Positions 1 through 64,000 of a stretch of 64,000 nt of DNA are shown here, piece after piece. The stretch spans positions 8,902,145 through 8,966,144 of the forward strand of contig OX579633.1 of the NCBI GenBank assembly GCA_951230915.1. Direction: 5' to 3'. Within the stretch, counting starts at the first letter, position 1. Every line of letters begins with the position of its first letter. A model generated the notes under the pieces. That model ran no database searches and was not told the origin of the DNA. It was given only the letters and a program-made list of their open reading frames with translations. Made by a program: the position numbers and the translations under genes. The DNA comes from Antitrichia curtipendula. Lineage: Eukaryota; Streptophyta; Bryopsida; Hypnales; Leucodontaceae.

Positions 1-71
1 NNNNNNNNNNNNNNNNNNNNNNNNNNNNNNNNNNNNNNNNNNNNNNNNNNNNNNNNNNNNNNNNNNNNNNN
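1..71. other. Assembly gap
   Basis: Run of undetermined bases. The repeat that begins at base 72 is probably cut by this gap. Confidence 0.99.
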
Positions 72-2330
72 AAAATGTTAAACAAATACAAAAGGTCCAC
101 ATAAAATAAAATAAAGTGAAATATCTTATTATCATTTATGAGGTGACACCTTGACAATGTACAATTTTCTAACATGAATATAATACACAACATGTCCACC
201 ATTACCCATAAAGTGTAAGTTGTATTGTTCTTCCTACATCAATTGATACTTTGCATCAACTTGCTATTAGATTTAAGGTTTCATTTTAATAGATACAATC
301 TATAAGAAATTTGTCCATGATCCGTTCATTTATATTGGAAAAAATGCTAAACAAAGAAGATTGTATTGCCAAAATTAAGCCACTGGCTATGTTAAGAGAG
401 ACTTTATCCTTGAAAAAGTCTTGAGTAAAATTCTAATAGGTCAAACTTCTTCACAATTAATTTTTCTCAATGCAATGCTTCATTGTATAGAATAAATCAA
501 CTACAATGAAATGAAAAAATGAAAAATTGTCCATTTGTAAAAACTTTATGATGATGCTATCTCATACTTTTACAGCAAGTCCAAACCATTTCTAATGTCT
601 AGAAGTGCACATGCAAGGGAGGTCTAGTGAATGTGGATGACATAAAATAACGTTATTGTCAAGAGCACACGTTCCCATTCAAGGTCATATCATAAGTATG
701 CAACAATTAATTGAACCAACTTACAATTCATGTAGTGCTCTTTCTTTAATGTTTTGCCCATCTTATGTAATAATCAAAAGCACCTGCGGAACTTTAAAAT
801 CTATTTTTTTTCAAGATTGATAAGATGTAATCATCAATTAATGTTTCACTTGACGACTACATTAGAAGTAATAGGCCTCTAACTACTGCTCATTAATTGG
901 CTATAAAACTGCCACTTAGGTTCGACATTTGCCAACATACATAGGTGGGAATGTTTTTTTATTGCTCTTTTACAACTCTCCCCCCCCTCCCCCAAAGACC
1001 AGGTGGGAATGGACCTTAAGTCTATCAAAGGTAGTTTAAATAGCTATTATTATGGAAACATGGATAGTACCTGCTACCAAACGCAAGGCTAAATGACCTA
1101 ACTTTTGAACTTCATTGTAACCATTTAATAGAGACATAGATCGTCTATGGTTAAAATTGTAAAGTTTGTACATCTTAGGCCCACTAGACCAAGAAGGATA
1201 TTAATTATGTTCTATCCAAACCAACGTGCATTAAAAATTTGTCAACAATAGTTTAGCTATCTATGCCATCAAGACAAATTATAATTGCTACAAGCCACAA
1301 GATTGGACTCTTATGATCTAGGCATGATGATTAGATTCTATAGCTGTGTCAAAGAGACATAGAGTGATGATGAGTGCTACCAACATTTATAAATCACATT
1401 GTTAAAGTTTTGAAAATATGGTTGAAATGTAAATCAATCATAAATATCTCATGTAGACTTGAGAAATGAGCATGCTATATACAATTAAATAATGTTGTCA
1501 TTTGAATTTGTTGGATGGTTCACTAAGGAAAAAGAAAGTAGGATACAACTACATAGGAAAATTCTCAAGAATTTTTTTGTTCCGACTATTTACATGAAAA
1601 AGGATAATCTTAGGAGACTTCCTTGGTCCTGCATATTTGTCTTGCAATGCAATGAGTGTGCACAAATTTTGCAATAAAAGGAATGACAACAATGTTGTAA
1701 TCTTGAATGTTACACAAATACAAAAGGTCCATTTAAAATAGAATTAAGTGAAACATTTTATTTATCATTTATGAAGTGTCACCTTGACAATGTACAATTT
1801 TCTTGACATGAATGCAAGACATCACATGTCAACTATTACCCATCAATTGAAAGTTGTATTGTTTTTCCTACATGGATTGACACTCCACATCAATTTGTTG
1901 TTGAAATAAGGGTTTTCATTCGAGGAATACAATCTACAAGAAAGTTGCCCATAATCCATTCATTTGTATTGGAAGAAGTGTCACCTAGGAAAAAAATTAG
2001 AATTAGATTCATAAATCAAAAGTTAAAGCACAAACAATTGCAGTTTTGCAAAACATTTCCAAAAATAATTTATGTTTTTTGTAACGACCTACCTAATCTA
2101 GCACTCACATCCTATCATAAAAAATTTTAATTCTCTTGAAGAAACAATGAATGTATATATGAATGTTGTCATAAGATTATTTTCAATTTGGAAATATACA
2201 AAAGTGTATGAAAATAGGAATGATAATGATTGATTTGCAGGGTGTTTTTTGTAATTATGTTATAAAATTAAAAATCTTATGATACTATTTTTATGCACTC
2301 ACCATGCCTGCACCTAGAATACTCACTTTA
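72..2330 (+). repeat. Tandem 1.63-kb repeat (one copy plus part of the next)
   Basis: The sequence around 76-170 (ACAAATACAAAAGGTCCA, then the segment with CACCTTGACAATGTACAATT) recurs diverged at about 1708-1800, giving a period near 1.63 kb. The same family occurs inverted at 16985-18690. No coding signature is seen; the short ORFs inside (1492-1677, 1945-2130) have no recognisable domain. Confidence 0.75.
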
Positions 2331-3619
2331 ATTTTATTTGTCATGTCTATATCAATCAATATATCTACAAAAGCTTAAAGTAAGAGGCAATGGAATGTTG
2401 CATCCTATACTCTTACATGTCTAAAAGGAACCTTGTTTGAAGAGTGGTACAATGTGATCATAGAGAACTCCAAGACAAAGCCATGAACTCCAATCATAGC
2501 TTGACCTTGCAATTTGATGATGGAAGACATAGTCTTCTATCTATTAATTTATTATGGCTTCTAACATAAAACAGTGTTAGACATGTCATTGATGTGTAAG
2601 AATTTAATTATTGTTGTCATCAAGTTTTATTGGATATAAATTAAATAGAAGTAAAATGACAAATGCTTTCATAAAATTGTTGAAAACAAAGATGATTAAT
2701 GTACTTAAATAGAGTCTTCACAATGAAAAGTCTTAAAGTCCTTAAGATGGAATGTGAATATTGGACCAAGTATTCTTGACTCAAGATGGCATATCACAAC
2801 ACTAAGCCCTTGTTCATTTTAACTCTCCATTAATGAACTTGTCACTAGGAACCTTTGTTACAAATCATTTTTTTAACAAGATGAAAACACATATTTTTTG
2901 TTTCTAGAAAATCCTTGAAGGTCTTCTTGGTGGGATGCGAGTGCTAATTTTCTTTCTAAATCTGTTGCTAGAATGACAAATGCAACGCCATGGATTGCCT
3001 GGTAAAACCCTCTCGACATCTAATGAAGTCGCATTCATTGTTGACTTTCCAAAGAATTATCTCCATGTACCTAAAGGCAGGCTTTTATGTTGCGTCGATC
3101 ATCAGTGGAAGCACTAAAGGACAAAAAATCCCTCGATCGGTGCACATGGAAGTTGCTCTAGGTTTAGGGTTGGCCCGACAATTCTCCACCGATTATCGGT
3201 CATATTGGAGTTTGTGTGAACTTCTTTTTCCTTTTCACCAACCATTGGTGAAGCCCCTCTACCCTTTGGAGCCTATTAGGATCAGTCGCTTGACTTGTGC
3301 AACCTGGAATTCTACTTGCTAGCGGCTTGGAGGCGGTTTGTAGGCTACTTGAAGACGACTTGGAGACGGCTTGGAGGCGGCTTGGTGGCGCTCTTGAGGG
3401 CTTTAAGAGTGTTTTCAAGGTATCTTTTTGAACCCATTTGCTATTTTGTTTTGAAATGCAAACTTATTTTTTGCCTAAAACTATAATATTGCAAAAGAGA
3501 TGAAATTGTTTACATGGTTACTACTATAATTTTGTAGACATGTCTAAGTAACTTTCTAGAATTTTTTATAAGATATGTTAATAAATAATAGTGTTTTTAT
3601 TTTAATTCAAATTTTTTTA
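2331..3619. other. Gene-poor AT-rich stretch with a short G-rich degenerate repeat
   Basis: No supportable gene. About 3317-3400 carries degenerate ~12-bp G-rich units (GGCTTGGAGGC-like) that create spurious overlapping ORFs on both strands at 2990-3486. Confidence 0.5.
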
Positions 3620-4565
3620 TTAACCCCTAAAGGTTTTTGACTATGTTTTCACCAAAAACGCTCCAAAATTGCCATTTCTAATACTAGTGCCAAATTTTAG
3701 AAAAAAAACATTTTTGGACACTTGTAACCGTAGGATCTTGTAGTAAACTTGTTTAAGAAGATGTGGAAAAAATTTCAGAATTTTCCACCATGTGGATTGC
3801 AAGATAAGTTAATAGCGTTTGAATTGACAAAAATCCTTTTTTTGTCCCTGCAAAAAAACGGGCAGCTGCCCTTCAGAAGGTCACATTTGTATGAAAGAAT
3901 GTCCAAAATGGTGGTGCTTCTTTGGATTCATTCTTCAAGGCAAGTTGGCTACATGCTTGAAAAATTTCAGATCATTTGGAATTATACAACATATAGGAAA
4001 AAAAGAGTAAGTAGAAAGAAGTAGAGAATGATTCAAAACACTAAATTGTCAAGAATTTATTTATGAAATTGAAAAATGCCAATCCCAACGATGGTTGTGT
4101 TGTAATAAACAATCTACACCCAATGTTTTTTTCTTTTCAAAAATATTGAAAATCGAGTTAAATAAAGGACTTCAAAGTTTATTTTAGAGTAGAGATTCCA
4201 TAACTACCCTCAAACTAAGAATCCTCATAACTTTTGACTCATTGATTGGAATGGAATGATTAAAAGCCTCCCACATACATATAAATCTAAAGAACCAATT
4301 TCAAATTTTAATTTTTTTTAAAAGTGATTTTTAAAGAAGTTTTTTTTGCTGCCTAGGCTGCCTGCCGAGCAATGAAAATGACATATCATTTAATAACTTT
4401 TTAACCACGTAGTCAAAAGTTATGAAAATTGTTTGGCCTTAAAGCTACTCCTTGAGAAAATGTTGTGTGAAAATTTGAAATAAAAAAAATAAAAACTCCG
4501 CTTGTAGTGAGCTGCCCCCAAAAGCTATGTTCTCAAAAAAGCATGTTTGGTGCTTTAGGGGTTAA
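3620..4565 (+). mobile_element. TTAA-flanked inverted-repeat element, copy 1
   Basis: The element begins TTAA-CCCCTAAAGG and ends CTTTAGGGG-TTAA, so the termini are inverted repeats and TTAA lies on both sides. It is about 946 bp with no transposase ORF. The interior is shared with 23185-24128 and, inverted, with 8106-9014. TTAA target duplications with CCC-starting termini are typical of piggyBac-like elements; assigning that superfamily here is inference, because TTAA could be part of the terminal repeat itself. Confidence 0.75.
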
Positions 4566-5293
4566 ACTCTTTTGACTAATTCATATGTGTTTATTTGATA
4601 CAATATATGATTGAACTGCTGAAAAGATTGACAGTTTAAATATTATTACATATAAATTTATATAAATCACATTAATATTTGTATTCAATTTAAATATGAA
4701 AGCTATATTATTTCATAAACCAATGTGATGTACATAAACTTCTATTTTGGTTCAATTTTCATAATTTCTATTCAATTTTTTCTTCACATGAATTACATCA
4801 ATTTTCTATTTACATGAAATATTATTTATATTCTTAATTTTGGTTCAATTTTCTAATTACATAAATAATGATACATTCAAAATTCAATATAGTAAAAATA
4901 AATTACATCAATAATCAAATTCAATGGACCTCAAGACATTTGGTGATTTATAAAAAGTTAAATCCAAAAGGTTAATTTGATGTTTGCACAGCTTGGCCCC
5001 CGCGGAGGATCACAAGGGATTGAAGGGAGAGTTTTGGTGACCTTTTGAAGTTGTTGCACCCCTTCCACATGGAAATGGAAAACTTCAAAATCGATGAGTT
5101 GTGCTTTGGGGATCTCTACCTACAATCGGTTCAACATCCAGGAACCCACCCACCACCCACTCACATGGAACGAGGCCCTAAATCCACCTAGATGTCATGT
5201 GGTGTCCGCGTGGTACATTACAGGGTGCGTGCAAGTTATACGTGGATGGGTGACTATAGATAGGGCGACCACAAGAAAGACGACTAAGGGTAT
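4566..5293. other. No gene seen
   Basis: AT-rich up to about 4980, then a somewhat GC-richer 300 bp with a short ORF (5094-5297) lacking recognisable features. Confidence 0.5.
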
Positions 5294-5580
5294 TTAAGGG
5301 GCAACTCCAAGTAGAACAAAAGGCAAATATAGGTGGATCAAGGGCCAATTGAAAGTATGTGGGTATTCAAGGGATGACAATAGGTTGGCCAAGGGGCATG
5401 TGTGGGTGGCCAATGGGTGACTACAAGTGGCCAAGAGATGACTTGCTAATAAATCAAAAGGGGGCAAGTAGATGTTCAATCGATTTGAGCGCACAAAAGG
5501 CCACTTTGGGTGAATAAAAGGCAGCTAGAAGTGGGCAAAAGGATGTATGTGGACAAAGTGCATATTAAAGGGCAACTAAA
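5294..5580 (+). repeat. Degenerate ~30-bp G-rich minisatellite
   Basis: Diverged units of the type AAGGGGCAAGTGTGGGTGG / CAAGAGATGACT repeat through this stretch. The same family occurs at 7800-8100. Reading frames across it are by-products of the repeats. Confidence 0.6.
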
Positions 5581-5722
5581 AAAAGAAATCACTTTTAATC
5601 TCCTTTAAAACCATAAGTTGTGAAAAATAATAGGTTTCCACCTTTCATTTATATCTTATAATCAACTTGACAAATACTACATAACTAGGAAGAATTAAAA
5701 ATAATTAAAAAAGTATATTTAT

Positions 5723-6292
5723 CTAATTTCTAAAGGATGGAGGCCATTTTCTATCAAAAAACAATCAAAACCACCACTTTTGCTACAATTCATCTAAGAA
5801 AACCAAAAAAATTTAATATAGGATATTTTACTTAACTTGTCTGAAATCATATAGGAAAATTTTCATCAAATTTGATCATATGGATTGGAAGAGATAAGCA
5901 TTCAAAATTGGACAAAAAGTTTTTTTTAAAAGATGATAAAATTGCCCCAAAATCAAGATTGTCCATAACTTTCTCGTTCCTAGTCTAAATAGAATGAATC
6001 AAAGCTTTACATGTAGGCAAAAATATAATATTTTAGGAAAAAATAAAAAATTTAAAATAATTTTGATTTTTGTTAATTTTTTGGTGTTGCCCACCAACCT
6101 TCATTTTTGGCTTATTGCGCCTTCATTTTTGCTACCGGATACCGATTGAAATTAAATTATATATCCATGAAGCTCTTGCAAAACCGCACATCTTCAAAAA
6201 AATTTAAGAATATTTACTACAAATTGAGACAATAGGAACCTACCCGGACCTAAATTGTCCCATGAGGGAACAAATGGTCCTTTATCTATTCT
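5723..6292 (+). mobile_element. Degenerate TTAA-family element, second subfamily
   Basis: Collinear with the better preserved element at 61544-62126. Shared blocks include TAGAATGAATCAAAGCT and CACCGATTGAAAT-like segments and the closing block with GTCCCATGAGGGA. The terminal TTAA and CCCC/GGGG are eroded here, so the ends are approximate. Confidence 0.6.
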
Positions 6293-6600
6293 AGATTTTT
6301 TATTTTAAATATAAATATGACAAATAATACGATACTTGGACAAGTTTGGAAAATTGTCAAAAATAAATGGAGAAGTTCACATAAATCTCTACCCTTTGTT
6401 TTATAGTTTTTGGTCAAAGTGACAAATAAAACATACATAGGATAATTCTTTGAGATTTGCAAAAAATGAATGGAAATTTTTTTCTTTGAATCTCCACTTT
6501 TTGTTTGTTTTTATATAAAATCAAAGAGTCAAATAATTCATGATTAGAAGGAGCTTAGGAAAATTGCAAAATATGAAAATGGAAGTTCTTAAAGTTGTCT
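6293..6600 (+). repeat. ~115-bp degenerate tandem repeat
   Basis: Three diverged units, each with AAAATGACAAATAAT-, AAATGGAGAAGTT- and ATCTCCACC-like blocks. The same family forms a longer tract at 19533-20760. Confidence 0.55.
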
Positions 6601-7799
6601 TGTTGCACATATTTTTGGGTTTTGGTGAGGTACTATACATTTGATTTTGTCTTCGGAGGGGCAGTGTGTGAAAAAACTAAGGGGATAAGTGTAAACATCA
6701 AGTATTTTTTAGGGTGGTATTATTTATTTATTTAATTTTTTAAAACACCCTAATATTATATAATTTTCTACTTTGGGTTATTAGAGTAGGGGCTTGCATT
6801 ACTTATAATTCTAAATTGATAAGAATAAATGATATAATATTTTAGTTTAAAAAAAGTATTCTACTACAATTTTTGTCCTACATTAAATTTCTTTCAAACT
6901 TTCTTTTCATTCCTCCACTAATGACTATTTACAACTAGAACTTAACAAAAAAGTGTAGTCAATACTACTATTGTATCTTCCATAAAAATTGTCAATGACA
7001 CTCATTTATTAGGTAGGTATATATCATATTATTGAATGCTATCACTTGAACTTTAAGTTTAGGTGTAAGTGTCGCCAGCTTGACAGTAGAATGGATTGAA
7101 GAGCTCTTGACGTGCATTGTCATCTGCAAGGGAAAACAACTTCGTCTTGAAACTCAACACCATCTTCCTCACAATCCTAAACCGGCACCTTCAATTTGCA
7201 AACACAGAACGGTAGCCCTAAACCAGAGATAGTGGAAAAGACAGATTAGGCAATTTCCAAATCCCAAAGCGGACCCTAAACCCTGAACAATCGGAACGAC
7301 AAATAGAGGGCCAAGAATAGGAACCACCAATTGCCAAAATCAAATGAAAGCCACCTAAATCCAATCAACATCTTTGTAGAAATTAGTAAAGTCTATAAAA
7401 TTATTGAATACTTTGAATATGCCACTCATAAGGCAACAACATTTAATACTTTTGGCCCAAAAAAAGAATAAAAAAGAGGGTATCCTAGGTCTAATTTTTT
7501 TCTAATTGAACCTATTTTTCTATACCCTATAGTAGTTTGAAGACATGTCATAGCATTTTTGTACCCTATAGTATATAAAAAACAATTATAATTTTTATCA
7601 CAAATATTTTTTAGGCACCCTATCATTTGTTTGCACGTAGTTTTCTACTACTACCGCTCACTGTCCTCCCCTTGGATGTTGTGTGTTGTATTAGACAAGT
7701 TTTGAATTAATGTGAAATTGGTGTTGAACAAGGATTTCAATTTTTTTTATCCCATGATAAATGTGTTTGTCCGACGTGGTTGATTCTTTAGAGTGACAT
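6601..7799. other. AT-rich stretch, no gene seen
   Basis: No ORF with recognisable domains. A slightly GC-richer block at 7070-7370 has no conserved reading frame. Confidence 0.5.
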
Positions 7800-8100
7800 G
7801 GAAGGCCAAAACTAAATTAGCTTGGACAACTAAAAGTGGGGATGCATGTGGGTGGGTGAAAGGGTGACCATAGGTGGGGCCACGTGTGGATAAAGGGGCA
7901 AGTGTAGGTGGGTGACCATGGGTGATGAAGGGGCGATTGCAGTGAAAGAACAAGTGCATGATTGTAGGTGGATGAAAGGATGATTTTAGATGAAGAAGCA
8001 TGTGCTTGATTGTAGGTAGATGAAGGGGTGACTTGAGATGAAAGGGCAAGCGCGTGTAGGCTACTTCAAGTGGGTGAAGGAGCAACCCCAAGTAAGGGGG
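7800..8100 (+). repeat. Degenerate ~30-bp G-rich minisatellite
   Basis: Units of the type TAGGTGGGTGACCATG / GATGAAGGGGCGA repeat; same family as 5294-5580. The minus-strand ORF at 7747-8091 is repeat-derived. Confidence 0.6.
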
Positions 8101-8105
8101 AAAAT

Positions 8106-9014
8106 TTAACCCTAGAGAACTAAATAGTGTTTTTTGGCAACATAGAAATTTTAGGTAGGTACATGTTCCTCAAGATTTCTATGTTTTAAGCCCAAAAATT
8201 AATAGAAGGTGTGGTGAAGGAATATCTTTCATGTGCAATAAAATTTAGGACATTTAGAAATATTAGTCAAAAGTTATATCCTAATATATAATTTGTTTCT
8301 CACCTCAAGCAATTCGATCACATTAGAGAAATCACTTTTTTCAAAAACAAAAATTTGAAAATGGTTTTCTAAGTTTTTATACACATAGAAAGCTTTGTAT
8401 CATTCTATTTTGACCAATGAATTAGAAGTTATGAGGAATTTTAGTTTGTAGGCAATTATAGATTCTCTACTCTCAATTAAACTTTGAAGTCCTTTATTTT
8501 ACTCAAATTTCAATATTTTTGAAAAAATTAAAAACATAGGATGTAGATTGTTTATTACAACATTTCAACAATTGATATTGGCACTCTCCAATTCCATGAC
8601 TAAATTCTTAACAAATTAGTATTTTAAGTCATTCTCTACTTCTTCCTATTTACTATTTTTTCCTATATGTTGTACAATTTCAAATGATAACAAAATTTTC
8701 AAGCATGTAGCCGACTTGTCTTGGAGATCCAATGTAGCACTACCATTTGGGATATTTTTCCATACAAATGTGATCTTGTGAAGTACAAGTGCCCGGTTTT
8801 TTGTAGGGTCAAAAAAATGATTTTTGTCAATTCAAATGTTGATATCTTGCAATTTGTACAATGAAAAATTCTGAAATTTTTTCCACATCTTCTCAAACCA
8901 ATGTACTATAAGATCCTATGGTTATATGTGTCCAAAATTTTTGGTACTTGTACAAAGAATGGCAGTTTTTGAGCATTTTGGGCGATAACATAGTCAAGGA
9001 ACTTTAGGGGTTAA
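8106..9014 (-). mobile_element. TTAA-flanked inverted-repeat element, inverted copy
   Basis: Reads TTAACCCTAGAG at the left and ACTTTAGGGGTTAA at the right. The interior is the reverse complement of the elements at 3620 and 23185, including the block around the AAAGTGCAG/CCAAATGGTAG-like segment. No transposase is encoded. Confidence 0.72.
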
Positions 9015-9032
9015 AATTAAATAAAAAATTGA

Positions 9033-9870
9033 ATTATATTTTATTTTGGAAAAGCCATATTTTTCACATGGCATGTCCAAATGTCAAACAAAATCAACCC
9101 TCGCATAATTGCACTTCTTTGTATATATAGCTTTCTATTAGTATCAAGAAAGCAACCTCTCACACCACAACAAAGCCCTTGCACTCCTTTGTGCATTTAA
9201 ATATTATTTTTGATTAAAAAAATTTTAAATTTTACTTTTATTTTTATTTTGGTTGTAGCAATGACCAAGGACACACTTATCTACACCTTAAATTAAGTTG
9301 GTTGTTTTATTTTGTTTGATACACTGAGATTGAAGAAATTATAAAGCATTTGACAATGTTTTTTTGTACTGTTGGAAAGCTTTTAGCAAGGAAAGATATG
9401 TTTCATGGCGTTTAGACCTACAATGCAAAAGTTATTGAATTTCAAAGTTTTTATGAATTCAAAAATTGAAATAAATTATCTTTTATTTTGGAAAACCATA
9501 ACTTTTGCATCACAAGTCTAAATGCCACAAAACAAAGCCCTTGGCCTCTTTTGGGCAAAAAACTTTATCTTTGTGTTAATTTTGTGGCATTTGGATATAA
9601 GATGTGAAAGTTTTGGATTTAAAAAAAAATTATCTTTTATTTTGGAAAAAACATTACTTCCACATAACATGTCCAAATGCCACAAAACAAAGCTTTTACA
9701 CTCCATTGTGCGTAAAACTTTCCATTTGTACCAAGAACACAACTTCCCACACTGCAACAAAGCCCTTACACTCCTTTGTGCATAAAAATTAGTGACATTC
9801 AAAGTTTTTATAAATTAGAATTTTTTTACATTTATTTTGGCAGAGGCAATGATGCAAGACATAATTAGTA
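9033..9870 (+). repeat. Diverged tandem block (TTTTATTTTGGAAAA units)
   Basis: Blocks of TTATCTTTTATTTTGGAAAA followed by CATGTCCAAATGCCAC recur at about 9033, 9476 and 9630, with a partial copy at about 9795. ORFs on both strands at 9518-9802 follow the repeat and are not taken as genes. Confidence 0.55.
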
Positions 9871-10039
9871 GTTTTCATTAAAATAGAGCTTATAAATATG
9901 AAAAGAGAACGCGAATTCCTTTTATATTTGCACTATTTGGTATGTCATTTTGACATTTATGGTACCTTATTGTCCCAAAGATATGCAAATTGCATTTCAT
10001 CCCTTATATTGTGTACCACTAATTGAGCTAGGATTTCAA

Positions 10040-10430
10040 AACCCAAACCCAATTTCCTTCCCACCTTCCATAATCATTTCATTTACTTCCTTTCCTTTCG
10101 AGACGATTTCCAACCCCAATTCCCTTCCCATCTTCTATAATCATTTCATTTACTTCCTTTCCTTTCGAGATGATTTTCAATCCCAATTCCATAATCATTT
10201 CATTTACTTCCTTTCCTTTCGAGATGATTTTCAATCCCAATTCTATAATCATTTCATTTACTTCCTTTCCTTTCGATACGATTTCCAACCCCAACTCCCT
10301 TCTTAGCTTCCATAATCATTATTTTCATTTACTTCCTTTCCTTTCGAAACCATTTCCAACCTCAACTCCCTTCCCATCTTCCATTATCATTTCATTTACT
10401 TCCTTTCCTTTCAAGAGTCATTTACTTCCT
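10040..10430 (+). repeat. Polypyrimidine tandem repeat, periods 54 and ~67-71 bp
   Basis: The block CATTTACTTCCTTTCCTTTC recurs at about 10080, 10147, 10201, 10255, 10326, 10393 and (partly) 10419. Two unit lengths alternate because a TTCCCTTCCCATCTTC-type segment is present or absent. Complementary ORFs on both strands are artefacts of the repeat. Confidence 0.9.
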
Positions 10431-10705
10431 TAAGTTCCTTTCGAGAGTCATCTCTGTCAATGGAATTGAGCCAATTTAACAGAATTTGCAAATGTACAGT
10501 AAAACCACACTGACTCCTAAATTTGGAAGTCACAGGTCTTGTTTTCTGTGCATTAATTTGGGCCCCTGATAAACCAAGGATTCATGATCTAGTTTATAAC
10601 AATTTGTGTTCACATTCGAGATTGATAAACACACATCAGCGATCAGGTCAAGAAGCAAAAAAAACCCGTTTCAACCAAGCGTTGCTTGTTCCTCCTGCCT
10701 GTGAC

Positions 10706-11550
10706 AATCAAACTGTCTATCGTGAAATTAAATAGCCTCCAGCATCTTCAGTTGCAACTGTACTAGGAGATACAAGATGAGAATGTTATTCCATGGTCTT
10801 TCAGCAAAACAAGAATCAATATCAAGTACGTCGTCCAAACTTCCATGAACCAACTGACCGGCGTTGATCAACATTGGAAACACTCAGCTGTAAAAACGAC
10901 TTGGTCACAGCATTCTGACGTACGGCACAAGTGTTGCAGCTTAAAACTAGCCCTCAGCACACGCTTCAGCAGCAATCTGTGTAAACTAAACTACCATAAA
11001 ATAGCCTCCAATATCTGGCTAGTAACTTTACAACGAATACAGAAATGATATATATTCCATAGTCTTTCAGGAAATTAAACAGGAATTATATTGAGGACGT
11101 AGTTCTAGCTTCCGTGACTGATCAACTGATGTTGATCAACATTCAAAACCGTAACAGCATGTCAGTATATGCATGACTTGGCCACAGCCATGCTACCTGC
11201 AGACGGTGCAAGTGCTGGAGCGCAAGCCTTGTCCTACAATATCAGCTTCGGCAGGAATCAGTGATAAATAAACTGTCTACCGTATAAATAGTCTACAATG
11301 TCTTTGAAACTTCGCTAGGAATACAAAAAATGATATTCCATAGTCTTTCTGCAAAACAAAACAGGAATATCTAGTACGTACGGAGTCCAAACTTCCATGC
11401 ATGAATCATATCAACCGACGTTGATCAACGTCAGCTAGAAAGCGCTGTACAACAACTGGGGCACAGCACTGCCCCCATCGATCAGAGACAGCACAAGAGC
11501 CGGAGCTTCAGCCTTGCACTACAACACCAGCTTCAGCATGCACAGCAATT
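10706..11550. repeat. Three ~280-bp tandem copies downstream of the RWP-RK gene
   Basis: Units start near 10706, 10985 and 11268 (ATAGCCTCCA/ATAGTCTACA block, then CCATRGTCTTTC, then GTTGATCAAC). The 10-bp palindrome GTTGATCAAC lies at 10863, 11131 and 11420, and in the third copy it expands to a perfect 16-bp palindrome (11418-11433). The array begins about 90 bp past the stop of the minus-strand RWP-RK gene, so it may lie in or beyond its 3' UTR. Confidence 0.75.
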
Positions 11551-11639
11551 AATCCGACAAGGGTTCCCTTTTCGGTCGCTTAGGACTTCGTTCAGCAATT
11601 ATCATGGTCTCCTCCACAAACACCCCTTCTTGCTCCTTC

Positions 11640-12056
11640 TCACCACTCGTACTGGTCTTTGGGAAACCCATTAAAATTGTGGTGGCCATAATTCTCCGCC
11701 CACCAAGGAGTCTCTGCTGCTTCATTTCCTTCCACATGAATATCATTGTCATGAACCTCACGCAACAGCCCCTCAATATCACAATCCTTCGTCACAGTGT
11801 CTCGAGGACGACTGTCCTTGCCCCCCGAGAGTGGATTTAGCTTTTGAGGTCGTCCCCTGCGTTGCTGATTCTCTTTGGCAGCTTTTCTGACGTATTTGCG
11901 AGTGGTTCGCGGGGCAAGTCCGGAGGCTCGTTGGTTGGGGTTGCCGTTGTCGAAGGCCATCATGTCACGGCGAACTGCGCTGTGGTAGAAATCGGCGCGC
12001 CAGCCGAGGGGGTAGGTAAGCTTGTACGAAAGCTTAGTTCCCACAGTTGGAGACTG
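11640..12056 (-). CDS. RWP-RK gene, C-terminal exon
   Basis: Begins after a TTTTGCAG acceptor (AG at 12057-12058), in phase 0 with the previous exon, and ends at a stop at 11640. It contains a basic AT-hook-like run (QQRRGRPQK) and then an acidic tail. A second frame in the same place (to 11549) reads smoothly to a basic PKRPKREP end, so an alternative splice could give a different C-terminus. Confidence 0.65.
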   Translation of the reverse strand, partial: QSPTVGTKLSYKLTYPLGWRADFYHSAVRRDMMAFDNGNPNQRASGLAPRTTRKYVRKAAKENQQRRGRPQKLNPLSGGKDSRPRDTVTKDCDIEGLLREVHDNDIHVEGNEAAETPWWAENYGHHNFNGFPKDQYEW

Positions 12057-15000
12057 CTGCAAAATCATTTAAAATCCCGACCAGTAAGTTGAACCAGTAA
12101 TACCGTCATCAATAGAGGTAAAGAATTTACGTTCATTTCGTGAAATTCGCGGAAGTTCATGGCTTTGGAACTTTCCGTAACAGATCTGTAACAGTCGTAA
12201 ATTGGGGAGCTTTTTGTAGTTGAAGGCCACAATTCTGGGGTTCTGAATCTCGTTATTATATTGCATATTGTAGTAAGGAAGCAAGGCTAAGTGATCATCA
12301 AGGTGATCATCAACATACAGTAAGGAAAGGAAAGTAAGAAATGACGGTTTATTCATTACAATAGCAAAGTGGACAACAATAAAAGAAATCGAAGTAAGCA
12401 TAGTTAATTGATTAGATCGCCAAATATGGTGATAGGAAAATGAGCACAAAGCTCTGGAAACTAGTTCGGGTACAGATTTATCAGTTTCTGGCGGCCTGTC
12501 CTGAAGTGGCTTGGAATTCCGCGAAATTAACGAAATTGACGCTTAAGTAAGGCGGTCATCAGTATAAGGAGTCAACGCAAGCATGGTTCCTTAATTGAGC
12601 AGTAAGGAGCACGAAATTTGGTGTTGGTAATGAAATCCTTGGAATATCAAGCATTACCAATAGCTAGAACAAGAGGTGTGTGTTCGTGTGTAAACATATT
12701 ACCATTATCTGCGTCACCTGCGCAGGAGTACCGTTGACTAGCTCGTCCCTCTCCTTCTGCAGCTTACGGACTACGGACCGCATGTGAGCTGCGGTCAAAT
12801 CCTTCAAGCCAGCTTCCTGGCCCACGGCAATTACATGTTGAAGGCCGTGGATGTTGCTCTCCAAGCTCCTGACCTGGATGCATAACGAGAAAACCAAGTT
12901 ACTACAATATGCATTATAATTGTTACATGCATGAGCAAGCCATCAGTTGGGTTCAACATTGTTTTCAATGGACAATGATTTCACTAAAGTGTGCGAAATA
13001 CATGACATTCTCACTATTCAAGGTGGGCGTCATGCATCGTACATGCATACCAATCCTAATTATGTGAGCTTTCTACTGTTGATGTCACAATTTTGGCGCT
13101 CTAATTAGCGACAATTAATATTACGCAATTGACGTTAAAAGGCTGAAGCGCAAGCATGCCCTTGAAGTACAGAAGCAAGACTGTTATAACAGAGGCTCTC
13201 AGTATGTAATTATGTGCAAGTGAAAAAGTCTTGGGTACTGAACAGCATCGGCTGTAGTAACCAGCATTGTTGTATTACAAAGGAAACACACGAACTAAGG
13301 TCAGTTTGTTTGTGAAAATCTTTTGTGTAAAGAAAACAAAGCATAAAAAAATTAAAAGCAGTATTCACTAGGGGAATTCATGTCCTGTTTCATGAAGTTG
13401 CGTGGACTCCGTGGGGGTCGCCGGACATTATAGTATTTCAAAGACCGACCCTGAGTGTGAGCAGTTCATACCACCAATTCGAGGATGAGTAAACAGATGC
13501 CACAACACAAACACGTTTCAACACGAAAGGGTGATTGATTTCAATAATATGGAAGAGCATGGAACTTGAATGAATTCCAAAAACTAGAAGCTACCTTACG
13601 GCCAGGCCATCGTTTCAGCCCAAACTTTCGACAAGCTTTCTTCAGCGTTGTCTGCGAGACTCCCAGCTTCTTCGCAGCATTGACAACACTCAGATGGAAG
13701 TATGCCGACAAATCCGATATCTTCAAAGACTGCGTTCCAACTCCCTGCAGCCGCTAAATGGTAAAACAACAACAGCACAGAAATCAATACAGCAACACAA
13801 CTTGCACAACATTCGTAACATTCTCGCTCAACACTCCCAACACTCACAGTCAATTACAGACCATGATAGCATGTGCATACATTCTATACTCCAATGGTAG
13901 ACAGAGACTATACTGAACCTCACCATCTTGCTGCGTCGCTTTACCGGAAACACGAGCTCGGAACCCCCAATGGACAGCTCGCTATCCACTCCTTCGCCAT
14001 CTCCGATTTGCGGCGCCGAAAGGTTGTGCACTTTCTCCGACGAGTACGACGAAGATGGAAACTTCTCCTTAGAGTTGCCATGACTGGTCTCGCCGCTCAC
14101 AGATCGCTTCGCAGTATTCGCACCATCAGGACCGAGATTATTCGCCTGCACGCAGGGATCAGGACGATTCTCCTTCTCAGCTTCGAGATTGCAAGCCGGG
14201 GAAGGATTCGAGACGTGATTCGTAACAGGAGTGGTGAGTGCCGCGCCGGGAGTTGAAAAAGCTCGCAAACACAACGCCAGGAGCGCGATGTTGGTGGTCG
14301 CGCCGTGCGGACATTGGATGCTCTGGTTGGGAATCATTGACAACTGGCCCTGCAACGCGGATGCGAATGACTGGAAACCTGCAGTGGGCGCAGGCGTCGC
14401 AGTGAACTTCGGCGCCGCGCTTGGGGCGAGGAGGTCGGGGGAGCTGCTGGGTGCTGCGACGCTGACGTTGCAGTTGCTGGCTTTGGCGTTGGTGATTTGC
14501 CGGGTGGACTCGGAGTCTGGGCGTTGTATGGGGGTGACGGTGACGGGTATTGGTGGTGGGGGAGTTGGTTGGGTGGAGTTCACGATGGCGAGAAGTTGCT
14601 TGTCGCCCATACAGATGATCAAGTCGCCGAGCGTGGCGTCCACATCCAGATCCTCGGGCTCGGAGCCATCGCTGCACACCAGTTGCAGGCGCTGGATGCT
14701 GTCGTCGTTATCGATGAGGGCCAGACGCCGCGCGATGCGCTGCCACACACGAAACTGAACCTCAGCATGCGCCACTCACAACGACACATATTAATTAGTC
14801 TCATAGTGATCGACCACAATTCCATGTCTACTCGCTCTACTCTGCAACCGCACCGTAATCGACTCGTTAATTACCGGTCGATCCTCAGTCCCAGCCCGAG
14901 TAATTTCCACTGCTCTTTCGGAGCCCCTCCTCAAAAACCCACCATAAGTCAGCACGTACCCCCCAATGTACCGATCTCCAACAACATTTCCCAAATGCGT

Positions 15001-15990
15001 CCAAAACAACCGAAATCGCAAACACATGCATCAACCATTCTTAACCCGTTTCATCGCCTACTTGGTCTGTCCCAGTAAGCACCACATTGATCAAGCTTCA
15101 CTAACGATCAGCATTCTCTCACAACTAGACGGGTACGTACACAACTGCACATGCAATCGCAAACCACGCATCACACAATTGGTAACAACAACAGCCTTGC
15201 AATACAAACCTCTATGGCAGAAGCAAACTCCTCCAACGTCTCGTTGACATGACGCGCAGAGCTCCACTGATGACTCCTCACAGACACCGTAAACTTCACT
15301 TTCTCCACAACCATTCCTCCCCCACCTCCCCTTACGGCGTTGCCGTTTCCTCTCCCTCCATTTGCAGCAAGAACGGGCACTGTCGCGGGATGATGCAACC
15401 CCCCAAAAGTTGCATTTGCACTCCCATTCCCATGAACGCTTACAGTTCGCACTCTCTGGCCTCCCACCATCGCTCCACACTCTCACCACGAGCTACAAAC
15501 CCACAAAACCTCTTGGATGCAAACTACTCTCAACCAATGGCTGATCGCACTGAAGGGAATTCGTGTACAATTGGTGGCAACAAAACAGTTGGCGTCCCGC
15601 TGCACTGGAGAATGCAAAGTGACTTCAAACTGTACGAGAAATTGCTGTGTATCCGGAGAAGACGAGACGAAGGCGCAAATGTGGAGCGTTTCAGAGACTG
15701 TAATATATAGGAGCTCCCACCCTGCCGAGGTTGGCTCTTTTCTCGCTCGAGCTGCCCGAGGCCATGCTGGACATGTTAACCATGGGTGCATGTGACGGTG
15801 GAAATTGCTTGATTGGGAGTGGAATGTAGGAGTGCTGGAGATGTGGGTCAGACGGGGGTGGAGGCTGGGGCTGTGTTGGCTGCGAGGTTGGGAGCTCGGA
15901 CGTTGCACTTGCCGGCGATGGCGATGGCGTTGGTACCGACTCCTGCTGCTGACCTCCATTTTCACCACCGACCAAAATTTGGAGTTTCAT
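11640..15990 (-). CDS. RWP-RK domain transcription factor gene (multi-exon)
   Basis: The gene encodes a nuclear DNA-binding protein with an RWP-RK domain, a family of green-lineage regulators (RKD and NLP groups) acting in nitrogen responses and gamete or egg-cell identity. The diagnostic domain spans two exons: LGVSQTTLKKACRKFGLKRWPGRK at the end of 13595-13744, joined in phase 0 to VRSLESNIHGLQ at the start of 12718-12873. Supported exons on the minus strand are 13924-14754, 13595-13744, 12718-12873 and 11640-12056; 15210-15470 and 15691-15990 are plausible upstream exons, and others may exist between them. No NLP GAF-like region or PB1 domain was recognised, so RKD-like or a divergent subgroup is more likely. 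GC content is well above the flanks. The exact start and the N-terminal exon chain are unresolved. Confidence 0.8.
12718..12873 (-). CDS. RWP-RK gene, exon with second half of the domain
   Basis: A 156-bp exon between acceptor CATCCAG/GT (AG at 12874-12875) and donor CAG/GTGACG (GT at 12717). It supplies VRSLESNIHGLQ directly after RWPGRK, as the family requires, then a helical, charged stretch (VVRKLQKERDEL) compatible with a short coiled coil. Confidence 0.85.
13595..13744 (-). CDS. RWP-RK gene, exon with core RWP-RK motif
   Basis: A 150-bp, 50-codon exon between acceptor CTGCAG/G (AG at 13745-13746) and donor AAG/GTAGCT (GT at 13594). It encodes KISDLSAYFHL, AAKKLGV, TTLKKACRKFGLKRWPGRK. 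The RWPxRK signature and the preceding helix residues are intact. Confidence 0.92.
13924..14754 (-). CDS. RWP-RK gene, long low-complexity exon
   Basis: A 277-codon open exon ending at donor ATG/GTGAGG (GT at 13923) in phase 0. The first ~60 residues look ordered (VWQRIARRLALID, LGDLIICMG); the rest is Ser/Pro/Ala-rich, ending with a basic cluster (PVKRRSK) that could be a nuclear localisation signal. The acceptor used (GTTCAG near 14755) is weak, so the left edge may be a little off. Confidence 0.6.
15210..15470 (-). CDS. RWP-RK gene, candidate upstream exon
   Basis: An 87-codon frame starting with ATG and ending at GAG/GTTTGT in phase 0. It is Gly/Asn-rich, then VEKVKFTVSVRSHQW and ETLEEFASAIE. 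It may be an internal exon or the true start of the gene. No domain recognised. Confidence 0.4.
15691..15990 (-). CDS. RWP-RK gene, candidate first exon
   Basis: ATG at 15990 opens a Pro/Gln/Ser-rich frame (TSQPTQPQPPPPSDP) with a possible donor AGG/GTGGGA near 15724. A low-complexity N-terminus would suit a transcription factor, but linkage to the downstream exons is not proven. Confidence 0.35.
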   Translation of the reverse strand: MKLQILVGGENGGQQQESVPTPSPSPASATSELPTSQPTQPQPPPPSDPHLQHSYIPLPIKQFPPSHAPMVNMSSMASGSSSEKRANLGRVGAPIYYSL

Positions 15991-16090
15991 GTACCGGTAT
16001 CTGGAGCTGTGAAAGCGCCAAAGGATTTGGGGTTGAGCATTACTCTTGTTTTCTTCACTATTTCTTGTAACAACAAGCATAATTTCTCAT

Positions 16091-16984
16091 TCGTGTCGAA
16101 TAATTTTGATGATTGACACTGTTGGAATGAAAGAAAACTTATGTAGCTTTAATTCCTACAAAAAAGAGATTGATGAAATTGCACAATTTTTTTGACCAAA
16201 TGCCAATCAATTTAGTAATAAGATTGATGAAAGATGTTCAATTAGGTGGTACTACCGTATGCTAGGATTAGATTCATTAGACCCTATACAAAACCATTTC
16301 TTTTGGGGTTGAATATCCTTTCACTAAATTGATTTAGAATTCTTGGAATTTTCATTTCATAAGATTTGGAGTATTTTGTGGCCTTTAGCAAGGCCTTTAG
16401 TAAAGTTGTACTTGAAGGCTTTACCGAATCTTTCATGACCTTTAGCCATAGATTCCTCCCAGAGTCCCAGCTTAATAAGCTAGTAGAAGGACTAGTTAAG
16501 TTTTGATTCCTTTCAATGAACATAGTTTCTCTTCAAGAGGGAAAAAAAGACTAAGTTTAGTAAATTTATATATTCTTTGGAATTTTTACATTTATAAAGA
16601 AATCACCTTGGTATGTATTTTTTTTTTCATTTTTTTTTTATTTATTTTTTTTTTCAAGGATACAAATTATTTTTATTACTATTTTCTACACTATTCAATT
16701 ATGCCACGTGGTTATTATATGCTATATTGTATTATATTTTGAATTACATTTTAAAGAATTTCATTCAAATATAGGGTATGAACATATGCTAAAATTGGAA
16801 TGCTCAAAAGTGCTCTATAAACTCTGATTTTTTTCTCGCGGATATATATCATCATGATTTTGACGTATAGTTTATTTTCAGATAATTTTGAAGTGTGAAA
16901 AAAAGGGTGTGAAGATTTGAAGTGATGGTCTACAATGCCTTCTCCATCCTCCAAAATTCACCAAAAATCGCACAATTGATCATA
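16091..16984. other. AT-rich stretch with poly-T tract, no gene
   Basis: Contains a long T-rich run at about 16616-16660. Short ORFs here lack recognisable features. Confidence 0.5.
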
Positions 16985-18690
16985 CCTTGCTTGGATTGCA
17001 TAAACATATTTATCAGAAAAAATTATCTACTTAGGATCTTTTGGTAGTTTACAAATTGTCCATGAGGTTCATATTTTGAATTTTTTTCAAATGTAGTTGT
17101 AGGAGCCACATGATGGCTTATATTCCTTTTGGAGTTAACTTGTATTTCCACAAACTTATATCTACTAGCTTTGAATTTGCATGGACTTGAAGACAAAAAA
17201 GCATTGCATTGACAAAAATTACATGTGAGGAAGTTTGAGCTAGTAGACTTTATTTGAGACTTCTTCAAGGACAAAGCCTCTCATAGCATAGTGGCTTAGT
17301 TTTGGCAATACAATCTTCTTTGTGTAACACTTCTTCCAATATATATGAATGGATCATTTGCAACTTTCTTGTAGATTGTATATTTGTATTTCTCAAAATG
17401 AAAACTATAATTTCAACAGCTAATTGATGCAAAGTATCAATTGATGTAGGAAGAACAATACAACTCATAATTGATGGATAATGGTGGACATGTTGTGTTT
17501 TATATTCATGTCAAAAAATTGAACATTGTCAAGGTGTCACCTTATAAATGATAAATACAATGTTTCACTTAATTCTTTTTTTAAGTGGACCTTTTGTATT
17601 TGTGTAATATTCAAGACTACAACATTGTTGTCATTCCCTTCACTACATTGCAAGACAAAAATGGAGGACTAAACAAGTTTCTTAAGAGTATGTTTTCTTA
17701 TGTAAATAGTTGAAATGAAAATTTTCTTGAAAGTATTTTCTATGCGGTTGTGCCCGACTTGTTTTTTCTTCGAGACCCATCAATCCATCATTTAGACGAC
17801 AGCATTATTTCATTATATATAGCTTGCTCATTCCTCAAGCCTACATGAGATATTTATAATTGATTTACATTTCAACTATATTATCAAAACTTTAATAATA
17901 TGATTCATCAAAGTTGGTAGCACTCATCATCACTCTATGTCTCTTTGACATAACTATTGAATCTAATCATCATGCCTAGATCATAGATTTCCAGTTTTGT
18001 GGCTTGTAGCAATGATAGTCTGTCTTCATAGCATAGATAGCTAAACTACTGTTGACAAATTTTTAATTCACGTTGGTTTCGATAGAGCATAATTAATATA
18101 TTTTTTGGTCTTGTGGGCCTAAAATGTACAAGCTCTACAATTTTCACTATAGAATATCTATGTCCCCATTAAATGGTTACAATGAATCTCAAAGGCTAGA
18201 TCATTTGGCCTTGTGTTTAGTAATAGATACTATCTATGTTTCCATGATGTAGCTATTTGAACTACCTTTGATAGATTTAAGGTCCATTCCCAATTGGTCT
18301 TTGGGGGGTGGGGGTGGGGTTAGAGTTGTAAAGGAGCAATAAAAAGAAACACATTCCTACCTATGTATGTTGGCAAATGCTGAATCTAAGTTGCAGTTGA
18401 GGTGGCATGCCGCTAAGAGCAATTTTGCAACCAGTTAATGAACAGCAATTAGAGGCCTATCACTTTTGATGTAGTCATCAAGTGCAACTTATCAATCTTA
18501 AAAAAAAATAGTTTTCAAAGTTTTGCAAGCATTCTTAATTATTACATAAGGTGGGTGGAACATTAAGGAAGGAGCATTGCATGAGTTGTCAGTTGGTACA
18601 ATTCATTGATACATACTTATAATACAACCCATGAATGTGCGTTCTTAACAAATCTATCTAATCACACTTACATCAAATTGCTGGCCTACC
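16985..18690 (-). repeat. Inverted copy of the 1.63-kb repeat
   Basis: Reverse complement of parts of 72-2330. For example GTGGACCTTTTGTATTTGTG at about 17584 matches the complement of 85-105, and the block with CACTCTATGTCTCTTTGAC at about 17930 matches 1345-1365. Confidence 0.75.
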
Positions 18691-18974
18691 TTGATTAAAA
18701 CTGAAGCTCATCTAAATTTCAAAAACTTCTTTAAATTAATTTGGACTTCCTATCTAACGTCAAGAAGGAACAACCCCTTAAATTCGTTCATATTTGTCTA
18801 AATAAACCAAAGTTATCCAACTTGGTCTTTCTAGCATGAGATGCATAAACTCCAAATTTCATCATTCTGGATGAATGTAACCTCTCTTTTCTATAGTTAA
18901 TTAGTTTTGGATTTTATTGCCTCTTAAATCTAATTTGATGTCTTTGATTCCAAATGACAATATGAAAGAAAAAA

Positions 18975-19532
18975 AAAGAAAAATTCTATTAGTAGTAAGC
19001 TACCCAAAATTTCTATTAAAACATTAAAACCATTAGATTGTTTATTACAACATTAAAACTATTGAAATTGGCATTTTCCAATTTCATAAATCAATTGTTA
19101 ACAATTTTGTATTACAAATCATTATCTACATCTATCTACACACTATTTTTTTCCTATATGTTGTAAAATTTCAAATGATCTAAAGTTTTTCAAGCATGTA
19201 GCCAACTTGCCTTGAAGAAGGAATCTAAAGAAGAACCACCTTTTTAGACAATTTTTCATTTAAATCTGACCTTGTGAACTTGTGAAGTGCAGTTGCCAAT
19301 TTTTTTACAGGGCCAAAAAGTGGATTTTTGTCACTTCATATGCTAATATCTTGCAATTTACACGGTATAAGTTTTTCAAATTTTTTCCACATCTTTTCAA
19401 ACCGTAGTACTACAAGATCCTACAGTTACATTTGTATACAAATGTTGTTTTTTTAAATTTGGTATTTGTGCTAGAAATGGCACTTTTAGAGCATTTTTGG
19501 TTAATACTTAGTCAAAAACCTCTAGGGGTTAA
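18975..19532 (-). mobile_element. Truncated, rearranged TTAA-family element
   Basis: 19030-19532 is the reverse complement of the 5' half of the 3620/23185 family and ends CTCTAGGGGTTAA. A small direct-orientation piece precedes it (18975-19020) and another follows (19533-19610), indicating a mosaic or nested copy. Confidence 0.6.
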
Positions 19533-20760
19533 ATAAAGGACTTCAAAGTTAATTTTAATGTAAAGATTACATAACTACCCACAAACTAAAACTCTTTTTG
19601 AATATTACAAAAAAAAATGAATTTAATAGAAAAAGATGTTTTTTAGATCTCTACTTTTCATTTTTTTTTAACTATCAAAATAAAAAGTAATTTATGATAA
19701 AAAGGAGTCTTGGAGATTTGCAAAAAATAAACAGGGTTGCTTTACTTAAATTCTTACACACTATTTTTAATTTTTAAATGACCAAGAAAAATAAAATTCA
19801 AATAAAATCAGTCTTTCAAATTTTCAAAAAATAAATGGAGAAGTTATTTAGTTACTTAAATCTCCAACCATTATTTTTTATTTGTAAATCAATGGAAAAA
19901 ATAATTTATTATCAGAAAAAATGAATTCCAAATAAACAATAATTTGTTTTGAATTAAACATCCATTAAGTATTTTTAATTTTTAATTCAATGTAACAAAT
20001 GATATTTGATTAAGATTATAAATATTTGAGTTCTCAAAAATAAACTGGGAAGCTCTTACTTAAATTTTTGTCCGTTCTTTCTTTAATTTATAAAATGAAA
20101 GTGACAAATAATTCATCGTTAGGAAGACTCTTTAAGCCTTAAAATAAATAAATAATAAGTTTTTACTTTTTAGTTGAGCGTCCATTCAATATTAGTTGAA
20201 TTTTTTATTTTTTATTCAATGTAACAAATAATCCTTGATTAGTGTGAGTTATTTAAAAATGGAATTAAAAAATGGAATTTCTTTTACTTAAATCACCACC
20301 ATTTATTTTTTATTTATAAAATTGAAGTGACAAGTAATTCATGATTAGAAGGAAGTATAGGAAATTGAAAAAATTAAATGTAAAAATTATTATTTAAATC
20401 TCCATCTTTTATCTTTTTACTATTAAATCAATTTATAAATAATACTTGAATATAATGAGTCTTTGAGATTTCCAAAAAGTAAATGAGAAAATTTATACTA
20501 AAATCTCCACTCATTGTTTTGTATTTATAGAATCAAAGTGACAAATAATTTATGATAAGGAGTTTTGCTGAGAGTTTAAAAAAATAAATGGATAAGTTCT
20601 AACTTAAGTATTAATTTAGTGTTTATATTTTAAAATCAAAGTCTTAAATAATCATTAATTAAGAGGAGTCTTGGAGAGTTGCAAAATTAAAAGGAGTAGT
20701 TATCACTTAAATCTCCACCCACTAATATTTATTCTTTTTAAATCAACTTCACAAGTCCAG
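19533..20760 (+). repeat. ~115-bp degenerate tandem repeat tract
   Basis: About ten diverged units with AAATCTCCACCC-, TTTATAAAATCAAAGTGACAAATAAT- and GGAGTCTTGGAGA-like blocks; same family as 6293-6600. Confidence 0.65.
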
Positions 20761-21339
20761 TGTTTGAGCTCATGACTATTGTTGTCTAGTCTTGATGTTG
20801 TCTCCATAGAAATAGCTTTTGTAAAACTAGAAAAATGTTTATATTATAAGAAGTCATTGAATAAAGCTTTTATTGTTGGGACTAAGGGTTTTTGTGTTGT
20901 TGTTCAAAATACCTCCTTTAGAGTGTCCCTTGAGATCCATATTGGAAAAACTTGGTATTTTTTTTGTTGGTTTTCTTCTTTGACTTGATCTGATAATTTT
21001 AATAAGTGAGGATAGCAATTGTATTTGTTTTATAGAATATTTTATTTTGTTTATTCATGTTGCATTCTAGACTAAGGTTTTCTACCCAAATATCATTAGC
21101 AATGGCAGCATCTAATGTGACATTTTAAAAGATCAATGGAGCCTGCTGTCACCATATCTAGCGTGCCTATCTTAACATGGCATTCAATGTTTTGGATGTT
21201 ATTGTTTAGGCCTGTGTTTGTGTATAATTGATTATTGAAAAGATGTGTGATGAAATGTAGGTGAGATTAATGAAAGAGTGTCACAATGATTAATGTAGAA
21301 CTGACAGTCTGTGGTGACTTCAACATATGCAATATTCAT
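20761..21339. other. No gene recognised
   Basis: A 69-codon ORF (20779-20988) has no identifiable domain and sits in AT-rich DNA. Confidence 0.4.
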
Positions 21340-23160
21340 ATCAATTGTTTGTATTCTGATAACTTTACTGTTTATAAGAATCAATTATGTTTGAAGAAGT
21401 AACATGGATTACTAAATAGGTGGTGATTTTATTTTATATGGGGAATAGTTTAATTTGTTTGGTAAGGTTATGTGGATTTGACCACTTAATTGTATGTGAA
21501 GATCAATTTTTGTTTGTGAAATGATGAAGACCTGGTCATTTTACAATGCGTAAGGGTCAATTTCATTTAGGAAAGTTACATGGATTACTAATTGTAGGTT
21601 GTTACTTAATTTTATATGGGGAATAGTTTAATTTGTTTGGTAAGGTTATGTGGATTTGACCACTTAATTGTATGTGAAGATCAATTTTTGTTTGTGAAAT
21701 GATGAAGACCTGGTCATTTTACAATGCGTAAGGGTCAATTTCATTTAGGAAAGTTACATGGATTACTAATTGTAGGTTGTTACTTAATTTTATATGAAGG
21801 TTAGTTTAACTTATTTGGTGAGATAATGAGGATTTGATCACTTGATTGTATGTGAGGGTCAATTTTGTTTGGTGAAGTGATGAAGATGAATTTAGTTTAT
21901 TGTATGTGACGATCAATTTTATTTGGTGAAGTAATATGAGTTTATTCACTTTAGTGTATGTAAAGGACAATTTGATTTTGTGAAATGAGCAAGATTACAT
22001 TACTTTACCTTATGTGAGTGTCAATTTTGTTTGGTCACTTTATTGTACTTAAAAATCAATTTGGTTTAAAGAAGTAACTTAGGTTACTAACTTTGATTTT
22101 ATGTGAGGAATAGTTGGGTGAGGTAATGGGAATTTGATCACTTGATTGTATACGAAGATTAATTTTTGTTTGTGAAGTGATGAAGACTTGGTCACTTTAC
22201 AATAGATAATGATCAATTTTGTTTGGGGAAGTTACATGGATTACTAAATAGGGTGTTGCTTCATTTTATGTGAAGGCCTATTGCCCTATTCAATTCATTT
22301 GATGAGCTAACGAGGATTTACCATCACTTCTTTGTAGACTAGGGTCAATTTTGTCTTGTAAAGTAATGAAGATCAAGTGACTTTATTGTTCATGAGAGTT
22401 GACTTTGTTTGGTGAAGTAATGTGGATTTGATCATTTTATTTATTTAAGGTTAATTTTGTTTAGTGAAGTAATGTGGTTTAAATTACATTACTTTAAATG
22501 AGGGTCAAACTTTATTAGGTGAAGTAATGTAGATTAAGTCACTTTATTGTATATAAGGGTCAATTTTGTTTGGTGCGATAATGGAGAACTGGTCACTTTT
22601 ATGTATGTAAGGATCAATTTTGTTTGGTAAAGTGATGTAGAAAAAGATTGTTTTCTTGTACATGAGGATTAATTTTGTTTGGTGAGGTAGTATAAATTTG
22701 GTAACTTTATTGTATGTAAGAGTTTATTTTGTTTTGTGAAATGAACAAGATTACATCACCTCACCTTATGTGAAGGTCCATTTTGTTTAATCACTTTATT
22801 GTACATAATGGTTCATTTTGTTTTGGGAAGTAATGTGGATTAAGTGGTTACTTGGTTGTATATACGGATCAATTTTATTTGGTGGGGTAGTAGAGTTTTT
22901 TATTTATTTATTATATCTAAGGATTGATTTTGTTGCATGAAATGACTTCACTTCACCTTACAAGAGGGTCTATTTTGTTCAAGCACTTTATTGTATGTAT
23001 TATGTAAGGGTCAATTACTCAATTTCGTTTGGAAAAGTAACGTGGATTATTAAACTGGCGGTCACTTGATTTTATGTGATAGTTTAATTTTTTTGGTAAG
23101 GTCATGGGGATTTGATAGCTTAATTGTATGTGAGGATCAATTTTGGTTTGTGAAATGTGA
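21340..23160 (+). repeat. Degenerate ~59-bp monomer array, first block
   Basis: Monomers of the form GTCACTTTATTGTATGTGAG then GGTCAATTTTGTTTGGTGAA and AAGTAATGTGGATT repeat with heavy divergence. Within it, 21433-21610 and the following bases are nearly identical at a 178-bp shift, that is, three monomers duplicated together. Confidence 0.85.
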
Positions 23161-23184
23161 GCGTTCAGTTCTCCATCTTGGTAT

Positions 23185-24128
23185 TTAACCCCTAAAGGTC
23201 AGAGACTATGTTTCCACCAAAACCACTCCAAAACTGCTATTTCTAATACAAGTATCAAACTTTAGAAAAAAGACATTTTGGGGAAAATTTAAGTGTAGGA
23301 TCTTCTAGTACACTAGTTTGAAAAGTTGTGGAAAAATTTCAGAAATTTCCATTGTGTGGATTGCAAGATAATAGCGTTTGAATTGACAAAAATCCTTTTT
23401 TTGTCCCTGCAAAAATCCGGACAGCTGCATTTCACAAGGTCACATTGGTATGAAAAAATGTCCAAAATGGTAGTTGCTCTTTGGATTCATTCTTCAAGGC
23501 AAGTTGGCTACATGCTTAAAAAATTTCAGATCATTTGGAATTGTAAAACATATAGGAAAATAATGGTAAGTAGAAAGAGGTAGAGAATGATTCAAAACAC
23601 TAAATTGTTAAGAATTTAAATACTGAAATAAAAAAATGCCAATCCCAATGGTTGTAATGTTGAAATAAACAATCTACACCCAATGTTTTGTTTTTTGTTT
23701 TTAAAACATTGAAAATTGAGCTAAATAAAGGACTTCAAAGTTTATTTTAGAGTAGAGATTCCATAGTTATCTTCAAAATAACACTCCTCATAACTTTCAT
23801 CTCATCAATCAAAATGGAATGATTCAAAGCTTCCTATATACATATAAATCTAAAGAACCAATTTCAAATTTTTATTTTTTTAAAAGGTGATTTAAAGAAA
23901 AGTTTTTTCAGCTGCCCAGGCTGCCCGCCGACCAATGAAAATGACATATCATGCAATAACTATTTAACCACGTAGTCAAAAGTTATGGAAATTGTTGGGC
24001 CTTAAAGCTACTCCTTGGGCACATCTTGTGTGAAAATTTCAGAGGAAAAAAATAAAATTTTTGTTTGTAGTGAGTTGCCCAAAATCGCTATGTTGTCAAA
24101 AAACGGTGTTTGGTCCTTTAGGGCTTAA
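23185..24128 (+). mobile_element. TTAA-flanked inverted-repeat element, copy 2
   Basis: Starts TTAACCCCTAAAGG (TTAA at 23185-23188) and ends CCTTTAGGGCTTAA (TTAA at 24125-24128). It is collinear with 3620-4565 throughout. Non-autonomous. Confidence 0.78.
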
Positions 24129-25790
24129 AAGAGTACAACCAGGTTGTCAATAGTGTTTGTGTGGTAATGTATCCTAAGTAATTGGGTACCTAGGAGTGGT
24201 CTATTGTTCCCTTCAAGCAATGAATCTTTTTTAAGTGCCTACTAGATGTATTCTTAGAAGATAAACCAACAAAACATAACTGAAAATACAACTCTTGGCC
24301 AAACAATTGAATTAAACAAGGCTATTGTGATTTTTAGGATAAGACGTTATAGTCCTAATTTTTCAATTTTTTGTAAAGGACCAACACACGCCATTTCTAA
24401 TTACATAAACTTCATTCAAATATAATATTCTTAGAGAAAGTTATGACCGGATGAAGTTTAGCCTTTGGAATGGCAATTCAAACTTCATCCATTTTTTTAT
24501 AACAAATCCTAAACTCAATTAGACTTTGTATTTTTATTATTAATTTAGGTTAAAATTTACTCTCTAAAATCTAATCTTGGTAGGAAATAGACAAAATTTC
24601 CGTAGTTTCATCCACTCTTCATTCTAAATGCCATCCTTCATTATCTTATGTTTTTTAAAAGTGTTTTTAAAATATTTAAATTAGTTTTGGACTCTTCTAA
24701 TCTTTTTTTTATTAGATTCTAAGTCTAATTCCTTCCTTTGATTATCTTCAAAAGATTTTAGTTCAACATATAATCTTTTTTAACGCTAATAAATTACTTC
24801 TACCAATTTAATATTTTTAAACTTTTTATATTTGTTTCTTAAAGATTCTCATTTTACCTACTTTAAGATTGAGATTTCCCAATGAAAATTATGAATGGAT
24901 GAAGTTTGACTGCTAATCAATACTTTAAACTTCATCCGCTAGTTGTATTCAACTTATAACTCAAAATTGACTTTCACTTTTAAGGTTTCGATTCTTCTTA
25001 CTTATTAAATTGACATTCTAATTCTTTTGGGATGAAATTGACTAATTTTCATCCAACCTAACTCCTAAACTTCATCCAATTCTATCTTATTTGTTTTAGA
25101 CCTATTTTAGGAATTCATTTTGGATTAAACCTCACCTATGAGGTGGTCAAACATGCCTTTGAATCCTTCTTCATTTTCCATCTAGTCCCTATTTGAATTG
25201 TACTATTTGCTAGTTTTTTATGGTTTTTGATACAAGTTGTGAAATGGAAATTCAAAGTTAATTGCCACTCTATTCTAAATTCTTCTTCTCCTTCTTTTCT
25301 TTTCTTTTCTTTTTCTACTCCTTTTTCTTCTTCTAATACTATTCTTCAATTATTGTTATTCTATTAATATTTGATTTGGAAATATAATATTTGTTCCAAA
25401 CTTCAAGAAATTGATTGATTGATGCATAATTTTTGTTTCCTTATCCATATCAATTATTTTCTAATCTAATTCTTAATTGCTCACTAAGATTCTTGTAGGA
25501 CTTTTATCTAACCCTATTCCATTGCTAAATCTCCCATCAACTACATCGCTTTTAGTCTTTGTTTTGAGGTTTTACTTGCACATGCTCTTCTACAACTTCT
25601 CTTCAATCTTCCTTTGTGTTTTGTTTTGTAACTTTCTTGCAATTGAAATTTGAAAAGCTACTAAACTTGACCCCATGAACATCAAAACTAGCATCCCAAT
25701 GTTATGTTTGATGTCCAAAAAAGTGGGCGTCCAAATTTTGGACGTCAAAAAAAACACAGGTTTCTTCTAGTGCCAATACCCTTGTTTGGC
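24129..25790. other. AT-rich, no gene seen
   Basis: Unstructured AT-rich sequence. A short CACTA-like end (TTTCTTCTAGTG) lies at about 25761-25772 without a matching partner. Confidence 0.5.
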
Positions 25791-26110
25791 CTTGCAATCT
25801 CGAGCATTGATTTGATCAACTACACCTTGCAATCTCAAGCATTGGTTTGTTTGGTTGCACCTATGATCTCGGTTGTTGGTCTTTGATTGGCCGCGATTGT
25901 GATCTTAGCTGTTGATTTTAATCAACTACACCCCATAATCTCGACCATTAATTAAATGAGCTAGGCCTCATGATCTAGCAACCACTAGTTAAATTGGCTT
26001 GCACCTCACGATTTCGGCCATTGGTTTGATTGGCAATGCCCTGATCTTGCTTGTTGGTTTTTTTATCAGTCACACCCGTGCAATCTTAGTTGTTGATTGA
26101 CTAGCTACCC
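25791..26110 (+). repeat. ~46-bp degenerate tandem repeat
   Basis: Units of the form CAATCTCGGCCATTGGTTTG followed by ATTGGCTACACC-like sequence repeat about seven times with drift. No coding interpretation. Confidence 0.6.
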
Positions 26111-27099
26111 TTGTAACCGGATTGGCCAAGGCTAGTCCTTAATGAGCTGACTCTAGTCTTTAATCCCTCAATGCCCAAGCCTTTTGAAGTGTATTTTTCC
26201 TATGAAAAAGGAACATGGACTTATAGTTATTTTCAATGAAGTTAATTGTTGTTGTTTTCAAAATCTAACGAGAAAGATGTTTAAAGAGCTCCCTTATTAG
26301 TGTGCATACCAATTTTGAGTGTGGAATTGCATAGGAGTTGTGAGATTATAACAAGAGAAATGTATGTTTTTCACTTTTGGGTATGTTGCCCCTTGCCACA
26401 ATGTTTTAGAAATTTGCACATAAATTTTTTTGGAGATTAAAGGTGACATGAACAACTACAAATAGTGTTAGAATACTAAAATACACTTTCAAAAAACTTA
26501 ATTTAACATGAAAAGCTATCAAATTCATTACACAATCTATCTTGCAATTGTTGTAAAGCAATTTTTTCATAAGTAGATATTGCAAATAACTCCAAATTGA
26601 CACTTGCATGTTTAAATTATTTAATGGTGAAAATCATGAAAACACTTTACTCTTTCCATTGGATCCATTTTCAAAGCAAAAGGATATGTATAAATTTTAT
26701 AAATCTCAAATCAAGTGAAATTGGCAAACTTTGTTCAAAGCAAGAAAAATGAAGTAAAATTTGCAAGCTTTACTCTTCACTTATGGTATATATATGCCTT
26801 TGAGAACCTCTCAAAAATCAAATGTTTAACTTTTTTTAGTGAAAAATGAAAGATTCCAATAGTTAACCCTCAAAAATAGTTCGTAAATTTTTTTGTATGG
26901 TTGGTTGGGCATTTAAGGATTAACTGACTGTTGGTCTAGAGGGTTTTTAAAGAAACTGGCTTCTAATTTTCTTTTAACCAAAATGGAAGGCTAACTTTTA
27001 TTGCTAAGTGTTGGATCACTTGGACTTTTGAATACAATTTTCCTCAGAAACTAAACTTGAATATTCCAAACTTGTGTTTTGGAAACTAATCTTTGGGAA
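26111..27099. other. AT-rich, no gene seen
   Basis: No conserved ORF. The minus-strand ORF 26406-26609 has no recognisable features. Confidence 0.45.
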
Positions 27100-27860
27100 A
27101 TAACTGTTAAACTCAAACTTCAACACGACTTTGACTATACTTGAGATTTTGAAAGTTTTCTATAGCAAAAATCTAAACACTTGGAAAGAAGGGGGTTCAA
27201 AGCTTTGCCATGGTTTTGATTCTATAGCAAAAAATCTAACACATAGAAACAATGGGGGGTCAAAGCTTCACCGTCTACAAGAAAAGTAGAGAAACTATAA
27301 GCAAAATTTAGATAAAGGACATGTAGTACAAACACGTCAGTACAACCATGTTAATACAAACCATTAGTACAAACACATTAGGATTTACAATTTAGTACAA
27401 AACACAACTCTTAGGGGATTTTATACTTAAAGAATTCTCACTTAGAAGTATATAACTTAAAAACAAGGACTAGAGGTCCCCCAAGCAACATTGTCAAGGT
27501 ACGGAGGGGGATAACTCTAGGATTAGTACAATTGAACAAAACAACTAAAATCGACAACTTAGTGTGAAAACAACCAAGAATAAGTGTAAGTAGAGACACA
27601 TTTTGAAGGGACCCCAATGTCTTTTAAAGAATGTTCCAAAACAACAAGAATAGAGCAATAATGGAGCAAAAAGATCAAACAAACAATAGTTTGGTGAATT
27701 GGCTAAAAAATGGCCTAAATCCATTAAAATGGACCTAATAGTGTCGAAAAATCAACAAGGAATGTTTTTGAGAGGCAAATGGGTGGTCTCATACACTTTT
27801 CCAAGGACACCCTCACACTCTTTTTCCTAGTGGTAAACTTATCAATTAGAATTTTCATCC
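27100..27860 (-). repeat. Dispersed repeat, inverted relative to 38680-39430
   Basis: Shared blocks include the complement of GTACTAATCCTAGAG at about 27506-27520, a TACGGAGGG-type block next to it, repeated TAGTACAAACAC segments, and TCAAAGCTTTGCCATG / TCAAAGCTTCACCG. No ORF of note. Confidence 0.65.
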
Positions 27861-29039
27861 TAATTTTTGGATTTTTGACTTTCTACATTGGTTTTAAACT
27901 CTAATTTTTGAAAAAAGACTCCAAATCACAAATAGATTGCGCCATTGGTTTAAAAAGTTCAATTTTAGTGTATATAATTTTTCCTCTCATTTTCCTTTGC
28001 AAGAAAATCATCAAAATCTAGTGCCAACTTAAAACAAAAAAAAGGTAGAAATTCAATTTTTGGAATTCATTTATTCAAAAGAAATTAACTAGCTTTGGCT
28101 CTTTAGAAGTGATAAGGGATTAAAAAAGACCTTGCTTTGACCACATTCCAATTTTATATCCAGACCTCTTGAAATGCCGATCAACTTTATGAATCTTTAA
28201 TTTTGCCAGTTTTGAAGAATCTTGTTGGTTCAAGTACTTCTAAATGTATAAATGTCATAAGAATTGTCAAATATTGTTACTAGCATAAAAAAAGCTATTC
28301 CAATTTTTAAAAAGATTTTATTGCACCTTAGGTAATTTTCTAGGAATTTTTCATTGTAGATTTTAGTAGTTGACCATCCAAAACATCTTCTACAAAACAA
28401 AAAGTTCTCAAAAAATTTTAAAACCTCTCATGAAATTCCCAAAAATATTTGTATGCTCATAATTTTATTTTGCACATTTGAGGAAGGAGAAAAAAATTCC
28501 ACTATCTCTTTTAATCACTAGATAACAAAGAATCTTCTACATGGAAGGAAATCTGGACAAAGTAATCTTGCCGTTGGATTTTTGGCATGATTTCAACTTC
28601 AAAATACCAAATTTTAACCGCAAATTTCCTCCACTACTTTGTCTTTAATTCTTATCACTCTATAAACTAACAATTAGGATTTCTATTATTTCTCAAAATC
28701 AACAGGGAAACTGAAACCTATTCTTGGAAATTGATGTAGGGATTTGATTAGGTTGTTTTTTTACAACTTTAGTCAAAGTGAGTCACATGCATAGTTGGTT
28801 TAGATAATTTGGGTACTATTTACATAATATTCATAATTTCTACAACTCTAGGTTTCCAGTCTCTTTACATGTTGGATTTTAAATTATTTAGGATATAACA
28901 TATTTTAAACCAAATATCATATTGCCATGTAACATACCTACTTTGATTTAATACTCTTCTTTTGACTTTCTATATAATAAACGCAACTAGAATTCTAAAT
29001 AAAATAAAATTGTTAGTCCCAATTGAAAAATTGAGAGTT
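27861..29039. other. AT-rich, no gene seen
   Basis: No feature that can be supported. Confidence 0.45.
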
Positions 29040-29569
29040 CACATAAAGTGATGAAGACCTGGTCACTTTATTATGAATAAGGGTTAATTTTGTTTAAGAA
29101 AATTATATAGATTATTAAATAGGCAGTCATTTGATATTATGTGAGGATCAACTTAATTTATTTAGTGAAGTGTAGTGGAGCCACCCATAACCGACCAATT
29201 AAATAATCATAGATATAATCTAGAGTAGTACTAGGCAAAGCAAATATTTATGAAGGTGAAGAGATAGAAATGATGGAGATTGACAAAAATTTGATAATTT
29301 TATAGCTTGAACTAAAATTGCTATTGATTTTGGAAGGTAGAAGTTGATCTAGACCCATGTCCAATGTCTAGAGTCATCCAATTCCGCTCATTTAAGCAAT
29401 ATTTTTCCGCTCATCACTTCCTATTCTTTGCTTACTACATTGAAACATGTGTCATGACTTTATTGGTCCCAAACTTTAGAAGAAAGAAAAATGCATTCCA
29501 AGCTTCAATGCAATTAGAAATTTGTTCCAACCTACATTGAAAATAACTACATTGTACAAGTTAGGATCT

Positions 29570-29832
29570 CACTAGTAGAAAAAAACATGTCCTAACCCAC
29601 AGAAAAATCAATTGTTTTGGGTTGATTAGGGAGTGGGTTCGGATAGCTTGATTCGCACAGCTTGATTCGGACATCAATCAACATCTTTTAGTTGATTCGG
29701 ACATGAATTAACAACTTTCAGTTGGTTTGGACAGCAGAAACGTGTTGATTGTTCGCCAAACCAACAGAGAAAATTTTAAAAATTGCCGAATCAACAAAAA
29801 CGTGCAAATTAGGGTAGGCAATTCTAGTAGTG
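29570..29832. mobile_element. Small CACTA-type MITE
   Basis: Begins CACTAGTAGAA and ends TTCTAGTAGTG, which is CACTACTAGAA in reverse complement, so the 11-bp termini differ at one position. The 263-bp interior has short repeats around GTTGATTCGGACA. A 3-bp target duplication is not evident. Confidence 0.6.
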
Positions 29833-32090
29833 GGAATGGGTCTCAAGTCAAAAATGGATGGTCCTACCTTAATGGAGATCCATGTGTGACAATCAATTTT
29901 GTTTAGTTAAGTGATGAAGACTAGGTGACTTATTGTATGTGAGGGTCAACTATATTTGGTGAGGTAATATGATTTTGATCATTTTAGCGTATGTAAGGGT
30001 CCATTTTATTTTGTGACATGAACTAGACTACGTCACTTCACCTTAAGTGAGTTGTCAATTTCACTTGTTTATTTGTGAAGATTATTTTTGTTTGGTGAAG
30101 TAATGGAGATGGTTTCAGTTTACTGCACTTTAGGATTGATTTCCTTTTTTAAATGAACTTCACGTCACTTCACCTTTCATAAAAATCAATTTTGTTTGGT
30201 CACTTAACAATGTAAAAAGCTACACCATTTTGTTGGGAGTAGCTATGCTGATTACTACATAGGCAGTCACTAGATCTTATGTAAGGGTCAGCTTAATTTG
30301 TCTGGTGATGTAATGGAGATTTGATCACTTAATTGTGCATGAGGGTCAAATATGTTTTTGTGAAATGATAAAGACTAGGTCATTTTATTATACGTGACAA
30401 TCAATTATGTTTGGTTAGGCAATATGATTTTGGTCACTTTAGTGTATATAAGGGTCGATTTTATTTCATAAGATGCACCAAATTACATCAATTCACCTCA
30501 CGTTAGTTACGTGAGGGTCAATTTTTTTTTTGTCACTTTATTGTACATGAGGGTCAATTTTGTTTGGCAAAATAACCTGGATTAGGCAATTACTTGTTTG
30601 TATGTGAGAATCAACTTTGTTTGGTGACATAATGAGGTTGCTTACTTTACTAAAAATTAGGGTGGATTTTATTTTTTGAAATGAAATGGATTACATCACT
30701 CTATCTTACATGTGGGTCAATTTTCTCCACCTTATATGTAGATCAATTTTGTTTAGTGTACAAATGGGTCCATTTTGTTTGGCAAAGTTACATGGTTTAC
30801 TACATAAGGAGTCACTTGATTTTATGTGAGGATCAATTTAATATGTTTGGTGAGGTAGTTAATGAAGATTTCATTAGTTAATTGTATGTAAAGGTTAATT
30901 TTAATTCATGAAGTAATGAAGACTAGGTCACTTTATTGTATATGATTCCGGTCAATTTTGTTTGGTGAAATAATATGATTTTGATGACTTTAGTGTATGC
31001 AAGGGTCAATTTTGTTTCGTGAAATGCACTACATTATGTCACTTCACCTTACGTGAGGGTCAATTTTATTAAGTCACTTTATTAAACATAAAGGTCAATC
31101 TTGTTTGGAGATGTAAAATGGATTAGGTGGTCACTTATTTGTAGGTGAGGATTATTTTTGTTTGGTGACTAGTGAGGTCATGGAGATGGTATTACTTTAC
31201 AATATGTTAGGGTGGATTATATTTTCTAAAATGAATTGGATTACATCATTCCACCTTACACATAGGTCATTTTTGTTTGGTCACTTTCTTAAGCAAAAGG
31301 GCCGATTTTGTTTGGAGAAGTTATGTGGATTACTACATAGGCAGTCACTTGATTTTATGTGACGGTATCAATTTAATTTATTTGATGAGGTAATGGAGAT
31401 TTGATCACTTGATAGTATGTGAGGGTCAATTCTTGTTTTGTGCAATGATAAAGACCAATCACTTTATTGTACGAGAGTGTTAATTATATTTGGTGAGGCT
31501 ATGTGATTTTGGTCACTTTAGTGTATATAAGGATCTATTGTATTTTTGTGAAATGAATTGGATTAAGTCCGTCATTTTAGTTGAGGGTCAATTTCATTTA
31601 GTCACTTTATTATAAATAGGGGTCAATTTCATTTAAAAAATACCATGGATTAGGCGATCACTTGTTTGTATGTGAGGATTATTTTTGTTTGATGAGGTCA
31701 TGAAGATGTTTTTACTTTATGGCATGTTAGGATTGATTTCCTTTCCTTGAAATGAACTAGATAACACCACTTCACCTTACATGATTCAAGTCAATTATGA
31801 TTGATAGCATTACTTTGCAAAAGAGTCCATTTCCTTTGGCAAAATTATGTGCATTACTACATAGGTAGTCACTTGATTTTATGTGAGGATTAGTTTAATT
31901 TGTTTGGTGAGGTAATGGAGATTTGATCACTTGATAGTATTTGAAGGTCAATTTTGTTTTGTGCAATGATGAAGACTAGGTCATTTTATTGTACGAGACT
32001 GTCAATTATATTTGGTGAAGTAATTTGATTTTGGTCACTTTAGTATACGTAAGGGTCTATTTTGCTTTTATGAAATGCATTGGATTATGT

Positions 32091-32773
32091 CACTATAAGA
32101 AAACTGTGTTTTTGATGTCAAAGAAAAACATGTACACATTCTGTGAGACATCAACACATTTGTTGGTCTACAATCCAAGGAGTCTGAATTCTAGATGATG
32201 TTGAGGTAGATGCGTACATGTTTTTTGGAAAACGGGGTGACGTAATTCAAGACAAACATTTTTTTTGTAACATTCAAGAAGACATCTATAGGTTTTCAAA
32301 AGACGTCTGCACAAACACAAAAAGTCCACGTCAGCAAATGGATCCATTTTGACTATGGATAAGTTAATAAAAATTACTATAATCTATGGTAAAATGTTGA
32401 CCATATATAAAAAAATTTGGGAAAGGGCAACCACATGGCATGCTTTGCAAAAAAAGGAAAATGGATGGATGTGTACTATGGATGAAAAGAGATGGTCTCT
32501 ATCCTATATGGCACTACTCGCCGATGTTGTGCTTATGTGGCAATGAATTGTCCAACACATGGTGCATTCTGGAAAGCTTTAAAGTCTATGTTTTTTTGTT
32601 TCGTTAGAAAAAAACTACCTGCAACCTTATATGTTTTTTGTGAATTTTGCATGTCTTTGGCCCATCAGTTATAACAAATTTTAGAAGACATCTATGCAGA
32701 TTACTTGCACATCATGCGGAACACATTCTTACATTCTTAAAGACATTTAAAAAAACTCAAGTTTCTTATAGTG
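32091..32773. mobile_element. CACTA-type non-autonomous element inside the array
   Basis: Begins CACTATAAGAAAACT and ends AGTTTCTTATAGTG. It interrupts array text: the left flank ends GGATTATGT and the right flank resumes CGTCACTTCAC, consistent with a 3-bp duplication (TGT/CGT) carrying one later mutation. It carries only short ORFs (32349-32674) without a transposase signature. Confidence 0.78.
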
Positions 32774-33660
32774 CGTCACTTCACTTTAAATGAGGGTCAA
32801 TTTTGTTTAATCTTTTTAATTTTAACTAAAGGTCAATTTTGTTTGGGAAAGTGATGTGGATTAGGTGGTCATTTGTTTGTATGTAAGGATCAATTTTGTT
32901 TGGTGAGGTCATAGAGATTGTTTTACGTTACTGAATGTTAGGATATATTTTTATTTCTAAAATTAACTGGATAAACTCATTTCTTACTAAAGGTCAATTT
33001 TGTTTATTTGCTTCATTGTGCAAAAAGGTCCATTTGGGTTGGAGAAGGTTCATAGATTACTACATATAGAGTCATTTGATTTTATATGAGGGTCAGTTTA
33101 ATTTGTTTAGTGAGGTAATGGAGATTTGATCACTTGATTGTATGTGAGGGTCAATTTTAATTTGTGAAGTGATGAAGACCAAGTCACTTGATTGTATGTG
33201 AGGGTCAATTATGTTTGATACATGTGGTAATATGATTTGTTCACTTTAGTGTGTGTGAGGGTCAATTTACTTTTGTGAAATGCACTAGATTACGGATTAC
33301 ATCACTTCACTTCACATGAGGGTCAATTTTGTTACATGAAGTAATGTAGATTAGATCACTCTATTTTATATAAGGATTAGTTTTGTTTGGTGAGGGAATA
33401 GGGATTTTGTCACTTTATTGCACATAAGGGTCTACTTTGTTTGATGAGATAATATGAGTGTGGTGACTTTACTATATGTAACGGTCAATTTTGTTTTGTA
33501 AAATGAAGTAGATTACATGACTTCATCTTATGTGAGGGTCAATTTTGTTCGTCACTTTATTGTATGTAAGGGAGAAATTCTTTTAGGAAAGTAACGTGGA
33601 TTAGGGGATCACTTGATTGTTTGTGAGGATTAGTTTTGTTTGGTGGGATAAAGTGTGAAC

Positions 33661-34072
33661 CACCATATTGGTCTACTTTTAAGTATATGAAAAATATAAA
33701 CAATTTGCATGGATTTGAAGTTAGAAAGTGTTAATAAGCTGGATTAAACTACAACTACTTATTAATGGGTTTTCCCTTACATAGGGATTGAAATGTTGGG
33801 TGGTTAGTGACTTAGTGCGAATTGCTATGAAATGCAATTAGGAAAAAATTTAGACAAATTCTAGAGAAATTTAGGGGTTCAAAACTAAAAAGACTTTAAA
33901 CAAGGTTTTGTAAAATAATCAAATTAGGCAAACAGGAAACTATTGACAAAAAGAAAACCAAAATGCTACTAAGAGAAAACAAGATCAAAATTAAATAGGA
34001 AACCCAAAAGATAACAAACACAAAAAATAAAAAACAAAAATAAAAACAAAATACTATAGGTAGGAAATGGAA
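33661..34072. other. AT-rich, no gene seen
   Basis: A-rich with no ORF of note. Confidence 0.45.
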
Positions 34073-34168
34073 TTAGAATTAAATTTTAAATTTTAAATTT
34101 TAAATTTTAAAATTTTAAAAAGAAAAGAGATTATAAGTAGGAAATGATACTAAAAATATATTAAAATT

Positions 34169-34232
<64 letters not shown>
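34073..34232. repeat. Microsatellites: (TTAAATTT)n and (TA)n
   Basis: Several TTAAATTT units at about 34078-34113, then an uninterrupted TA dinucleotide tract at about 34171-34232 followed by poly-T. The Tyr/Ile ORF on the minus strand is an artefact. Confidence 0.97.
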
Positions 34233-34248
<16 letters not shown>

Positions 34249-35567
34249 AAATACAAAAAAATTAGTGAAGCTAAAATTAAGACTATGCCAGTAAGTGAGG
34301 TAGACACACAAAAATGGGATAAAAATACTAAGTTAACAAATTTCAGTAGGCAAGGTCTATTAATATAGCGAGTATACATTAAATCAGTGCATTTTACACT
34401 AACATAGCAAGATTATAATAAATTGAGGCATTTTGCTCTAACTTCGAGTATTTTACAATAATTTAATATATTAACACTGAATTAATGTAGTATGAAAGTA
34501 GAATGTACTTTTGGCCATTATTTTGGTTGGATAAAGAAAAATTAGGATTTGGAGTTCCCTCTTTTCTCTCAAGTTTAAGGGTGTTTTTTGGAGCGCATGT
34601 ATTTTTGGAGAATTGTAAATATGTTATGGACGTTTTTTAGCATGAATTGTGAGAGATTATACAAAGAAAACGAGAAAGAAACTATGTAGGACAATTTTTC
34701 AAGTAGGTTCACTATTTTTTATGAAAAAAATGGGTGAAAATTGTAGTGTTTTTTTAGGTTACATGGAAAATTGCTTGAAAAGGATGGAAAAATTTTGAAT
34801 TGAAACTTGGACTGCCAACTTTGGCAAGCGACTGTAAAAGAATGATGATGTTGGAAATTGGTGGGGAAGTACGTCTCAATTTTCAAAAAGCCTAGGCTTG
34901 ACCTTTTTGGATCATAGACAAGGCAATGGTGGTCATTTTTATGGTGGAAGATCTCCTATTGCAAAAATTTTGGAGCTACATTTTTTAAGAACAAATTTAA
35001 AAAAAAAACACAACGGATTGGATTGAATTTTTGAGAGGAGGTGGCTTTTTGAGTTAAGTTTTTGAAAATCTAAGATTTGTTTTATTCTGAAAAAAGATGA
35101 GGTAGTGGAAGCCATTTTTGTGGAGGGAAGTCAGCTGCCTTATTTGCAATGAGTTGTGTTGTGTTGCTTATTGTTCTTGTAATTCCAACTAAATTTAAGT
35201 GTACTGATGATTACAATCCATGTTGGTCTTGCAAATATTTGATTGAGTTTTCATTGACTTGTATGAATTGCATTTGTTGGGGAGTTTAGAATGTGATTTT
35301 TTTAGTGATTGGCACCTTGTGGAAGGGCTGTCCCAAATTCCTCTAATAATTACATTTTAGAATTCAATTTCATGAGTTGAAGGTCTACAAAGAATGCATG
35401 AAAGTGAGTTTGATTTTTTAGGGTTTTAGGACAAAGACAAAAGTATTGATCAAATTGGATTAAAATTAGGATTGAATGGTTTAAATGATGAAAGGAGAAT
35501 AAAATTTTAATTGCTTGCATTGAGGTGCTACATGTCTTGCTATCAAATCTATGAACTTAACTGCTAT
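34233..35567. other. AT-rich, no gene seen
   Basis: A block at 34800-35000 (ACTGCCAACTTTGGC and following) resembles the tandem unit at 63430-63770, so it is probably repeat-derived. Confidence 0.4.
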
Positions 35568-35780
35568 TTTTGTCACTTCAAACGCTATTATCTTGCAATC
35601 TACACAGTGGAAAATTTTGAATTTTTTTCTACATCTTTTTAATCTAGAATAATACAAGATCCTATGGTTACATGTACCTAAAAGTGATTTTTTTTTTCAA
35701 AATTTGATACTTGTTCTTGAAATGGCAGCTTTGGAGCTTTTTTTTTAATGAAAACATAGTCTAAATCATTTAGAGGTTAA
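35568..35780 (-). mobile_element. Solo end of a TTAA-family element
   Basis: Reverse complement of the first ~210 bp of the 3620/23185 family, ending CATTTAGAGGTTAA (TTAA at 35777-35780). The rest of the element is missing. Confidence 0.65.
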
Positions 35781-36261
35781 GTGAGATGCAAAATGGGATG
35801 TTATCATGTTAAATTTGCTAACTGGATACTAAATTTGCTAGATTATCACAATTGGGGCGCTACCGTTCAATGGATCGCTGGATGTGGGGCGAGCTAAGCT
35901 TCTTGTGTCTTGTCTTTGTCAATACACAATCCTAGTATAAAAACTAAGGAAAAAAACTTCTTTTGTATGCTAGAGGTTGTGTAGTTGTAGGTATATTAGA
36001 TTAGCAGATGGACCACGGTTGGCATCAACCTCCATAATTGATCTTACTAGTAGGAGTTCTCACCATTTGTGTGCAATGCGTTGAGAAATATAGCTTCACT
36101 GATTTCCTCATTACTCACTTTAAGTTACAATTTTTAAGAGATGTTGTGTAGAGTTTTTGGCCTGTGCCAATTCCAATAGTTAATTACGGGGAAACCTAGG
36201 AGTGTGTGATTTACATTTTAATTTAGAGCATTGTGAGGGCTTGGACCCAAACCATCATCTT

Positions 36262-37440
36262 CTCCCTTCTATCTCTCTCTTAGTTCAAATTTGCTCTATC
36301 AAGGGCAGAAGGCGGGTTTGAAAACTTTCTTGGCTATAGGTCCAAGCCAATTCCATCTGGGATGGACATTATTTAGGTGTTAGTACAACATAGGAAACAT
36401 GAGTTAAGAGGTTGATGGTTAGGAAACATTGCCTTTGACACCAGTGGACAAAGAACCAATGACTCAAGCCTCGGTTAAGCTACTTCATGAGCTTCCGGAG
36501 GGGTCAAGGTCATTAGTTTTTTGGTGGAATATATCGATGAAACCTCGGCGGAACCACTCACGAAGCCTACCAAAGAAATCATGGTTCCTAGTGAATCTAT
36601 GTCACTTTTACCACCACCAAATCGAAGAAGAAGATCATGATACAAAGAATGCAACCGTAGAGGGAATTTTCCCTACATCACATTCCTATCGATCAAGACA
36701 AGCCAGGACCCTAGCCACCAATAGCCAAGTTAATGTTGATTTTTTTGGAAAATCATTTGGGTGCAGTCACAAGACTACAAACTATGTTCAAAAGACAATA
36801 CGATTTTATGAACAACTTTATCACCGGTACTCAAACACTAACGAAGTTTGGCCATCAATTTGAAATCAAGGGTTCGTTGATGCCTTTGAATTGGGCTCAA
36901 AGGGCGGCCTACATTTTGGAGTTAATACTATAGCTTCTTGCATTTTTGGAATATAAAATGCATTGACTCCTTGCCTTGTACATACTATATAAAAATTAAA
37001 ATTAAAATTAAAACAAAAACAAAAAATAAAAAACAAAAACAAAAAAACTATACATTGTGGCATTCCCCAACAACAATGGTTTGATACCGAGACCGATTGG
37101 TGTTACCCCCTGAATTATTGAAAAGGCAAGAAAGTCACCAACAACTGTGGTTGGAGACACTTTTAAAGTGAGCTCATGAATATTGAGGTCTTGGATCACT
37201 TCCCCTCTTTTTTTTCTTCTCTTTTTGTGTTTTTCTATATCTCGTAGTCCAAACTCACTCCGTTGAGGGAGGAAGGTAGTTTGAATTTTTTTTATCTATA
37301 CGTTCAAATTAACTCTGTCAAAAGAGGACAAGGTTTTCTCTTCTATTTTCTATCTTCCCTTTAGTTCCAAGCTCACTTTATTGAAAGTGAAAGGATGGTT
37401 TTTGGCATTTTTTTCTATAAATCCAAGTCAACTCTGATTG
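36262..37440. repeat. Diverged ~110-bp units around a decayed ORF
   Basis: Units with CTTCTATTTTCTATCTTCCC, TTTAGTTCCAAGCTCACTT and TATAAATCCAAGTCAACTCT blocks occur at about 36262-36360, 37210-37315 and 37330-37440. Confidence 0.5.
36429..36863 (+). pseudogene. Decayed coding fragment of unknown origin
   Basis: A 144-codon frame whose first part reads better after a frameshift near 36500 (a frame giving VISFLVEYIDETSAEPL), and another frame (36733-36933) continues the apparent coding signal. This looks like a frameshifted remnant of an element-encoded protein. The family is not recognised. Confidence 0.25.
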
Positions 37441-38679
37441 AAGCAGATGGGATAAAATAAGAAAATTAAAAAATAGATAAATTAAAAATGACAAAAAATT
37501 AAAATATCTCCATCAATATCTTTCCAATAAAAAATTTGATTTCAATCAAAGTCTTTAAAAGGTTAGAGCAATGAGTATATGATGTAAAAACATATGGGTG
37601 GGTAAATAAATGTTCCTATATTGGCACACTCGTATATAGATAGATCTTAGCATATATTGGTGGTCTCAACACATTATGGTAGATCTTAGATTCTTAGGTC
37701 TATAGAAAAGACAGTTATTCCGAGATATTCATTTGAATCCCTAGTATGATCGCCCTTGTTGCAAAAGTACAATGTGGAAATTGATTGTGTGCCTATGGAT
37801 AGGTATAGCAAGAGAGTTTTAGGTCCTATGATTTCCAATCATACTGCAGAAGACCACCATATGTAAGTCCCCATTTTGTCACTTGGGACTCATGATTTTT
37901 TTGGGGGGATTTCTTACAATTTTGAGTGTAGTTTATATACAAAAGCTCTAAAAATATAATAAAATCAAAATAGGTATGTCACATGACAATATAGCATTTA
38001 GTCCAAAATAGAGTATTTTTCTTTAGTTTCAGCCAAATTCCGCATGTAAATAGGGTAGAAACCCACAAATTGTTCATAATAAGCATGTTTAAGTAGAAAT
38101 AGCCCTATTTTCTAAATTTAATTTGCATGTGACACATATTATTTAAATTGGTCCAAGAGAACTATGTGAAGATTCTAGAATAGATTCCTAAAGAAAGGTT
38201 TTAGTTTTCTCATCCCATTCACAAAATAGTTAGCTTATAGGTGAAGGAAACTCAAGATGGACCAATGAAGGACATCTATAACTTAAGTATGGTGATTTGA
38301 AGTGAAAATTGTGTCAGGAGTCCATTGGAGCAATTGGTTTGCCCAAATTCCCTTTTGTTTGAAAGATTTCCCGTCCACCAAAAGTTAAACAAGGTAGCAA
38401 GATTTTTTTTTAAGGTGCAAGGTAAGAAATATAAACTTGCATAAGTATTGTAGAATTCCATGAATGGTTCCAGAAAAAAATTCAGAATTTTTTGTTAATC
38501 AAAAGATATTCTTCCGGACGGTCAACCACCGAAATTCACGATGGAAAATTTGTAGAAATTACCCAAGGTGTGGTAAAATCTCACTAAAAATTATCATATC
38601 TTCTTTTATATTAATAATGCGCTCCAAATTTTTTGTAGCATTCCGATAGTCAAAAGTATCAAAATTAAATGATAGGGTT
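37441..38679. other. AT-rich, no gene seen
   Basis: Short ORFs only (38276-38461, 38464-38649), without domains. Confidence 0.45.
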
Positions 38680-39430
38680 ACCTTAGGAAAAATGAGAGAG
38701 GTGTCTTTGGAAGAGTATTTAAATTATCATATCTTCTTCTCAAAACACCCCTTGGTTCGTATTTTGAACCTCTTGCTGTAATTTGGGTCCATTTAGTTGG
38801 ATTTTGGCCATTTTTGGCCACGTTGCCAAATTGGTGTGTTTTAAAAGCATTTTAAGCTCTATTGTTGGTATTTTTGAAGCTCTCTTTGAAAGACATTGAG
38901 GTCCCTTTTAAGGCTTGCTAACTTATTGTATGTGTTTTGGGAGTTCTTTGAGTACTAATTTGGTTGGTTGTTGAATTTTTTTTGAGTTTCTAACACTTGT
39001 ACTAATCCTAGAGACAAACTCCTTCCGTACCTTGGCGATGCCGCTTACGAGAGCCTCTAATGCTTGTTTTTGAGTATTTTTGTATACTAACATATTTGTA
39101 CTAACTTGTGTTTACATGTTTAGCTTGTATTAACATATATACTAACACATGTGGTAGTTGGTGTTTGTACTAACACATTTGTGGTCCATATTTAACTTGT
39201 TCTATTTGGGATGAAAGAATTAACTACGTGTGTTAGATATTTGTTTTAGAGTTTGGGGTGTGCCAAAATCATGGCAAGGCTTTGGCTTTGAGTATTTAGA
39301 ATTTAATATATATTCAAAAATTTGGCGAAGCTTTGACTTTGAGTACGTGTTTTGAAGTGGATAGAATTTTAGTGTATTTTTCAAGATACGATGAAGCTTT
39401 GAACCCATAGAGTCTTAGAAAAATCCCCCC
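38680..39430 (+). repeat. Dispersed repeat, partner of 27100-27860
   Basis: Contains TTGTACTAATCCTAGAG, CTCCTTCCGTACCTTGGC and repeated ACTAACACATTTGTAC segments that match the inverted copy at 27.1-27.9 kb. Confidence 0.65.
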
Positions 39431-39750
39431 AAATAGTATGTTTTTTCATCTCACCAAGTTTAGTTTAAAAAATCTAACTTTTGAAGTCCAAATTTAGTCT
39501 CAAAAAGCCCTAGTGACAAAATACCCCAAGAAGTATAGATATAGAATTCCAAAAGATAACCCAACTCCAAAACAATTTGCACTAATATTTGGAAATTAGT
39601 GCCTAGCCTTCCAAGTCATACCTTAGTATTTGTCTCAAATTTAGATCCTTTAAGAATCAAACATTGGTACATGGGTTGGAAGTCCAAAAAAAAATTACTA
39701 GAACTAGTATAAGGGAATTCCGAACTAGCTTGAACTAACCAAGCTGAACT

Positions 39751-40224
39751 AAGGTAAACCAACCCATTGTGGTCAAATGACCCATAGTGGACACCTACCT
39801 CATGACCCCATCATGGTTTTTTCAGTTTTTTCAGATTTTGCCTTCAATGCATGTCTTACATGACAATAATGAAGTAGTTAGTGACTTCATTAGGAACTTC
39901 TAATTTTTCAGTGAGAATTCATTGTGAGAATTGACTTTTAAGGCTTTCCATGTTAGAAAAGATTTTGACTGCTTTAGGTGAGCCAAATGAGCATGATGGA
40001 TTCAGATTTTGTTAGATAAAAAGGTAGTCTACAGACTCTTATGGGCAAAAATGCATTGACCACTTCAAAAATTCATAGTAAATTCACATTTTGTCAGAAG
40101 AAGATAATTTTAATTGCTCTCATTGTTTCTTGCACTTGTATTGTTGTGGGAGAAAAATTAAAAAATTTCAGTAACCACATGATGTCAAGCTCCTTATTTT
40201 GACCACTATGGGCTGGTTTACCTT
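39751..40224. mobile_element. MITE with ~27-bp terminal inverted repeats
   Basis: Left end AAGGTAAACCAACCCATTGT followed by GGTCAAA; the right end is its reverse complement with two mismatches (TTTGACCACTATGGGCTGG then TTTACCTT at 40198-40224). The 474-bp body has no ORF. Both outer flanks contain similar AACCAAGCT-type sequence. Superfamily unknown. Confidence 0.65.
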
Positions 40225-41145
40225 AACCAAGCTCTAATTGACCAAGCCTGAACTGACCAAGTTGAACTGCAAGCTGAGGGAGATATCAAGCATGTATCGC
40301 ATGGGTACGGAAGCAACGGATACTGAACCGGCGGATTCAGCAAGTGAAGGGCCGCCACCGGGCGCCTGACGAGAAAGGTTGCGCTACCTGCTCCCTTTGG
40401 CTGCCTGTATTGGCATAGGCCGGTTGCCTTCTTGGATTGGGGTGGATGCATGGTTGACGGGCTCAATTTCGTGTCACAATGTTGAAATCTACAAACAACT
40501 CAATTTCAAATTGATGTATAAGGCACCCCCCAATTTTTTTTCTATAAACCAATTTGGTTTAGGAAAATGAACTTGATGCCCAATAGTTCTATGAGTTTGG
40601 GGATTTTTTTATATTGTATGTGAGCACTAGGGACTTTTGTATAAAAGTGGGTGTGACAAATCTGTTGTCAACAAAATTAAAAAGGATTTTTTTACTCCTT
40701 TATGTAAATCAAATGAATTTTAGGTACTACATTTCTAATAGAGTTTGAACTAATGTTTTAAAAAATCAATGGCTTGTAACATAAACCTTCCTTATGTGTT
40801 TGCTAGGGACTTTTTAATGACTTTTCAAACACTCAATTTTCTGAAGTCCTTTTTTTTAGGCTAAATTTTTTTTCTAAAAATGATTTTCCTAAAGTTTACA
40901 ATTTTCAAGGTCTAGGGGTGCTTTAAGAGCTAGGTACTTTTAGAATTTTTTTAGAATTTGATTCTTGTAGATTTCACTCCTAAGCATTCCACTTTCAAAA
41001 ATTTTACTTACAAAAAAAGAATTTTGGGACTTCGATTTTTGCCAAAAATGAACCACTCAGCTATGCATCCACTAGTTGGCTGGATCTTAGTGTCTATTTT
41101 TTTTAATAAACAAAAGAATTAGAAATAAAACTCCAAAGTGAAACA
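40225..41145. other. No gene; short GC-rich islet then AT-rich DNA
   Basis: 40258-40450 is clearly richer in GC than its surroundings, with a short minus-strand ORF (40218-40466), but no domain was recognised. Confidence 0.4.
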
Positions 41146-41198
41146 AAAAGTGTTTACAACTCAAAGTGTTTACAACTCAAAGTGTTTACAACTCAAAG
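41146..41198 (+). repeat. 16-bp tandem repeat, about three copies
   Basis: AAAGTGTTTACAACTC is repeated head to tail. Confidence 0.9.
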
Positions 41199-42548
41199 GT
41201 TTAGAAATTCATATTCAATGAGAGATAAGGAGGAAAATTAGAATTTGAAGGGAAGATTGAGAGCTTAGAAGCTTGTTCACTCAAAACTCTAATAGTCTTT
41301 TAAGTTGCAACCACTCAAATTCAATCACAAAATTGGAAGAGACATAGAGAAAATTGGAGAAGTTGTGTTTAGAATTGTGAGTTAGAAGAGGAGGTGAAGA
41401 GTTTAAGATTCAATTAAGATTAGGAGGAAATCTTTGAAAGACATTTTAGGCCACTAGATTTAAATAGAATAATACTGACTTGGATAAGAAGTAGTAGTCA
41501 GTTATTATTTGGGAGCTTGGAACATTATTGTGTGATATATGAGTCAATTCTTGGAATACAATAATGAAGTCTAAATAGTGTTGAAGGAAAAGAAGTAAAA
41601 TAGAAATAAAGAAGAAAGTAGTTAGAATTTTGGTTCCAACTTGTACTAAAACACTATTTTCAAGCAATGAGTATAAATTGATAAAGACCTACATGATGGC
41701 GAATGAAGAACTTAAGAACCCCTAAAACAGCATTCAAGATGATCCCCAAAGTGAGTTAAGTTACTAAGCACTCTAAAATCCCTTGATTTTAAAAGTTGGT
41801 CAATTAAAACGTATTAGCCAAACTAGATCTCCAAGTTAGAGTATTAAGACTAGTTTTTTCAAGTTTTAGATTCAAATTGTTGAAATTTTAGTTTAGAGGT
41901 CTCCAAAAACATCTTAAACTTAGAAACACAATTTAAAACGAGTAAGATAATTAGGAGTGGATGAAGTTTTAGGCTTGGATGAAAGGTTAGAAAAATCACT
42001 CAATTGAGACTAAAATCAGGCTTTAGATAGAAGTTAACATCTATAACTCTCCTCCAAAATTTTGAGTCATTTCTAATTCAGGAACTAAGTAAAAACTATA
42101 GATGAAGTTTGTTGAACCGATTAGTGATTAAACTTCATTCGCTTACAACTTTTGATAGGAAGGTATGATTAAGGTGACTTTTATATTTTTGGAAAGGAAG
42201 AAGGATTATCTACATCATACAAGTTAGTGTAGATAAGATCAGACTAATCCACTTTACACTAAAAATCACCATAGCTTGGCCATTCGGCCAATTAGCAAAG
42301 TAAACATCATATTCGTTATTTTGGGAGAATGGGGGCCTCCCAAAATAACATTGTCCCTTTCTTTGCCTAGGAATTGAAGTAGAGTTGAAGTAAATTTAAG
42401 CGGAAGGGGCTTGAATTTTTGTAATTCGTATATGTAATTTCCATTAAAATGACAGTTTCATATAATTTAGGAATCTCTAACCACTTATTGATTAAAGTTT
42501 TCAATGATTTCGTGAATAAATGCAATGAATGATCTTTATAGAACACCA
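41199..42548. other. AT-rich, no gene seen
   Basis: No supportable ORF or structure. Confidence 0.45.
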
Positions 42549-42720
42549 AGTCATGAGTTCAATGGTTGGTCGTAAGAGGCTATTTATCTCAGTTAGGTGG
42601 TCCAAGTTCGAATCCCATTGAACTCGTTTGAGCGGCTATGAGATATACATGATTTGGTGCTGCTGAGTGAGCTTTATAGGCAGGAAAGTTACAACAACCA
42701 ACCTGATCCAAATCCAAAAG
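42549..42720 (+). mobile_element. tRNA-related SINE-like sequence
   Basis: AAGTTCGAATCCC at about 42604-42616 matches a pol III B box, and a loose A-box candidate (AATGGTTGGTCGTAAG) lies some 45 bp upstream. No cloverleaf can be drawn, so it is not a tRNA gene. No poly-A or poly-T tail defines the end. Confidence 0.35.
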
Positions 42721-43144
42721 TGTGACAAGTGCTTGACATGTCAACTAAATAAAATGTGGTCTTAACCACTATCAATATTTGCTACTTGTATTCAATTTTT
42801 TTAAAACATTTACAAACACAATCAATAGTGAAAATGATGCCAACTTTTACAACATTACATTTATAATTTATGATCAGTATATTAAGTAATAAAAATATTT
42901 GCACTTCTTGTGCAAAATGAAAAGTACATCATACAAAATATAGAAGTAGTTTTAATACAAATCTATAAAATTCAATCATAATATTCCAATCCACTTCATC
43001 TACTCTACAATATGCTATATCAAATTGTATAAAATCATCACTTTGTGCTTACACAAAAGCATTATTAGGGAGAAAACAAAACATATTAACTACAGAATTT
43101 AGTATCAAAGACTACATAGCATCTCCATAGTATCCAGCATCCGC
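42721..43144. other. 3' flank of the transposase-like gene
   Basis: AT-rich sequence with no further coding exon recognised. No terminal inverted repeat could be matched to the other side of the 43-60 kb segment. Confidence 0.4.
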
Positions 43145-46027
43145 TCAATCGGAATTGTATGAAGATAAGCTCCCATTGATGACATCGATCTGAGCCAAAG
43201 GGATTTTAAGAACACACTCCACTGTGTCCTTCTTCACTCTAGACTTCCACGCGGTGACAAGAGACTTTGCGTCTTCCCAGAGCGGATTCTGAGCGTCATC
43301 TACTTTCCAACGCAATCCTTTGGCAGAATCCCACCCGTGGTAGAATTCTTGAACATTTTGCTCACGTGATGTGGGGCGAAAGTATTGAATCAACACACAA
43401 TTAGGATGATCTGGGTTACTGAAAGGATTAGACAAGGCTCTAGCAATCCATATAGGCTTTGAATCACCATCAGCATGTCGGAGGGCGAGAAAATACCCTT
43501 CGTAAACATCACGCGCTACACGGAAAGTTGGCAATGGACGATTGCGGAGTTGCCCCACAAAGGCATCATCCTCAACCAATTCCTCACGAACCTCATCACC
43601 TTCATCAACTTCATCCTCTTCAATTGCTTCGACTCGAGTAGACGGCCAAAACCCATCTCTCAATGTTTGTGACGGATGAATTTCCTCCTTCAAGGCTGCA
43701 TTCACCGCCCGCCAATAGAACACCAAGTGCTCAAACCGTCTCCGGAATTCTCCACTCCCGTCTTCATCGCATAACCCCTCCCAATATTTGGTAAACCCGG
43801 ATAACCCCTTAGAAATGTCATCCACACATCGCATTTCAAGGTGGACAACAGGCAATGGCTCTCCTCGAGGCTATAGACTTTGTCCTTCAGAATCCTCGCG
43901 CCATAATTTGATCCCCTCCCCATTGCTTGGAAGCCAATCACTATCAGTGCAGTACACTTTGTACTTCATGATTGGAATGCCGACCGCATTCAAATAGAAC
44001 TTGAACTGTTGCGCCTTTGTATGGCCAACCAATGCTTCTTCCCCTTCTAAAATGGAGCCTTCTATAAAGGCTTTAAAATTTGGTACCTCCTCAATGAGGT
44101 GAGGAATTGTAGGTACAAAATCCACATCCATGAAGGACTTCATGAGGTGAGGAATTGTAGGTACAAAATCCACATCCATGAAGGACTTCATGAGGTGAGG
44201 GATGGTAGGAAAGTTCTCTTTCTTCAATTGCATACTCCATCTACCAAATAAGGCATCAATGTCATCATGAATGTGACCAACCAACATGAAGCTGACATGG
44301 ACCTCGCGGAAGATCTTCTTCGCCACAAGAAGGGACCAAAACGCGAACACAAATCTATTCTTGTTGTCTCCCGTAGCATTGTCCATTTGAACATTCAAAA
44401 TTGGAGGAAGGGGAGTCGGCGGAATTGCAAGTACGGGTGCTGGCCGTAGGGATGATTTGTAGAGGTTTGCTCCTTGTAGTACCGTGCGAAATAGAGGAGC
44501 AGAACCCGACCCCGCAAACAACTCCCGAGAAGAGTACGTAGGGGGCAATTCAAGGTCTCGCAAAAGCTTTGCAAGTGATCCCACCGTGTAGTTTGAGTCA
44601 TGGAGAAAGATATCAAGACCATAATGCGCGTAACGTACATCACCGTGCCCATGAGCAATCATACCCGTCACTGACACTGGCAACTTCATGAGTCCATCAA
44701 GTTGCTTGCTCTTGTGTGAAAAGACTGGAGAAGCCGTTTTGGCATGATCCATTTTGTTGTGCATAATCGTCAAACACTCATGAGGGTAAGCGCTTGATCT
44801 GTAACGATTTGCATAGTACTGATCCCGATGCGCCCGAGCTGTAGCCAAATGCTTTTCTAAGACAAGGGTCCATTTCCGTTGTAAGCCGACACAAGAATGT
44901 TTCTTCAGAGTCTTCAATCTATCACATTTAGAACAACGCGCAAAATTATCTCCAGGTTTTTTGGCATAGAACTGAGGAAAGCTTGATCTCCTGATCTTGC
45001 TAATGGTAGAAGCTGACACTTCCTTTAATCCAAACACAACATTTGCTGCATTCACCTCGGGAATAGTCTCCTTCCACTTGAAGGTGGCCGGCAAAACCAT
45101 CGACACCACCTTCTCTCCAGAAGGAAGACTATGAGAACGATGTGGCATGTGGTCCGCCGACTGCTCAAGCACATGTTTCAACGTCGCGATAGCCTGCGAC
45201 GTATGCTTTCGAGGCTTCAGCAAGCCTAAGTTACCATGGGCCTGAGCTTGTTGACCACACGCTGCAAAACCCTGGAAGCGATGGAATGTAGACTCCAACA
45301 CCCCCGAAATTAACCTCCACGCTGGCAAACATATGTCAGTCCCCTCCAGAGTCACCACCCTCTTGCCCTGTGCATCACGATGGACCTGTCGATGTACGTC
45401 TAATTTCATGTGGTACCGAAGTTCAAATGTTGTATTGTGGTACATCCGTTCACAAAATGACCGCACCTTCTCCCTAGGAAAAGGCTGAACACAGTTTCTG
45501 GAGCAACAAACCTTGCTCGACACAGAATTGATAGACTCTGTAGTCAACAGGTTAGTGGCCTTCAAACAAGGTATCACAGGAGGATTTCTGATCAAGCTCG
45601 TATACGACCTTCCACGTGAAGAGGAAGGATGCACCAAGTTGGCCTGACTACAGTTCCAGACGTCACAAAGCTCCTGGTCGCGGAGGCTAGCGCCATTCAA
45701 AAACACCTGGTGAATGGGCCATGCTCGGAGAGAATACCTCCAGTCGTCTGGAACATCAACAAGGTGAAGTGACTTGGAGATTTGGACTGCCACAAAAGAA
45801 TCACCAAGAGGACCATCACAACCAAGAATGAGGTTGGAGTTAATGCTGTGACAAATTCCCTCAGCAATAGGTAGACCAGCTGCATTCCTCAGGATGACAA
45901 CCCTAGTCATCCAAAGTCTCTGGGGGATTCCTTCACAATCAGGTATGTCGACAATCTCATCAGGCACATTTTCAATTTCACCATCATCAGACGAGTACTC
46001 CAATGACAGTTGACGGGTAGGATCCAT
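43145..46027 (-). CDS. Gene A: transposase-like protein (DUF7869-like), interrupted by in-frame TAG
   Basis: A single reading frame of 961 codons from ATG at 46027 to TGA at 43145, broken by one TAG (43871-43873) after 718 residues. The central region has a Cys pair (CSKCDRLK), MHNKMDHAKT, then VQMDNATGDNKNRFVFAFW and FMLVGHIHDDIDALFGRW. This order of Asp/His-rich blocks resembles the RNase-H-like transposase-type family often annotated DUF7869 in plants and animals. A role in DNA transposition is inferred from that resemblance. The start is chosen because ATG follows a TGCAG/GC acceptor at 46033-46034, implying a spliced leader. The frame after the TAG (about 240 codons) is protein-like (FTKYWEGLCDEDGSGEF), so the stop looks secondary. 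Divergent from gene B. Confidence 0.75.
43871..43873 (-). other. In-frame TAG within gene A
   Basis: GGACAAAGTCTA-TAG-CCTCGAGGA on the minus strand. The frame is open for 718 codons before and about 241 codons after. The following base context does not match the known strong plant readthrough signal (TAG CAR YYA). Confidence 0.9.
44101..44220 (-). repeat. 48-bp in-frame tandem duplication in gene A
   Basis: The segment coding PTIPHLMKSFMDVDFV is present twice in full (44101-44148 and 44149-44196) and a third, diverged copy begins just beyond. The unit is 16 codons, so the frame is kept. It lies just after the GHIHDDID block. Confidence 0.93.
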
Positions 46028-47480
46028 GATGCCTGCACATGGATGATAGAATGATCAGTACACTCCATCGGACTCTAAAACGGTAAAACAGTCAACACCA
46101 AGACACAATCAAATAAATGAATCAACTCGATTCGAGATGAATGTCAGGAATAACAATCATCTAACAGACTGGTACCAGATTCATGAATGCCGACATAAAA
46201 TAGTTCAGCATTATTAAAAAACACTATCGGTTTAAGAATAAAAAATTTGTCTTCTCCAGAACGTTAAAATTCTCAACTACTCATACGGAAAACTAAAACC
46301 TGTACAACCGAATTGATAAGGAAACCCAAAAGAAAATACAATGATCAACACGAGGATAGCTGAACGTAAAACTCCCAAGTGTCCATTTATCACAAACCAA
46401 GTGAATGAGGATATATTAATGACACAATATCCTCAAACCCGGCCACCATAACCTCGTGCCCAGCATAACATTAGTAGATTCAATGCGGGATGAATTGCAG
46501 CATCATAATATAGTGATGCTCGTAGTTGCTCTCATTGGATATTCAACTCGGTGCAAGTTAAACTTCTGTGTCATAGTTATGACAGTGTTCCACCTAATGA
46601 TGAGCAGTTATGGATGATGTGAATGTTGGTAAATATGAACTTGTTCCAGATCTCGAGTAACAGCGTTCATGAGTCAATATGATTCATCTTGACTTAAGAT
46701 CCCCCAGTGGTAAGATAAATAATGACATCAATATTATTCGACACGTAAAATCAAACCACACAGAATGGAAAATGGCACACTCGTAATTTGGAGGGATCAT
46801 TAACTCATGCTGCAGCAATTCAACTCGCATCGAGTTGAATGCCTTCATAATTATTCATAGTAATACAGAAACAATGTATTACTGGAACAGAAATCCTGGA
46901 GAGTTGAATAACGAATATTAACAACTGGAAGACACACATACCGCAGGATTCTCCTATTCATCTCGCATCGAGTTGAAAGTTGTTTATTAGTACTTGGTAG
47001 AATTCAGTGTCTACTGGTTCATAATCTCAACTCTTATCGCCTTAATGGAACCAGTTTAGTAATAACCGGAAGCCACCAATGAACTGGGAGACTCCAATTC
47101 AACTCGCATCGAGTTGAATACATGTCATTCATTACAATCGACGAGTAGAAAATCATTTCAGCAAAATCTGCCCCGACATGAATTAGTCGACCGCGAAACC
47201 TCAATACTTATTTAAATATTATTTCATTGTAACATTCCGTAAATTCCGGCGATTTTATCGGTCCCGATTCCAATCTCGCTACAGACAGCAATTCCACGAA
47301 CCGTCCAAAACCCAACACAAAATTAGTTTCAACCACAAGATACACCCCTGGTTAAGAAAACGTTGAACAACGAACTGAGAATGCATTGCTTCTACGTCCA
47401 CCAAACAGAAAACTAACGTTATGCAATATATAACATCGGGCGCTTATAATGAAGCGCACCTCATATAGACATACCACACT
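46028..47480 (-). promoter_or_regulatory. Gene A leader region, probable 5' intron
   Basis: An acceptor (CATGTGCAG, AG at 46033-46034) lies 5 bases before the ATG. A possible donor reading GTATGT on the minus strand lies at about 47475; a nearer GTATGT is at about 46949. If the farther donor is used, all five palindromes (46121-47118) are intronic. Promoter position not determined. Confidence 0.45.
46121..47118. promoter_or_regulatory. Palindromic motif cluster upstream of gene A (5 copies)
   Basis: Copies at 46121-46142, 46541-46562, 46817-46840, 46956-46977 and 47096-47118. Consensus: left arm ATTCAACTCG, three variable bases (CAT in three copies), right arm CGAGTTGAAT. Spacings are 420, 276, 139 and 140 bp. 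Arms vary by a few bases, often while keeping complementarity. All copies lie outside coding sequence. Confidence 0.85.
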
Positions 47481-48529
47481 ACAAGTCGCTGTAAATTGGC
47501 AGCCGCTCGATCGAACTCGCAACTCCGCAATCACAAGAAACTAAATGCAATACAACCGCAAGGCTGGACAACAGTACTCCAGAGTGACACACACCAATGA
47601 TACGGTAAATGAACATGTAAACAATTCTGCGTGACCAAGAGCAACAGCAGCAACCACAATAATGCATACAGAAATCTTCAGGTGAGAGGAGACAATCCAC
47701 AGTACACATGCTTAGGCGGGAGAACTCAGGCAGGAACAATTGAACCGAGGGAGATTCAAACGATCACAACCAGAAACGTTGGGGTACTTTTGCAAGGGAA
47801 TCCGTTATTCCTCAAATGCGGGTACGCGCATCCTTAACGAGAGAAAATGCCGGCGCGGGAAAGTGACCGCATCAGTGCTTCACGTCCCTACATTAGTAGC
47901 ATCAATCCGGAAGTTCCTCAAAGAATATCTATTTTCTATTAGAATTTCAGAAAGTTCTACTTATGCATGGACTCACTTTTGAAGAAGAACTTGAGAACTT
48001 TCTTGCATGGTTAAGAATAACCATAAAGTCAAACAAAAGCTCAGCATGTTCGGATCTTCGGGGCTCAGTGGATGCCGAATCCAAAGTGCCGGGTGGCCGT
48101 TACTATTTCAGGTCCTCAATCCTGGAAGACGCTTAAATAGTGCTTCGTGAAGTGCATCTGTATTTGTCACAAGAGAATATAAAGAAATCAAAACGCTCAT
48201 AATTCTGGGCGAAAAACAAATTCTACTATTTCAAGGTCTCAAATCAAAAATGATACACAAAAAAATATTTCCTAAAATAAAAAACATTGCGAATTCAAAA
48301 AGATCTTACGATTGTAAATTCATAAACACTCAAAAACATGTGCTTATTTTACGTCTACTACAACAATACAAACAAACTAAAAAAATCTAAGTAGACATAA
48401 AATCAAAACTAAAGATAAAAAATGGCATGAAAATCGTACCTTTGGACCAAAAAAATGTAGAAATTAAATACACTCTCACAATTGAACATTAACAAGCACA
48501 TTCAAAATGTACTACTTTATGAACTCAAT
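47481..48529. other. Intergenic region, moderately GC-rich, no ORF assigned
   Basis: Probably contains the promoter and first leader exon of gene A (about 47.3-48.1 kb). The overlapping short ORFs on both strands have no domains. Confidence 0.35.
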
Positions 48530-49685
48530 TGAAGACTTTTTCTGTAAAACAACAAACCTCATCAGGACATTAAAGATTGACAAAAATTTTGGAACGCCCC
48601 ACATCAAAACAAGTTGAATTCCACTAGCCCACGGTGCCCTGTATTTTAAAATTTCAAAAATCCCACATGTCATGGATTTTTCACATGTTAGTTGAATGGA
48701 AAAAAAATACATAGAAGTTGGAAATTCTCTCTCATTTGCAAATTTCATGAGCACATTGAGAATGACTAAATTTTGGAACGCCCCACATCAATACAAGTTG
48801 AATTCCACTAGCCCACGGTGCCCTGTATTTTAAAATTTCAAAAATCCCAAATGTCATGGAATTCACACGTTGGGCGATTGGAAAAAAATATACATAGAAG
48901 TTGGAAATTCTCTTTCCATTGCAAATTTCATGAGCACATTAAGAATGACTAAATTTTGGAACGCCCCACATCAAAACAAGTTGAATTCCACTAGCCTACG
49001 GTGCCCTGTATTTTATAATTTCAAAAATTCCAAATGTCATGGAATTCACACGTTGGGTGAATGGAAAAAATATATAGAAGTTGAAAATTCTTTTTCCATT
49101 GCAAATTTCATGAGCACATTAAGAATGACTAAATTTTGGAACGCCCCACATCAAAACAAGTTGAATTCCACTAGCCCACGGTGCCCTGTATTTTAAAATT
49201 TCAAAAATCCCAAATGTCATGGAATTCACACGTTGGGTGAATGGAAAAAAATACATAGAAGTTGGAAATTCTTTTTCCATTGCAAATTTCATGAGCACAT
49301 TAAGAATGACTAAATTTTGGAACGCCCCACATCAAAACAAGTTGAATTTCACTAGCCCACGGTACCCTGTATTTTATAATTTCAAAAATCCCAAATGTCA
49401 TGGAATTCACACGTTGGGTGAATGGAAAAAATATATAGAAGTTGAGAATTCTTTTTCCATTGCAAATTTCATGAGCACATTAAGAATGACTAAATTTTGG
49501 AACGCCCCACATCAAAACAAGTTGAATTCCACTAGCCCACGGTGCCCTGTATTTTAAAATTTCAAAAATCCCAAATGTCATGGAATTCACACGTTGGGTG
49601 AATGGAAAAAAATACATAGAAGTTGGAAATTCTTTTTCCATTGCAAATTTCATGAGCACATTGAGAATGACTAAATTTTGGAACA
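48530..49685. repeat. ~181-bp tandem satellite, about six copies
   Basis: GGAACGCCCCACATCAAAAC recurs at 48591, 48775, 48958, 49138, 49319 and 49499, with a truncated last unit at 49680. Periods are 180-184 bp and the copies are highly similar. Because 180 is divisible by three, repeat-spanning ORFs of 108-112 codons appear; they are not taken as genes. The array sits between the two divergent genes. Confidence 0.97.
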
Positions 49686-50159
49686 CTTTGGACTCATATC
49701 TTCAAAATACAAGGCTGGGGTTATTTCAAATTTATTTTGGAAAGAATGTAGTATAAAAATAAATATTTGAAGTGCTCATGATTACTTAATTCGAAGAATG
49801 TTTTGAACTTCTAGATTTTAAGGAAGAAACGTATTTGAAGTTTGGAATGTTATTTTTAAAAACTTGTGAAAGTTGGAACTACTAATCATTGTGGGATACA
49901 AAGTAGGAAATTAAAGTAGGATTCTTTAAAGATCAAAATAAGAGACTGTATGCGGTGTCCCTAGGCTGAACGCACTTTTTGTCTCATGAAATTCATACTG
50001 ATGTCATTTCATTCGAAGAAGTTACAATTTTTTTTTCAATTCAAGTTGTTTTCATTAATCTTTCTCTAATTCTTTTTTAATAGCCTTGCGCTACTCTAGA
50101 TCATTTAGGAATGGCTTATTTCGTCGGTTATGGGGGAATTTATTTACAAATATTCTCTC

Positions 50160-50290
50160 TTGGAACTCGCGGCTTTAGACAATTTTAGCTTTAGGGCCCG
50201 TGGGCTTAGGAGCTCCCACGGTGACAGGGCCTCGCACGGGGAAAGGGTTTTCTCTCTCCCTCGAAACCCTAGAACCGGGAATTGGAGGTC
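50160..50290 (+). promoter_or_regulatory. Probable promoter / 5' leader start of gene B
   Basis: GGGCCC (50194-50199) and TGGGCT (50201-50206) are Site II-like boxes, followed by CTCTCTCCC and a telobox AAACCCTAG (50264-50272). In plants this pairing marks promoters of proliferation-associated and translation genes. No TATA box is obvious. Confidence 0.5.
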
Positions 50291-51529
50291 GGAAGTGTTT
50301 GCTTCCTGTGTTTGTTTCTTGTTTTGCGGAGTGGGTTTCGGAGTCTGTTGCAAACTGTGTTGCGGAGTGTGTTTGGGGAGGGGTTGGAGCTGTTCGCCGC
50401 GTCTGCTTGGCTGCTCGTCTTGGCTGCTCAGACTCACCCTACTCATCGCGTGAGGTTGGTTGAATTGCTATGCGGGGTGATTTCAAAGCGGGGTCAGTTT
50501 GTGGAGGCCAGAGGGGCGTCATTCTCCAACGGGAAGTTTCAACGCGTGGTTTCCACTGGCTGGGGTGTTGTAATTCAGGGTTTGAGGTTCAAGTGTGGGG
50601 ACTTGAATTTGGAGAGGATTTTGTGGCTGCTCATTGCGTGACTTCGGTGAACTGGTACGCGGGGGTGACTTGAGGTCATAGTCTACTTGCGGAGGGGTGT
50701 AATCGCTGATGAGGGTTTCATTGCGTGGTTTCAACGAACTGATGGAGTGAGCTTGGAGTGTGGGACTGTGGGCGACCTGAAATTGCAGAGGGCGTGATCG
50801 TGAGCTGCTCATTGTGTAACTTTGGTAGCACAGGTAGGAAGGCGTGATTTGAGATCGGAATGTGATTGTTGATTAGGGTCTAGGGTTCGTATTCAATTGA
50901 TTGGGTTGTTTCAACCAACTCGACGGTGTGAGCTTGGAGTGTGGGCGACCTGGTTTTTAGAGGAGGGTTTGTATTTTGGCAGAACAACTCCGCAAATGCG
51001 GTGTTTATGGACGACCTCCAGTTTTGAATTTGTTTACATTTGGACCAACTAGGGTGTGAGAGTTGACGTGTGAGCTTCGGGTGTGAGTTCAGTTGTAAAT
51101 TTTGAATCGGAATAGGTAGGTCGTCAGAACTGTACGGGAAAGCTTCCGCTTCCGCTTCATACAAGTGAAGTTGATTCTCCGAGGTGCTATCGTCGGGCGT
51201 CCTTGGGCGACGTGAAAGCTTCCGCTTCATGCAAGTGAAGTTGAATCTCCGAGGTGCTATCGTCAGGCATTCCTGGGTGATCTCAAGGCATTCTTAGTTC
51301 ATCCACAAATCTGCAACTGCGGTGTGGTCCAACTAGGGTGTGAGAGTGAAGGATGTAAGCTGAGGGTGAGAGCTGGATTTGGATCTATGGACTGTCTATA
51401 GAGTCCGCGGTAGAGCAGCACCTGCATCGGCGGAGGTGATCGGTGGAGCTGCGTTCAAGGGAGTTGAGAGGTGGATGGAGGCGACCTGCACTGTAGCAAA
51501 ATACACGGTGCCAACACAAATTGAAGGAG
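50291..51529 (+). other. Gene B leader, exon L1 (probable non-coding)
   Basis: A GC-rich region ending at a strong donor GAG/GTAAGT (GT at 51530). It contains degenerate GTGAGCTTGGAGTGTGGG units and a 70-bp tandem duplication (TCCGCTTCAT at 51151 and 51221). Its start is uncertain. Short ORFs on both strands are not conserved-looking. Confidence 0.45.
51150..51290 (+). repeat. 70-bp tandem duplication in leader
   Basis: TCCGCTTCATACAAGTGAAG and the rest of the unit repeat from 51221 with a few substitutions. Confidence 0.9.
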
Positions 51530-51980
51530 GTAAGTTACTGCACTACAAACCGCGAGCAATTTAGTGCAAACATGTTAGCGTGATATTGAATGTATGCAAT
51601 GTCAAATTTTTTCATTAGTTTTTGTTGAAGTCTTGCAGACTTCTGTATTACTTGCTGTTGCATTGTGTGACTGTGGGTGGGTTAATGTCACAAGGGCTGC
51701 ATTTGAATACACTTGCTAAAACGTGTGTTAACTTCCATTTCGTTTAGAAAATGTGGCAGAATTGGCTTGATGTGGCTTAATGTTTAAGAAATGTGATTGT
51801 ATTCAGAATTGTTGTTGAATGCTGTCTTCTATTGTTTCCTTGTTTGTGCCATGGTTGACGCAGTCAATCCAGCTAGAGAGTTTTTCAGGAGGATGGTAGC
51901 ACTCGAAGATAACATTGAAAAAAAATAATGTGTATTTGCAGGATCATGATCTTAACTAATCTTATTTGGAATTCTTTCAG

Positions 51981-52090
51981 ATTATAGTAAGGTGGGAGTG
52001 CATTGCTGTGCGATTGGAGTCTTGTGGTTGATATTCTACATCAAAGCGTGCAAATTTTACTTTGGTACAGCATCGCCGAGACAAAATCAG
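51981..52090 (+). other. Gene B leader exon L2
   Basis: A 110-bp exon between acceptor TTCTTTCAG (AG at 51979-51980) and donor CAG/GTAAGC (GT at 52091). One frame is fully open and, spliced to L1, encodes a hydrophobic stretch (CCAIGVLWLIFYIKAC), but it runs out of frame with the downstream ATG. It could be an upstream ORF or chance. Confidence 0.55.
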
Positions 52091-52175
52091 GTAAGCTGTC
52101 TGCATAAATTCATTTCCATATCAATAAACTAGAAAGACGTATTATAGGATTGCAAAAACGAATTAAAAACCTCCA

Positions 52176-52966
52176 ATTCATCTCGATTGAGTTGAATGTG
52201 AGACTTCTCTAAAAACACCAGTTCATCTCGGCCGAGTTGAAATCTAAAATCTCCTAGTGAACTAGATTCTAAGGGGCGATTTCAGTAGTGGCCGAAGCCA
52301 GAACTGTCGATGCGATTCAACTCGCATCGAGTTGAACTGAGCACGCACAATAACCAAAGCCGTAGAAAGCAGACAACCCAGCTCATAAAATCAGCGAACG
52401 ACCAGAGATTCAGCTCGCACAGAATTGAATACGAGCCTTACAAACGTAATCCAAGAGAGCGAAACCGGGACATGATATCACATGTGAAGGACTTGCAATT
52501 CAACTCGCATTAAGTTGAATATGACCCCCATCGCGAACTGGATCACATTAACACAATAAATGAAAAAACAAAAGTTAGTTAACGACCCCGGACTGGAGTA
52601 CCGAGACGTTGAATTATGAAACCTAATGAAGGGAAGAGCTATCATGCATAAAAGATCCAAACATTCAACTCGGTGCAAGTTGAATGAATAGGCAAGCAAC
52701 TGAAAGAACCACGTACACAAGAGAAACAGTTCGAGAATAACGAGAATAATAAATTCCTGTTCCATGCAACACGGGGTGAACAGGTAGGAACAAATAAGAC
52801 CAGTTAATGAAACACAACCCTTAGCAAGTCAACTCGGACCAAGTTGAACTGTATCCATGGAGGAATCCGTAAACCTAACTCCGGAACTGAATGATTTACT
52901 ACTCAAACAGTAATGAAGAGTACCGTAACACCTTAGAAGATACAATTCAACTCTTGTCGAGATAAA
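52176..52966. promoter_or_regulatory. Palindromic motif cluster in the leader intron of gene B (8 copies)
   Basis: Copies at 52176-52197, 52221-52242, 52316-52339, 52408-52430, 52498-52520, 52663-52685, 52827-52850 and 52945-52966. They carry the same arms as upstream of gene A (ATTCAACTCG and CGAGTTGAAT, centre CAT, GTG, GAC and others). Several are spaced about 90-95 bp apart. All lie within the 979-bp intron 52091-53069, bounded by GTAAGC and CATGCAG. Confidence 0.88.
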
Positions 52967-53071
52967 CTATAAAGTCAGACACCCGCGGCGAGAACAAGCG
53001 CTTAGAGATATTCCAGAGTTATTTCACGACTGAATGTACATAGAGAACTAACCAAATTACTGCATGCAGGC

Positions 53072-56000
53072 ATGGAGAACCAAGTGCAGTGCCTGGAGCC
53101 GTTCTTCAAGCGCTATGATGTACCCGAAGAAGAAAAGCGAGAGTTTGGAAACGATAGTACCCTCGGAGAGTGCTGGGAGTGGAAAGAACCCGAAAGGGTG
53201 GACTACTGGACAATAGTCCTAGTACCAACAACCTCTCACCTTGCATTTCGGACAAAGTTTGACAAATCTCCCGGAACACTTCCCGTTTCACTCAGGGAGT
53301 CCATCACTGTCTTCAGCAGTGGCACGCAGGGAAGAATCTTCATTACATGTGAAACTATCGATCCAGACGAGTCCGAACCGTATCACTTCTCCTACGTTGT
53401 AGACGCGCGGAAGACAATCAACGTTGTGGACGCGCGGAATATCCAAATTCACATCGACAACAAGCGCTGGGAAGGCGGAAACGGCGAACCCCTAGCGCCG
53501 CTAGCCCTCTTATCCAGATTGAACCAGCTAAAGCTTGGATTCGCCAACATGCAGGTCAAGATACTAAACAAGTCCAAGGATATGAGACCCCTAGTTGTCA
53601 CCAGAGACTACAGCAGTCAAGGAGCCAGCTAGAGCTCACTCGCAATCGGGACACCTGAGACGGGGAAGAGTCGCACTGGAAGAATGAAGCACACTGACAG
53701 AACCTCACGTGGACTTCCAGGAGATTCATCTGTCAGACCTGCAAAGAGAGGTGGAAAGAAAGCAACAGAAATAGAAGCCTCTCCACCCGAGGAAAGCATG
53801 GTTTTCGAGGTCACAGATATACCCCAGGACATAGGGGGCGGAGTTAAGGAAGTAGATTACGAGGAGGCGACCCGCACATTTGACGCTTATTGGGCAGAGT
53901 GCACAGATTCGTACGTTCCAAAAATTGGAAATAAGTTTGTGATAAAGATCGATGAGTTAGAAACTCCTCCAGAAAACCTAAATATCCGCGGCCTGGAAGA
54001 GCAGGGCGTGAAGAAGGCCCTAAACTTCCTCATTAACATGCCAGACCCAGACAAGAAGATGACGCTCTGCGTTATGCCCCAAAACCTCACTGCCAAACCC
54101 GAGACCTTCGAGGAAGTGATGGATGGAATGTTTTATATGGTCAATGGGCAATACACAGTGGAGGCGTCGAAGCGTATGCAGAAGATGCCTAAACTAAAAA
54201 CCAAGGCGGAGAAGTTTCAATCGTGGGAATGCTTTGTTGTGTGGAACAAGGACGATCACGTCATCCACAAGATATCGGCGTTCTACAATCGGGTGAATCA
54301 TTTCCAAAATTTCAATCCAACATGGGCTACAAATATAATTGGTGCACGATACTTGTGGGAGAAAGCCGGATGTCCACCGCCAAATAAAGAGCCCACAGAG
54401 CTTGGAAAGGTCATAGAGAAGACCCGGCCAAAATCAGTGAAGGACTCCATGAACCAGAAGAAATTTCATGTGAGTTTCTATTCCCGGATATGGCTCCCCT
54501 TACAGCATATTGTTTGATTTAACTCGATGCGAGTTGAAATGTACGAGAGATAGTGCCTAAAGAACGTGTACCCTGCAGGATTTTGCTGCTGCTATTCGAC
54601 TTCGGTTCTTGATGATTGACATCAAGAAGTCCAGAGCGGAAATAGGGAAAGGGAAGGCACTAGATATCCACAACGAGCTGAAAATTATTACGGCATCGAA
54701 AGATGTGTACGATCTTTGGAGCAAGCTCATATCCTCAAACAGTCAGGGAGAGCTGACCGATCCTGACAGCCTTCTCAAGTTCAATCAATTCAAGAACTGG
54801 GACAGTGAGAAGGATGGCATCATTACTCGTGAGTTCTTCAAGCAGTTGGGGAACTACAACGAAGGTGATCTCAAGAGGTTGGCGTTGCACTTGCTGGGCA
54901 GAACACCTAATCGATTATTGTCGTACCTGAAGGTGACAATCAGAAACTTCAAGTCAGTGCTTGCTGACTGCTACACGTCCAGGAAATGGCTTGAGAGATG
55001 CAAGCGGAAGCAAGTGGTTCGAAGGCAAATTCACAATTTAAAGAAGAGTTTGATGCTGTTTAACGGCGAAGGAAGTTTCCGGAGGGAGAAGTGGAAAGAT
55101 TTCAAGAGGGTCTACAATGTAACGAAGGCCACAAAGAACACCTTGATCACGGGGCCTCCTGATGACTACTTCTCACTTGCCAAAATGCCTTCCAACAAGA
55201 ATAAGAGTGTCAATGAACTTTCACCGATGGCTGCGGAGTTCTTTAAGATATTCATGGGGAGCAAAGGCAAGTTTGTTAGGCCCCAAGCCAGGGCCTTCTA
55301 CAGGGCTTACAACATGGAGAAGGATGAACTTGGCGAATGGGACATGCATGTATGGGAGGATTCTACAAACTCCACAACCAAGCTTGCAGTGATTGACTTC
55401 TGCAACATTCCAAGCATCCTTGACAAGGAGACCTCGAACGACAGAGAGCATTACTTCGAAAACTTCATGAACATTGTGAAGGACATGAAGCAGCCAGAAG
55501 CGACTGACCCAGAAGTGTGGCTGTGGATATGCGGAGAAAAGGACGTTGAAGTTGATCTCGTCCAGTTCATCAAGACGTCTACTTATGGAGCTTCGTACTT
55601 GCTGCACTACGCGGAGTACGTGCCATCCATGTTTGAGAGAATTGGAGATGTGTCAGAGCGAAGAAACAAGGCAAAAGAGTCGGTCCAAGTTCTGTTTCTC
55701 ATCAAGAAAGGGGTGAAGTTGGGCGATAAGAAGATCCCCAAGAAGTTTGAGACCTCGGACAATGGCAGGTACTCTAGATCCAGAGTCTCAAACGATGTGG
55801 ACTTCCGCATCTACAACACTGAGTTGCAAATGGAGTTTTACATTCAAGTTCTGGAACTACTTGCCAAGCCGACAGACAAAATTGTTTCACACTTTGCAGG
55901 AGGCAAGATTATCTGCGCAGCGTGGGTAAGTTGTGGCACTTCTCCATGGATTCATTATCTCGCGCCGATTCCAACTAGTCAACAAAAAAACACTCAATGA

Positions 56001-57285
56001 CGATGATGTTTAACTCGAAGCGAGTTGAATGCTCGGGTAGTGTATACCTGTATTGGTCTGTGTAGTTCATGGTTGATGTTTATTCACTTTGATGAACTCG
56101 ACTACACCTAATGTAGATTACGAGTGTTTTCTAATACTATTTCATGGGCTGCAGATGCATTCGTTAGATCACTTTGTGATCGGTAACTCAAGCTATGGCT
56201 CGAAATTCCTAAGTCTGTCCATTAATTCTGAAAATCTTGACAAAGATGACTTCCGCACTGGCACTTATTATGTGGACTCGAGAGTTCATTCTAAGCGAGC
56301 GTAGAAAGGTGCTTCTAGCTCTGCAAGGGAGAAGAAGAAAATGTCAGCCAATGATGAGGCTGCTCATGATGGTTCCAGGAGGGAGGCTTCTGTTAGCGTG
56401 CATGATGAAGAGAAGTGCGAGAGAGAAGAAGACAACGCATTGGAGGAGGGGTGGCAGGATCCAGTGGACGACATGATTCTGGACTTGGTGGCTGATGAGG
56501 GTGGGACACCGAGTGCTACGCCAGATACTTCAGATGTTGGTGGTGGGGCTGGAGTATTTAATGTTGCACCAAACACCTCCATTGCAGCACCTGATGCAAG
56601 CGACATGCGGGGGTCATCCGACACCTCTGCGCATCATAATCTTACGCCGGTCTCCGTTTCCACACCGCTTGGAACCCAATTGGATCAGACACCGAAATCT
56701 GATAGACGCCCTACACCAAAGAGGAAGAGGCCGGCGTATCCTTCAGCCCTGCAGGACAAACAGTGGATGGTTGATCTAATAACCCAAAACAGGGAGGAGA
56801 ACGAGAGGGTGCGGCAAGAAAACAGGGAGGAGAACAAGAGGGCGCGTGAAGACAACCAACTCATGATCAATACTATGATAGCAAATATGTCCAAGATTGT
56901 GGCAAAGAGTGCCCTCGAGGTGGCGATGCAAGTGATGGATATGAAGCCCTTGGCAGTAGCGCCGGCCGGAACATCTTCGCAACTCCTAATTGCCAACAAT
57001 GCCCAAGGATCTGCGGACAGCGCAATGCATCATCAGGCAACCTCTACGACTCCCTCTTTGAATACGGCGGCGCCAGACGTCATTCCTGTGCAACTGTCAC
57101 CTAGATCATCTTCCGTCCAACCGGAATCTGTCGTTGTGCCGTCCTCTACGAACCAAGTGGAATTGCAGGATGTGCCTGTCGTTGCGTCAGCCGACCCAGT
57201 TGTTGAGGTCACTCCAGCGGAGGAAATAGAGGCTGAGGAGTCACATGACCCTATGGCTCTTGTACCTTCAGGTTGTTCCCAGTGA
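53072..57285 (+). CDS. Gene B: ParB-like plus DNA-methyltransferase-like protein (3 exons, two in-frame TAGs)
   Basis: Exons 53072-54469, 54579-55925 and 56155-57285 join in phase 0 at GTGAGT/TGCAG and GTAAGT/TGCAG sites. The ATG lies 2 bases after the leader-intron acceptor. The first ~186 codons are unrecognised. A ParB/sulfiredoxin-like segment follows (LNIRGLEEQGVKKALNFL, TLCVMP, FYMVNGQYTVEASKRM; nt 53940-54187). Exon 2 carries an amino-methyltransferase-like pair in motif IV-then-I order: LAVIDFCNIP (55383-55412, where active enzymes have DPPY) and IVSHFAGGKIICAAW (55881-55925). ParB-methyltransferase fusions are common in bacteria and phages. Here the catalytic tetrapeptide is degenerate, so activity is doubtful. 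Exon 3 has a basic NLS-like TPKRKRP and a Glu/Arg-rich coiled coil (about 56780-56890). TAGs lie at 53630 and 56302. It may continue into the phosphatase-like exons. Confidence 0.65.
53630..53632 (+). other. In-frame TAG 1 in gene B
   Basis: GGAGCCAGC-TAG-AGCTCACTC. The same frame is open upstream from 53072 and downstream through 54469. No convincing intron removes it. Confidence 0.85.
54517..54540. promoter_or_regulatory. Palindromic motif in the 109-bp intron of gene B
   Basis: ATTTAACTCG, ATG, CGAGTTGAAAT: a near-perfect copy of the family motif inside the intron 54470-54578. Confidence 0.85.
56008..56030. promoter_or_regulatory. Palindromic motif in the 229-bp intron of gene B
   Basis: GTTTAACTCG, AAG, CGAGTTGAAT inside the intron 55926-56154. 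Both 8-bp inner arms are perfectly complementary. Confidence 0.85.
56302..56304 (+). other. In-frame TAG 2 in gene B
   Basis: AAGCGAGCG-TAG-AAAGGTGCT. It separates the end of the methyltransferase-like region from a 327-codon open tail in the same frame. The residues on each side are basic (HSKRA before, REKKK after), suggesting one continuous region. Confidence 0.85.
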
Positions 57286-57297
57286 CTCTTTGCCTCT

Positions 57298-57321
57298 TTT
57301 TCAACTCGATTCGAGTTGAAA
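57298..57321. promoter_or_regulatory. Palindromic motif in the last motif-bearing intron
   Basis: TTTCAACTCG, ATT, CGAGTTGAAA: a perfect palindrome around the centre. It lies just after the TGA at 57283, or inside the intron 57272-57485 if CAG/GTTGTT is the donor. Confidence 0.85.
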
Positions 57322-57485
57322 CTCCTTCCGTTCTGTTTTGTTTTTTGATAGCGGTTAGTGACAGGCTTAGTATCACTAGGTAAAACCACATGTACAGTTT
57401 TTAGTAACAGATCCATATATGAGACACTCTTCTGTATATTGTATTCTTACAAAAACAATTATGTGGTCAATTGGAGTAATCGCAG

Positions 57486-59906
57486 GCTCATTGAATTTGG
57501 AAATGAATGATGCATTTATCCATGATGCTTTGGATAGTTGTCCTTCTGCCGCCACTCCTACCTTTGATTGCTTGATGTCAGTACCGGCACTAGACGATTC
57601 CCTTGAAAATGTAGAGGCAGTGTGTCCACAATCTCATGGACCGCACATACCCAGTGAAGATGTGGAAGCTTCCCATCCTGTGGATGTGGGATTCGGCATT
57701 ACCGATGATGCACTCTTGGAAATCGATATTCCTCAGCCAGAATCCATGGTTGCCGCAAGAGTATCCTCGCCGGGTCACGATACAAAGGTTGGGGTAAACT
57801 ATTTGCATTTCCTTGTGACTTGTTCTATATGCGTCTTTTTAATATGTTTCCTACTCTGTCGTCTTTTATTATTTTATCTCTGTCCTCTTTGTTTCTTAGA
57901 ATGGGGAGTGTCCATTTTTCTTACATTGCGCTTTCAGTATGCAAAATGTGGTAGACAGTGCATTCAATTTAACTGTCTGCACATTTTGCTGTAATTCCTG
58001 AACAGGATAACAGCCAAGCGAGCGTTCTAGTAGAGACGAAGGGATTGATCCCATTCACGTCCGGGGTGACTAGGAAATGGCTGAACGTCATCCTGGATCT
58101 GAATGGGGTTCTCTGCATCAGTGAGGATAAGAAATATCATACAAGGGAGAACAGATACTTGGAACCTGAAGAAATATGTCCTGATTTAATAACCGTCGTT
58201 ATTGGTGTCAAGAAAGTCACTATTCGACCCCATTGTTTGATGGTTCTCCGGGAGTTCTCGTCTTTTGCAAACCTATCCGTGTGGAGCTCCATGAAGAGGT
58301 CCACAGTTGTGAAAATATGCAATTACTTGTTTGAAGGCTTAGAACCCCCCTTATATATCTTCGGGCAAGAGCAGTGCGATATATTGAAGTGTAGGAATCA
58401 GTATGGGAAAGTAGGCAACTACAAGGTGAAGGGAACGAACAAGGACTTGTTAATGAAACCCTTGGAGAAATTGTTCCAGATGAAGGACTCCATTTTTTCC
58501 AGGGAGAATACTATTATTGTTGATGACAGTCCAGCCAAACACATTATGAACAATCCTGAAAATGTCATTCTGTTTCACCCGTGGTCGTATGAGGGCGAAG
58601 GGGCGTCAAACAAAATCCTCATTTCTCATCTTCTTCCTTATATTCAACGACTGCATTCGGAGAGGCCTTGGGAATTGTATCCCTTTCGTAGAGATAACAT
58701 TTTTGGATGCTGGCACCTAGTTCAAGAAGAGGATTTAGCCGAGTTCAGGGAGCTGAGGGAGGTAGTTGTGATTTCCAATTCTATTTTTCTTGACTTTGAG
58801 AAGAGAAATCCTGGTCGTACAATTCCTTTTGAGAAATCGGATAGACCTCAACATAGAAAGGTCAAATTAGATCACTCGCTGATTTGCATCCGTCACGTAT
58901 CGAAATCACGATGAGTAGGAGTGGCACTAGGTATTGGTGTGACTTAGTGGGTTTACGGTTCCGAAGTTGTTGGTGTAGTAATTGTACATGGTTGTCAAAT
59001 TTGTCAAGTAAATGGATATATGCTTTTAAATCCCAATGGAAATTTGTAAGTGTCCTTCTCGTTAAGCATTGTTTTGACAACGGTTTCTGTCTTTGTTCCC
59101 AGGCTTTTCGTGCTACATCGGTAGTTCAATTTGAATGTCAAATCAAGTGTGCTGCCTCTGTTGATTCGTTCTCTGACTATGGACAGTTTGCTATATCGCA
59201 AAGCGGATTGGGTCACATCATGTATTCCGCAACTACAGCGCAATCAACTATGGACTTCTCCATGAAGTCCGTTGATGACGGTGTTGTTGATAGTCCGCCC
59301 ACCGCAAGAAAGGGCTCTCACCTTGTGAACTCCCCTTCTCCTCTAAAATGTCGACCACAGTCGCCCATTCCTCAAGACCGCTCTCCAGGGATTTTGGTGA
59401 TGCAAAGGAAACTCTATCATGAAGAGATGAGTGGTCACTTCACGGTGAGACGCTTTGCTGATTTCTAAATGTTTGTTCCCGATTTTTTTAAAGAAGGTTT
59501 GCATGATGTTATAGGTCATTTGTCCATTGTCTCACTTGTTTAGTTTCTTATGTAGGGTGATGAAGTTATTTTGAGGTCCACTACTACCGGTTTGATTAGT
59601 TCTCAATTGACAACGCCTTTGAATTCTAATTATGAAGAGCAAGCTACATCATCTAAACGCCGTCGACGTATTTTGCGTCCAGGCTTCATAGCAGAGATGG
59701 TCGCACGTCGCAAATGCAAGTCGCATGGAGTAATCCCTAAATCAATTTATTCAGGGCCCCATGTTAAAGATGCTTGGGAGGAGAGGTCATTGGTGGCTCA
59801 AAGGAAGCAAATTGCTAGGACAGATTCCCACAAAGGTAGTAGGTACAGTCAAGGACCAGAGATATATGCAACAATAGAGAAGTTGAAGAGCAAAACGCAT
59901 TTGTAG
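57486..59906 (+). CDS. FCP1/NLI-type phosphatase-like protein (4 exons; possibly the 3' part of gene B)
   Basis: Exons 57486-57793, 58006-58860, 59103-59444 and 59556-59906 join in phase 0; acceptors are clear and the donor at 58861 (GTCAAA) is weak. If that donor is not used the frame stops at 58914. Exon 2 holds a HAD-fold FCP1-like domain: VILDLNGVLC (58090-58119), SVWSSMKRST (58277-58306), then KDLLMKPLEKL and IIVDDSPAKH. In active enzymes the first motif is DxDx(T/V); here the second Asp is Asn, which should weaken dephosphorylation. The last exon is basic (SSKRRRRILRPGF). The first exon can be joined to gene B by a phase-1 intron (57272-57485), giving one ~1,900-codon gene. A separate gene starting at the ATG near 57503 is the alternative. 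Confidence 0.6.
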
Positions 59907-60071
59907 TAGTTCTATGTAGAATACTGTAGGTGTCTGGAGGGAAATAGGGACAAAAGATATATTTGTATAGAACAATTTTGAAACTCAAAATTGTATAGCA
60001 AGCATGAATTGTTGTAACACTAGTAGTCGAGTACATGTTTGTTTTTTATGATGGTGACATGTATACTCTTG

Positions 60072-60486
60072 GGGGTAGCAATTTGTGAAAGAGGTCACAC
60101 GGTGGTTTAAGTGATGGTTCGTGAAGTGGGTGCCGTAGTATTTAAACGTTTTGAGTATTTTAAACTACAATTGCCAACTCAATCCAAAATGGACATGAAC
60201 TGAAGAACGAAATTTAGAAAACTATAGAAATAAGCTATGTGATTCTCCTTTACAAGTACTCTTATAGATTGCAGTTCACATGCTACGGTGTGTAAGAGTA
60301 CTTGTGAAGGAAAGTCACATAGCTTGTTTCTATAGTTTTCTAAATTTCGTTCTTTAGTTCATGTCCATTTTGGATTGAGTTGGCATTTGTAATTTACAAT
60401 GCATTTCGTTTACCTTTAAACACTACGGCAACTTCTTCATTAATCATCACCCTAAACACCGTGCGACCTTCTTCGCAAGTTGCTAC
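60072..60486. mobile_element. Long inverted repeat (fold-back / MITE-like)
   Basis: Arms 60172-60264 and 60292-60384 are about 94% complementary over 92 bp with a 27-bp loop. Weaker complementarity extends outward to about 60072 and 60486. No ORF. The left arm begins about 170 bp past the last stop of the plus-strand gene, so the element may be a MITE or an inverted duplication of its 3' flank. Confidence 0.85.
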
Positions 60487-60973
60487 TGAAAGGGTTGCAA
60501 TTGTCTCCATTTCAAGTACTTTGAGACTAGTAATACAACTTTGCAACTAGTAGTGCTTTACAGAGTCACTTTTCATAGTGATTGTACATTCATTGATTTA
60601 AGATATTTACATTCAATGATTACTTGAATCAGTAAATTGTTGTGTAATTTGTAATGATCACATGCTATTCAAGGCATCTAGTACTATGTGCATAATCTCT
60701 ATGTCACTGCATTGCAAATGTTGTATTTGTAGAGGTCAAATTCTATTCAAAACGTGATTTGTAGTGTGAAAAAAAACTCCCATTTCCGTGGAAATCTCCC
60801 ATTTTAACGAATATGATGTTAGTAGGTTAAAATCAACTTGTGTGCATTGCAAGATTATGCAAGTTAGGAATACTTAGGATATCTCAAAAAGCTCCATTGC
60901 TTAGAAGGCGCAATGGACAACAAACCTAGACACCTATTAGCTAAAAAAAAAGATTTTAATTGATTTAGTTACT
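60487..60973. other. AT-rich, no gene seen
   Basis: No supportable feature. Confidence 0.45.
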
Positions 60974-61009
60974 AGTTCATAAAGAGAGATATCTCTCTTT
61001 TTATGAACT
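60974..61009. terminator. Hairpin downstream of the tRNA gene
   Basis: AGTTCATAAAGAGAGAT is followed immediately by its near-perfect complement ATCTCTCTTTTTATGAACT. It lies 38 bp past the 3' end of the minus-strand tRNA. Such stem-loops are common 3' ends of organellar transcripts; function here is inference. Confidence 0.6.
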
Positions 61010-61046
61010 GATTTTATAATAATTCATTTTTAAATCAAAAGATTAC

Positions 61047-61120
61047 CGAGAAAAACGGGATTTGAACCCACGGCTTCTAGCGTGACAAACCAACACTCTA
61101 ACCAACTAAGCTATTTTCCC
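61047..61120 (-). tRNA. tRNA-Asp (GTC), organellar/bacterial type
   Basis: On the minus strand the sequence folds as a 74-nt cloverleaf: acceptor GGGAAAA pairs with TTTTCTC, D arm GCTT/GAGT around AGTTGGTTA, anticodon loop TTGTCAC (GTC, Asp), T arm with loop TTCAAAT, discriminator G. The anticodon and D stems use several G-T pairs. The body is unlike nuclear plant tRNA-Asp and closer to organellar or bacterial types, so this is probably a piece of plastid or mitochondrial DNA in the nucleus. No CCA is encoded. Confidence 0.8.
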
Positions 61121-61127
61121 AAACATA

Positions 61128-61150
61128 ATGAATCATCATAGATGATTCAT
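61128..61150. other. Perfect 10-bp hairpin upstream of the tRNA gene
   Basis: ATGAATCATC, ATA, GATGATTCAT lies 7 bp before the tRNA 5' end. With the hairpin on the other side it frames the tRNA. Confidence 0.7.
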
Positions 61151-61543
61151 CGGAATCTTTCCATTCTATTGGCTATATACGTTAGTAGAAACCCGAATTA
61201 CAAAATGATTCTAGAGCCTAGTTGTGCTTGATTATTTACCAAGGGTGGATAAATAAACACTCACAATAGGGGGAGAGAAAGAATCCCTGAAATTGTAAAC
61301 ACTAGTCGATCTTCATCTTTCTTGTCTTCATCCACCTAATCTTTATGTTTTTTGTAATTGCACTTCTCATTCCCAATTTAATGCTAATCCTTACTCTTTA
61401 GTCTTAATACTTTGTTTTCTAAATCTATCATTTCCACCATTTGTCTAATTTTCCTAATTGTCCATCTCTTATTTAATGCTCTAAGCCTTCAAAATAACTT
61501 TTTTTCTAATAATCCCAAATCAATCATTACATAATTGAATTAA

Positions 61544-62126
61544 TTAACCCTTGAAGTCCCAAGGCCATTTTTTTGTCAAAAACCACTCAAACCTATCACT
61601 TTCTTACATTCACCTACATAAATTTAAAAAATTAAATTTTTAGAATCCAATCGTGCGATCTTGTTCTACAATTGCTTTAGATTATGTGGTAAAAATTCTA
61701 TGGTTTTTGACCATACATATTGAAAGATATTAGCATTCAAAGTGAAAGAATTGTTTTTTTCAAGAAGTTGTTCTAGTTGCCCGCAAAGTAAGAAGCTCCA
61801 TAACTTTTACATCACCAATCCAAATAGAATGAATCAAAGCTCTTCATTTAGACAAAAATATAACCTACAAGAAAAAAAATATCAAAAATTTTATTTCATT
61901 TTTTTGTGGATTTTTTTTGCTGCCCGGTCTCCCCCATTTTGAGGTTATTGTGGCATAACTTTTGCTTCCGAGCACCGATTGAAATAAAAACTATATTCCC
62001 AGAAAGCTAATAAGTTTTTCTATCATTTGAGAAAGTTTCAAAAAAATTCAGTAAAAATTGAGATCATAGGAGCCTGCCCGAAATCCATTTTGTCCCCCGT
62101 AGGGACAATGGGACTTTAGGGGTTAA
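61544..62126 (+). mobile_element. TTAA-flanked element, second subfamily
   Basis: Begins TTAA-CCCTTGAAGTCCCA and ends TGGGACTTTAGGGG-TTAA. The outer bases match those of the 3620 family (CCCCTAAAG), but the interior matches only 5723-6292. Non-autonomous, 583 bp including both TTAA. Confidence 0.75.
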
Positions 62127-63429
62127 CAACCACACCATTGTCCTAAAATTCCTACTATTCCCTATCCATAAATCTACAAATCCATTTGTTGTGGATTGAT
62201 TCTTATTATTACTAATTACTCTAACTCACTAACTTTGTAGATTTGGTATTAGCCTTTTTAATTTTTAACTTCAAATTTTGCACTTTTTTCAATAGTTAGG
62301 CCAGTTAACTAGCAAATTTGGCACTTGGGAAGATCATTGTCAATTTTTTTTAAAACTATGTGAATTAAAAGACAAAGACCATTTAATACCAAAAAAAATA
62401 AATTTATGTATTATGTAGGACTACTCTAGAATCCATGCAATGCTACATATTCTAATATATTTAAACTAGGCTATGTAAAAATATCATATAGTAGAATTTT
62501 TTTTATTAATAAGTTAGTCTTGACAGATAGGGGTCGTGCAAATTTTTCATAATATGATGGGTAATATTGAAGACAAATAATTTCATGCGGATGATAAAAT
62601 GGAGGTAGTAAAAACATCCATCTATGATGATGGCTAGTTGATTGAAATTGTGCCATGATACTAAGAGTGTATATATTTAAAAAATTAAGTGAAATGTAAG
62701 ACATTGACTACAAGTGGTAGAAATTGTCACATTGCAAAAATAGCAAGGTTTACCTTAGTGGATTCAACGAATTGAAAATTGTACAATATAAGGATAGTTT
62801 TTATAATCCATTTAACTTCAATCTTTAAAGCCAAATGTATTAAACACACTCATATTGAATGGGATGTTCACGGGCTAGCTTGAGTAGGGATTTTGAAGTA
62901 TCCAGTGATAAACTTGTTATTAAAAACCACCACTGACTTGATCAATGGCACTTGAATTGAATTGATTATTCACTTGTTGGTTTTTATAAAGCTATCCTAT
63001 ATGTGTATGTATTAGAAGTAAGGAAAAATTTGTGATGAAGGTAAGAGGCATGAAAAAATTGGACACTTCAATTTTATATGTAAGATAGACCTATTTTAAA
63101 AACCACATGAATGAATTTAAAAAAAAAATAGGATATTGGAAATGAGCCCTTTGTAGGTTAAAAAATATATATGGTCATCTTAAATACAATAATTAAGGTA
63201 AATAGCCTCACATCAAATATCTTCTTAACTCAAGTGTATACTTTAAATTACAACGAGTGATTTCCCTCAAAATGGTGTGTAAAGTTAAGTGAGGAAATGT
63301 GTAGAACATAGGAAGGGAACAAAAACAATTTATCAAGTAGATTCATCTATTTGTAAAAAAATGGGTGAAAAATTATTAGAATATTGAAGAGAGATGAGGG
63401 TAGGAGGTCAACTAACCACTCCAAGTAGG
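62127..63429. other. AT-rich, no gene seen
   Basis: No ORF with recognisable features on either strand. Confidence 0.5.
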
Positions 63430-63770
63430 ATTGCCAACTTTGGTGAACAATATCAAGAAAATGGTGAAGCAAAAAGATTCAAATTTCCTAGAGGAGATAG
63501 ATTAGCAAGTTAGCTTTCCAAAAATTTAATGCTTACTGAAATTAGAGCAAGGACAAAGACAAGATAGCTAATTTGGAGATGAAGAGGACAATTGCAAACG
63601 TCAAATGGAATTGTCAATTTTGACAAACAATATTTCCAGAATAGTGAAGCTAAAAGATTTGAATTTTTGGAAGGAGATAGATTGGCAAATTGGCTTTTTT
63701 TAAAAGCTACCGCTTGTCAAATTTAGAGCAAAGACAAAGATGGAGTAGCCATTCTAGTGTGAGGTGGTTA
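63430..63770 (+). repeat. 180-bp tandem duplication
   Basis: ATTGCCAACTTTGGTGAACA at 63430 and ATTGTCAATTTTGACAAACA at 63610 start two diverged units that share GGAGATAGATTRGCAA and TTAGAGCAARGACAAAGA. Related text occurs at about 34800. Confidence 0.75.
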
Positions 63771-64000
63771 GTTGCCATAGTAGTGGTAGTTTATATCTTC
63801 CTCCCTTTTTCTCTTTTGAATATGAGGATGTACACAATTGTTTAGGAATTGTCATGTTGCTTAGGGTTTTTCCTAGGCACCAAACCTTGAAAAGTAATTT
63901 ACTCACTAAAAATCCAATACAAAATATTACTATCTTCTCCACCTAGGCAACGAAAATGTATGGAATTGAATTTTGGATTACATGATGTTACACTTTGGCT

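What the first reader, a model, noticed from the sequence alone, without database searches (positions are those of the whole stretch)
46121..57321. Sixteen copies of one 23-bp palindrome, all outside exons, serving two divergent genes
Copies cluster in the leader regions of A (5) and B (8), and single copies sit in each of three short downstream introns of B. None is in an exon or in the phosphatase-like introns after 57.8 kb. Paired arm changes often keep symmetry (GTG/CAAG, GGCC variants), which suggests binding by a dimeric protein or hairpin formation in RNA. It recalls iterons, parS sites or transposase subterminal repeats, but placed in introns.
Basis: seen in the sequence. Interest (0 to 1): 0.9.

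Follow-up and report, generated by a model that had tools for sequence, protein, structure and literature searches.

The report
Palindrome arrays inside moss transposon introns
A large two-gene moss transposon carries sixteen matching palindromic DNA sites outside the exons of its own genes, and related transposons in the same genome carry the same layout with a different, mirror-symmetric word, which suggests that each family marks its own genes with a private address read by a paired protein.

Summary
In detail: 16 palindromes (TTCAACTCG N2-3 CGAGTTGAA), none in an exon. They belong to an 18.5-kb DNA transposon, 42303-60820, with inverted ends AACATCATATTCGTTA and a 4-bp target duplication. 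Gene A is a DUF7869 protein; gene B has a ParB/sulfiredoxin-like domain and is followed by a NIF-phosphatase frame. The genome holds at least 62 A and 94 B copies.

All 30 A copies with cut flanks (the window's included) carry 4-13 palindromes upstream of the start. In five further elements B carries them in leader and coding introns. The word differs by subfamily: TTCAACTC, TTTAACTC, TTCAAGTC, TTCACCTC, with the consensus changed in both arms. Of 27 perfect genome-wide copies, 24 lie within 15 kb of an A or B copy, the other 3 in an element fragment or motif array.

Best reading: sites of a dimeric, element-specific DNA-binding regulator, probably element-encoded, working like Arabidopsis VANC anti-silencing sites but with unrelated protein and motif. 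RNA hairpins are less likely: arm changes within sites are mostly uncompensated. The binder is unidentified; no binding, methylation or expression data were available.

The parts
42303..60820 (.). whole DNA transposon, 18,518 bp
   Evidence: Left ends of three of four fetched paralogues (L037, L038, L039) align exactly to 42303 (the fourth, L040, only from 42436), and the right end of L035 exactly to 60820; inverted ends and duplicated AGTA outside
42303..42328 (+). left terminal inverted repeat AACATCATATTCGTTA...; target duplication AGTA at 42299-42302
60795..60820 (-). right terminal inverted repeat; target duplication AGTA at 60821-60824
43145..46027 (-). gene A, DUF7869 (PF25273) protein, presumed transposase; in-frame stop at 43871-43873 and a 48-bp tandem duplication at 44094-44209
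   Evidence: Pfam E 3.7e-41; 171 relatives, 120 listed, incl. Ceratodon and Physcomitrium; 62 copies in the genome; duplication
46120..46142 (+). palindrome A1 (leader of A)
46541..46563 (+). palindrome A2
46818..46840 (+). palindrome A3, perfect
46956..46978 (+). palindrome A4
47097..47119 (+). palindrome A5, perfect
52091..53069 (+). probable 5'-UTR intron of B (donor CAG/GTAAGC, acceptor TGCAG two bases before ATG) holding 8 palindromes
52176..52197 (+). palindrome B1 (2-base spacer)
52221..52242 (+). palindrome B2 (2-base spacer)
52315..52337 (+). palindrome B3
52408..52430 (+). palindrome B4
52498..52520 (+). palindrome B5
52663..52685 (+). palindrome B6
52827..52849 (+). palindrome B7
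52945..52967 (+). palindrome B8
53072..54469 (+). gene B exon 1; about residues 81-220 of the piece 53636-54469 form a ParB/sulfiredoxin-like domain; in-frame stop at 53630-53632
54517..54539 (+). palindrome B9 in coding intron 1 (54470-54578)
54579..55925 (+). gene B exon 2, no Pfam family at its cut-off
   Evidence: 94 copies in the genome
56008..56030 (+). palindrome B10 in coding intron 2 (55926-56154)
56155..57271 (+). gene B exon 3; in-frame stop at 56302-56304
57299..57321 (+). palindrome B11 in probable intron 3 (57272-57485, weak donor)
57976..58911 (+). NIF (NLI-interacting-factor) phosphatase-like reading frame; could be spliced in phase to B, not shown
   Evidence: Pfam E 5.2e-13; found downstream of B in C2, C3, C5:11.87 Mb and C173 elements

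Best explanation
The palindromes are binding sites of a homodimeric, element-specific DNA-binding regulator, most likely encoded by the element itself, that recognises the element's own transcription units through arrays placed in their introns. Element families use private half-site words (TTCAACTC, TTTAACTC, TTCAAGTC, TTCACCTC), as a rule the same in A and B. The likeliest purpose is self-recognition for transcriptional control, above all protection from silencing, as VANC proteins do in Arabidopsis VANDAL elements. Introns are used because they tolerate arrays that exons cannot hold. Shown: the transposon, the arrays, their absence from B exons, their recurrence across subfamilies, the mirror-symmetric change of the consensus word, the ParB/sulfiredoxin-like fold in B. 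Inferred: that a protein dimer binds, that the element encodes it, that B rather than A is the better candidate, that the A leader is an intron, and the anti-silencing purpose.
For: (1) 30 of 30 A copies with cut flanks (62 found; the window's own copy is one of the 30) have 4-13 sites in the 1.5 kb upstream, against at most 2 in 1.5 kb downstream, in the first 1.5 kb of the coding match, or in three first-order shuffles each. (2) In the window and five other elements B has 7-13 sites in its leader and 1-2 in coding intron 1, although B exon 2 is only 41-59% identical; intron 2 holds sites in 5 of 6. (3) 0 of 78 sites in four elements lie in B or NIF exon blocks, 17,662 of 72,879 bp. (4) A and B, or B and the nearest A, share the word in 5 of 6 elements. 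(5) The consensus 8-base word is mirrored in both arms in all four types; types follow the A tree, 4 changes against a shuffled mean of 10.3, though close copies alone make such labels cluster. (6) Arms outlast the rest of the intron in 3 of 4 comparisons: 0.88 v 0.79, 0.98 v 0.88, 0.84 v 0.67 (P 0.003, 0.001, 0.0004, bases taken as independent); the fourth shows nothing, 0.944 v 0.941. (7) Three database proteins that run past the B intron 1 donor and one that starts upstream of A encode peptides compatible with the palindrome at 0-1 mismatches: the best 4 of 254,286 frame positions in 141 proteins. (8) VANC21 occupies introns, intergenic and terminal noncoding regions of VANDAL21, and its motif arrays diverge between copies (PMC5735166, passages).
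Against: No binding, methylation or expression data. The binder is unidentified; a host protein family with several specificities is not excluded. Words are not wholly clean: in the C5:11.87-Mb element the A leader mixes TTCAACTC and TTTAACTC arms while the B leader mixes TTTAACTC and TTTAAGTC arms, and the C173 coding introns hold both TTCAAGTC and TTCAACTC sites. One array (L052) has no recognisable A or B sequence within 2.4 kb. VANC motifs are 9-bp and head the same way. The A-leader donor could not be placed, so those arrays might be in promoter or 5'-UTR exon. In the C173 element sites are C/C or G/G at position 6 and never mixed, which hairpins would also predict. The whole-model TM-scores to ParB are low (0.29 query, 0.43 target), sulfiredoxins and serine kinases match too, so B is placed in the fold superfamily, not in ParB proper.
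Confidence: 0.58

Rival explanations
1. The palindromes act as RNA hairpins in the introns, controlling splicing, nuclear retention or small-RNA production of the element's transcripts.
For: Every site lies in sequence that is probably transcribed and spliced out; consensus words of subfamilies change in both arms together; sites in the C173 element are C/C or G/G at position 6, never mixed.
Against: Within the window arms do not covary (P 0.82), 5 of 16 sites have a T-T or A-A mismatch at position 6, and G-U pairs (9) are no commoner than A-C mismatches (8) on the sense strand. Over 109 distinct sites in the 30 A leaders no type shows significant compensation (P 1.0, 0.84, 0.09, 0.06), G-U 57 v A-C 41. 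In the C5:11.87-Mb element 4 of 7 leader sites of B have a G-G or C-C mismatch at position 6.
Confidence: 0.15
2. The sites are enhancers for a host transcription-factor family; the transposon has exploited host factors.
For: Promoter-proximal and first-intron placement suits enhancers; the host is a plant with large factor families (recalled).
Against: Four mirror-symmetric words in one genome that follow the element tree and are mostly shared by A and B; 24 of 27 perfect copies of one word lie within 15 kb of a listed A or B copy and the other 3 in a fragment or arrays. The other three words were not scanned genome-wide (unanswered; TTCAAGTC not asked).
Confidence: 0.15
3. The sites are transposase-binding repeats needed for excision and integration.
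For: Gene A is the presumed transposase; many transposons carry repeated transposase sites (recalled).
Against: No site at 16/20 or better lies in the terminal 3.8 kb (left) or 3.5 kb (right) of the window element; sites track gene leaders and introns instead.
Confidence: 0.07
4. Neutral relics of tandem duplication in introns, without function.
For: Arrays do grow by duplication: 62-bp units around three A sites, 43-88-bp and about 70-bp periods in the C2 element. In one of four comparisons arms are no better conserved than the intron.
Against: Arms outlast surrounding intron in 3 of 4 comparisons; sites persist in the same introns at 41-59% protein identity; consensus words change symmetrically.
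Confidence: 0.05

Closest known systems
VANDAL transposons and VANC anti-silencing proteins of Arabidopsis (PMC5735166, passages seen; PMC10398659, abstract and outline seen)
   Same: Element-specific short motif in many copies in noncoding parts of a plant DNA transposon, introns of its genes included; motif arrays diverge between related elements; duplication-driven arrays
   Different: There the motif is 9 bp (YAGTATTAY) in one orientation; VANDAL is a Mutator-like element with other proteins (recalled); here 21-23-bp palindromes, DUF7869 and ParB-like proteins, 4-bp target duplication. Binding and loss of methylation are shown there, not here
ParB-parS, Noc and KorB systems of bacteria and plasmids
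   Same: Gene B has the ParB/sulfiredoxin fold; several palindromic sites lie in and around its own gene
   Different: No recognition domain or CTP binding tested; the GERR-like motif (recalled) reads NGQHS in most of the B family; sites are 21-23 bp in introns of a eukaryotic transposon
En/Spm (CACTA) TnpA subterminal motifs (recalled)
   Same: Repeated sites for an element-encoded protein that also affects methylation
   Different: Spm sites cluster at the element ends; here the ends carry none

Membership tests
VANC/VANDAL anti-silencing system | Element-specific motif in many copies in noncoding regions, introns included | tested here: met
VANC/VANDAL anti-silencing system | Motif diverges between related elements | tested here: met
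   four words
VANC/VANDAL anti-silencing system | VANC domain and Mutator-like transposase in the element (names recalled) | tested here: not met
   Pfam scans of the A, B and NIF reading frames pass a cut-off only for DUF7869 and NIF; the first 49 codons of B exon 3 were not scanned
VANC/VANDAL anti-silencing system | Protein binds the motif and removes methylation | not testable with these tools
   no binding or methylation data
ParB-parS family | ParB N-terminal (CTPase/sulfiredoxin-like) fold | tested here: met
ParB-parS family | CTP-binding sequence motifs (GERR-like; recalled) | tested here: inconclusive
   by eye on alignment A3: consensus INGQHSVEASKR at that place
ParB-parS family | Helix-turn-helix domain that reads parS | not tested
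ParB-parS family | Several palindromic sites near the gene | tested here: met
CACTA subterminal-repeat system | Motif clustered at both element ends (recalled) | tested here: not met
   no site at 16/20 or better in 42303-46119 or 57322-60820
Cut-and-paste DNA transposon | Terminal inverted repeats and target-site duplication | tested here: met
   AACATCATATTCGTTA ends; AGTA in the window and CTAG at the two C7 ends; two elements only
Cut-and-paste DNA transposon | RNase H-like DDE transposase | tested here: inconclusive
   A model poor, pLDDT 54; no significant PDB sequence match

The most novel reading that the evidence does not exclude
A eukaryotic transposon runs a ParB-parS-like system: the ParB-fold protein B loads as a dimer at palindromes in the introns of the element's own genes, spreads over the element as a clamp, and with its associated NIF (CTD-phosphatase-like) domain keeps the element's transcription open against host silencing; new element families arise by symmetric changes of the palindrome together with the protein.
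Probability: 0.17. Interest if true: 0.92.

Novelty: new variant of a known kind. Interest (0 to 1): 0.76.

Why it matters
Few transposons are known to carry private address words for their own regulators (recalled; VANDAL is the case I read about). Here one moss genome holds at least four words, with tens of element copies, in a transposon for which my searches (listings only) showed no description. That makes the co-evolution of a DNA-binding protein and its sites testable with natural variants, outside Arabidopsis and with an unrelated protein. A ParB-like fold next to palindrome arrays in a eukaryotic transposon would also open the question whether the parS clamp principle exists in eukaryotes.

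Tried and rejected
RNA covariation within sites: none significant. Viral-contig scans with A and B: 3 pattern stretches each, none a relative. PDB sequence searches with A, B exon 1 and B exon 2 alignments: nothing below E 0.2. NCBIfam and PHROGs gave no name for A or B. An idea that some elements lack B because none lay within 10 kb of A was wrong: B exon 2 lies 12 and 16 kb away there. Literature: 'DUF7869' in no held paper; searches for moss transposons with palindromes or ParB (15 of 41 papers listed, 8 of 435, 2 of 2, 2 of 2) listed nothing whose title or abstract start describes this element; none of those papers was opened. The A structure model is too poor to use. Host: a moss by the closest named protein relatives of A, species not determined.
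Full report
What is there. A pattern search at up to 3 mismatches gives 13 hits against 0.01 expected. A scan with spacers 0-5 gives exactly 16 sites at 16 of 20 or better, all between 46120 and 57321, against 4 in 20 Markov copies of the window. Fourteen have a 3-base spacer and two (52176, 52221) a 2-base spacer.

The family. In the 400-Mb genome (303 contigs) there are at least 62 copies of A and 94 of B exon 2 (the tool calls these lower bounds). 36 of 62 A copies have a B copy upstream, head to head, within 30 kb; 1 has another arrangement and 25 have none that close. The pair on contig C7, 53 kb apart, is one of those 25.

Arrays in relatives. The first-look loci gave 1.5 kb on each side of 30 of the 62 A copies, the window's own among them. 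A search for any repeated palindrome (8-base arms, 5 bases between), without using the window's word, found 4-13 sites upstream in 30 of 30, and never more than 2 downstream, in the first 1.5 kb of the coding match, or in three shuffles each. The words are TTCAACTC (6 copies; three of them with mixed TTCAACTC/TTTAACTC arms), TTTAACTC (19), TTCAAGTC (2) and TTCACCTC (3). An AG acceptor lies within 16 bases of the start codon in 28 of 30; in the other two (L016, L029) the start could not be placed. So the A arrays probably lie in a 5'-UTR intron, but no strong donor could be placed for A. For B of five more elements: C2, word TTCACCTC, 13 leader sites, 1 in intron 1, 1 in intron 2; C3, word TTTAACTC, 7, 2, 2 and 1 in intron 3; C5 at 11.87 Mb, TTTAACTC with some arms TTTAAGTC, 7, 2, 0 and 1; C173, TTCAAGTC, 8 leader sites, 2 in intron 1 and 3 in intron 2 of both TTCAAGTC and TTCAACTC kind, and one site whose exon or intron status is unclear; C5 at 31.2 Mb, TTTAACTC, 7, 2, 2, the stretch ending before intron 3. 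The A leaders of C2, C3 and C5 at 11.87 Mb hold 15, 6 and 6 sites. Word sharing between A and B is clean in five of the six elements; in C5 at 11.87 Mb both leaders are mixed. For C173 and C5 at 31.2 Mb, A is the nearest copy, 38 and 13 kb away. None of 78 sites in the window and the first three elements lies in a B or NIF exon block as found by tblastn (exon 3 of C2 was only partly found). Scrambled half-sites give 0.2-0.4 hits on average, at most 6.

Specificity. The perfect word TTCAACTCG N3 CGAGTTGAA occurs 27 times in the genome and its reversed control never. 24 of 27 lie within 15 kb of one of the 32 A and 23 B copies put into that comparison. The other three were fetched: one is intron 3 of a B fragment, one is in the leader array of a B copy, and one is in an array of six sites without recognisable A or B within 2.4 kb. 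The other three words were not scanned over the genome: two searches did not complete and TTCAAGTC was not asked.

Database records. Proteins similar to B exon 1 sometimes run past the splice donor of intron 1. Five such tails of nine or more residues exist (P0129, P0136, P0137, P0138, P0139). Three fit the palindrome without a mismatch, and an N-terminal extension of A relative P0025, outside the part that aligns to A, fits with one. These are the four best of 254,286 frame positions in 141 proteins; at two mismatches one exonic chance hit (P0018) appears. P0137 and P0138 fit only a looser pattern drawn after seeing the tails. Intron-2 tails fit less well: P0122 at 2-3 mismatches, P0124 at 3, P0121 not within 3. 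The species of these records is unknown and could include the host.

DNA or RNA. Among the 16 sites arms do not covary (P 0.82), and G-U pairs (9) are about as many as A-C mismatches (8). Over 109 distinct sites of the 30 A leaders, compensation is not significant in any word class (P 1.0, 0.84, 0.09, 0.06); G-U 57, A-C 41. Against this, sites in the C173 element are C/C or G/G at position 6 without mixtures. A homodimer with two specificities predicts that as well as a hairpin does. Mixed sites exist elsewhere (4 of 7 B-leader sites of C5 at 11.87 Mb; two in L029). I favour protein binding to DNA at independent but equal half-sites.

Constraint. Palindrome arms are better conserved than the rest of the intron in three of four comparisons: B v L035 0.88 v 0.79, A leader v L006 0.98 v 0.88, A leader v L007 0.84 v 0.67. 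B v L036 shows no difference (0.944 v 0.941).

How it may work. Arabidopsis VANC21 binds a 9-base motif arrayed in introns, intergenic and terminal noncoding parts of VANDAL21 and causes loss of methylation through the element; motif arrays diverge with their proteins (PMC5735166, passages seen; PMC10398659, abstract and outline seen). The distribution here is strikingly alike, including introns of the element's own genes and subfamily-specific words. The proteins, the palindromic motif and the transposon type differ. The ParB-like protein B is my first candidate for the binder because ParB proteins read palindromes as dimers (recalled), but its DNA-reading domain was not identified, and A is not excluded.

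Noticed in passing
43871-43873 (gene A), 53630-53632 and 56302-56304 (gene B): Three in-frame TAG stops in otherwise open frames; A and B copies without internal stops exist in the genome, so the window copy is probably decaying
   Followed up: partly
57272-60820 versus 52091-57271, compared with L035: Right part of the element is evenly 93-95% identical in introns and exons while the left part is 76-94% with exon-intron contrast; suggests recombination or gene conversion near 57.27 kb
   Followed up: no
about 60175-60385: Inverted-repeat (foldback) stretch near the right end, bounds by eye; matches L035 partly in opposite orientation, MITE-like insertion or inversion
   Followed up: no
48559-49684: Six tandem copies of a 180-bp unit between genes A and B, 94% matches
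   Followed up: no
50150-52090: G+C-rich, G-skewed stretch upstream of the B leader intron, with 70-bp and other short repeats; probably 5'-UTR exon(s) of B
   Followed up: no
L041/L045, 13408-14239 and 458-1748 of the oriented C2 stretch: In the TTCACCTC family the arrays look like true tandem repeats with periods near 70 and 43-88 bp
   Followed up: no
L052 (G000:C5:33123901-33126301): Array of six palindromes without recognisable A or B sequence within 2.4 kb; possible orphan or very diverged leader
   Followed up: partly
16 sites in the window: In plus orientation most CG-to-TG or CG-to-CA changes fall in the right arm, the left-arm CTCG being kept in 15 of 16 sites; may reflect methylation decay
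   Followed up: no
21397-23157 and 29885-33651: Long degenerate satellite-like tandem repeats, related to each other
   Followed up: no
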